Below are positions 1-37,496 of a stretch of DNA of 37,496 nucleotides, in pieces. The stretch spans positions 1 through 37,496 of the forward strand of contig JABJFC010000049.1 of NCBI GenBank assembly GCA_018662925.1, written 5' to 3'. This stretch comes from Alphaproteobacteria bacterium. Lineage in GTDB: Bacteria > Pseudomonadota > Alphaproteobacteria > 16-39-46 > JABJFC01. The notes under the pieces were generated by a model. That model was not told the origin of the DNA, did no database searches, and saw nothing but the letters and a program-made list of their open reading frames with translations. Position numbers and translations under genes: made by a program. Within the stretch, counting starts at the first letter, position 1. Each line of letters begins with the position of its first letter.

Positions 1-204
1 ATTTAGAGTAACTTTTAGCGCTTTGGGTCAATTATTGCTGATTTAAAAATTTAACACCTAAAAAAACTCGCGCTCGATCGAAAAAACTGCGTCCCCTTGA
101 ACTTGAAGGAGAAATGTAACTTCCTATCGCGGATTTTGGGCCCCACTCCAACCAATAAAATCATCTGATTCCCATTGGTTTGAAATCAAAATGTGGCAAA
201 TTTG

Positions 205-233
205 TTGACAGAAAAACCTATGCTTCATAAAGT
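205..233 (+). promoter_or_regulatory. Candidate sigma70 promoter upstream of the first glycosyltransferase
   Basis: A perfect TTGACA (205-210) is followed after 17 bases by TAAAGT (228-233), which matches 4 of 6 bases of TATAAT. The rest of 1-265 holds no gene that I can see. It contains a 7-bp inverted repeat, AACCAAT (150-156) with ATTGGTT (174-180), just upstream of the -35 box. Another, AAAGTTG/CAACTTT (229-245), overlaps the proposed -10. Either could be an operator or a 5'-leader hairpin. The -10 is weak, so this is tentative. Confidence 0.35.
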
Positions 234-265
234 TGCCACAACTTTTTGGAGCTTTTAGAGTATTC

Positions 266-1198
266 ATGAACAAATCTGAGTCTGGTGTATCTTTCGTTGT
301 ACCCGTTTACAATAAGGCCACTTATCTGCCCGAAGTCCTTCTGGCTATACAGAACCAACGGGGAGATTTTGAGCGTGAATTTATTTTTATAGATGATGGG
401 TCGACCGATGAGTCATTAACTTTATTGAAAAAGCTGACGTCTAAATGGAAGCACGTTCGGATCATTGAACAAAAAAATCATGGATCATCCCATGCGACCA
501 ATCAAGGAATCATGGCGGCGCGGTTGTCTTACATCAAATTTGTGGATGCAGATGACTTGTTGGGTGAGTACGCAACAAAGACGCTTTTGAACGGACTAGA
601 ACAAAACCCTCAAGCATGCCTCGCCTATGGGGACGTTCAGCGGTACAAAGATCGCAATGATATTGACTTAAGTTTTTACACTGATCAGCCAGAGATTCAT
701 CAGATCCATAACCCCTTGAAGGCGGCTCTTAAAAATAGCCTTTTCAATCCCACACAGTTTTTAGCCAGAACCACAGCTTGTCAGAAAGTAGGCGGCTGTG
801 ACGAACGAATCAGATATTCTCAGGAGTACACTCTGACCATACGGCTTGCCCTTGAAGGAGACTTTGTTAAAGTTCATATGCCTATGGCCTATCTTCCCGA
901 GGAAGTAACGGGGCGTCTTTCCAATAATGTTGGCCGACAGCTACAGCGTGTCACCATGGCGTGTGCAAATTTTATGAGGGACCATCCACAGGTCCCTCGG
1001 GAAATAAAAAAGTTTGTGTGTCATCGTGCAGCAGGACGTTCGTGGAAATACCTGCATCGCCATCACGGAGAGAGTCATTTCTCCAAGTGGTTTTATTATA
1101 GTATCGCTTCTTACTTTGTTCCGGATAGGAAAACGGTTTCCTTCCTGGAGAATTGCGCGCAAGCATTTGATAAAGCAGAACAAAATGTCCATATATAG
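266..1198 (+). CDS. Family 2 (GT-A) glycosyltransferase
   Basis: This predicted inverting glycosyltransferase of 310 residues should transfer a sugar from a nucleotide donor onto a growing surface glycan at the cytoplasmic face of the membrane. The N-terminus has the GT2 opening (VSFVVPVYNKATYLPEVLLAI), the nucleotide-binding IDDGSTDES stretch, and a DADD metal/donor motif at residues 94-97 (the DXD equivalent). No membrane segment is evident. The ATG at 266 is preferred to an in-frame TTG at 233, because the TTG lies inside a hairpin and lacks a ribosome-binding site, while GGAG (248-251) precedes the ATG at a long spacing. The gene is 32 bp upstream of the AsnB-like gene and probably cotranscribed with it. 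The acceptor and sugar cannot be told from sequence. Confidence 0.85.
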   Translation: MNKSESGVSFVVPVYNKATYLPEVLLAIQNQRGDFEREFIFIDDGSTDESLTLLKKLTSKWKHVRIIEQKNHGSSHATNQGIMAARLSYIKFVDADDLLGEYATKTLLNGLEQNPQACLAYGDVQRYKDRNDIDLSFYTDQPEIHQIHNPLKAALKNSLFNPTQFLARTTACQKVGGCDERIRYSQEYTLTIRLALEGDFVKVHMPMAYLPEEVTGRLSNNVGRQLQRVTMACANFMRDHPQVPREIKKFVCHRAAGRSWKYLHRHHGESHFSKWFYYSIASYFVPDRKTVSFLENCAQAFDKAEQNVHI

Positions 1199-1230
1199 TA
1201 GACCCATTTACAGGAAGTGGTCATAGCTTC

Positions 1231-3192
1231 ATGTGTGGATTTGCAGGATTTTTCGATTTTCAAAAGAGTCTTCGGACTCAAGAATACGCCTTTGTTGTTG
1301 ATAAGATGGCAACGACACTTACCCACCGTGGTCCTGACGATTCTGGGGTTTGGGTTGATGAATCTAAAGGAATAGCCTTAGGGTTTCGGAGACTCTCTAT
1401 TATGGATCTTTCCGTAGAAGGCCATCAGCCAATGCTGTCCAAGGATGGTCGGTATGTGATTGTATTCAATGGGGAAATCTATAATTTTAAGGCCCTCCGT
1501 CAGCAGCTAGATCAAGAAAGAAAAATTCCATGGAACGGGCATTCTGATACGGAAGTTCTTGTGGAGTCCGTTGCCCATTGGGGGTTCCATAAGACTTTAG
1601 AAGCATTGGAGGGAATGTTTTCTATTGCTCTTTGGGATCGAAAAGAAGAGAGCCTTTCTTTGGCTCGAGATCGTTTTGGGGAAAAGCCTCTTTACTATGG
1701 TTGGATGGGCAACGTCTTTCTTTTTGGATCAGAGTTGAAGGCCTTAGTTCAGCATCCCTCTTGGAAGGGGGAAGTGGATCGAGATAGCCTAGGACAGTTT
1801 TTGAGGTACGGCTATATTCCTGCGCCAAAGAGCATTTTTCAAGGCATCAATAAATTGCTGCCAGGACGATTTTTAACCTTATCTCCAAGGGATTTTCAGA
1901 CGAGAACGGAGCATATTGCACTCTACTGGAAAGCGAGTGATAAGGCCGCGGACTCCAAGAAAAATCCATGGGGTGGCAGTATTCCCGAAGCTGTGGATGC
2001 TCTCGAGAATGCCCTTGAGAAAAGCGTTGCTCAGCGCTTGCATGCCGACGTGCCTTTGGGAGCTTTCTTATCTGGTGGCATTGATTCTTCTATGGTTGTT
2101 GCCTTGATGCAAAAAAAGGCCTCAAAGCCCATTCAAACCTATACCATTGGTTTTGAGGATCGGCGTTTCAATGAAGCGCACCAAGCAAAGCAGGTGGCGG
2201 AGCATTTGGGCACGGATCACACAGAAGTTTATGTGAACGAATCACATATTTTGGAGCAGATACGAAATCTTCCCCTTGTTTATGATGAGCCTTTTGCAGA
2301 TGTGTCCCAACTGCCCACATGTTTGTTGACGCAAATAACCCGTCAGCATGTAAAAGTTGCCCTTTCGGGCGATGGGGGTGACGAATTTTTTGGAGGATAT
2401 CCTCGTTACGAGAAAGCATTTCAGGACTGGAAAGGAATCTCCAGCTTTCCTGATTCCGTTCGTACGCTTATGAAAAAGATGCCGGTTCAATTGATTGCTA
2501 ATTGTTTGAATCAGGCTGGGGGTTTAAAAAAACGACCTTCACGGCCGGGTGATAAGCTTTTGAAACTTTCAAAGAAATGGGCATGTCAGACACCACAAGA
2601 GGTGTATGAGCGATATCAAGCTCCGGGGGCGTTGTTTGGGCAAGTGGCAGCTGGAGAGAGTCTAGATTCAACTGCTTTCACTCAGGAGGCCTGTAGTGCC
2701 CATGGTATGGCTTCACTTCCTGAACAGTTTATGTTTTTGGATTCCCAAATATATTTGCCCGATGATCTAGAAGTCAAAATGGATCGGGCAAGTATGTCTG
2801 TGGGTCTGGAGGTGCGGGCTCCCTTTTTGGATCATAATTTGGCAGAACTTTCCTGGAGGATGCCTTGGGAATGGAAGAGTCATCCTTCTGAGGGAGCTAA
2901 ATGGATTCTTCGACAGGCGCTGTATCGATATGTGCCCTCAGAACTGGTGGACCGACCTAAACAGGGCTTTGAAGTGCCCATTGGTGATTGGTTGCGGAAA
3001 GGTCTGAGATCCTGGGCTGACGATTTGCTTAATAGCAACCAAATGAAAACGCAGGGATTTTTAAATCAGGAATATATTTTGAAACTATGGGATGCTCACC
3101 AACGGGGACGAAATCTACACAATATCTTATGGCCGGTTCTTGTTTTTCAGCAGTGGGCGTCTCAGTGGCTCGGGGAAAAGATTGTTGACTAA
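1231..3192 (+). CDS. asnB: AsnB-like glutamine-dependent amidotransferase (asparagine synthetase family), copy 1
   Basis: This 653-residue, two-domain enzyme has an N-terminal class II glutaminase domain. The nucleophile is Cys2 (MCGFAGFF), supported by RGPDDSG, FNGEIYNF and GHSDTEVL. The ATP-pyrophosphatase synthetase domain follows, with the P-loop SGGIDSS at about residues 281-287 and SGDGGDEFFGGYPRY. The family moves ammonia from glutamine to an ATP-activated carboxylate. In glycan loci, relatives such as WbpS are thought to amidate uronic acids rather than make asparagine. Length is close to the long AsnB type of such loci. AGGAAG lies upstream of the ATG, and Met1 must be removed to expose the Cys2 nucleophile. 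A paralogue sits at 8316-10250. True asparagine synthesis remains possible. Confidence 0.88.
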   Translation: MCGFAGFFDFQKSLRTQEYAFVVDKMATTLTHRGPDDSGVWVDESKGIALGFRRLSIMDLSVEGHQPMLSKDGRYVIVFNGEIYNFKALRQQLDQERKIPWNGHSDTEVLVESVAHWGFHKTLEALEGMFSIALWDRKEESLSLARDRFGEKPLYYGWMGNVFLFGSELKALVQHPSWKGEVDRDSLGQFLRYGYIPAPKSIFQGINKLLPGRFLTLSPRDFQTRTEHIALYWKASDKAADSKKNPWGGSIPEAVDALENALEKSVAQRLHADVPLGAFLSGGIDSSMVVALMQKKASKPIQTYTIGFEDRRFNEAHQAKQVAEHLGTDHTEVYVNESHILEQIRNLPLVYDEPFADVSQLPTCLLTQITRQHVKVALSGDGGDEFFGGYPRYEKAFQDWKGISSFPDSVRTLMKKMPVQLIANCLNQAGGLKKRPSRPGDKLLKLSKKWACQTPQEVYERYQAPGALFGQVAAGESLDSTAFTQEACSAHGMASLPEQFMFLDSQIYLPDDLEVKMDRASMSVGLEVRAPFLDHNLAELSWRMPWEWKSHPSEGAKWILRQALYRYVPSELVDRPKQGFEVPIGDWLRKGLRSWADDLLNSNQMKTQGFLNQEYILKLWDAHQRGRNLHNILWPVLVFQQWASQWLGEKIVD

Positions 3193-3280
3193 TAGGTATG
3201 GAGTTGGTAAACAGACTCACCAATTGGGGCCATTTAGGCTCGCTTAGGCGACCATTAGTAAGATTTGTATAGGTGACAGT

Positions 3281-3406
3281 ATGAAAGTTGTAAATTCTTT
3301 AAAGACTTTAAAAACACGTGATAAAGCTTGTCGTGTTATTCGTCGCCATGGTCGTGTTTACGTTATTAACAAGCTAAAGCCCCGTTTCAAGGCACGCCAG
3401 GGCTAA
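3281..3406 (+). CDS. rpmJ: 50S ribosomal protein bL36
   Basis: This short gene encodes 41 residues beginning [19 protein letters not shown] and ending RFKARQG, the hallmark of alphaproteobacterial bL36. It is the zinc-free form: the usual four-ligand Cys/His set is missing and only one Cys (residue 17) is present. bL36 binds 23S rRNA in the large subunit and stabilises its fold. AGGTGA (3271-3276) precedes the ATG by about five bases. The gene sits alone between the AsnB-like gene and the regulator cassette, with its own downstream terminators. The 88 bases before it carry only a weak promoter-like signal (TTAGGC, then TGTATA). It separates two parts of the glycan locus without belonging to either. 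Confidence 0.93.
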
Positions 3407-3425
3407 TTCCAGTAGAGTATTGGCT

Positions 3426-3452
3426 GGGATTGATGATTTATCCCTATTTTTT
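3426..3452 (+). terminator. Weak candidate intrinsic terminator after rpmJ
   Basis: GGGAT (3426-3430) pairs with ATCCC (3440-3444) across a 9-base loop and is followed by TATTTTTT. The stem is only five pairs, so it may be an auxiliary to the stronger terminator about 25 bases downstream. Confidence 0.35.
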
Positions 3453-3475
3453 AGTAAGTTAGTTTCTGTATTTTT

Positions 3476-3499
3476 CACAAGATATCTCTTGTGTTTTTT
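3476..3499 (+). terminator. Strong Rho-independent terminator
   Basis: CACAAGA (3476-3482) pairs perfectly with TCTTGTG (3487-3493) over a TATC tetraloop, and six T residues follow directly (3494-3499). It ends the rpmJ transcript and insulates the following promoter and regulator cassette. Confidence 0.8.
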
Positions 3500-3512
3500 C
3501 AGGTTAAGTTGC

Positions 3513-3541
3513 TTGACATCATCCCCTATTGGATCTACGTT
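3513..3541 (+). promoter_or_regulatory. Sigma70-type promoter of the regulator/antiterminator cassette
   Basis: A perfect TTGACA (3513-3518) lies 17 bases from TACGTT (3536-3541), a 3-of-6 match to the -10 consensus. It sits 14 bp after the strong terminator and about 40 bp before the regulator ATG. A palindrome, CATGATCATG (3547-3556), lies just downstream of the -10, near the expected transcription start, and could be an operator, for example for autoregulation. It is probably also the main promoter for the large operon that follows. Confidence 0.55.
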
Positions 3542-3581
3542 CACGCCATGATCATGTGGTTGAAGTTAGGTGCTAAAATCT

Positions 3582-4184
3582 ATGGCAACATTTCGAAATT
3601 CTAAAGATGCGGTTGAGTGCGAAGTAATGGTTCGACTCATGAGTACTATTGAGGGAGAGCCTGAAATATCTCAACGGAGTTTGGCTGCGGAATTGGGGAT
3701 TGCAGTGGGCTTGGTCAATATCTATCTGAAGCGCTTAATCCATAAGGGATATGTTCGGGTAAGTCAGGTACCTGCTCGTCGATTTGCTTATTTTGTGACT
3801 TCCCAAGGTTTAGTAGAAAAAAGCCAAATGATTTCCGACTACTTAAGCAATTCTCTGACTTTCTTTCGAAATGCGAGATCTCAGTGTGATCAGCTTGCAC
3901 AGCTGTGTGAGGAGGCAGGTTGGAAGAAAATAGCCCTATTGGGAGAGGGTGAGATTGCAGAAGTTATGCAATTGGTTTCCCATCAATTTTCCTATGATCT
4001 CAGTATTGTTGAAATTTCTGAACTTGCAGGAACCCAGTTTGATTGTGTTATTGTCACAGATATCATAAGCCCCCAGAAGATCTTTGATTCCCTTAAAGCA
4101 CAGTGGCCGGAAGAAAGAATCCTTACCTTGCCGTTGTCACATATCTCGCGGAAGGTATTATCTCGTAAGGAGAAAGCAGCATGA
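3582..4184 (+). CDS. Winged-helix (MarR/EPS-associated type) transcriptional regulator
   Basis: This 200-residue protein has an N-terminal winged helix-turn-helix at about residues 20-85. The likely recognition segment is QRSLAAELGIAVGLVNIYLKR, followed by a wing (KGYVRVSQVPARRFAYFVT). The C-terminal part, from about residue 105, looks Rossmann-like (KIALLGEGEIAEVMQLV, then FDCVIVTDI) and may sense a small molecule. The N-terminal half resembles small MarR-type regulators found beside exopolysaccharide clusters. ATG 3582 is chosen over an in-frame GTG at 3570 because AGGTG (3568-3572) lies nine bases upstream of the ATG. The stop overlaps the next start (ATGA), so the protein is translationally coupled to the NusG paralogue. 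A locus-specific regulator is the likely role; the effector is unknown. Confidence 0.75.
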   Translation: MATFRNSKDAVECEVMVRLMSTIEGEPEISQRSLAAELGIAVGLVNIYLKRLIHKGYVRVSQVPARRFAYFVTSQGLVEKSQMISDYLSNSLTFFRNARSQCDQLAQLCEEAGWKKIALLGEGEIAEVMQLVSHQFSYDLSIVEISELAGTQFDCVIVTDIISPQKIFDSLKAQWPEERILTLPLSHISRKVLSRKEKAA

Positions 4185-4681
4185 AGCGTTGGTACGTTGC
4201 CCATACTCAGGTTTACGGGGAATCTAAAGCCGAAGACCATCTTAGGGCTCAAGGCTTCTCTGTATACATTCCTCGCATTAAAACTCTTCGACGCCATGCT
4301 CGGAAAGTAGAGACCATTCTGGCCCCCCTTTTTCCGCGATATATTTTCGTTGGCTTTGATGTGGAACAGGACCGCTGGAAGGCTATTGATTCTACCAGAG
4401 GGGTTTCTTATTTATTGCGTCACGAGGAAAAACCACTCTCTGTGCCTACGGGAGTTGTAGAAGAGTTGCAGGAACAAGAAGATGAGCAGGAAGGCTTGTC
4501 GCTTTCGTCGTTAGCTCTTTTCAAAAGGGGAGAGCGAGTTGAAGTTTTAGACGGCGTTTTTGCCGGTCACGTTGGTGTTTTTGAAGAGATGACCACTCAT
4601 GCACGCGTTCAATTGCTTCTTTCCTGTTTGGGCCGAGAAGTAAAAGTGGCTCTTCCCATACATACCATAAAGGCGGCTTAA
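4181..4681 (+). CDS. NusG-family specialised transcription antiterminator (RfaH/LoaP-like)
   Basis: This protein of 166 residues has an N-terminal NGN domain (MKRWYVAHTQ, QGFSVYIPRIKT, APLFPRYIFVGF, then GVSYLLR). A C-terminal KOW domain starts at about residue 112 (FKRGERVEVLDGVFAGHVGVF). NGN binds the RNA polymerase clamp and suppresses pausing. RfaH-type paralogues act on long glycan operons bearing a recruitment site in the leader. The placement as the last gene before a leader and a very long glycan operon, rather than in the secE-nusG-rplK cluster, argues for an operon-specific paralogue and not housekeeping NusG. It overlaps the upstream regulator by four bases. Whether it behaves like RfaH (DNA ops) or LoaP (RNA hairpin) cannot be told from the protein alone. 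Confidence 0.85.
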   Translation: MKRWYVAHTQVYGESKAEDHLRAQGFSVYIPRIKTLRRHARKVETILAPLFPRYIFVGFDVEQDRWKAIDSTRGVSYLLRHEEKPLSVPTGVVEELQEQEDEQEGLSLSSLALFKRGERVEVLDGVFAGHVGVFEEMTTHARVQLLLSCLGREVKVALPIHTIKAA

Positions 4682-4725
4682 GTTTAAAATAGCGTCTTAA
4701 TGTGTATGGTTTAAAAGTTTTCAGA

Positions 4726-4776
4726 AGTCTTGGTGATTTTCACCCAGACTGCGGCAGCCGTGGTGAAGCGGCGTTT
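4726..4776 (+). promoter_or_regulatory. Untranslated leader with hairpin and ops-like element, candidate antitermination site
   Basis: AGTCT (4726-4730) pairs with AGACT (4746-4750), and GGTGA (4732-4736) with TCACC (4740-4744). This gives a ten-pair stem with one mismatch and a TTT loop. No T-tract follows, so it is not an intrinsic terminator. Directly abutting it is GCGGCAGC (4751-4758), then CGTGG. This resembles the E. coli ops core GGCGGTAGCGTG, with one substitution and one inserted base. GCCG (4757-4760) can also pair with CGGC (4769-4772), followed by GTTTT. The position between the NusG paralogue and its presumed target operon fits a recruitment site. The identification rests on resemblance and position only. 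Confidence 0.5.
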
Positions 4777-4808
4777 TCCAAGAAATGACACTCAAGAGGA
4801 ATCCATAA

Positions 4809-5969
4809 ATGACAACAAATTATGCCTTAAAATCGAAGCCAGCCCTTCAGGCAATTCCTTTTATTGATCTGAAGACACAGCAATCGCGTATTCGCCCTCA
4901 AATTGATGCCGCTATTCAGCGGGTATTGGATCATGGAATGTATGCCATGGGTCCAGAAGTATTTGAGTTGGAAAAGGCGTTGTCGGATTTTTGTGGGGCT
5001 AAGAATGTTATTTCCTGTTCAAGTGGGACCGATGCTTTAGCGCTGATCTTAAGAGCAAAAGAAATCAGACCGGGAGATGCGGTTTTTGTTCCCAGCTTTA
5101 CTTTTGTTGCGACGGCGGAAGTTGTGACATGGTTTGGAGCGACACCTGTATTCGTGGATGTCCTGCCTGATACGTTTAATATGGACCCTGACAGTTTGAA
5201 GCAAGGCATCCAGGCGGCAAAGAAAAATGGTCTCACGCCAAAGGGCATCATTCCTGTGGGTCTTTTTGGTCAGCCGGCTGATTATGAGCCAATCGAGGCC
5301 ATTGCTGATGAGAATGGCTTGTGGGTCTTAGATGATACGGCCCAGTGTTTTGGCGCTACCTATAAAGGGCGTAAATGTGGAACAATTGGAGATGCAACAG
5401 CGACGAGTTTCTTTCCGGCCAAGCCTTTAGGATGTTATGGCGATGGGGGAGCTATCTTTACGGATAACGATGAGTTTGCCGAAATTTTAAGAAGCATGCG
5501 GATTCATGGCCAAGGGATCAACAAGTATGAAAATGTTCGTATTGGGATAACGGGTCGTCTAGATACCATCCAAGCCGCTATTTTACTTGAGAAGTTAAAA
5601 ATCTTTCCCGAAGAATTGAAACAACGCCAACGAGTTGCAGATACCTATAACGAGGCTCTTAGAGATGTGGTTCAGGTCCCAGATTTGTTGGAAGGAACCA
5701 CTTCTATTTGGGCTCAGTATACCGTTGTGCTGCAAGGGCAAGATCGTGATAAAGTTGTTGCAAATCTTAAAGCATTAGGGATTCCGACGGCTATTTATTA
5801 TCCTATTCCTCTTCATCTTCAAAAGGCCTACGATAAATTCTTGCGGGCGACAGACTCTCTTTCGGTAAGCGAAAGTCTCTCACACAAAGTACTCAGTTTG
5901 CCCATGCATCCGTATTTAGAGGAATCTGATCAATCGAGAATCATTGAGGGGGTTAGGGCCTCCCTTTAA
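4809..5969 (+). CDS. DegT/DnrJ/EryC1 sugar aminotransferase, WbpE/WlbC-like
   Basis: This PLP-dependent enzyme of 386 residues should transfer an amino group, usually from glutamate, to a keto-sugar nucleotide. The PLP lysine is K205 in FFPAKPLG, followed by CYGDGGAIFT. SCSSGTDALALIL and DDTAQCFGATY complete the fold-type I signature. The motif set is closest to the WbpE/WlbC branch, which makes UDP-2-acetamido-3-amino-uronic acid. Partner WbpA/WbpB/WbpD-type genes are not in the window, so the exact substrate is open. A uronic acid product would fit the two AsnB-like amidotransferases nearby. AGAGGAAT precedes the ATG. It is the first gene after the leader and the next gene starts five bases after its stop. 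Confidence 0.85.
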   Translation: MTTNYALKSKPALQAIPFIDLKTQQSRIRPQIDAAIQRVLDHGMYAMGPEVFELEKALSDFCGAKNVISCSSGTDALALILRAKEIRPGDAVFVPSFTFVATAEVVTWFGATPVFVDVLPDTFNMDPDSLKQGIQAAKKNGLTPKGIIPVGLFGQPADYEPIEAIADENGLWVLDDTAQCFGATYKGRKCGTIGDATATSFFPAKPLGCYGDGGAIFTDNDEFAEILRSMRIHGQGINKYENVRIGITGRLDTIQAAILLEKLKIFPEELKQRQRVADTYNEALRDVVQVPDLLEGTTSIWAQYTVVLQGQDRDKVVANLKALGIPTAIYYPIPLHLQKAYDKFLRATDSLSVSESLSHKVLSLPMHPYLEESDQSRIIEGVRASL

Positions 5970-5973
5970 TACC

Positions 5974-8295
5974 ATGCGTATTGCTTTTCTTATCCCTTCC
6001 ATGGAGGCTGGCGGTGCAGAACGTGTCGCAGCAATCCTTTGTAACCAGTGGGTTAAAAAGGGCCACGAGGTCAATTTAATGACTTATGAGGAAGAAGGAA
6101 CTTCCTCGGCGTATGAATTAGATTCTCGTGTGAGAATTCACCAGCTTGGGTTGCATCACAAGAAAGCCACTGTGATTAGCTTTTTGCTGAAGAATTTGAA
6201 ACGAATCTTGAAATTCAGAAAGGCACTGTCACAGCTGAAACCAGATATAGTTGTGTCTTTTATGGTTGAAACAAATGTGGCGGCTGTTTTGGCATCTCTT
6301 AGGAAAGATTGGTCTGTTGTTATTTCAGAACGAGTACATCCTGGTTTTTGCCCTATAGGTAAAATGAGATCAGCCCTTAGAGTGTTAACCTACGGGCTTG
6401 CGGACGCTGTTGTGGTTCAAACATCAGATATTGCAAAATGGATGGAAAATTCCCTAAAAATTACACCGTTAATTTTTCCTAATCCCATTGATTTAAATGC
6501 GAAGGTATTGACCGAAACCAATACCAAAATGGGGACGGGGAAAAAGGTAGTGGCTGGAGGAAGACTCTCTTTCCAGAAGGGATTTGATTTTTTAATTGAT
6601 GCTTTTTCTAGGGTGGCAGATAAGAATCCTTCCTGGACGCTTTCCATTTATGGTGATGGTCCTGAACTTGAAAACTTAAAAAATAGAGCGAAAAAATTAG
6701 GACTAAAAGATCGTGTGGAGTTTCAGGGGATCGTTCCTGACTTGCGATCTAGACTTAGCCAGTGTGATTTGTTTGTTCATTCTGCCCGCTATGAGGGTTA
6801 TCCAAATGTGGTGATGGAAGCACTGGCTTCAAACTGTTGTGTTGTTGCAACCGATTGTCCCGGGGGAACGCGGGAGCTATTGCAAGATGGGCGATATGGG
6901 AAACTTGTTCCCTGTGATGATGTCGAAAAACTTTCAATGATACTTTCAGAACTTATGAATGATGATAGTCTTCGTCAGCATATGGCTGAAAATGCATCTG
7001 GAGCAGTTAAAGATCTTGATTCAGCAAAAATTTCTAAACGCTGGACGCAGTTATTTGAAAGTTTAAAATCCAGAAATTCCGTCCCAGAAGGAGGGATAGA
7101 CACACTTTTAGTTATCAGCCAGCTCGGAGTTGGGGGGACTGAAAATCATGTAACAAGCTTGTGCCAATGGTTTAATCAACAAAATGCTCATGCTACAGTT
7201 TTTAACATGCTTGGGGTTGGTAAAAACACTCAGGCGCTTCAAGAGTCAGGATTTCCGGTTCTGATGCCAAAAGGCATTTCCTTGATTCGAAACTTTAGAG
7301 CCTTAAGTTGGTTGATGTGGCCAGTTGTTGCCGTAAAGCTTTTTAAGACATTTCGTAGTGCCCGCCCCAAAGTGACGCACTTTTTTTTACCAGCCAGCTA
7401 TATTGTTGGGAGTATCGTAGCACTTGTAGCGGGTATTGATACGAAGCGGGTGATGAGCCGAAGAAGTCTAAACACTTATCATAAAAAGTATCCTTTCATA
7501 AGCTGGATTGAAAGCTGTTTGAATAGGAGGACGCATGCCTTTTTAGGGAATTCAATCGGGGTAACGGATCAATTGTTACGGGAAGTTAACATAACGAAAA
7601 ATCAGATGGGTCTCATCTATAATGGCGTCGATTTTTTATCATTTGAGAATACTCAGTGCACTAGTGACACTCGTGAGCGCTTAGGCCTTCAGGAAAGTAG
7701 CTTTGTTATGATCATAGTGGCCAATTTAATTCCCTATAAAGGGCATATGGATTTGTTCGAGGCATTGGGAAGCATTTCTAGTAGGTTACCAGAGAATTGG
7801 CATTTAATCGTTGTTGGGGAAGGTGATGCTTTTAAGAATAAATTAGTGGACAAGGTTTCATCGCTAGGTTTGGATGCCTCAGTTTCATTTCTTGGATCTC
7901 GTTCTGATGTTCCAGACCTTCTTGTTGCCTCAGATATGGGAGTTCTCTCATCACATGAAGAAGGATTTTCAAATTTTATACTCGAAGGGATGGCCGCTCG
8001 GCTCCCTATGGTTGTTACTGATGTAGGGGGCAATCCAGAAGCAGTTATAAATGGGAAGACTGGCATAGTTGTTTCACCTCACGACCCCAATTCACTAGGC
8101 CAAGCGATCTTGAAACTAGCAAAGGATAAGGAGCTTTCCCGAAGTATGGGAGAAGCTGGGTATTGCCGTGTTCGCGATCGATTTTCTCAAAAGCAGTGCA
8201 TAGCGAACTATAATCAACTCTATGAAGGTTTATTAGAGGGAAAATCAGTGGATGAGATTTCTGCTGTTCGAGTGCAAAATTATGGAAGCTTCTAG
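5974..8295 (+). CDS. Bifunctional protein: two tandem GT4 (GT-B) glycosyltransferase domains
   Basis: This 773-residue protein carries two complete GT-B glycosyltransferases in one chain. The first spans about residues 1-365, from MRIAFLIPSMEAGGAERVA to the donor-site region RYEGYPNVVMEALAS. The second spans about 376-765, from LLVISQLGVGGTENHV to HEEGFSNFILEGMAAR. Both retain the N-terminal glycine-rich acceptor loop and the C-terminal E-x7-E motif of family GT4, so both look active. Together they would add two successive sugars. ATG 5974 is preferred to an in-frame TTG at 5944, which would overlap the preceding gene and add a non-homologous extension. The ribosome-binding site is poor (GGGG-rich stretch at 5948-5958), suggesting coupling to the upstream gene. 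Confidence 0.88.
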   Translation: MRIAFLIPSMEAGGAERVAAILCNQWVKKGHEVNLMTYEEEGTSSAYELDSRVRIHQLGLHHKKATVISFLLKNLKRILKFRKALSQLKPDIVVSFMVETNVAAVLASLRKDWSVVISERVHPGFCPIGKMRSALRVLTYGLADAVVVQTSDIAKWMENSLKITPLIFPNPIDLNAKVLTETNTKMGTGKKVVAGGRLSFQKGFDFLIDAFSRVADKNPSWTLSIYGDGPELENLKNRAKKLGLKDRVEFQGIVPDLRSRLSQCDLFVHSARYEGYPNVVMEALASNCCVVATDCPGGTRELLQDGRYGKLVPCDDVEKLSMILSELMNDDSLRQHMAENASGAVKDLDSAKISKRWTQLFESLKSRNSVPEGGIDTLLVISQLGVGGTENHVTSLCQWFNQQNAHATVFNMLGVGKNTQALQESGFPVLMPKGISLIRNFRALSWLMWPVVAVKLFKTFRSARPKVTHFFLPASYIVGSIVALVAGIDTKRVMSRRSLNTYHKKYPFISWIESCLNRRTHAFLGNSIGVTDQLLREVNITKNQMGLIYNGVDFLSFENTQCTSDTRERLGLQESSFVMIIVANLIPYKGHMDLFEALGSISSRLPENWHLIVVGEGDAFKNKLVDKVSSLGLDASVSFLGSRSDVPDLLVASDMGVLSSHEEGFSNFILEGMAARLPMVVTDVGGNPEAVINGKTGIVVSPHDPNSLGQAILKLAKDKELSRSMGEAGYCRVRDRFSQKQCIANYNQLYEGLLEGKSVDEISAVRVQNYGSF

Positions 8296-8315
8296 ATGGA
8301 GAAGTACGTAGGCAC

Positions 8316-10250
8316 ATGTGTGGCATAGCCGGTTTTATAGATCTTAAGACGAGATTGTCTCAACCTAAAATGGTTAAGGTTGGCCAATCAATGGGCCATG
8401 TATTGTCCCATCGGGGCCCCGATGCAGGAGATGTATGGGTCGATGCCGAAACGGGAGTCTGTTTGGCGCACCGACGGTTAACGGTTGTTGATCTGACGGA
8501 GACAGGCCATCAGCCCATGGAGTCCTCCTGTGGCCAGTTTGTGACCATCTACAATGGCGAAATTTATAATGCAGAGGAGCTGCGTACCGAGTTACTGGCC
8601 AAAGGCAGGATTTTCAGGGGCCATTCCGATACGGAAGTTCTCGTAGAGGGCTGTGCTGTTTGGGGTGTGCAAGAAATGGCAAAGCGTTTGGTTGGAATGT
8701 TTGCCTTTGCCATTTGGGACAAGAGAGAGCGTCGGTTAACTCTTGTGCGAGATCGACTTGGCATCAAGCCACTTTATTGGGGTTTGATCGGGAAGCAACT
8801 GTTATTTGGCTCTGAATTAAAGGCTTTGCGGACTCATCCTGATTGCCCAAAGGATGTGGATCGGAATGCGGTCGCCTCATTTCTACGGTATAGTAATATC
8901 CCTGCCCCTCTCACCATATATAGGGGTATTGAAAAGCTACAGCCCGGGCACATGCTATCTTTTGATGGGGTGAAGGGTATTCCAATTGTTGAATCCTATT
9001 GGACTTTGGAAGACGCCGTTCAAACTGGAAAAGACAATTTACTTTCTGGAAATGATGAGGAAGTCATTCAGGAAGTTGGAGATTTACTCGAAGATTCTGT
9101 AAAGCGCCGGATGGTTGCAGATGTGCCTTTGGGGGCATTCTTATCCGGTGGTATTGATTCTTCGACAGTTGTAGCCCTCATGCAAAAGAACTCTAAGACC
9201 CCGATTCGGAGTTTTTCCATTGGATTTGAGGAAAAGGGCTATAATGAGGCTCAGTATGCAGCAGCGGTAGCGAAGCATCTGAAGACAGATCATACAGAAC
9301 TTTATGTGACATCTCAGGAAGCGAGAGAGGTCATTCCAAAATTGTCAGATATTTACGACGAACCCTTTGCCGATTCGTCACAGATTCCAACGTATTTGGT
9401 GTCTGCGCTAACACGCAAACATGTAACGGTGGCTTTGTCGGGAGATGGGGGGGATGAACTTTTTGCCGGTTACAATCGTTACACGACGGTGGAAAGGTTT
9501 CAGAAGATGACTCGTTTTACGAACCAGCCTATGAGGCAATTAATTTCCTCAGCAATTCGGAGTTGCCCGACGGGAGTATGGGATTCTATTCTAAAGTTTG
9601 CTCCTGGGGCCATGAGAATGTCTCGGCCAGGGGAAAAAATGCACAGGTTGTCCCATATTTACAGTCAGGATACGGAGAGCTTTTACCATAACTTAGTGAG
9701 CCATTGGGATCAGCCACAGAAGGTTGCTGTTGGGGCGGACAATCCGTTGGATATGATGGAGAACACGCCTATTCCAGCAAGTGTCTCTAATACCGTAGAA
9801 CGAATGCAGTATTTGGATACAATGACCTATTTGCCAGGGGATATTTTGACCAAGGTTGATCGTGCCAGCATGGCAAAATCCTTGGAAGTACGTGTGCCCA
9901 TACTGGATCATCGGCTTGTGGAGTTGTCTTGGCGATTGCCACAAAAATTCAAGATTCGAGAGGGTCAGAGCAAATGGATTCTGCGTCAAATTTTAGATCA
10001 ACATGTGCCTAGGAAACTTTTTGATCGACCGAAAGTGGGTTTTAGTGTTCCCGTTCAGGCTTGGCTTCGGGGCCCTCTTAAGGAGTGGGCTCATGAACTG
10101 CTTTCTAAAGATTCCATAGATCGGTATGGGCTTATGAAGTGGCAACCTATAAATCAAAAGTGGCAAGAACACTTGTCAGGAAAACACGATTGGCAGTATC
10201 AGTTGTGGAGCGCTTTAATGCTCCAATCATGGTGCCAGAAATGGTTATAG
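8316..10250 (+). CDS. asnB: AsnB-like glutamine-dependent amidotransferase, copy 2
   Basis: This 644-residue paralogue of the 1231-3192 protein has the same architecture: Cys2 nucleophile (MCGIAGFI), RGPDAGDVW, YNGEIYNAEEL, GHSDTEVL, then the P-loop SGGIDSS at about 277-283 and SGDGGDELFAGYNRY. All catalytic signatures are intact. It lies 20 bases downstream of the double glycosyltransferase and 23 bases upstream of the ABC flippase, inside the glycan operon. It probably amidates a carboxylated sugar or is one of two alternative amidotransferases. The two copies clearly diverge in sequence, for example MCGFAGFF against MCGIAGFI. This suggests different substrates rather than a recent duplication. 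The substrate is inferred from context only. Confidence 0.87.
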   Translation: MCGIAGFIDLKTRLSQPKMVKVGQSMGHVLSHRGPDAGDVWVDAETGVCLAHRRLTVVDLTETGHQPMESSCGQFVTIYNGEIYNAEELRTELLAKGRIFRGHSDTEVLVEGCAVWGVQEMAKRLVGMFAFAIWDKRERRLTLVRDRLGIKPLYWGLIGKQLLFGSELKALRTHPDCPKDVDRNAVASFLRYSNIPAPLTIYRGIEKLQPGHMLSFDGVKGIPIVESYWTLEDAVQTGKDNLLSGNDEEVIQEVGDLLEDSVKRRMVADVPLGAFLSGGIDSSTVVALMQKNSKTPIRSFSIGFEEKGYNEAQYAAAVAKHLKTDHTELYVTSQEAREVIPKLSDIYDEPFADSSQIPTYLVSALTRKHVTVALSGDGGDELFAGYNRYTTVERFQKMTRFTNQPMRQLISSAIRSCPTGVWDSILKFAPGAMRMSRPGEKMHRLSHIYSQDTESFYHNLVSHWDQPQKVAVGADNPLDMMENTPIPASVSNTVERMQYLDTMTYLPGDILTKVDRASMAKSLEVRVPILDHRLVELSWRLPQKFKIREGQSKWILRQILDQHVPRKLFDRPKVGFSVPVQAWLRGPLKEWAHELLSKDSIDRYGLMKWQPINQKWQEHLSGKHDWQYQLWSALMLQSWCQKWL

Positions 10251-10273
10251 AAAAATTTAGAATAGAGTAATTT

Positions 10274-12022
10274 ATGTCAACGCCATCAGTTATATCTGCC
10301 GTTCAGAAGTTAAGAAGTCTGCTTACCCCAAAGGAAAAGAGAGAATGGCTTTCGTTTGTTGGAATTGCGCTTATTTCATCGGCACTGGAGATTGTTACAG
10401 CTTCGGTCATCGTTGTTTTTGCGCAGGTAATTAACCAACCCGAATTGGGGATGAAATATATTGTAAAAGCAGGTCTGGAAGGTTACGTGAGAAGTGATCA
10501 GGTTGTTCTTTATCTGGCAATTTTATTCGGGCTTATTTACCTAGTTAAAAATATGATTTCTGCATTTGAGGCCTTTTTTCAAAACTTTTCCATACAAAGG
10601 ATGAATTACAACTTTAAGAAAGAAATGCTTAAGAGATACACATATATGGACTATAGCCTCTATCTCACGAGGAATTCCTCCTTTGGAATGACAGTGGTTG
10701 GTGGGGATATTGAGAAGGTTTATTCTACTGGGATGCCTGCATTGGCAGCAGTGATTTCCGAAGGGGTGGTATTTGTTTGTCTCGTTGGGATGATTGTCTT
10801 TATGGATCCTTCTCTTTTCGGTTTTATTTTTGGGATTGGTGGCTTTGTCGGATTTTGCATCTATAAGTGGTTTCTTCCTATGTTTTATAACTGGGGGAAA
10901 CACTTGCAGGAGACAGCTTTATTAAGTACGAAAAATCTTTTGCAGTTTTTCCATGCCTTTAAAGAGATTTTGCTACTGGGAAAGCAAGATACTTTCATAG
11001 AGGTTTATCATAGAATTTCTCAGAAACGTTCTAGGATTCAAGCCGTGCAAACTGCTACAAATACGTTGCCACGCGTTGTAATAGAGGTCTTATTTGTTGG
11101 GTTATTCGTTTTAACAATTTCATATATGTCAGTGAACTATGATCAGCCGCAACAAATGTTAGGAATGTTAGGCGGGTATCTTTATGTTGGGTTTAGAGTA
11201 ATGCCTGGTTTAAATAGGATAATAGGTCAGCTTAATAATTTTAAAACGGTCATTCCATCGGTTGAACGGATGGATCAGGAATACTCTACCGCATTTTCCA
11301 AAGAGAATTATGTGAATGTACCAGGATTAAAATTCGAGAAAAATATCGTAATTCGCAATGCATTCATTAAGTACAGAAGTGCTGATACGGATGCTCTAAA
11401 GAATGTTACGCTGACTCTTCAAAAGGGAGAGAGTATTGGAATTATTGGAGAAACTGGTTCAGGAAAATCTACATTCATTGATATGCTTCTAGGTCTCTTA
11501 AGGCCTTATAAAGGTGATATTTTGATTGATGGAAAGTATCCTGTAAATTCGCCCCAATGGCATAAAATGATTGGATATGTTCCCCAATCAATTTATTTGA
11601 CTGATGATACAATCGAAGCAAATATTGCCTTCGGTGTGGAAGCGGAACAGATCGATATAGAAAGATTGGAAACAGCCATTAGTGGCGCTCAACTCTCGAC
11701 ATTTATTCTTAAGTTGCCTGATGGGGTAAAGACAATTGTGGGGGAGCATGGCGTTCGTCTTTCAGGTGGTGAGCGGCAGAGAGTTTCTATTGCCAGGGCG
11801 TTATACCATAATCCTGAGGTTTTGATTTTTGATGAAGCGACGTCTGCATTAGATAATGCAACTGAAAAGAAACTGATGGATACCATAGGAAAATTAAGTA
11901 AAGTTTGTACAGTGGTTATGGTTGCCCATCGCTTATCAACATTAAGGGACTGCCAGCGGATTATTCATATTAAAGATGGAATAGTCGAAGAAGGAGAGCT
12001 TCAACACGAGAAGAAAGCGTGA
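10274..12022 (+). CDS. ABC transporter, fused membrane and ATPase domains (PglK/MsbA-type flippase)
   Basis: This 582-residue exporter half-transporter should act as a homodimer in the inner membrane. The N-terminal half has hydrophobic spans near residues 22-48, 75-95, 150-200 and 255-290. The ATPase half has Walker A GETGSGKST (about 392-400), signature LSGGERQR (from about 496), Walker B VLIFDEATSALD (from about 516) and a switch histidine in VMVAHRLSTL. Size and layout match PglK and MsbA, which flip lipid-linked oligosaccharides or lipid A. As no Wzx is visible, this is the best candidate for exporting the undecaprenyl-linked glycan made by the surrounding enzymes. The start has only a weak upstream purine-rich stretch. 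Confidence 0.88.
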   Translation: MSTPSVISAVQKLRSLLTPKEKREWLSFVGIALISSALEIVTASVIVVFAQVINQPELGMKYIVKAGLEGYVRSDQVVLYLAILFGLIYLVKNMISAFEAFFQNFSIQRMNYNFKKEMLKRYTYMDYSLYLTRNSSFGMTVVGGDIEKVYSTGMPALAAVISEGVVFVCLVGMIVFMDPSLFGFIFGIGGFVGFCIYKWFLPMFYNWGKHLQETALLSTKNLLQFFHAFKEILLLGKQDTFIEVYHRISQKRSRIQAVQTATNTLPRVVIEVLFVGLFVLTISYMSVNYDQPQQMLGMLGGYLYVGFRVMPGLNRIIGQLNNFKTVIPSVERMDQEYSTAFSKENYVNVPGLKFEKNIVIRNAFIKYRSADTDALKNVTLTLQKGESIGIIGETGSGKSTFIDMLLGLLRPYKGDILIDGKYPVNSPQWHKMIGYVPQSIYLTDDTIEANIAFGVEAEQIDIERLETAISGAQLSTFILKLPDGVKTIVGEHGVRLSGGERQRVSIARALYHNPEVLIFDEATSALDNATEKKLMDTIGKLSKVCTVVMVAHRLSTLRDCQRIIHIKDGIVEEGELQHEKKA

Positions 12023-12079
12023 AGACTTTGTTATTTCTAGAAAGTGACACGATGATTGTAATTCATAATGGAGGTACAG

Positions 12080-12922
12080 ATGCTGACTGATTCACAAAAG
12101 GAATTCTTCCATAATAAGGGATACATTCACTTAAAGAATGTTTTTACCAAACAAGAAGTAGAGTGGCTAAGAGAGTGTTCCGAAAAACATGACGGTGGAG
12201 ATGTGTTAAGTGATAAAGCCTTCAAAGGAATTATTTTTGATAAACGCATCATTGAGCCACTGAAAAATTTAATTGGAGCACCATTAATCTATTTTGGTGA
12301 GAGTGGGGCAAGATACGATAATATTGCAAAACCTAGAGGATCTAGGACGATGCACAATGATTCTAAGAATGATGATTTTGATTTTACCCGAGAGTACTCT
12401 GTATACAGGATAGGCTTATACCTTCAGGATTGTGATGAATATAGCGGGGGCCTTAAATTGCGTCCCGCCTCTCATAGAAGCCTTTGCATAAGTAAGCATG
12501 GTCTTATGGGAATTGCCCAATATTTAAAAAGTCATAAGACTTTCAAGGGGCTTATCCCTCCAAAATCAATAAATGTTCCATCAAAAGCAGGAGACCTATT
12601 GATTTGGAGCATGAGAATTCATCACTCTGGGCACGCAATTAGGTTAAAAGGGTTCCCTAATATTTCTTTACCAACGTGTTTTGAAGATTTTGTTCCAAAT
12701 CTTTTCAAAAGACCAGTTTGTCGCAAAAGGTCAGTAATTTTTGCAAGTTTTGGAACAGATTCCGATTATCTAGAAGACTATATTGAGGATCGCGTTAAAC
12801 ATAGTTCGATGGTAGATCATTGGAAAAAATGTGATTTTGATCAGAAATTTATATCTAATATAAATTATGTAGGCAAGGAAGTTTTCATTCGAAAAGATGG
12901 AGTTAAGCTTAAAAATGGATAA
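12080..12922 (+). CDS. Phytanoyl-CoA dioxygenase (PhyH)-like Fe(II)/2-oxoglutarate oxygenase
   Basis: This 280-residue protein has the double-stranded beta-helix metal triad: H92-x-D94 in TMHNDSKND and a distal His in RIHHSGHAIR (residues about 181-185), with a following Arg suited to 2-oxoglutarate binding. PhyH-family enzymes hydroxylate, or otherwise oxidise, unactivated carbons. In glycan loci such members could modify a sugar or its acyl substituent. ATG 12080 is chosen because GGAGG (12070-12074) is five bases upstream. An ATG at 12068 overlaps that ribosome-binding site. It lies 57 bases after the flippase stop and overlaps the next gene by eight bases. The substrate is unknown. Confidence 0.75.
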   Translation: MLTDSQKEFFHNKGYIHLKNVFTKQEVEWLRECSEKHDGGDVLSDKAFKGIIFDKRIIEPLKNLIGAPLIYFGESGARYDNIAKPRGSRTMHNDSKNDDFDFTREYSVYRIGLYLQDCDEYSGGLKLRPASHRSLCISKHGLMGIAQYLKSHKTFKGLIPPKSINVPSKAGDLLIWSMRIHHSGHAIRLKGFPNISLPTCFEDFVPNLFKRPVCRKRSVIFASFGTDSDYLEDYIEDRVKHSSMVDHWKKCDFDQKFISNINYVGKEVFIRKDGVKLKNG

Positions 12923-13730
12923 AATTTACAGTCTTTTGAGGCCCTTTTATAGGTTTGTGAAGCAGCTGTTACTAATTGATTTCATTAGATTTATGATTTG
13001 TTTTCCACGTTATCTGTATTTTCGTTTTGTGAGGGTGAAATATAGAACTTTAGAAGATATTGAAAAGGGGTCAGAAAATATTGCGCAGGACAAAAACAGG
13101 TCTACTCTGAGTCATAATCTAAAGGTTTTTGCTTTTAGTTATAAGGCCTTCAAAGATTTATTATCTTCATTTTCGGTGCAGAGATCATCACGTCTCATAC
13201 GTCCTCTCATGGGTATTGATAGGCTTACTAAGAACTCCGGTAACACAAAAGTTCTAATCATCGGCCCTCGCACAGAAGGGGAAATTTTCAATTTGATGGG
13301 GTATGGCTTTAAGTTGAAGAACATTAAAGCACTGGATCTTCATACTTATTCTCCCCGTGTTGATCTGGGGGATATTCATGATATGCCCTATGCTAATGAC
13401 ACATTTGATTTAGTCATCTGTGGGTGGGTTATTCCTTATAGCAATAATAAAACTTTGGCGGCTTCAGAGATTAAAAGAGTTTTAAAGAATAACGGGATCG
13501 TTGCTATTGGGCTTACGTATCAGCCCTCTGGAATGCATTTTGGAACTGGTCTTGTTGATAGCACCGAATCTATTCACAACCTTTTTTCTTCCGATGTTAA
13601 AAATGTTTACTTCAGGTACGATCAAAAGGAAGAAGATAAAGAGAGCATTGGTGGCATTATAACGGCTTTTTCATGTAATAAGCCAATATCAAAGACAGAG
13701 TCTAAAGGCAAAAAAAGCCTTGTTCGTTAG
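12915..13730 (+). CDS. SAM-dependent methyltransferase-like protein
   Basis: This 271-residue protein has a Methyltransf_11-type core. A degenerate motif I, VLIIGPRTEGE, is at about residues 113-123. ALDLHTY, DIHDMPYANDTFDLVICGWVI (split between acceptor and motif II regions) and EIKRVLKNNGIVAIG follow. The GPRTEGE loop replaces the usual GxGxG, so SAM binding is likely but not certain. The N-terminal 60 residues are basic and hydrophobic (RFVKQLLLIDFIRF) and may bind the membrane. The start at 12915 overlaps the previous gene by eight bases. ATG 12897 would overlap by 26 and has no better ribosome-binding site. It probably O- or N-methylates a glycan or nucleotide sugar. Confidence 0.65.
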   Translation: MDKIYSLLRPFYRFVKQLLLIDFIRFMICFPRYLYFRFVRVKYRTLEDIEKGSENIAQDKNRSTLSHNLKVFAFSYKAFKDLLSSFSVQRSSRLIRPLMGIDRLTKNSGNTKVLIIGPRTEGEIFNLMGYGFKLKNIKALDLHTYSPRVDLGDIHDMPYANDTFDLVICGWVIPYSNNKTLAASEIKRVLKNNGIVAIGLTYQPSGMHFGTGLVDSTESIHNLFSSDVKNVYFRYDQKEEDKESIGGIITAFSCNKPISKTESKGKKSLVR

Positions 13731-13758
13731 GATTAGTTGTACGACTTTTTGATTTAAA

Positions 13759-14919
13759 ATGAACTTATTGTACCTTTCACATTCTGAGATACCTTCGTCA
13801 TCGGCGAATTCAGTGCATGTTATGAAAATGTGTTCGGCCTTTTCTAGATTAAAGCACAAAGTTACCCTAGAGTGCTTGCCAGGAACTATTCTGGCTAAGG
13901 ATGCATTTTCATATTACGATGTGACCCCGGATTTCTCTGTCTCCTGTAATGATGAAAAGAGCTATTGGTTGTCGGGTTTCTTATGGCATCTGAAAGAGAA
14001 GCTTCCTGGTGTTAGGGTGGGCCCCATTCCTTCTATCTTATATGGTTATGGAAGAATTAGAAATAAAGTTAGACGCCTGTCACCAGACCTTATTTATTCG
14101 AGAAATCAGTATTGGTTGCGGGCTTGTTTGAAGCTGAGAATACCAATGGTATTTGAATCCCATCATCCACCAAGAAATAAGTTAGATTATCTTCTTCAAA
14201 AGAAAATTATTAAGTCGGCATACTTTCAGAAACTTGTTGTCATTTCGGAAAAGCTGAAAGCTATTTATTTGCGCGAGTTTTCAGAGCTTTCTCAAGAAAT
14301 TGTTCTTGTTTGCCACGATGGTGCAGATCCTGTTTCGGAGGATTCCTTTGGGCAGAAATGTGAGAGGAAGGGTGTTCAAGTCGGATATGTGGGTCAGATT
14401 TACAACGGCCGCGGGATCGATGTTATTCTACAAGTTGCTCAAAAGCTGAGAGATATTAGTTTCCAAATCATAGGGGGTGAGAAAGAAGAGATTGAAAGGC
14501 AAAAGAATCTTTTTGAAGTTCCCTCGAATGTCAAATTTTATGGTCATCTTCCCCACAGTAAACTTAAGTCTATTTACCCCAACATCGATATTGCTTTAGC
14601 TCCCTATCAGCATCAGGTCTCAACCTATGGTGGAAAAGGGAATACGGTGGATTTTATGTCACCATTGAAATTGTTTGAATACATGAGTTGGAAAAAGACA
14701 ATCATTTGTTCAGATCTACCTGTTCTTCGAGAAGTACTGTCCCATGATGAGAGTGCGATTTTTGTGAGACCGGATGATATAGAAGGTTGGGTTGCTGCAA
14801 TTTCTAAACTTGTAACCGATCCTAAAATAGGAAAGACGCTTTCAGAAAAGGCCTTTTCTAGTTTTAAGGAGAAATACACCTGGGATGCACGCGCAAAGCG
14901 TGTTTTAACTGCCATATGA
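13759..14919 (+). CDS. GT4-like (GT-B) glycosyltransferase
   Basis: This 386-residue retaining-type glycosyltransferase starts with MNLLYLSHSEIPSSSANSVH, an acceptor-side Rossmann opening, and continues to a donor-binding half with VGYVGQIYNGRGIDVIL and SPLKLFEYMSWKKTIICSD. The last contains the acidic residue that binds the donor ribose/phosphate in GT4 enzymes. No membrane span is evident, so it should act at the cytoplasmic side. It lies 28 bases after the methyltransferase and 12 bases before pseB. The ribosome-binding site is poor. The substrate cannot be assigned. Confidence 0.8.
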   Translation: MNLLYLSHSEIPSSSANSVHVMKMCSAFSRLKHKVTLECLPGTILAKDAFSYYDVTPDFSVSCNDEKSYWLSGFLWHLKEKLPGVRVGPIPSILYGYGRIRNKVRRLSPDLIYSRNQYWLRACLKLRIPMVFESHHPPRNKLDYLLQKKIIKSAYFQKLVVISEKLKAIYLREFSELSQEIVLVCHDGADPVSEDSFGQKCERKGVQVGYVGQIYNGRGIDVILQVAQKLRDISFQIIGGEKEEIERQKNLFEVPSNVKFYGHLPHSKLKSIYPNIDIALAPYQHQVSTYGGKGNTVDFMSPLKLFEYMSWKKTIICSDLPVLREVLSHDESAIFVRPDDIEGWVAAISKLVTDPKIGKTLSEKAFSSFKEKYTWDARAKRVLTAI

Positions 14920-14931
14920 AAATAGGATAAT

Positions 14932-15975
14932 ATGATGTTAAAAGATTTTTTAGTTAAGAAACCTGAATTTGATGGCGCCTCCATCATAGTGACTGGAGGA
15001 ACTGGTTCATTTGGACAAGCATTTATAAAGAAGGTTTCTCAGCTATATAGACCAAAGAAGCTGATAGTGTTTTCTCGTGATGAGTTAAAACAGTATGAGA
15101 TGGCTCAAAAGTTCCCAGAGGCACAATATCCATTTCTCCGTTTTTTTATTGGAGATGTCCGGGATTATAATCGTTTAGAAATGGCTTTCAGAGATATAGA
15201 TGTGGTTGTCCATGCTGCAGCGTTGAAACATGTTCCAATTGCTGAATACAATCCATATGAATGTATTCATACAAACGTAATAGGTGCTGAAAACATCGTG
15301 AGAGCAGCTTTTAGACAAAAAGTCAAAAAGGTTATAGCATTATCTACGGATAAAGCGGTTAGTCCTATCAATCTTTATGGGGCAAGCAAGTTAGCAGCTG
15401 ATAAGATTTTTGTGGCGGCAAACAATATTCAGGGAAATGATCCTACTACATTTTCTGTCGTTCGTTACGGAAATGTAATTGGTTCTAGAGGCAGCATAGT
15501 ACCTATGTTCCAAAAAATGGCACAGACTAATGTTCCATTCTTGCCTATTACAGACGATCGGATGACACGTTTTTGGATAGCTTTGGAACAAGGGGTGGAT
15601 TTTGTCCTTTCTTCAATAGAACTTATGAAGGGTGGTGAAATCTTTGTTCCAAAAATACCAAGTATGAAGATCATTGATATGGCAAAGGTTATTGCTCCAG
15701 GAATTGACACAAAAATAATAGGTATACGGCCGGGTGAAAAATTGCACGAGGCGATGTTAACAGCCGACGAATCTAATAGCACATACAACTTGGAGGATCG
15801 ATTTGTTCTCTGCCCTGGGAACCTTGAAAGCGCAAAGCATTATGATAAAACTTGTTCTAAGGTCGCAGAGCGTTTTATTTATTCCAGTGATCAGAATGAT
15901 GAGTGGTTGAAACCGGAGGAGTTAAATATGATGATTCGTGAGACTTCCGATTCTGTTAGTTCAAAAGTAGCATAA
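14932..15975 (+). CDS. pseB: UDP-N-acetylglucosamine 4,6-dehydratase/5-epimerase
   Basis: This 347-residue short-chain dehydrogenase of the PseB/FlaA1 type starts the pseudaminic acid pathway. It converts UDP-GlcNAc to the UDP-4-keto-6-deoxy-L-arabino sugar. The NAD(P)-binding TGGTGSFG is at residues 21-28. The catalytic Y149-x3-K153 lies in YGASKLAADK, and STDKAVSP and RYGNVIGSRGS are typical of this family. It is immediately followed, after 14 bases, by the PseC aminotransferase, which fixes the assignment over related CapD-type dehydratases. Two adjacent ATGs (14932, 14935) are possible starts. GGATAAT just upstream is a weak ribosome-binding site. Confidence 0.9.
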   Translation: MMLKDFLVKKPEFDGASIIVTGGTGSFGQAFIKKVSQLYRPKKLIVFSRDELKQYEMAQKFPEAQYPFLRFFIGDVRDYNRLEMAFRDIDVVVHAAALKHVPIAEYNPYECIHTNVIGAENIVRAAFRQKVKKVIALSTDKAVSPINLYGASKLAADKIFVAANNIQGNDPTTFSVVRYGNVIGSRGSIVPMFQKMAQTNVPFLPITDDRMTRFWIALEQGVDFVLSSIELMKGGEIFVPKIPSMKIIDMAKVIAPGIDTKIIGIRPGEKLHEAMLTADESNSTYNLEDRFVLCPGNLESAKHYDKTCSKVAERFIYSSDQNDEWLKPEELNMMIRETSDSVSSKVA

Positions 15976-15989
15976 AAAAAGTTTGTAGC

Positions 15990-17180
15990 ATGAGTACATT
16001 CATCCCTTACGGGCGCCAAAGTATTGACGAGGAAGATATTCAAAACGTTGTCAGTGTTCTGAGCGGAGATTGGCTAACAACAGGTCCAGCTGTTCAGCAA
16101 TTTGAAAAGGCTCTGGCTGGGGTAACGGGTTCAAAGCATGCCTTTAGTTGTTCCAATGGTACAACGGCTCTCCATTTAGCCGTTAGTGCTCTAGGGATCA
16201 AACCCGGAGATGTCGTTCTTGTGCCGGGGATTACTTTTCTCTCGACTGCAAACTCTGTTCGTTTTGAAGGAGCAGATGTACGATTTGTAGATGTGGATCC
16301 TAAGACGGCTTTGGTGACACCTGAGCTGTTAGAGAAATCTATTCAACAGTGTGTCGATAAAACTAAGATTAAGGCCTTCATAAATGTTCATTTTGCAGGT
16401 CAGTGTGGAGACCTAGAAGAAATAGAAAAGGTTGCCCGAAAATACGAATTAAAAATCATTGAAGATGCGGCCCATGCAATTGGCTCAACTTATATCGCTA
16501 AAAATGGAGATGAATTCCCTGTTGGGACTTGTCAATATTGTGATCTTACGACTTTTTCTTTTCATCCGGTTAAAACCATTGCTGCGGGAGAAGGTGGAGC
16601 CGTCACGACCAATGATGCTTCTTATGCCAAGCGGCTTTCTTTAATGAGAGGCCATGGCATGACTCGAAATGAAAGTGATTGGGGGGCTCAACACCAAAAT
16701 GAAGAGCGCGGTCCGTGGTTTTATGAAATGCAGAACCTGGGCTTTAATTACCGGATTAGTGATATAAATTGTGCTCTTGCCTGTAGCCAGTTGAAAAAGC
16801 TTAGTGCTTATAAATCACAGAGACAGGATATTGTGGCGAAATATGATTCGGCCTTTTCTGGAAAAAGTTTTCTACAACCATTGGTTAAGACTGCCCATTC
16901 CAATCCGGCTTGGCATTTATATGTACTTCTTATAGATTTCGAGGCTTTGGGGAAAACCAGAACTCAGGTGATGACTGAATTAAAAGAAAGGGGCATTGGA
17001 ACGCAAGTGCATTATATCCCCGTTTATAAGCAACCGTATTACCGTGAGCTCTATGGAGATATACATTTAGAAGGTGCTGAGGCATTTTATAGCCAATGTC
17101 TTTCTATTCCACTGTATGTGGGGTTAAGCTCAGAAAACACTGATTATGTGATCGAGAGTATTTTAGACCTATGCGCTTAG
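15990..17180 (+). CDS. pseC: UDP-4-amino-4,6-dideoxy-N-acetyl-L-altrosamine transaminase
   Basis: This 396-residue DegT-family PLP enzyme converts the PseB product to the 4-amino sugar. Signatures are SCSNGTTALHLAV, EDAAHAIGSTY and FSFHPVKTIAAGEGGAV with PLP lysine K195. The start MSTFIPYGRQSIDEEDI and the length match PseC. Position directly after pseB and upstream of pseG/pseH/pseI domains supports the assignment. Its last codons overlap the aldo/keto reductase gene by ten bases, implying translational coupling. A legionaminic-type LegC would pair with a different dehydratase and is less likely. Confidence 0.9.
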   Translation: MSTFIPYGRQSIDEEDIQNVVSVLSGDWLTTGPAVQQFEKALAGVTGSKHAFSCSNGTTALHLAVSALGIKPGDVVLVPGITFLSTANSVRFEGADVRFVDVDPKTALVTPELLEKSIQQCVDKTKIKAFINVHFAGQCGDLEEIEKVARKYELKIIEDAAHAIGSTYIAKNGDEFPVGTCQYCDLTTFSFHPVKTIAAGEGGAVTTNDASYAKRLSLMRGHGMTRNESDWGAQHQNEERGPWFYEMQNLGFNYRISDINCALACSQLKKLSAYKSQRQDIVAKYDSAFSGKSFLQPLVKTAHSNPAWHLYVLLIDFEALGKTRTQVMTELKERGIGTQVHYIPVYKQPYYRELYGDIHLEGAEAFYSQCLSIPLYVGLSSENTDYVIESILDLCA

Positions 17181-18031
17181 CTCTTGGAACAGCACAGTTG
17201 GGATCTGCCTATGGGGTCACAAACGTAACGGGGCAGCCCTCTAAGAGCGACTCCTATGGCATTCTAGATCTGGCAGTGCAATCAGGAATGGATACTATTG
17301 ATACAGCCGTGGGTTATGGAAAAGCTCAAGATGTCGTCGCGGATTGGTTCAAGGGATCAGACTCACAGGTAAGAATCATTTCTAAAATATGCATCAAGAA
17401 TGGTTTGGAGCATTTTGAAAAATCCTTTTGGAAAATGTATGAGCTGTTTGGGAGTCGACCCATATATGGTCTTTTGGTGCATGATCCAGAGAATTTCAAC
17501 ACCCTAAAACATAAAGAATTTGTTGATATGGTTCATAGTTTCAAAGAGAAAGGGTGCCTTCAGAAGTTTGGGGTATCTGTCTATGATCCAGAAACAGTCG
17601 AGTCTCTTTCAGGGTGGTTGTCATTGGATATCGTTCAATGCCCTGTAAATATTTTGGATCAGCGGTTCATTCAAGAGGATATGAAAGAAATTTACGCAAA
17701 GCATCATATAGAAGTATATGCACGCTCATTATTTCTTCAGGGAGTGCTCCTTGCTGAAAAGTTGCCTTTAGGTCTTTCAAACTTGGAGCCAAGTTGGAAT
17801 CGATTTCAGTCTATGTGTAAAAATGAAAACCTAACGCCGTTACAAATGTGCCTCCTTTTTGCTAAAGCTAGCTCGAGCGTAAGCAAGTGGGTTATTGGTG
17901 TGAATTTAGCCACGGAGCTGTCGGGTATTATGGATTGCTGGAAAAGTTTACCCAATCAAATTCCAAATTACGACCTGCTTCAGTGTGAAAACGTTGTGCA
18001 TGTGGATCCAAGGAACTGGGCAGTTCAATGA
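17171..18031 (+). CDS. Aldo/keto reductase family oxidoreductase
   Basis: This 286-residue TIM-barrel NADPH-dependent oxidoreductase has the AKR catalytic tetrad: D44 and Y49 in DTAVGYG, K72 in ISKICIK and H104 in LLVHDPEN. It starts MRLALGTAQLGSAYGV, as in AKRs found inside sugar-biosynthesis loci. Canonical pseudaminic acid synthesis needs no such step. Together with the class III aminotransferase encoded next, it suggests an extra oxidation/reduction and amination on the sugar. It overlaps pseC by ten bases and the next gene by four. Confidence 0.82.
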   Translation: MRLALGTAQLGSAYGVTNVTGQPSKSDSYGILDLAVQSGMDTIDTAVGYGKAQDVVADWFKGSDSQVRIISKICIKNGLEHFEKSFWKMYELFGSRPIYGLLVHDPENFNTLKHKEFVDMVHSFKEKGCLQKFGVSVYDPETVESLSGWLSLDIVQCPVNILDQRFIQEDMKEIYAKHHIEVYARSLFLQGVLLAEKLPLGLSNLEPSWNRFQSMCKNENLTPLQMCLLFAKASSSVSKWVIGVNLATELSGIMDCWKSLPNQIPNYDLLQCENVVHVDPRNWAVQ

Positions 18032-20043
18032 AGAAAGTTGCCATTATTCAGGCCCGGATGGGATCGACTAGATTTCCAGGAAAAGTCTTGAAAGAATTAG
18101 CTGGAAAGCCACTTCTTGAGTGGATAGTAACAAGATCAAAAGAGATCCCGCTTATTGATCAGGTCGTTGTTGCGACGTCTGATCAGGAGTCAGATTTGCC
18201 TATTGTTCAATGGTGTAAGGAGCATAAAGTTGAGTGCTTTAGAGGGAATGAACATGATGTCTTAGATAGATACTATAATGCTGCGCAGAAAATGAAGGCA
18301 GATGTAATTATTCGGATTACAGCTGACTGCCCATTTTTGGATCCGAACGTGGCTGGGCAGGTTTTATCTCTTGTGGCATTGGGGCATGCTGACTACGCTT
18401 CAAATATACTACCAGTGACTTGGCCAGATGGATTGGATTGTGAAGCCTTTACCTTTTCCGCTCTTGAGTCTAGTCATCGGATGGCAGTCAAAAGGGCTGA
18501 TCGGGAGCATGTGACTTCATACATAAGAAATAACCAAGCAAAATTTAAAGTGCTCAATTTGTCTTGCCCACTTCCGGATTTGGGGAAATATCGTTGGACA
18601 ATCGATACGTCTCAGGATTTGGAATACCTTGAAACCATCTGCAAAAAGGTAGGGAAAGATTTTAGCAGTTACGTGGAGCTGCTCTCAGTTTTGGGAAATG
18701 AGAAGCAACCCTCCATGAACAGAAATGAGGGGTACGCTAAATCTATCAGAGATGAAAAAACTGTTTGTTCAACCTTTACGGAATCAGATGCAGCGCTTAA
18801 AAGATCCTTAAAGGTCATTCCTCTGGGGAGCCAGACTTTTAGCAAGTCGCACATCCAGTATCCAAAACGATCACCCTTATTTTTGAGTCATGGGATGGGG
18901 GGGCGCGTTTGGGATGTTGATGGAAATGAATATGTAGATTTAGTAAGTGGATTGCTTCCAAGTATTCTAGGCTATTCGGACCCTGATGTTAACTACGCAA
19001 TTCAAGAACAGCTGCAGAAGGGAATAACTTTCAGCCTGGCGACTTCCTTGGAAATTGAACTAGCAGAAAAACTTTGCAGGATTATTCCTTCTGCTGAACA
19101 GGTTCGTTTTTCGAAAAATGGTTCTGACGTGACGTCTGCAGCTATTAGATTGGCGAGGGCTTATACACAGCGGGATAAAGTAGTGACTTGTGGGTATCAT
19201 GGTTGGCATGATTGGTACGTGGGAACGACAACACGTGATATGGGCGTTCCAAAATCTGTTTCTGAATTAACCGTATCGGTTCCCTTTAATGATATTGATA
19301 GGTTTGAAACACTCTTAAAGACTGAAGAATATGCCAGCGTAATTATAGAGCCTTGTAACATGTACAAGCCTCAAGAAGGATTTCTTCAAACGTTAAAAGT
19401 TTTATGCGAAAGATATGGAACTCTCCTTGTTTTTGATGAGATTATTACAGGGTTTCGTATGTCCTTGGGGGGGGCTCAAGAGTACTTCGATGTAACGCCA
19501 CACATATCTTGTTTTGGGAAAGCCATGGGGAATGGAATGCCCATTTCTGCCATTGTGGGAAGTAAGAAAATAATGAAGAGTATGGAAGACATTTTCTTTT
19601 CGGGAACGTTTGGCGGGGAAACTATTTCTATTGCGGCTGCTTTAGCGACAATCAACGTCATTGAAAAGAAGAATGTTATAGGACATTTGTGGGATTTTGG
19701 TCAGCGGCTTTCGGGGGATGCTCAACAAAAGATAAAGAAATACGGTCTTTCGGATGCTATTCAATTTTGTGGATATGCTCCTTGGAAAATCATCAAATTC
19801 AGTGATGTAGGTCAACATAGTTCCCATCATATAAAGACATACTTTATGCAAGAAATGATCAAACATGGGGTTCTGATCAATAGTAGTCATAATATTTGCT
19901 ACCCCCACGATGCTGAAGATTTTCAGGCTGTTTTGGATGCCTATGAAGTAACGCTTGAGTCTTTAAGTTCTCATTTAAAAAACAATAAGTTATCAACTTC
20001 AATTACTGGGCCTGTCGTCGAGCCAGTTTTTAGCGTCAGATGA
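18028..20043 (+). CDS. Fusion: SpsF/PseF-like cytidylyltransferase + class III aminotransferase
   Basis: This 671-residue two-enzyme protein has an N-terminal domain (about 1-240) of the CMP-sugar cytidylyltransferase type. AIIQARMGSTRFPGKVL, RGNEHDVLDRYY and RITADCPFLDP are typical of SpsF/PseF, which activate a nonulosonic acid with CTP. The C-terminal domain (about 255-650) resembles glutamate-1-semialdehyde aminotransferase, with DVDGNEYVDLVSG, FSKNGSDVTSAAIRLAR, VFDEIITGFR and PLP lysine K498 in CFGKAMGNGMP. No separate pseF is present, so the N-terminal domain probably makes the CMP-sugar. The aminotransferase substrate is unknown. The reading frame is continuous, with a linker of about 15-20 residues, so this looks like a true fusion. 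It overlaps both neighbours by four bases. Confidence 0.85.
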   Translation: MKKVAIIQARMGSTRFPGKVLKELAGKPLLEWIVTRSKEIPLIDQVVVATSDQESDLPIVQWCKEHKVECFRGNEHDVLDRYYNAAQKMKADVIIRITADCPFLDPNVAGQVLSLVALGHADYASNILPVTWPDGLDCEAFTFSALESSHRMAVKRADREHVTSYIRNNQAKFKVLNLSCPLPDLGKYRWTIDTSQDLEYLETICKKVGKDFSSYVELLSVLGNEKQPSMNRNEGYAKSIRDEKTVCSTFTESDAALKRSLKVIPLGSQTFSKSHIQYPKRSPLFLSHGMGGRVWDVDGNEYVDLVSGLLPSILGYSDPDVNYAIQEQLQKGITFSLATSLEIELAEKLCRIIPSAEQVRFSKNGSDVTSAAIRLARAYTQRDKVVTCGYHGWHDWYVGTTTRDMGVPKSVSELTVSVPFNDIDRFETLLKTEEYASVIIEPCNMYKPQEGFLQTLKVLCERYGTLLVFDEIITGFRMSLGGAQEYFDVTPHISCFGKAMGNGMPISAIVGSKKIMKSMEDIFFSGTFGGETISIAAALATINVIEKKNVIGHLWDFGQRLSGDAQQKIKKYGLSDAIQFCGYAPWKIIKFSDVGQHSSHHIKTYFMQEMIKHGVLINSSHNICYPHDAEDFQAVLDAYEVTLESLSSHLKNNKLSTSITGPVVEPVFSVR

Positions 20044-21461
20044 ATAAAACAATGAATTCTCCTCGCGCCATTTTCCGATGTGATGCTTCTGAACAGTTAG
20101 GAGCAGGCCATGTTATGCGCTGTATTGTTTTGGCAGAAGCACTGAAAGAGAAGGGCTGGGAATGCTTTTTTGTTTCAAATAAGGAAGCGCATACGCTTAT
20201 ATCTAAACTCAAGGAATTCAAAGCCGTTGATCCGGTGGAACTTTACGATTCTCCAATTTTTCACAATTTATTGATTGTTGATCACTATGAACTTGATAAA
20301 AGTTATGAACAACATTTTAGAAAACATGCTGACAAAATTTTGGTAATTGATGATCTCGCAAATCGGGAACATGATTGCGACATACTTATTGATCAAACCT
20401 ATGGGAGGGATGCTACAGATTATAATGGGTTCGTTCCAGAGAAATGCAAGATTCTGACTGGAAGTAAATACTCTCTTATAAAAAGACAGATTTCTGAATT
20501 AAGGCCAAAGAGTTTTCTATCAAGAAAGAACAGGAATTCAATAAAAAAAATCTTGATATCTATGGGGGGAACAGATCCACAAAATTATACTTTGAAGGCC
20601 TTGAAAATGGTTAAAGAGTCTGGGTTCAGGGGAAGTATAGATGTGGTTCTGGGCTTTTCGTCAAAGTACGAAGAAATTATAAGTGATTTTACAAAGAGTA
20701 TGTCTAATTCAGTGGAAATATATGTTAATGCAGATATGCCAAAGTTGTTGAACCAGGCAGATTTAGCCATAGGAGCTTCCGGCAGCAGTATTTGGGAGAG
20801 ATGTTGCCTTGGGCTTCCATCTGTATTGGTTCAAACGGCAGCGAACCAGAAAAAAATATATGACACTCTTTGTGAGACTTTTTACCCAGGTAAGACCAAA
20901 GACATAGAATTTCTTTTTAACAAATGCTTAAACGATCCTACTTTTTTTCAGAAATTATCAAATACTGTAGCTCCTTTGATAGACGGATTTGGTGTAAATA
21001 GAGTGGTTGAAACTATTTTAAGTGAAGAGAGCCAGGTAGAGCTCGTTCCAGTTAAGTCGACAGATATGGAAAAAATTTTTCAATGGCAAGTAGAGCCCGA
21101 GTTAAGAAAGCATTTCAATAATCCGTCTCGACCATCACTTGAGGAACATAAAGAGTGGTTTACAAAGAAATTAAGTAATTCAATTGATCAGTATTGGCTC
21201 ATCCAATCTAAAAAGGATTCCTATGGGGCGCTAACACTTTCTTATGATGAGAATGATGACGATTTCGTTTTAAGTTGGTATCTTACAACCAGTGCTCAGG
21301 GCAAAGGCATTGGCACACAGGCTTTGAAGATTGCATGCAACCTGGTATATCCATTCAGGATTAAGGCTGTTGTAAATGATGAAAATGAAACTTCGCGAAA
21401 GTCTTTGCTAAAAGCAGGTTTTGAGAATGTTTCCAATGGGAGTTTTATTCTAAGAAAATGA
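20040..21461 (+). CDS. pseG: PseG-PseH fusion: UDP-sugar hydrolase + N-acetyltransferase
   Basis: This 473-residue protein carries two consecutive pathway enzymes. Residues 1 to about 325 form PseG, a GT-B-fold hydrolase that removes UDP from the diacetamido-trideoxy sugar. It has FRCDASEQLGAGHVMRC with the probable catalytic H24, and GASGSSIWERCCLGLPS from residue 245. Residues about 333-473 form a GNAT domain, PseH, that acetylates the 4-amino group. The acetyl-CoA loop is SAQGKGIGTQAL and the end is NETSRKSLLKAGFENV. Canonical enzymes are separate, and in the pathway PseH acts before PseG. A fusion would channel the intermediate. ATG 20040 overlaps the previous TGA by four bases, and a second ATG at 20052 is possible. 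Confidence 0.9.
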   Translation: MNKTMNSPRAIFRCDASEQLGAGHVMRCIVLAEALKEKGWECFFVSNKEAHTLISKLKEFKAVDPVELYDSPIFHNLLIVDHYELDKSYEQHFRKHADKILVIDDLANREHDCDILIDQTYGRDATDYNGFVPEKCKILTGSKYSLIKRQISELRPKSFLSRKNRNSIKKILISMGGTDPQNYTLKALKMVKESGFRGSIDVVLGFSSKYEEIISDFTKSMSNSVEIYVNADMPKLLNQADLAIGASGSSIWERCCLGLPSVLVQTAANQKKIYDTLCETFYPGKTKDIEFLFNKCLNDPTFFQKLSNTVAPLIDGFGVNRVVETILSEESQVELVPVKSTDMEKIFQWQVEPELRKHFNNPSRPSLEEHKEWFTKKLSNSIDQYWLIQSKKDSYGALTLSYDENDDDFVLSWYLTTSAQGKGIGTQALKIACNLVYPFRIKAVVNDENETSRKSLLKAGFENVSNGSFILRK

Positions 21462-22132
21462 CTTCTTATATTGTCTGCACCATAAAGCCTTGGAACTTAG
21501 ATTTGTACCATAAAGACCTGTCTAAGTTGCCCGGAAAGTGGCACTTAATCTCTAGCGCAGAAGAGTTAACATATTCTTTTTTAAAAGAGGCAAGTCCACG
21601 ATACGTATTTTTTCTTCACTGGAGTTGGATCGTTCCTGAAGACATAATTAAGGATTTTGAGTGCGTTTGCTTTCATTCGAGTGATGTTCCTTATGGTCGA
21701 GGGGGGAGCCCCATTCAGAATTTGATTATAAGAGGCCACAAAGATACAAAGATTACGGCACTTCGAATGCAAAATGAATTAGATGCTGGACCAGTTTATA
21801 TGAAGAGAAATTTATCTTTGCTCGGAAGGGCTCAGGATATATTTGTGCGTTCTACCAAGATTATATGTTCCATGATAAAAGAATTGACTCAAACTAATCC
21901 TGTGCCGGTTTCTCAACAAGGAGAACCTGTCATTTTTAAACGTCGAAAGGGGAAGGATAACGAAGTTCCTCAAAACGAGAATTTAGAGGTAATATACGAT
22001 CACATCCGTATGTTGGATGCTGAGACATATCCCCGTTCTCATATAATCTACGGAAATATGAAGATCGAATTTTCTGAGCCTGAGAAAAGTGATGATCACA
22101 TAACAGCCCAAGTAAGGATTACAAGAGTATGA
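21458..22132 (+). CDS. Formyltransferase-family protein, probable sugar N-formyltransferase
   Basis: This 224-residue protein is related to the catalytic domain of methionyl-tRNA formyltransferase. The core is FHSSDVPYGRGGSPIQNLI with H73, and LDAGPVYMK with D109. The 36-residue His-Asp spacing equals that of E. coli Fmt (H108, D144). The third Fmt catalytic residue, an Asn two before the His, is replaced here by C71. It lacks the tRNA-binding C-terminal domain of Fmt, and its length suits sugar formyltransferases that use 10-formyl-THF to formylate amino sugars. It is overlapped by four bases on both sides, between pseGH and a PIG-L deacetylase. N-formylation of the nonulosonic acid or its precursor is the likely role. 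Confidence 0.78.
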   Translation: MTSYIVCTIKPWNLDLYHKDLSKLPGKWHLISSAEELTYSFLKEASPRYVFFLHWSWIVPEDIIKDFECVCFHSSDVPYGRGGSPIQNLIIRGHKDTKITALRMQNELDAGPVYMKRNLSLLGRAQDIFVRSTKIICSMIKELTQTNPVPVSQQGEPVIFKRRKGKDNEVPQNENLEVIYDHIRMLDAETYPRSHIIYGNMKIEFSEPEKSDDHITAQVRITRV

Positions 22133-22803
22133 AGAAAATTGCTGTAATTTCTGCGCACCCTGATGATGAAGCTTTTGGTTGTGGTGGGACTTTGTTGAAG
22201 CACAAGTCAAAGGGAGACGAACTTTCTCTTTTGTTTATGACCGATGGGATCTCGGCTAGAAAAGACGCTTCTTCCAAAGAGACTTCAAAGCGAGAAAGCG
22301 ATCTTAGGACAGCTATGGCGTGTCTGAATCCAAAACATTTTGAAAGGCTTAATTTCCCAGATAACAAACTTGATTCAGTGCCACTTTTAGATATTGTCCA
22401 GGAAATTGAGACTTTTTTGCAAAAGGTAAAACCTGACATAATTTATACTCATTTTTGGAATGACTTAAATATTGATCATTCCTTAACGGCCAAGGCAACC
22501 TTGACTGCAACACGACCTGGAAGTCCGACATCTGTAAAGAAAATTTTGGCCTATGAAGTTCCTTCAAGTACTGAGTGGCAGATTGAAGATGAACCATTTA
22601 GGCCAAACTATTTTGTGGGAATTGAAAACCAGATCGATTCTAAAATTGAATTAATTAATTGCTATGAAACTGAAGTAAGACCATATCCCCATCCTAGGTC
22701 AATTGAGAATATCAAAGCACTAGGCCAAGTAAGGGGAGCGACAGTTTCAATCCCTTACGCAGAAGGATTCATATTGGTGAGGAGTATCGACGATGAAAAA
22801 TAA
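22129..22803 (+). CDS. PIG-L/LmbE-family deacetylase
   Basis: This 224-residue zinc-dependent N-deacetylase-like protein has the family motif AHPDDE at residues 9-14 near the N-terminus (MKKIAVISAHPDDEAFGCGG) and the second metal-binding His at about 117 (NDLNIDHSLTA). The family removes acetyl groups from GlcNAc-type or related amides. Flanked by a formyltransferase and pseI, it could strip an N-acetyl group so that a different acyl group can be added. It overlaps the upstream gene by four bases and pseI by eleven. The exact substrate is unproven. Confidence 0.85.
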   Translation: MKKIAVISAHPDDEAFGCGGTLLKHKSKGDELSLLFMTDGISARKDASSKETSKRESDLRTAMACLNPKHFERLNFPDNKLDSVPLLDIVQEIETFLQKVKPDIIYTHFWNDLNIDHSLTAKATLTATRPGSPTSVKKILAYEVPSSTEWQIEDEPFRPNYFVGIENQIDSKIELINCYETEVRPYPHPRSIENIKALGQVRGATVSIPYAEGFILVRSIDDEK

Positions 22804-23812
22804 ACCATATATCATTGCTGAGTTGTCTGGAAACCATAACGGCGAGATCGATCGCGCTTTTAAGCTTATGGAGATGGCTAAAGAATCTGGTGCTGATGCC
22901 GTAAAGCTTCAAACCTACACAGCAGATACGATGACCATAGACTGCGATAAGCCCGATTTTATGATTAAGGGGGGCCTTTGGGATAATTATAAGCTTCATG
23001 ACTTATATAAGGTAGCTCATACTCCATGGGAATGGCATCCTGCCTTATTCGATAAAGGTAAAGAACTGGGAGTAGAGGTTTTTTCAACGCCATTTGACGA
23101 GACATCTGTAGATTTTCTAGAAAAACTAGAGGTTCCCCTCTATAAGATTGCTTCATTTGAACTTACCCATCATCCACTAATTCGATATGTTGCGGGAAAG
23201 GGAAAACCTATGATTATGTCTACAGGGCTTGCCAGTCTTGAGGAAATCAAGGAAGCCGTTAGGGTTGCCCAAGATGGTGGATGTAAAGATCTGACTCTAT
23301 TGCATTGTGTGAGCTCTTACCCTGCTGCAGTAGAAGATACAAACCTTGCCACCATGATTGAGTTAAAAAGGTTGTTTCCTGGCATAAAAATAGGCCTTTC
23401 TGATCATACGTTAGGAACGACAGTTGCTGTCGCAGCCGCGGCACTGGGAGCAGAAGTCATTGAAAAACACGTAACTTTGGCCCGTGCTGATGGCGGAGTT
23501 GATTCTGCCTTTTCCTTAGAGCCCCATGAATTAAAGGTACTATGTGAGGAGACAAAGAGGGCTCATCAATCCATAGGGGCAGTTAATTTTGAGAGATCGA
23601 AAGCTGAGTTAGGCAATAAAGCTTTTAGGCGGAGCGTTTACGCAGTGAAAGATATCAAAACGGGTGATGTCTTTAATGCTGAAAATATAAGAATCATACG
23701 GCCCGGATATGGTGTTGCGCCAAAAAATTATTCGGCAATGATCGGAAAGAAAGCTCTCGTTGATATTGAGTTTGGAAGCCCTATACAAATGGATATGTTT
23801 GATGTTGCGTAA
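22793..23812 (+). CDS. pseI: Pseudaminic acid synthase (NeuB family)
   Basis: This 339-residue enzyme condenses the 6-deoxy-diacetamido sugar with phosphoenolpyruvate to give the nine-carbon acid. The N-terminal TIM barrel starts YIIAELSGNHNGEIDRAF, with ADAVKLQTYTADTMT and LSDHTLGTTVAVAA. A C-terminal SAF (antifreeze-like) domain runs from about residue 278 (FRRSVYAVKDIKTGDV) to the end. The length is close to C. jejuni PseI. The pseB-pseC-pseGH context favours PseI over NeuB or LegI. It overlaps the deacetylase gene by eleven bases, and 35 bases separate it from the next gene. Confidence 0.92.
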   Translation: MKNKPYIIAELSGNHNGEIDRAFKLMEMAKESGADAVKLQTYTADTMTIDCDKPDFMIKGGLWDNYKLHDLYKVAHTPWEWHPALFDKGKELGVEVFSTPFDETSVDFLEKLEVPLYKIASFELTHHPLIRYVAGKGKPMIMSTGLASLEEIKEAVRVAQDGGCKDLTLLHCVSSYPAAVEDTNLATMIELKRLFPGIKIGLSDHTLGTTVAVAAAALGAEVIEKHVTLARADGGVDSAFSLEPHELKVLCEETKRAHQSIGAVNFERSKAELGNKAFRRSVYAVKDIKTGDVFNAENIRIIRPGYGVAPKNYSAMIGKKALVDIEFGSPIQMDMFDVA

Positions 23813-23847
23813 CATATTAAAGAACTTTCCATTTTGGAGAGACGTTT

Positions 23848-24558
23848 ATGGTTCATAAGACTGAAAAGCACTATCAGCAGGAATATCTTTCTCTGGGGAT
23901 GTCGGCTCAGAGGAGTTATCCCAACGAAGAGCTGGCACGATTTTTAGGCCGCGAGTTTTTTAAGCTTTCGAAAGAAATCCGAAAAACTAAGAGAATATTA
24001 GAAGTTGGATGTGGAACGGGGGGTAACTTATGGTCCATTTCAAGGGAGGGATTTGATACCTATGGCTTGGATTTGTCTCAGGAAGCAATCAAACTCTGTC
24101 GGAAAAAACTAGAGGAAGAGGGGGGCGTTGCAGAACTTCAGGTCGCGTCTATGCTAGAGCTTCCTTATGAGGACAACTTTTTTGATTCTATTGTGGATGT
24201 TTTTTCAGGGTACTGTTTCCCCTATAAAGATTATACGAGTTTTATTACTGAGGTTAGTAGAACTTTGAAACCTGGTGGATTATTCTATTCATATGTCCCA
24301 TCCCAAGGGGCCCATGATTATTTAATAAGTACTGATGCTGAAAGATTGGATGATTGTACCCTTAAAGAAAATAATAATCCTGAAGCTATTTATCGGGGAC
24401 AAAAATATCCTTTTTTGTTTCTCACTAAGTCCTGTGTGGAAAAAGTTTTAGAGAGTGTCCCAGAGTTGGGCATCACTTATTTTGAGACTGTGTCAAAGTC
24501 TTATGAATTTGGCAGTAAAAAATTTGAATGGCTAAGTTATGTGCTCCGAAAAGATTAA
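23848..24558 (+). CDS. Class I SAM-dependent methyltransferase
   Basis: This 236-residue methyltransferase has a complete motif I, ILEVGCGTGGNLW, from residue 50, followed by YGLDLSQEAI, VASMLELPYEDNFFDSIVDVF and EVSRTLKPGGLFYSYVPS. The order is that of a Methyltransf_11/25 core. GGAGAG about eight bases before the ATG is a good ribosome-binding site. It follows pseI and overlaps the FemAB-like gene by 20 bases. It may O-methylate the nonulosonic acid or an adjacent sugar. The target is inferred from context only. Confidence 0.82.
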   Translation: MVHKTEKHYQQEYLSLGMSAQRSYPNEELARFLGREFFKLSKEIRKTKRILEVGCGTGGNLWSISREGFDTYGLDLSQEAIKLCRKKLEEEGGVAELQVASMLELPYEDNFFDSIVDVFSGYCFPYKDYTSFITEVSRTLKPGGLFYSYVPSQGAHDYLISTDAERLDDCTLKENNNPEAIYRGQKYPFLFLTKSCVEKVLESVPELGITYFETVSKSYEFGSKKFEWLSYVLRKD

Positions 24559-25450
24559 TAATAGTCGTTCCTTAGCCGAGTATTATCAAGAATACTATGG
24601 AGAAGAATTTCGTGATTTAACCTTTGAAATGTCTTTAGAGGATAGTTCGATCGTTTCTATCCCAAGCCACAAAATTGAACAAAAGCTGTGTTACAATAGC
24701 CAACCTTTACCCACAGATCTATTTTGTGATTCGAACGATATTTCCAAGAAAAGTGCAAAACTAATTGTCCAAAATTTAAAGCAGATTGCAAACTCGAAAG
24801 GTTGTTCAGAAATACTCTTAAGTGATAAGCTTTATGAGGGAAATCTGAGTACGATGAGTGCGGAATTGTTTAATCAGGAGGCTACTTATGAGCTTCTTTT
24901 TAATTTACATATAGATTTTCAAGATTTTACAGAAGCAAATTTTTTTAAGGGATTACGTAAGAGTTATAAATCACTGGTTAACTGGGGAAGGAAAAATCTA
25001 GTTGTGGATGTGGTAAATGCTCAAAATTATTCATACGATAAATTTATGAAATTTAAAGAATTTCATGCCTTAATATCTGGACGACAAACAAGATCCGACG
25101 AGAGTTGGGATATCCAAGCAGGGCTTTCTCAGAATGGGGGAGGAGAACTCATTCTAGCCTATTTAAATGATGAGCTTGTTGCAGGATCTTTCTTTTTAGA
25201 TGAATTCAAAAGATCGAGATATTTTAATGGAGTGTATCAAAGAGACTTATTTCACCTGGGGATAGCACACTATCCTGTTTATATGGGTATAGTGCGTTCT
25301 CAGATGAGAAATCCTCATGGATATTGTCACTTAGGATCGATCATGTCAGATAACGATGACAACAAACTAAAAAATATTGAGTTTTTCAAGAAAGGTTTTT
25401 GTCCTCGTTTAACACCTTCTATTGTTTGGAGGCTGTCATGTCAAAGTTGA
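24539..25450 (+). CDS. FemAB/GNAT-fold acyltransferase-like protein
   Basis: This 303-residue protein resembles the FemAB-like GNAT proteins seen in glycan loci. The C-terminal half has a basic helix (FFKGLRKSYKSLVNWGRK), then KFKEFHALISGRQTRSDESW, a beta-strand pair (LILAYLNDELVAGSFFLDE) and GIAHYPVYMGI, which fit a GNAT acyl-CoA or aminoacyl transfer fold. The N-terminal half is not recognisable. A role in N-acylating an amino sugar with a larger or amino-acid group is possible. It overlaps the upstream gene by 20 bases and the next by 13. The family assignment is moderate and no catalytic residue can be named. Confidence 0.55.
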   Translation: MCSEKINNSRSLAEYYQEYYGEEFRDLTFEMSLEDSSIVSIPSHKIEQKLCYNSQPLPTDLFCDSNDISKKSAKLIVQNLKQIANSKGCSEILLSDKLYEGNLSTMSAELFNQEATYELLFNLHIDFQDFTEANFFKGLRKSYKSLVNWGRKNLVVDVVNAQNYSYDKFMKFKEFHALISGRQTRSDESWDIQAGLSQNGGGELILAYLNDELVAGSFFLDEFKRSRYFNGVYQRDLFHLGIAHYPVYMGIVRSQMRNPHGYCHLGSIMSDNDDNKLKNIEFFKKGFCPRLTPSIVWRLSCQS

Positions 25451-26940
25451 GTGGGAAGAACATCCTAATTTTCCAACAGCGTCAATGGGGCTTTACAATA
25501 GGGGCATCCTTAGCCAAAAAATTTCAAGAGGAACAAAATCATTTATTTGCGATAACTATGAAAAACACGGCTTTTGAATATGTAACGACTCAAAAAGATG
25601 TGAAGTATGAGAAAATCTTTAACTACGATGATATTATTTATACGCCGTTATCTTATGAAGTTCCAAAAGATTTAACGTTGGAGACTATCTGTAAGGGATT
25701 GGGAATTGCTACCGTATGGCCGCTTGTTAGTTGTGTGCGAAAGCTTACAAAAAATTATGGAGAGAAATTTTATTATAGTTTTAGAAAGCGTGCCTCCGAT
25801 GAATACATTATTGCATACATCAAGTCTGTTTATACTTTTTTGAAGGACATTTTAATTAATAATAAAATTGACTTAGTTATTATGCCTGTCCACGCTTCTT
25901 TTGTTCACGTGGTTGCAAATTTACTCTGTAAACAGAACAACATAAAAATTGTTTCTGTCACAGATTCAAAAGTTGAAGGTGTCTTCTTGTTTGCGAATGA
26001 TACATTTTTTCGAGAAGGGGAGTTCTTTAATGTTTTAGAGAGAGAGCAACACTTTCATCTGGAAAAAGTAGAGCAACACTTAAAAAAAGAAAAAAAGAAG
26101 AATGAAAAGGAATTTATAAAACTTAAAAGAGAATATTCTTCTGTGGGTGATTTTTTTTTAAAAGAAATGAAGTTCTTCTATTCATTAATCTTATTGCTTA
26201 AAAAGTTTGCATTTAACTATACGAAAGCAGTAAATACGCTTGGCCCAGATATAGATTTCCCTACACCCTATACGATGGTGAGAGATCATTTTGTTTATAA
26301 ATATCAGAGGTGGAAAACGCGTAAATATACAGGCTATTCAGAATTTAATGATAATAAGAAGTATGTATACTTTCCTCTCCAATTTCAGCCAGAAGCACAG
26401 ATAGACTTATTTTCGCCATATTTTAATAACCAAATTGAAACGGCTAGGCTGGTTGCTCAATCTTTACCTGGTAGTTTGTGTTTAGTCGTTAAAGAACACC
26501 CAGCTATGATCGGCTATAGAGGTGTGAGCTATTACGAAAAGCTTTTGGGCTTACCAAACGTAAAATTAATTAGACCGGACTATAATGGTCATTATCTTAT
26601 TTCAAAAGCTGAAATGATTATTGCGCCTGTTAGCACGACTATTTTTGAAGGGGCAGTTTTCAACAAACCTGTTATCCAGCTAGGAAATTATGGTCTAACG
26701 GAAAAATTACCAGATGTACACGTCCACACAGATTTAACCTCCTTACCTCAGAAGATATTAGATGTCTTAGAGAAAGGGTTCGACACGAAGTCTCACGAAT
26801 CACATCTTAAAAAATGGATAGGGGCGGTATATGAGACAGGCTTCGAACTTGACTATACAAAACTGTGGTACGATCAAGATAGTCGTCAGGAGTTGTTTGA
26901 TGAGTATTGGGAGCATCTTAAAAAGGAAGTCTGTCTTTAG
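25438..26940 (+). CDS. KpsS/KpsC-like capsule polysaccharide synthesis protein
   Basis: This 500-residue cytoplasmic protein has a C-terminal half with the Capsule_synth-type pattern: FPLQFQPEAQIDLFSPYFNNQ, LVVKEHPAMIGYR, SKAEMIIAPVSTTIFEGAVF and NKPVIQLGNYG. These are typical of GT-B-fold, CMP-sugar-dependent transferases related to KpsS and KpsC. The middle has a lysine-rich charged segment (LKKEKKKNEKEFIKLKRE), probably a coiled coil. ATG 25438 is chosen because GGAGG (25428-25432) is five bases upstream. An in-frame TTG at 25399 lies deep inside the preceding gene. As KpsS/C relatives use CMP-Kdo, this is a reasonable candidate for transferring the CMP-nonulosonic acid, but that is inference. 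Confidence 0.7.
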   Translation: MSKLSGKNILIFQQRQWGFTIGASLAKKFQEEQNHLFAITMKNTAFEYVTTQKDVKYEKIFNYDDIIYTPLSYEVPKDLTLETICKGLGIATVWPLVSCVRKLTKNYGEKFYYSFRKRASDEYIIAYIKSVYTFLKDILINNKIDLVIMPVHASFVHVVANLLCKQNNIKIVSVTDSKVEGVFLFANDTFFREGEFFNVLEREQHFHLEKVEQHLKKEKKKNEKEFIKLKREYSSVGDFFLKEMKFFYSLILLLKKFAFNYTKAVNTLGPDIDFPTPYTMVRDHFVYKYQRWKTRKYTGYSEFNDNKKYVYFPLQFQPEAQIDLFSPYFNNQIETARLVAQSLPGSLCLVVKEHPAMIGYRGVSYYEKLLGLPNVKLIRPDYNGHYLISKAEMIIAPVSTTIFEGAVFNKPVIQLGNYGLTEKLPDVHVHTDLTSLPQKILDVLEKGFDTKSHESHLKKWIGAVYETGFELDYTKLWYDQDSRQELFDEYWEHLKKEVCL

Positions 26941-26955
26941 GCCTATTTTTATAAT

Positions 26956-28215
26956 ATGCGAAAAGAATACACAAAATTTTTCAGGAAAATAAATTTAAAG
27001 TCCTGCCGTTACGTGGTTTTGACTCCTACTAGTGAGTTGGAGGGCACCAAAGAAATAGACTTATATGTCTGCAGGGAAGATAAAAGATTATTTTTGGAAA
27101 CTCTTTCAAAGGCTGGTTGGTTGCAAAGAGCAGATAAAAGTCATCTGCCTAATCATCATTTTTATTCCCAGGTATTAGGACCGGATATTCTTACTTTGGA
27201 TGTTAAATATGATCTGTCTTTCATACATGGGAAACGTAAGTACCAATATATTAATGAGAAATTATGTATAAAAAATAGAGAATTGGAACCTTCCTATAAG
27301 TTATTTGTACCCGCAATCCGGGATCAATTTTTGTTATTTTTAGCTCATGTTGCTTACATTGAAAGAGGTTTCTTAGAAAACAGACATGTTGAAAAATTAA
27401 AGGAATATTTAAACGTATTGAGCTCCATAAGGGAAAAAGATGAGTTAAAAACTTTAGTAGAAAAAATAAGTAAATTTTGTATTCCCAAAATAGATTTAGA
27501 GACCTTTTCTGGCGCGATAAGACCAACAATCAATTCATTCTTTAGTTTCAAAGAGCAGTCTGCATGCTCATTTGGGCGCATTTTTTTTCCTAGAAAATTT
27601 ATTTATGTGCTTTTTTTAGGAACAGATGGGAGTGGAAAGTCAACGACTATTGCCTCTTTGTGTTCCTACATGAACTGCAAAACATCTTGCATGTATATGG
27701 GTGAGAAAAACTGGGCACTTCCATTTGTAGGAGCCTTTTTTTCTAACTCTTCTTCTAGAGTTTGCAATATTCTGTACAGGTATTTTTTATACCCTTTAGA
27801 TTTGCTTTTAAGGAGACTTGTCCTCTGGAAAAATAACCCAGGGAGAAGGCTGATTCTTATTGATAGATTTCCTGGATTTCCTTTTTTTGATGTGGAGAAG
27901 AAGGGTTTTTTAGGAGTTTTGCTGAACTTTATATATAAGTTAGTTCTACCTTCCCCTGAGATGGTAGTGTTCCTACATGGTGATGCAGAGGAAATTTCTC
28001 AAAGGCAGCAGGAGGAATCTGTTAATTTTACCAAAAGGAATCAGGATAAATTTTTGGCTGTGGCGAAACACATTGGTAAAAAGAAGCTCGTAGTGGCTAA
28101 TACAACTGAAAATTCTAGTAAGGAAGTTGTTGATATTGTAGCAAAAAATATTTTTGAGGATACAAGTTTTATTAAAAATTGCTTTAGGCCGATTTCCTTT
28201 AGGCAATATAAATGA
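26956..28215 (+). CDS. Nucleotidyltransferase-like domain fused to a P-loop (thymidylate kinase-like) kinase
   Basis: In this 419-residue protein the first 190 residues resemble a nucleotidyltransferase-fold protein (TPTSELEGTKEIDLYVCRED, with the acidic pair expected near residues 35-37). The C-terminal part, from about residue 215, is a P-loop kinase with LFLGTDGSGKSTTIASL (Walker A at about 222-229), a DRF motif (LILIDRFPGFPFFD) and VVFLHGDAEEISQRQ near the lid. This matches thymidylate-kinase-like proteins of polysaccharide loci rather than true Tmk. The small molecule it phosphorylates is unknown. It starts 15 bases after the capsule-like gene and overlaps the APH-fold kinase gene by four bases. 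Confidence 0.7.
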   Translation: MRKEYTKFFRKINLKSCRYVVLTPTSELEGTKEIDLYVCREDKRLFLETLSKAGWLQRADKSHLPNHHFYSQVLGPDILTLDVKYDLSFIHGKRKYQYINEKLCIKNRELEPSYKLFVPAIRDQFLLFLAHVAYIERGFLENRHVEKLKEYLNVLSSIREKDELKTLVEKISKFCIPKIDLETFSGAIRPTINSFFSFKEQSACSFGRIFFPRKFIYVLFLGTDGSGKSTTIASLCSYMNCKTSCMYMGEKNWALPFVGAFFSNSSSRVCNILYRYFLYPLDLLLRRLVLWKNNPGRRLILIDRFPGFPFFDVEKKGFLGVLLNFIYKLVLPSPEMVVFLHGDAEEISQRQQEESVNFTKRNQDKFLAVAKHIGKKKLVVANTTENSSKEVVDIVAKNIFEDTSFIKNCFRPISFRQYK

Positions 28216-28949
28216 TACAAAATAAATACAAAATTTCGTTATCGCATGGAAGTAACACACTCATTTTCTCAAGTGGAAAAGCTGTGTGTAAAATGCCATA
28301 TAAATTCAATAGTGCTAAAAACCTGCGGATCGAACACAAAAAAACAATTTTAGCTTCTCAAGATCATTTTTTTGCTTCCTATGTGAATCCAGCGAGTCTG
28401 AAGCTTGGGGGTGCTTTAAAGTCATGTCAACTGTTTGCCCCCACGGCTGAGGAAATTCAGAAACTGAGAAGTTCGATTCTACAAAGATCCGAGGAACAGA
28501 CTCCTTCTTTGCCTTTTTATAAAACTTTCTCTGATAATTTTATAGCGTTTTTAGGACAGTTTGGCAGCACTTTTGTCGAAAAATTAATGGCAACGAATAT
28601 TCCTGTATCTTCTATTCATGGAGATTTACATATAGAAAATATTTTTTCTAAGGATAATGAGACAAAGATTATAGATTGGAGGAACTACTCACAAGAATTT
28701 TGGAATAGCTACGATTGTGTTCACTTCGAACTTATGGGGTATATTTATAACAGCAACGTGAACAGTTGGTTCCAAGCTGTGCAGGAATTCCATGGAGAAC
28801 GGCTCCTTACAAAAAATTCGAGGGTTTTATACGCTGTCTCGAGATGTTTCTTTGAGTATGATGCAGATGTAGTTCTTGGAAGGTTAACTTCCAAGAGAAA
28901 AGAGAAATATGCGGAGATTTTACGTTGGTGTGAGCATAATGGACTCTAG
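28212..28949 (+). CDS. APH/choline-kinase-fold phosphotransferase
   Basis: This 245-residue protein has the kinase catalytic loop HGDLHIEN at residues 136-143 and a metal-binding Asp in KIIDWRNYS, the two strongest signatures of the aminoglycoside phosphotransferase/choline kinase superfamily. The N-lobe is short and divergent (SHGSNTLIF, KAVCKMPYK). Such proteins phosphorylate small alcohols or sugars, as LicA phosphorylates choline. Coupled by ATGA to the P-loop kinase gene, it may act with it on one substituent. No licC or licD homologue is visible, so phosphocholine is not supported. Confidence 0.68.
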   Translation: MIQNKYKISLSHGSNTLIFSSGKAVCKMPYKFNSAKNLRIEHKKTILASQDHFFASYVNPASLKLGGALKSCQLFAPTAEEIQKLRSSILQRSEEQTPSLPFYKTFSDNFIAFLGQFGSTFVEKLMATNIPVSSIHGDLHIENIFSKDNETKIIDWRNYSQEFWNSYDCVHFELMGYIYNSNVNSWFQAVQEFHGERLLTKNSRVLYAVSRCFFEYDADVVLGRLTSKRKEKYAEILRWCEHNGL

Positions 28950-29631
28950 TTTTGCAGCTATTTTGAACTATCACGAGATAAAGTGTGAAAAGGTGTTTAA
29001 TTTTCAAATACAAAACCTTACAAGGATAGGGCGTTTTTCTAACATTTCCTCTATACTAGAGAGGAAAGAGGAGACCTTCGGAGATAATCAACGCCCTGAT
29101 TTATTACTTACTTTTGATGATGGATACGATTCACAGTATGAGGTTGCCCAGAACATTCTTTCCCAGCAAGAAATACCAGCAATCTTCTTTATCGTCACAA
29201 ATTGGGTTGGTAGAAAAGGTTATATGACATGGCAACAGCTACGAGAGCTAGTAGAATATAGGCAATTTTCTATTGGATCCCATACGGTGAACCATCCAAA
29301 CTTAATAAACCTGAGTGATAAAGATTTAGATCATGAGCTTTCTTACTCTAAGTCTACTATCGAAGATAAGTTGGGAACATCTTGTGGTTTATTCGCAATC
29401 CCATTTGGAAAAAAAACCAAGCATTATACTTCGGCGGTCTTAGAAAAAATAGGAGCCTACTATCCAATATGTTTTGCAAATAATAGGGGCTACTATCATA
29501 ACTCTTCTAAGAATCATTTAGAAATTCCACGTATTGTTCCTCCAGACACGAAGTTTAGTTATTTGTTTCAAAAGCTTGTGCTTAATCAAGATTTAACTTT
29601 TGCCGATAAGTTTCTTTTGAGACTATTTTAG
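28939..29631 (+). CDS. Polysaccharide deacetylase (CE4, NodB-homology)
   Basis: This 230-residue protein has a NodB-type domain with motif 1 TFDDGYD at residues 58-64 (catalytic base and metal Asp) and motif 2 SHTVNHPN, with zinc ligands H115 and H119. The remaining motifs are less clear. It removes N- or O-acetyl groups from sugars. No signal peptide is seen, so it probably acts in the cytoplasm on a lipid-linked or nucleotide-linked intermediate. ATG 28939 gives an 11-base overlap with the preceding gene. ATG 28909 would overlap by 41 bases and is less likely. Confidence 0.78.
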   Translation: MDSSFAAILNYHEIKCEKVFNFQIQNLTRIGRFSNISSILERKEETFGDNQRPDLLLTFDDGYDSQYEVAQNILSQQEIPAIFFIVTNWVGRKGYMTWQQLRELVEYRQFSIGSHTVNHPNLINLSDKDLDHELSYSKSTIEDKLGTSCGLFAIPFGKKTKHYTSAVLEKIGAYYPICFANNRGYYHNSSKNHLEIPRIVPPDTKFSYLFQKLVLNQDLTFADKFLLRLF

Positions 29632-29641
29632 GAGTAAGCCC

Positions 29642-30391
29642 TTGTTTTCTGTAATTATTCCCACGTGTGATCGTTTTATTTCTCTAAGAAATGCAGTGGA
29701 ATCTGTAACAAGGCAAACATACGAAGTGAGTGAAATTATTATTGTAAATAATGGGCGTGAAAAAATTGATAAGGAAAATTTTTCTCTTATCAAAAAATAT
29801 TCTGAAAAATTGAAAATTATTAATATTGAACCATACGTCGGAGTATCAAAAGCGCGTAATTGTGGTGCAAATATAGCTTCAGGAAAATACCTAGCCTTTT
29901 TAGATGACGACGATCAATGGCCTGAGAATTACATAGAAATAGCAAATGACCATATTTCTGATGTGGATAGGGATTGTTTTATTAGTGATATACGAATGTA
30001 CAAAAATAATAAAATAGTGGCTGAAAAAATAAATAAGTATGAAAATTTTAATAAATATAATCTATTTATAAGAAACCCCGGGTTTGGTGGAAGTAATATT
30101 ATAATAAAAAAGAATGCTTTTATGTTAGTTAATGGCTATAACGAAAAACTAACAACGAGTGAAGATAAAGCCTTGTTAATAGAACTTCTAAGGGTGAAAG
30201 CCTCTCTTTTTATTGTTCCAAATAACTATATACGTGCTTCTACTGATGATAGTTTAAGTTTGACGAGAAATACTTGGCGGCAAATATCTGGTATTTTTAG
30301 ATTTATCATTGTATACAGGAAAGAAATGAGCTTTGCTCATGTATATGCTAACTTGATAAAGTGCTTGAAGTTGCTCAGGAAAACCATTTAG
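29642..30391 (+). CDS. Family 2 (GT-A) glycosyltransferase, TTG start
   Basis: This 249-residue GT2 enzyme starts FSVIIPTCDRFISLRNAVES. The nucleotide-binding VNNGR region follows, with ARNCGANIASGKYLAFLDDDDQW and DDDD at residues 88-91 as the donor/metal motif. The start codon is TTG. It is accepted because AGGAG (29630-29634) lies seven bases upstream and the conserved fold begins right at this codon. The DNA is very AT-rich: I count 8 G/C in the 60 bases 30001-30060. The donor and acceptor are unknown. Confidence 0.83.
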   Translation: MFSVIIPTCDRFISLRNAVESVTRQTYEVSEIIIVNNGREKIDKENFSLIKKYSEKLKIINIEPYVGVSKARNCGANIASGKYLAFLDDDDQWPENYIEIANDHISDVDRDCFISDIRMYKNNKIVAEKINKYENFNKYNLFIRNPGFGGSNIIIKKNAFMLVNGYNEKLTTSEDKALLIELLRVKASLFIVPNNYIRASTDDSLSLTRNTWRQISGIFRFIIVYRKEMSFAHVYANLIKCLKLLRKTI

Positions 30392-30406
30392 AAACAAAGG
30401 ATTATT

Positions 30407-31180
30407 ATGCCATTAAAGAAGTTGTATGTGGGTTGCGGGAACGAAAGGTTATCTGATTTCGTTCATAGTGATATTAGTGAGTTAAAGAATAAGAACGGTG
30501 CGCCAGACTTCCTGTGTGATATTGCAGAAAGTATTCCAATGCAAAGTGAGAGTGTAAATTTTGTGTACACTAAGGGCACTTTAGATATGCTGAATTATGT
30601 ACAAATTAGAAATGCTCTCATTAACATGAATCGTATCTTGGCCACTAAAGGTTTTTTGAGAATTGTGGTGTTTGATTTCGATAAGGCGATAAAGTCTTAC
30701 CTTTCAAAAGAGGTTCGAGAGAGTGGGGACTATGGGAGAGACTTTGCTCATTTGCCAGTTTTTTGTCACAATACGAGTTTAGTGAGTAGATTGTACTATC
30801 CTGGAAGGCGTTATCTCTTAAACTACCAGATACTTGAAAAATTATTGAAAGAAGCGGGGTTTGATAATATCAAGTTATACTCTCCCGGTGAGACAGGATT
30901 TCCTGACAATAAAAATCTTTCTACGCAGTTAGAGCATACGGAAAAACAAAAATCTTCAGACAGTATGATAGTTGAATGCACGAAGTCGTCTTCGAAACCG
31001 GAGTATACATACGCTAAGCTAGGCTTGCCCGAGGGGAAGATAAACCGAATCTTGGCTCAATATTTCAACCTTACTGTTTCTCCCTATAAAATAACGGACC
31101 CTGTCTTTCCCAAAAAGGGGTGGTTTTTGAAGAACTTACTTGGTGTGAAAAAAAAGCAGCTCCCTAAAAAGAGAGCCTAG
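30407..31180 (+). CDS. Methyltransferase-like protein, last gene of the glycan locus
   Basis: This 257-residue protein opens with a Rossmann-like SAM-binding start (KKLYVGCGNERLSDFVHSD) and has CDIAESIPMQSESVNFVYT and NMNRILATKGFLRIVVFD, resembling Methyltransf_11 enzymes. The C-terminus is basic (LGVKKKQLPKKRA). AAAGGA upstream supports the ATG. The 3' end overlaps a terminator hairpin that serves the convergent gene. It closes the plus-strand glycan operon. Alternatively it is a non-catalytic relative, since the motif after the GCG loop is divergent. Confidence 0.68.
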   Translation: MPLKKLYVGCGNERLSDFVHSDISELKNKNGAPDFLCDIAESIPMQSESVNFVYTKGTLDMLNYVQIRNALINMNRILATKGFLRIVVFDFDKAIKSYLSKEVRESGDYGRDFAHLPVFCHNTSLVSRLYYPGRRYLLNYQILEKLLKEAGFDNIKLYSPGETGFPDNKNLSTQLEHTEKQKSSDSMIVECTKSSSKPEYTYAKLGLPEGKINRILAQYFNLTVSPYKITDPVFPKKGWFLKNLLGVKKKQLPKKRA

Positions 31181-31196
31181 TTTTTTGTGGGAGCTG
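31148..31196 (-). terminator. Rho-independent terminator for the cation exporter gene
   Basis: On the minus strand CAGCTCCC (31196-31189) pairs with GGGAGCTG (31164-31157), an 8-bp stem with a 24-base loop. It is followed after one C by eight T residues (31155-31148). It lies downstream of the minus-strand CDF gene and overlaps the last codons of the convergent plus-strand gene. On the plus strand the hairpin has no following T-tract. Confidence 0.65.
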
Positions 31197-31224
31197 ATTA
31201 TAATCCTTCAATCCAACACTCCCG

Positions 31225-32109
31225 CTAACATTTCATCTCCCCATCGATACATGCACCATTTTCAATCTGGATGGTGGTGTGGTCGATGCCAAATTGCTTA
31301 TTAATAAAGGATTTTACGGACTTTAAGACTTTTTCATGATCCGTACCTTTGCACACATCGATGTGCAAAGTCATTAAAGGGTGCTCACTTGTCAGACACC
31401 ACGCATGGACGTGGTGGACACCTTGGACAAGGGGCACCTTTTTTTTGAGCTCTTTTTTAAAGTCATCAATGTCTAACCAATCGGGCACGCCCTCTAAAAG
31501 AACATGAACGGACTTTTTCACAAGCCCCCAGGCGCTTTTGAAAATGAGAAGGGCAACAAGAACCGACAGGAGTGGGTCAATGGGCATCCATCCTGTCCAC
31601 ATAATTATGAGTGCCGCCACGATGGCTGCCACGGATCCCAATAGATCTCCTAATACGTGGAGAAGGGCACCATGAATGTTAAGGTTGTCTTTAGATCCTC
31701 CGTGGAGCAAGACAAAGGCGATAATATTGACCACGAGGCCCAACAGGGCGACCACAAACATGATGTCTCCTAGGACTTCGGTGGGCTGAAGCAGGCGTTC
31801 AATGGTTTCTTTAACTATCCAGCCTACGAGTAGAATGAGGGAGACCCCATTTACAAAGGCAGCTAAAACTTGTGCACGCTGATATCCAAAAGTGCGCTGT
31901 GTATCAGATGGCTTTCTGGCAATGCGAAAAGCAAGCCAAGAAAGAGCCAATGACACAGAATCTGTTAGCATATGTCCCGCGTCAGCTAAGAGAGCCAAAG
32001 AACCGGAAACAATTCCTCCAAGCACTTCGATCACCATAATTCCTGTGGTTAGGAAAAAGGCCCAAAAGAGACGACGCTCATTGTTTGCATGGGTATGATG
32101 ATGTGACAC
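31225..32109 (-). CDS. Cation diffusion facilitator, zinc (ZitB/CzcD-type) exporter
   Basis: This 294-residue inner-membrane antiporter exports Zn2+ or similar metals in exchange for protons. The transmembrane metal site is H46-x3-D50 in ADAGHMLTDS and H151-x3-D155 in HVLGDLLGS, the HD-HD set of zinc-selective CDFs. About six hydrophobic spans precede a soluble C-terminal dimer domain from about residue 205 (VPDWLDIDDFKKEL, VHHVHAWCLTSEHPLMTLH). The N-terminus has a short His cluster (MSHHHTH). The start is GTG, supported by GAGG five bases upstream (32115-32118). It has its own terminator and lies outside the glycan operon, transcribed towards it. Confidence 0.92.
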   Translation of the reverse strand: MSHHHTHANNERRLFWAFFLTTGIMVIEVLGGIVSGSLALLADAGHMLTDSVSLALSWLAFRIARKPSDTQRTFGYQRAQVLAAFVNGVSLILLVGWIVKETIERLLQPTEVLGDIMFVVALLGLVVNIIAFVLLHGGSKDNLNIHGALLHVLGDLLGSVAAIVAALIIMWTGWMPIDPLLSVLVALLIFKSAWGLVKKSVHVLLEGVPDWLDIDDFKKELKKKVPLVQGVHHVHAWCLTSEHPLMTLHIDVCKGTDHEKVLKSVKSFINKQFGIDHTTIQIENGACIDGEMKC

Positions 32110-32121
32110 GTGTTCCTCAGC

Positions 32122-32159
32122 CGAAATAAAAAACCACCTCCTTTGTACAGGAGATGGTT
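32122..32159 (-). terminator. Rho-independent terminator downstream of the secreted Cys-rich protein
   Basis: On the minus strand AACCA-T-CTCCT (32159-32149) pairs with AGGAG-G-TGGTT (32142-32132), an imperfect 11-bp stem with a 6-base loop. A T-rich run, TTTTTTATTT, begins within the last stem bases and continues downstream. It separates the secreted-protein gene from the CDF gene. The hairpin also contains AGGAGG, but that is too far from the CDF start to be its ribosome-binding site. Confidence 0.65.
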
Positions 32160-32250
32160 CTTTACTTCAATCATTCGTTAAACTGTCAAGGAATTGTCCC
32201 TCTTATTTCAGGAGGGGATATCCCATCAGAAGCTATTGTTCCAGGATTCT

Positions 32251-33084
32251 TTACCAGGCTGCATCTTCTTCATCGCTTTCTCCGGTTCCGACTGGCTCTT
32301 CGTCCTCATCGCCCTCATCGCCATAGTCTTCCTCGTCATCCTGACCCTCATCTTCTTCAGACTCATCATCATAGCCTTGCTCTTCATCATCACATTCACA
32401 GGGGGTGTATTCTTCTCCCATGTATATGGCAGCTTGCTCACATATGTCACCTTTCTCATTGGCGCATGCAGGGCAATCATTACACTCATCATCTGCATAT
32501 GGAGTCATTTCTTCAACGAGCCCACCGATGACTTGTACACAAGAGCCAAGATCATAACACTGTGCAGAACGTTGAGCCCGAGCAGCAATTCTTCCGGCAC
32601 CTCTTGCAGCACCCTGGAGATCATATCCAGTTTTTTGCTGTACAACGCTACTTGCTGCCCCAAACGCTGCTTGTCCTGCTCCCCTAGCCATCTGTTGAGC
32701 CTGGGGAGAAGAAGCAACCTGTTGTGCTGCGCCTATACCTTTTTTCAAAAAGCCGCCAAGCATGGAACTTTTACTTTGATGGGAAGCACCACCACCGTGT
32801 CCTCCACCATAACCTCGGGATTTTGCATAGCCTGCTCCTCTCTGTACGTGCTTTGAAGCATGCTGCTGATATGAGGAGGCAGAGCTCCTGCGAGTGCTAG
32901 AGTGTCCACCACGACCACTACCACGTCTGCGTGCTGCTTTTTCTACTGAGGAGGATTTCTTAAAAAAGGCCCCGCTCATGTTCTGAGAATCGCTTGAAAC
33001 TCCCAGAAGAGCAATCGCTTGATTTGGTTGAAAGAAAATGACACCTGCCAAGATGGCAAAAAAGGTAATCATGATTTTTCGCAT
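32251..33084 (-). CDS. Secreted protein with Gly/Ser/Arg-rich middle, Cys cluster and acidic tail, function unknown
   Basis: I do not recognise this 277-residue protein. A clear signal peptide (MRKIMITFFAILAGVIFF, cleavage after QAIA) is followed by a basic Ser/Gly/Arg-rich segment (ARRRGSGRGGHSSTRRSS, GYGGGHGGGAS). Next come an Ala/Gln/Gly-rich stretch, a Cys region (CYDLGSC, CNDCPAC, CEQ, CEC) and a long Asp/Glu-rich C-terminus ending EEDAAW. The start is set at the Met beginning the signal peptide, with GGGG nine bases upstream. The frame is open to 33219, and an ATG at 33189 has a good AAGGGGAG, so a longer N-terminus is possible. It could be a cell-envelope or metal-binding protein. The adjacent zinc exporter is suggestive only. 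Confidence 0.6.
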   Translation of the reverse strand: MRKIMITFFAILAGVIFFQPNQAIALLGVSSDSQNMSGAFFKKSSSVEKAARRRGSGRGGHSSTRRSSASSYQQHASKHVQRGAGYAKSRGYGGGHGGGASHQSKSSMLGGFLKKGIGAAQQVASSPQAQQMARGAGQAAFGAASSVVQQKTGYDLQGAARGAGRIAARAQRSAQCYDLGSCVQVIGGLVEEMTPYADDECNDCPACANEKGDICEQAAIYMGEEYTPCECDDEEQGYDDESEEDEGQDDEEDYGDEGDEDEEPVGTGESDEEDAAW

Positions 33085-33322
33085 TTTTAAAATCCCCGTT
33101 AACATTGTTTGGTTATCATGCTGAAACTTCTGATGTTGCGCTTGAGAGCGAACTTTTAGCTGAGGTATTGATTTGTGTGAAAAGCTCATATCTCCCCTTA
33201 TATTCTTTGTATTGTTCATTTTTATTTTTATGAGAAATTTCCCAACTTCCCACGTATACCTTGTATCATCGGTTTATTTTAAAATTTTTGCAAGATTTTT
33301 CTTAAATTTTGTATGCATTTGG

Positions 33323-33351
33323 TTGACATGAGGGCTGAAAAAAAACATATT
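33323..33351 (+). promoter_or_regulatory. Promoter of the M23 peptidase gene
   Basis: A perfect TTGACA (33323-33328) is followed after 17 bases by CATATT (33346-33351), a 4-of-6 match to the -10. It lies 45 bases before the peptidase ATG. The AT-rich region 33220-33322 between the divergent genes probably also holds the promoter of the minus-strand secreted protein, but I could not place it. Confidence 0.55.
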
Positions 33352-33396
33352 AAAACTATAGAATGGAAGCAAAGCGCGTATAAGTTGAAGTGATTT

Positions 33397-34743
33397 ATGA
33401 AAAGACAAAGTGAGCTCCTGATTGGCAGTCTATGTATTGTATTTGCAGTAGGGATAGCTGTATGGGATTTTTCGAAAGGTTATTTTAGCGAAGCGCCACT
33501 GGTTGCACAGAGTTTTCAGTCTGATGGACAGTTCTCGAACAGCGGTGAACCTGAATTGTTAGCAAACCCCCTTGGATCGATGGATACAGGATTGGAGGTC
33601 AATAACCTTTCGAAACAAACAATCCAAGTCCAAAAAGGCGATACGCTTATTGCACTTATGACAAAGACGGGCGTTATTTTTTCTGAGGCTCAAGAGGCTA
33701 TTGTAGCTTTAGGGAGTGCTTTCAATCCTAAGGATTTGAAGCCGGGGCAAGATATACTTATTACGCTTGATAAAACAGATAAAGAGCGTGGAACCCATTT
33801 TGTTGAGTTGGCCATTCAGCCATCACAGGAAAAAACCATTGTAGTGAGTCGTTCCGAGAATGGCCGGATGGTGGTAGCCGAAAATGTAATAGAATTCACA
33901 CGAAACATTCAAAGGATACAGGGAGAAATTAAGACGTCCCTTTTTGTAGATGCCGTTGAGAGAGGGCTGCCAGCAGCGTTTGTAAATGAACTCATCAGAG
34001 CGTTTAGTTACGATGTGGATTTTCAAAGAGATTTGAAGCAAGGGGATAAATTTGAAATTGTCGTGGAGCACTTTTATGACAAAGAGTCTGGTATTGAAAG
34101 GTTAGGCGAGATTCTGTATGCCAATCTGACAGTTTCTGGGAAACCTCTGAATATATATAGATTTGCGCCCTCTAACGAAACAGCAGCTTTTTACAGTGAA
34201 AATGGCGAACACGTGAAAAAGGCTCTTTTAAGGACGCCAGTTGATGGTGCGAGGATTTCTGGAACTTTTGGCATGCGAAAGCATCCTATCCAGGGATACA
34301 ATAAGATGCATCGGGGTGTTGATTTTGCCGCGCCTAGAGGAACGCCTATTATTTGCGCAGGCGATGGGGTTGTGGAAAAAGCGGGCGTTAACGGCTCCTA
34401 TGGAAAATATGTTCGTATTAGGCATAATGGTGAGTTTTCGACTGCCTACGCCCACTTGAATACCATAAAAGTAAAACCTGGTCAGCGTCTTAAACAGGGG
34501 ATGGTAATTGGCGCTGTTGGAACGACAGGGCGCTCTACTGGGCCGCATTTGCACTATGAAGTTCTGCGTTTTGGTAAGCAGATAAATCCTCAAAAATTAA
34601 AGTCTGTGAGCCGAGGTAAGTTGGCCGGTACTTCCTTGAAGCAATTTTTAGCTTCCAAATCTGATACAGATAAGCTTGTGTCAGACCTACCCGTTTTAGC
34701 TTCACTTTTAAGCGTGAAGACTGCTTCTTTTGAAGTGAATTAA
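33397..34743 (+). CDS. M23-family (LytM) murein endopeptidase, MepM-like
   Basis: This 448-residue envelope protein should cut peptide cross-links in peptidoglycan. An N-terminal membrane anchor or uncleaved signal (LLIGSLCIVFAVGIAVWDF) is followed by a LysM/OapA-like domain (VQKGDTLIALMTKTG, about 77-125), a linker region and a C-terminal LytM domain. The zinc site is H305-x3-D309 (HRGVDF) plus H384/H386 in GPHLHYEV, with TPVDGARISGTFGMRKHP at its start. All key residues are present, so it should be active. Length and order are like E. coli MepM. It has its own promoter and converges with trxB. Confidence 0.9.
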   Translation: MKRQSELLIGSLCIVFAVGIAVWDFSKGYFSEAPLVAQSFQSDGQFSNSGEPELLANPLGSMDTGLEVNNLSKQTIQVQKGDTLIALMTKTGVIFSEAQEAIVALGSAFNPKDLKPGQDILITLDKTDKERGTHFVELAIQPSQEKTIVVSRSENGRMVVAENVIEFTRNIQRIQGEIKTSLFVDAVERGLPAAFVNELIRAFSYDVDFQRDLKQGDKFEIVVEHFYDKESGIERLGEILYANLTVSGKPLNIYRFAPSNETAAFYSENGEHVKKALLRTPVDGARISGTFGMRKHPIQGYNKMHRGVDFAAPRGTPIICAGDGVVEKAGVNGSYGKYVRIRHNGEFSTAYAHLNTIKVKPGQRLKQGMVIGAVGTTGRSTGPHLHYEVLRFGKQINPQKLKSVSRGKLAGTSLKQFLASKSDTDKLVSDLPVLASLLSVKTASFEVN

Positions 34744-34849
34744 GGTAGGGTTTTCCACATATCCGCTGTCTCATCAGCATTCAAATATCAAGGCTACCGA
34801 CCTTCTGTATATGGGAGATTTCTATATAGGAGTGGTTAGATTTGAACCC

Positions 34850-35791
34850 TTATGAGTCTTGGAGGAATTTCACTGCTTCCAGGGCAGACATGCACCCTAA
34901 TCCGGCGGCCGTTACGGCTTGACGGTAGATTTTATCTGATACATCACCAGCTGAGAAAACGCCCGGAATTGAGGTCTCCGTTGTGCCGGGTTTCACGATG
35001 ATATAGCCCTGTTCATCAAGGGGCACGTGACCTTTAAAGACGTTTGTTGCAGGCTTATGTCCAATAGCAATGAAGACGCCATCTATATCCAGGGTTTTCG
35101 TTTTGTTGGTTTTGATATTTTTAAGTCGGATACTTTTGACTTTAAGGGGATCCTCTTCTCCCATTACTTCTTCCAAGACACTATCCCATTCCATGGAAAT
35201 TTTAGGGTGTTTGAAAATGCGCTCTTGGAGGACTTTTTCAGCACGGAGTTGATCTCGTCTGTGAATGAGGGTTACGTGGGAAGCATGTTGGGTCAAGAAA
35301 ATAGCTTCTTCGGCAGCTGTATCTCCCCCGCCAATAACGGCTACGGTTTTATCTCGGAAAAAGAAGCCATCACAGGTGGCACATCCGGAAACACCAAACC
35401 CTTGATATTTTACTTCACTATCAAGCCCGAGCCATTGTGCCTGGGCACCCGTTGCAATAATGACAGTATCTCCCGTATATGTATCTCCTGAATCTCCGAT
35501 GCATGTGAAGGGTTTTTTGGAGAAATCCACTTTAGAAATGGTGTCATAGAACATCTCCGTCCCTACTTTTTTAGCTTGGGCTTGCATTTGCTCCATCAGC
35601 CATGGACCTTGAATGGTGTCTGCAAAGCCGGGGTAATTTTCCACATCTGTTGTTATCATAAGTTGGCCCCCAGGTTGAAAGCCAAGAACTTGAATTGGGT
35701 TGAGGTTTGCGCGGGCTGCGTAGATTGCTGCAGTGTATCCTGCCGCGCCACCACCTATAATAATAACTTTGGAATGATAAGACTTTGACAT
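34850..35791 (-). CDS. trxB: Thioredoxin reductase
   Basis: This 313-residue NADPH- and FAD-dependent flavoenzyme reduces thioredoxin in the cytoplasm. FAD-binding GGGAAGYTAAIYAARANL is near the N-terminus. The redox-active CATC is at residues 137-140, the NADPH site is VIGGGDTAAEEA, and the C-terminal FAD motif is GVFSAGDVSD. The length is standard. ATG 35791 (MSKSYHSKVIIIGGG) is chosen. An in-frame start at 35851 would add 20 residues with no counterpart in the family. AAAGG lies about nine bases upstream. It is transcribed divergently from rpsU and converges with the M23 peptidase. No clear terminator is visible in the 106-base convergent gap. Confidence 0.95.
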   Translation of the reverse strand: MSKSYHSKVIIIGGGAAGYTAAIYAARANLNPIQVLGFQPGGQLMITTDVENYPGFADTIQGPWLMEQMQAQAKKVGTEMFYDTISKVDFSKKPFTCIGDSGDTYTGDTVIIATGAQAQWLGLDSEVKYQGFGVSGCATCDGFFFRDKTVAVIGGGDTAAEEAIFLTQHASHVTLIHRRDQLRAEKVLQERIFKHPKISMEWDSVLEEVMGEEDPLKVKSIRLKNIKTNKTKTLDIDGVFIAIGHKPATNVFKGHVPLDEQGYIIVKPGTTETSIPGVFSAGDVSDKIYRQAVTAAGLGCMSALEAVKFLQDS

Positions 35792-35910
35792 ACGAAGAAA
35801 CCTTTTCTGATAGAAGATTAGACGGAACACTATCAGGATATTTTCTTGCACGTAAGAGTTTTTGAGGGGCGTTTATGTATTTTTTTCTTTTCTTCTAAGA
35901 GAAGAATGGT

Positions 35911-35940
35911 TATACAGATAGGGCTAACTTGGATTAGAAT
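35911..35940 (+). promoter_or_regulatory. Candidate rpsU promoter
   Basis: TATACA (35911-35916) and TAGAAT (35935-35940) are spaced by 18 bases and lie 28 bases before the GTG start. Just upstream is a perfect 7-bp inverted repeat, TTCTTCT/AGAAGAA (35890-35906). It has no T-tract on either strand, so it could be an operator rather than a terminator. Confidence 0.45.
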
Positions 35941-35967
35941 AACATTTTTTGAAAGGAGTTGATTTTA

Positions 35968-36171
35968 GTGCAAGTTCATGTACGTGATAATAACATCGAT
36001 CAAGCTTTAAAAGTCTTGAAAAAGAAGATGCAGCGGGAGGGTATCTTTCGTGAAATGAAGTTAAGACGTCATTTCGAAAAGCCTTCTGTTAAGCGCGCTC
36101 GCGAGAAGGCAGAGGCCGTGCGTCGCAATCGCAAGCTTTTGCGTAAGCGCTTAGAGCGTGAAGGGTATTAG
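35968..36171 (+). CDS. rpsU: 30S ribosomal protein bS21
   Basis: This 67-residue highly basic protein of the small subunit ([39 protein letters not shown]) has the alphaproteobacterial bS21 form and length. bS21 helps initiation by sitting near the anti-Shine-Dalgarno end of 16S rRNA. The start is GTG 35968, with AAGGAG (35953-35958) nine bases upstream. An in-frame TTG at 35959 immediately abuts the ribosome-binding site and is rejected. No terminator is visible between its stop and the insertion sequence 35 bases downstream. Confidence 0.93.
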
Positions 36172-36206
36172 TCTCCTTTGAGATTAAGTACCAAAAGTAA
36201 AAAGCC

Positions 36207-36221
36207 GGGCGCCTCTATCAA
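36207..36221 (+). repeat. Left terminal inverted repeat of the IS5-family element
   Basis: GGGCGCCTCTATCAA. It is the inverse of the right-end repeat at 37481-37495 with one mismatch. Confidence 0.88.
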
Positions 36222-36342
36222 GCATGATTTTGTCACAACCAGCAATTGAAGTCGCATAATTTTGAGCAAGAGGAAGGGATAAGGGGTGTTTTTCTCGCTT
36301 TAGTGCCTCTATTAGCCCCTATTTCTTAGATTTTGGGCATGC

Positions 36343-37416
36343 TTATCCTGCGAAAACGACTTGGCGCTCCAAGAAGGTAAGCCGTTTCATGTTGTAGACC
36401 AAATTCGCCAACCCCACCTTCACGCGGGCACGCTCTATACCGATGGTGCGAACAAAGAGGTCCATCTTATCCTTTTGAACCGCAAACACATGCTCCACAT
36501 GGGCACGGATTGACGCTCGCTTCTTGTTTCCTTTTTTCACATTCTTTGACATCGCTTTTCCACGGGGCTTCTTGAGGCATATCTCACTCCTCAGCCCTTT
36601 TGTTTCCAACAAGTCCCTGTTCTTCTTCGACCCATAGGCCGTATCTGCATACACTGGGCTTGCCGTATTGTCTGGATCCAGCAATTCTTCAAACACATGA
36701 CCATCATACATATTTGCCGCTGTCACTTCGAAGCGACGAATCAATCCATGGCGTTTATCTGTTGAGATATGGTTCTTATACCCAAATTGAGGTATAGCTA
36801 TATCGATGGCGTTCTCGCCAGCCTTCATCTTTGCTTTCTTATACTTCATGATCCAACGAGCATCCAAATCTTTTTGGGACAATTTATGGGGCTTATCCTT
36901 CCAATCTTCAGGAACCTTTCCTTCTTTAATGGTGTCTTTTTCTTCTTTCGTATTCTGCTGGCGTGGGGCTTTCACTATGGTTGCATCAATGATCTGTCCT
37001 GACATCGCCAAATAACCTTTGTTCTTCAGTTCCTGATCAAACTTGCGAAAGATCTTGTCCATGAGTTTGTGCTTTTTGAAGCGTTCTCTCCATAGCCAGA
37101 TAGTCTTGGCATCTGGAACTTTATCTCCTAATGAGAGACCTAAAAATCTCTGAAATGAAAGCCGATCCTTAATTTGGAATTCCAGCTGTTCATCAGAGAT
37201 GTTGTAGAGCGTCTGAAGAATGAGGATCTTGAACATTATAACTGAATCCCATGGAGGCCGACCGCCCTTCCTAGACACAATAAACGCAATGGAGCGGTTG
37301 ATGGTCTTTCTGAATTGCTCAAAGTCCACCACCTCTGAGAGTTTTTCTAAAGGATCACCAAACTCAGATAGCGCTTCCAATCTATTCTCAACATCAAAAA
37401 ATCCTGGCTGTGACAT
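36343..37416 (-). CDS. IS5-family DDE transposase
   Basis: This 357-residue transposase has an intact DDE triad: D144 (QIIDATIV), D258 (VYADTAYG) and E308 (RAHVEHVFA). The N-terminal part (DSVIMFKILILQTLYNISDEQ, FLGLSLGDKVPDAKTIWLWR) is the IS5-type domain. No frameshift is present, so the element looks potentially active. GGAGGG seven bases before the ATG is a strong ribosome-binding site. The C-terminal sequence ends 121 bases from the left inverted repeat. Confidence 0.93.
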   Translation of the reverse strand: MSQPGFFDVENRLEALSEFGDPLEKLSEVVDFEQFRKTINRSIAFIVSRKGGRPPWDSVIMFKILILQTLYNISDEQLEFQIKDRLSFQRFLGLSLGDKVPDAKTIWLWRERFKKHKLMDKIFRKFDQELKNKGYLAMSGQIIDATIVKAPRQQNTKEEKDTIKEGKVPEDWKDKPHKLSQKDLDARWIMKYKKAKMKAGENAIDIAIPQFGYKNHISTDKRHGLIRRFEVTAANMYDGHVFEELLDPDNTASPVYADTAYGSKKNRDLLETKGLRSEICLKKPRGKAMSKNVKKGNKKRASIRAHVEHVFAVQKDKMDLFVRTIGIERARVKVGLANLVYNMKRLTFLERQVVFAG

Positions 37417-37448
37417 TTATAAACCCTCCAAAAATAACCAACTATCTC

Positions 37449-37476
37449 TTTATATCAGATGTTTACGTCATGTCTA
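37449..37476 (-). promoter_or_regulatory. Transposase promoter inside the IS right end
   Basis: On the minus strand TAGACA (37476-37471) and TATAAA (37454-37449) are spaced by 16 bases, each one base off the sigma70 consensus. They lie between the right inverted repeat and the transposase ATG. Confidence 0.6.
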
Positions 37477-37480
37477 GAGG

Positions 37481-37495
37481 TTAATAGAGGCGCCC
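37481..37495 (-). repeat. Right terminal inverted repeat of the IS5-family element
   Basis: Read on the minus strand it is GGGCGCCTCTATTAA, matching 14 of 15 bases of the left end. Confidence 0.88.
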
Positions 37496-37496
37496 A

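Follow-up and report, generated by a model that had tools for sequence, protein, structure and literature searches.

A two-gene cassette, in which a nucleotidyltransferase-like (NTase-like) domain fused to a thymidylate kinase (TMPK)-fold P-loop kinase is coupled to a kinase of the APH/choline kinase fold, is, as judged by sequence comparison, the conserved core of a packed stretch of glycan genes from an alphaproteobacterium. Its conserved catalytic residues, its two kinase folds and the recurrent pairing and fusion of its domains are the established part. Its most likely role, which we put forward with moderate confidence from the sequence data, is to place a phosphoryl substituent on a surface glycan, and the substrate, the order of reactions and the product are predicted. 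No description of this cassette was found among the listed matches in the open-access literature, and the accessible portions of PMC6388019 and PMC4275268 contain nothing on the kinase pair.

Organization of the locus

The DNA analysed (the window) is a stretch of 37,496 nucleotides and constitutes one complete contig. Profile matches identify the surrounding locus as a pseudaminic acid-type (Pse) locus. Open reading frame calls place four tightly packed genes at 25438–29631, encoding a KpsS/KpsC-like protein, the NTase/P-loop protein, the APH kinase and a CE4 deacetylase.

25438..26940, + strand: KpsS/KpsC-like (Capsule_synth) glycosyltransferase, probable nonulosonate (pseudaminyl) transferase (Pfam Capsule_synth, PDB KpsC 6mgd)
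26956..28215, + strand: NTase-like domain (approximately residues 1–195) fused to a thymidylate kinase-fold P-loop kinase (approximately residues 214–406) (Pfam, alignments, model)
27052..27060, + strand: E33-I34-D35 metal motif of the NTase-like domain (Asp-35 in 31/31 rows, Asp or Glu at 33 in 30/31)
27199..27201, + strand: Asp-82, third acid of the NTase-like domain (30/31 rows)
27619..27642, + strand: Walker A loop GTDGSGKS, residues 222–229 (Gly-222, Asp-224, Gly-225, Gly-227 and Lys-228 in 31/31 rows)
27862..27867, + strand: Asp-303–Arg-304, DR motif of the thymidylate kinase fold (31/31 rows)
28212..28949, + strand: APH/choline kinase-fold kinase, ATGA-coupled to the NTase/P-loop gene (conserved residues, model, fold matches)
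28939..29631, + strand: CE4 polysaccharide deacetylase, accessory (Pfam, 3.2e-23; TFDD and HTVNH motifs)
29642..30391, + strand: GT2 glycosyltransferase directly after the cassette (Pfam; similar GT2 at other loci)

Read from its ATG at 25438, the KpsS/C-like gene shares 13 nt with the gene upstream of it. An ATGA overlap joining the NTase/P-loop gene to the APH gene can be read directly in the sequence at 28212–28215, and the CE4 ATG at 28939 overlaps the end of the APH gene by 11 nt; the CE4 gene has another possible ATG start at 28909. The close packing and overlaps that were originally predicted for the four genes are thus borne out.

The grouping of all four genes into one kinase module holds for the coupled NTase-TMPK/APH pair, but the KpsS/C-like gene has a likely role of its own, and the CE4 gene accompanies the kinase pair in a minority of loci only, as an occasional companion. 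The KpsS/C-like protein scores 31.4 bits for Pfam Capsule_synth (cut-off 20, E 1.8e-07) and matches KpsC in the PDB (6mgd) with an E of 7.4e-05. Its homologues share loci with the kinase pair in L033, L036, L048 and L054. KpsS1 of Acinetobacter baumannii, a KpsS/KpsC-family protein, is reported to be a retaining pseudaminyltransferase (GT118) with CMP-Pse5Ac7Ac as donor (PMC12887879); the likeness of 25438–26940 to it lies in the Capsule_synth domain and the Pse locus. By this analogy, the gene probably encodes the nonulosonate (pseudaminyl) transferase of the Pse locus and is a neighbor of the cassette. The CE4 protein passes the Polysacc_deac_1 cut-off (82.5 bits against 23.1) and carries both the TFDD motif and the H-[ST]-x-x-H metal motif, as HTVNH. 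A GT2 similar to that at 29642–30391 comes after the pair in L033, L036, L037 and eight Pontibacter loci.

Two kinase folds and an NTase-like domain

Pfam scores for both kinases fall below the cut-offs: Thymidylate_kin 20.7 bits against 27 and NTP_transf_5 19.9 against 31.2 for the NTase/P-loop protein, APH 13.4 against 23.2 (E 0.067) for its partner, with TCAD9, a further match, also below its cut-off (19.6 against 40). Despite these scores, both kinase folds are settled by conserved sequence and predicted structure. For the P-loop kinase, the GxDGxGK[ST] motif, the DR motif and the LID arginine are each present in 31/31 rows of the family alignment (built from the window and from 30 of the 48 loci described below, with P-loop-only proteins and very long frames excluded). 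Its AlphaFold model superimposes on TMPK with a Z-score of 15.5 and an rmsd of 3.4 over 174 aligned residues. These features place it in the thymidylate kinase superfamily; the dTMP kinase equivalog TIGR00041 (NCBIfam) is not reached (22.3 bits against 83.25). The window kinase has a glutamine at position 351, where 28/31 rows have a lysine.

In the APH protein, which is a stand-alone protein of 245 residues, Lys-27, Glu-41, His-136, Asp-138, Asn-143, Asp-155 and Trp-156 are invariant (16/16 in the APH family alignment). The β3 lysine, the αC glutamate, the H-x-D-xxxx-N and I-D-W motifs and a bilobal fold are those of the APH/choline kinase superfamily. The AlphaFold model (pLDDT 89.4) matches FN3K (Z 11.9) and LicA (Z 10.2), with FN3K, LicA and APH enzymes overall at Z 8.8–11.9, and maltokinase (5jy7) is also among the fold matches. 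The claim that two different kinase folds are coupled through ATGA therefore stands, with the catalytic residues retained and the AlphaFold models in agreement.

The NTase-like domain had been named before, but its conservation was underplayed: Asp-35 is kept in 31/31 rows and Asp-82 in 30/31. NTP_transf_5 matches 15/31 full family proteins at E 0.01 and 7/17 isolated domains at E 0.05, and a sequence search of the PDB found no relative of the domain (best E 0.28). Structural matches from Foldseek and VIA fall on the TMPK domain, and the NTase-like assignment, made from sequence, is putative. The metal-binding acids are kept across the 31 rows and the glycine-rich first motif is degenerate; the window protein has L-T-P-T at residues 22–25, where nucleotidyltransferases usually carry this motif. 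Its loss suggests that the domain may not use an NTP.

Recurrence of the kinase pair

Relatives of both kinases are found together in distant phyla. The original prediction would have been undermined by kinases that fail to co-occur elsewhere; in 36 of 48 named loci, an APH-fold reading frame adjoins the P-loop kinase, lies near it or is fused to it. The other 12 have no APH reading frame at E < 1e-5, which suggests that some relatives work without an APH kinase or with another kinase. The 48 loci are a sample: a single narrow P-loop pattern matched 576 stretches, of which 48 were confirmed, and reading frames were taken from stop to stop; contigs that carry two locus names (L007/L036 and L008/L039) are counted once.

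By HMM, the midpoint of an APH-fold frame lies within 3 kb of the kinase in 35/48 loci, a count biased by the use of a model derived from the neighbors themselves. The count was repeated with a motif only, although this motif was also written after the neighbors had been seen: 31 APH motifs are found up to 3 kb away (112 per Mb) and 3 in the remaining 523 kb. The binomial p value for this proximity is 8.6e-12; it becomes 1.1e-8 when only one Pontibacter is retained. Part of the sequence in the distant bins is not glycan locus, which flatters the ratio, so the 3–6 kb bin, with 3 motifs in 239 kb, is the fairer control.

All three domains occur in one reading frame in L054 and also in L070, where the APH part is assigned by a custom model and motif rather than by Pfam. 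L053, counted as fused, is a long high-GC frame and is not relied on; there is overlap with long frames at L059 and L072 as well. The match of the window kinase in L007 is to a separate small P-loop protein, and the large NTase-P-loop protein of that locus gives no match to the window kinase at 1e-3. Of the two archaeal records, L042 has an APH frame 1.9 kb away and L058 has none.

All loci examined in detail (L007, L008, L025, L027, L033, L048 and L054) are glycan loci. The neighbor census covered 33/48 loci and proteins of 150–700 residues; seven of the eight Pontibacter loci and seven others were skipped, and L050 yielded no gene. Among the families listed (the best 25 of 77), APH is the commonest non-glycosyltransferase Pfam family (12/111 neighbors), NTP_transferase is the only cytidylyltransferase-like one (3/111), and no single glycosyltransferase family is present in all loci.

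In the phylum sample, 11 of 398 genomes match and 5, including the window's own, carry the full NTase-TMPK fusion according to a custom model. Within flanks of about 1.5 kb, an adjacent APH gene is clear in three of these five (again including the window's own), marginal in one and absent from one. A class-wide search with the window kinase as single query matched 6/385 genomes: its own, the informative G127 and G104, and three that were dropped as short or stop-containing. The window's APH subfamily occurs at E 1e-8 in 2/385 class genomes, each time adjoining a P-loop partner; the APH protein of Micavibrio G104, which belongs to the class and carries the NTase-P-loop fusion, is missed at that threshold. 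By sequence, the APH partners across loci are not one tight family. The window kinase was not found in the other three genomes of the order, and tblastn searches of plasmids, phages and viral contigs gave no match.

Predicted function of the cassette

The cassette would act in the cytoplasm before the surface glycan is exported, either on one of its building blocks or on its lipid-linked repeat unit. In the predicted order, the APH kinase would first phosphorylate a hydroxyl (R-OH to R-P), the TMPK-fold domain would convert R-P to R-PP or activate it otherwise, and the metal-binding NTase-like domain would pass the phosphoryl-R group to a sugar. The best-known TMPK-fold relatives phosphorylate a phosphate. 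The glycan decorated in this genome would be the pseudaminic acid-type one of the same locus, with the nonulosonate added by the KpsS/C-like enzyme and an amine perhaps freed by CE4. A phosphorylated substituent, as originally proposed, is what these genes suggest, and the gene set is also compatible with the supply of an activated sugar or with phosphorylation of the glycan itself.

The cassette resembles the LicA-LicC-LicD phosphocholine route in that a glycan locus holds a choline kinase-fold enzyme next to a transferase-type domain. Unlike that route, it has an additional TMPK-fold kinase, and the cytidylyltransferase-like genes noted above are rare near the pair. In line with the predicted lack of licD, PF04991 has no match in the genome sequence, which is 96.66% complete (2/14 control genomes were positive); a route of the LicD type was rejected on this result. 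NTP_transf_5 proteins of lasso peptide clusters are paired with HprK-like kinases, and so also combine a nucleotidyltransferase-fold protein with a kinase, but with peptide substrates and another kinase fold. The CD0241–CD0244 set for the Clostridioides difficile type A flagellin glycan likewise uses few genes for a phosphodiester-linked surface-glycan substituent; it comprises a phosphoserine phosphatase-like enzyme, a CTP-using enzyme, a methyltransferase and a CDP-type phosphotransferase, none of which is described as a TMPK-fold or APH kinase in the portion of the source consulted (PMC10714395). A role in anti-phage defence was also rejected: for the eight proteins compared with PADLOC-DB, the matches were weak P-loop ones only, at 0.0047 for the window protein and at 0.00025 for the best-scoring relative.

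A precedent for a kinase of this type acting on a glycan sugar is ORF6-N of the Klebsiella pneumoniae O7 terminator, whose APH/AmiN fold phosphorylates the terminal rhamnose before methylation (PMC11231755). It speaks for an alternative, unlikely overall, of direct phosphorylation only, in which the APH kinase would modify a hydroxyl on a sugar of the glycan, either growing or lipid-linked, and the TMPK-fold kinase another position, while the NTase-like domain just binds substrate and a methyltransferase may cap the phosphate. Methyltransferase-like genes do flank the cassette on both sides (23848–24558 clearly, 30407–31180 below the Pfam cut-off). However, the conservation of Asp-35 and Asp-82 is more than a mere binding domain would need, and the window's ABC exporter is nearest to PglK and MsbA (both below cut-offs) and is not an O-antigen-type pair. 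In ORF6-N and WbdD, kinase and methyltransferase form one protein with a coiled coil after the kinase, which serves ABC transporter-dependent O-antigen assembly (PMC11231755), whereas here the APH kinase is a separate protein, is paired with the NTase-TMPK fusion and is not classed with these terminators.

It also seems rather improbable that the cassette supplies an activated sugar, with APH as an anomeric kinase, the NTase-like domain making an NDP-sugar and the TMPK-fold domain regenerating nucleotide for the nearby GT2. NahK is an anomeric kinase, as is the maltokinase among the APH fold matches; a GT2 is often near the pair, and no sugar-nucleotide gene is among the scanned neighbors in L025 (three) and L027 (six). 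The degenerate glycine-rich motif and the lack of one glycosyltransferase family common to all loci argue against such a role, and we know of no polymerase β-type nucleotidyltransferase domain that makes NDP-sugars.

Nonulosonates are used as CMP sugars and the kinase gene directly follows the putative transferase, so the TMPK-fold domain could be a CMP kinase that recycles CMP for the KpsS/C-like enzyme. This is very unlikely: it leaves the APH partner unexplained, and it was rejected because the pair is present in L025, L027–L032, L034 and L035, whose examined stretches gave no match to the Pse proteins of the window. A chance cluster of unrelated genes or inactive relics is scarcely credible, being largely refuted by the co-occurrence counts, the fusions and catalytic residues invariant across phyla, even though both kinases score below Pfam cut-offs and four-base overlaps are common in compact operons.

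If phosphoryl decoration is the function, a more speculative and doubtful extension is that the cassette represents a new, widespread and CDP-free route to phosphodiester or pyrophosphate glycan decoration, with R-P made by APH, R-PP by TMPK and transfer by the NTase fold. One three-domain machine would then be common, again tentatively, to Bacillota, Bacteroidota, Pseudomonadota, Patescibacteria and others, with at least one archaeal record.

Phosphate groups on bacterial surface glycans influence how these are charged and recognized, and the kinase genes of glycan loci often carry no assigned function. The NTase-TMPK-APH cassette, recurrent and sometimes fused, is a genetically defined target that can be tested in named isolates (Pontibacter, Salimicrobium). 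If its function is confirmed, phosphorylated glycans would become predictable from sequence.

Gene order in the glycan locus

The genome spans 1.83 Mb in 91 contigs, and the window is one complete contig. It encodes a pseudaminic-acid-type pathway, with PseB, PseC, PseG and PseI each scoring above the NCBIfam cut-off. Upstream lie RfaH/MarR-type regulators and an ABC exporter whose nearest family is PglK, all scoring below their cut-offs. PseI is followed by a methyltransferase, a FemAB-like protein and the four genes under study. The first start and last stop of these four genes agree with the span originally predicted (25438–29631), and the predicted ATGA coupling of the two kinase genes is present at 28212–28215.

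18028–20043, cytidylyltransferase-like domain (PseF-type, by reading), then a fused glutamate-1-semialdehyde-aminomutase-like PLP enzyme
20040–21461, single protein with PseG and a PseH-like GNAT domain fused
21458–22803, formyltransferase-like gene and PIG-L deacetylase, between PseG and PseI
25438–26940, KpsS/C-like protein
26956–28215, nucleotidyltransferase-like/thymidylate-kinase-fold (P-loop) protein
28212–28949, APH-fold kinase
28939–29631, CE4 deacetylase
29642–30391, GT2 glycosyltransferase
36343–37416, contig end, ORF resembling an IS5-type transposase (by reading), possibly the reason the assembly ends here

The larger layout is shared with locus L007 of a second alphaproteobacterium, where identity to the window is 58% for PseI, 46% for the PLP enzyme, 32% for both the KpsS/C-like protein and GT2, 29% for PseG/H (of similar length), 28% for the small P-loop protein and 26% for the APH protein. 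The PLP domain of L007 sits behind an oxidoreductase-like domain (by reading), not a cytidylyltransferase-like one. Judged from sequence, the two PLP fusions suggest an unusual kind of amino modification of the nonulosonate, and the formyltransferase-like and PIG-L genes hint that it is N-formylated or de-acetylated. In L048, a Patescibacteria (Buchananbacteria) glycan locus, a PIG-L-like ORF (by reading) lies ahead of the KpsS/C-like gene, and CysD and CysN/CysC-type sulfate-activation genes (4424–7163) separate that gene from the kinase pair.

Recurrence of the kinase pair

A scan of the contigs of 84,980 species genomes with a P-loop profile yielded 48 loci, including Salimicrobium, eight Pontibacter, Alphaproteobacteria, Patescibacteria, Verrucomicrobia, Actinobacteria and two archaeal records. 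At E < 1e-5, an APH-fold ORF directly adjoins the kinase in 21 loci, lies further away (gap of up to 2.2 kb) in 12 and is counted as fused in 3, one of them doubtful; 12 loci have none. Co-occurrence of the two kinases elsewhere, on which the original prediction depended, is seen in 36 of 48 loci. A motif-only count, independent of the trained APH model, gave 31 APH motifs within 3 kb of the kinase (276 kb of DNA) versus 3 beyond (523 kb). Among 385 genomes of the class, the APH subfamily of the window occurs in two at E 1e-8, each time adjoining a P-loop partner; a Micavibrio genome carries a more distant APH adjoining its own P-loop partner.

Two loci (L012 and L013, genomes G711 and G160) contain paired stand-alone P-loop family proteins in divergent orientation, too short for a nucleotidyltransferase domain. 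In L016 (1742–3391) and L017 (1847–3325) the APH partner of the nucleotidyltransferase-like/thymidylate-kinase-fold protein lies within a long reading frame whose N-terminal stretch is unrecognised by Pfam; by reading, that of L017 includes a glycine-rich run resembling those of methyltransferases.

Domain structure of the two kinases

The 419-residue P-loop protein consists of an N-terminal nucleotidyltransferase-like domain and a C-terminal thymidylate-kinase-fold domain. Asp-35, the Walker A residues, Asp-303–Arg-304, Arg-350 and Glu-353 are invariant in all 31 aligned proteins, and Asp-82 is kept in 30. The LID motif R-K-x-E (residues 350–353, 28003–28014) has Gln-351 in the window, where 28 of 31 have lysine. 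The structure model is confident (pLDDT 89.9, pTM 0.85), and its C-terminal domain matches thymidylate kinases with a Z-score of 15.5; by NCBIfam score it does not classify as a dTMP kinase. The metal-binding acids of the nucleotidyltransferase-like domain are retained but a standard glycine-rich motif is not, suggesting that the donor differs from the usual one.

The catalytic residues of the APH protein are conserved across all 16 aligned rows. Its model (pLDDT 89.4) matches fructosamine-3-kinase (Z 11.9), LicA (Z 10.2) and APH enzymes. In a crude hydropathy scan the two kinases, CE4 and GT2 have no strong membrane segment (maximum 1.46), which fits kinases working in the cytoplasm; the KpsS/C-like protein contains a single stretch of higher hydrophobicity (1.86).

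The KpsS/C-like gene and the proposed function

The KpsS/C-like protein scores above the Pfam Capsule_synth cut-off, and its PDB match is KpsC. Homologues share a locus with the kinase pair in four of the 48 loci: L048 (E 2e-109) and L036 (E 2e-82), both with a PseI-like gene; L033 (E 1e-76), with WbuX and a WbuZ-like gene; and L054 (E 2e-54), where two ORFs match the cytidylyltransferase-like domain of the fused PLP protein in the window. KpsS1, a KpsS-family protein of Acinetobacter baumannii, has been reported to transfer pseudaminic acid as a retaining enzyme (GT118; PMC12887879). Together with these loci, this leads us to read the KpsS/C-like protein as a predicted nonulosonate transferase. 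The original prediction had included its gene in the kinase module. The stretches examined of the Salimicrobium and Pontibacter loci yielded no homologue, which places the KpsS/C-like gene outside the kinase core.

A search of the genome detected no LicD, in line with the original prediction. The Clostridioides difficile type A route is described as relying on other enzymes than the kinase pair (PMC10714395). In Klebsiella pneumoniae O7, a kinase of APH/AmiN fold phosphorylates a glycan rhamnose directly (PMC11231755). Among the results listed by searches of one open-access library, which lacks most subscription journals, none described the pair.

When 111 neighbours from 33 loci were classified by Pfam, APH was the commonest non-glycosyltransferase family among those listed (12), followed by Wzx-type transporters (5) and by CE4, epimerase, methyltransferase, FemAB-like GNAT and sugar-type NTP_transferase (3 each). 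Fusion and adjacency suggest that the nucleotidyltransferase-like, thymidylate-kinase-fold and APH domains share a substrate or form a common complex. APH-fold kinases target hydroxyls and thymidylate kinases phosphorylate a phosphate. From these chemistries and the altered nucleotidyltransferase-like domain, we propose that R-OH would be converted to R-P, R-P to R-PP, and phosphoryl-R then transferred. The neighbour families listed do not point to any one small-molecule pathway, so the glycan itself may serve as substrate, or else a common metabolite.
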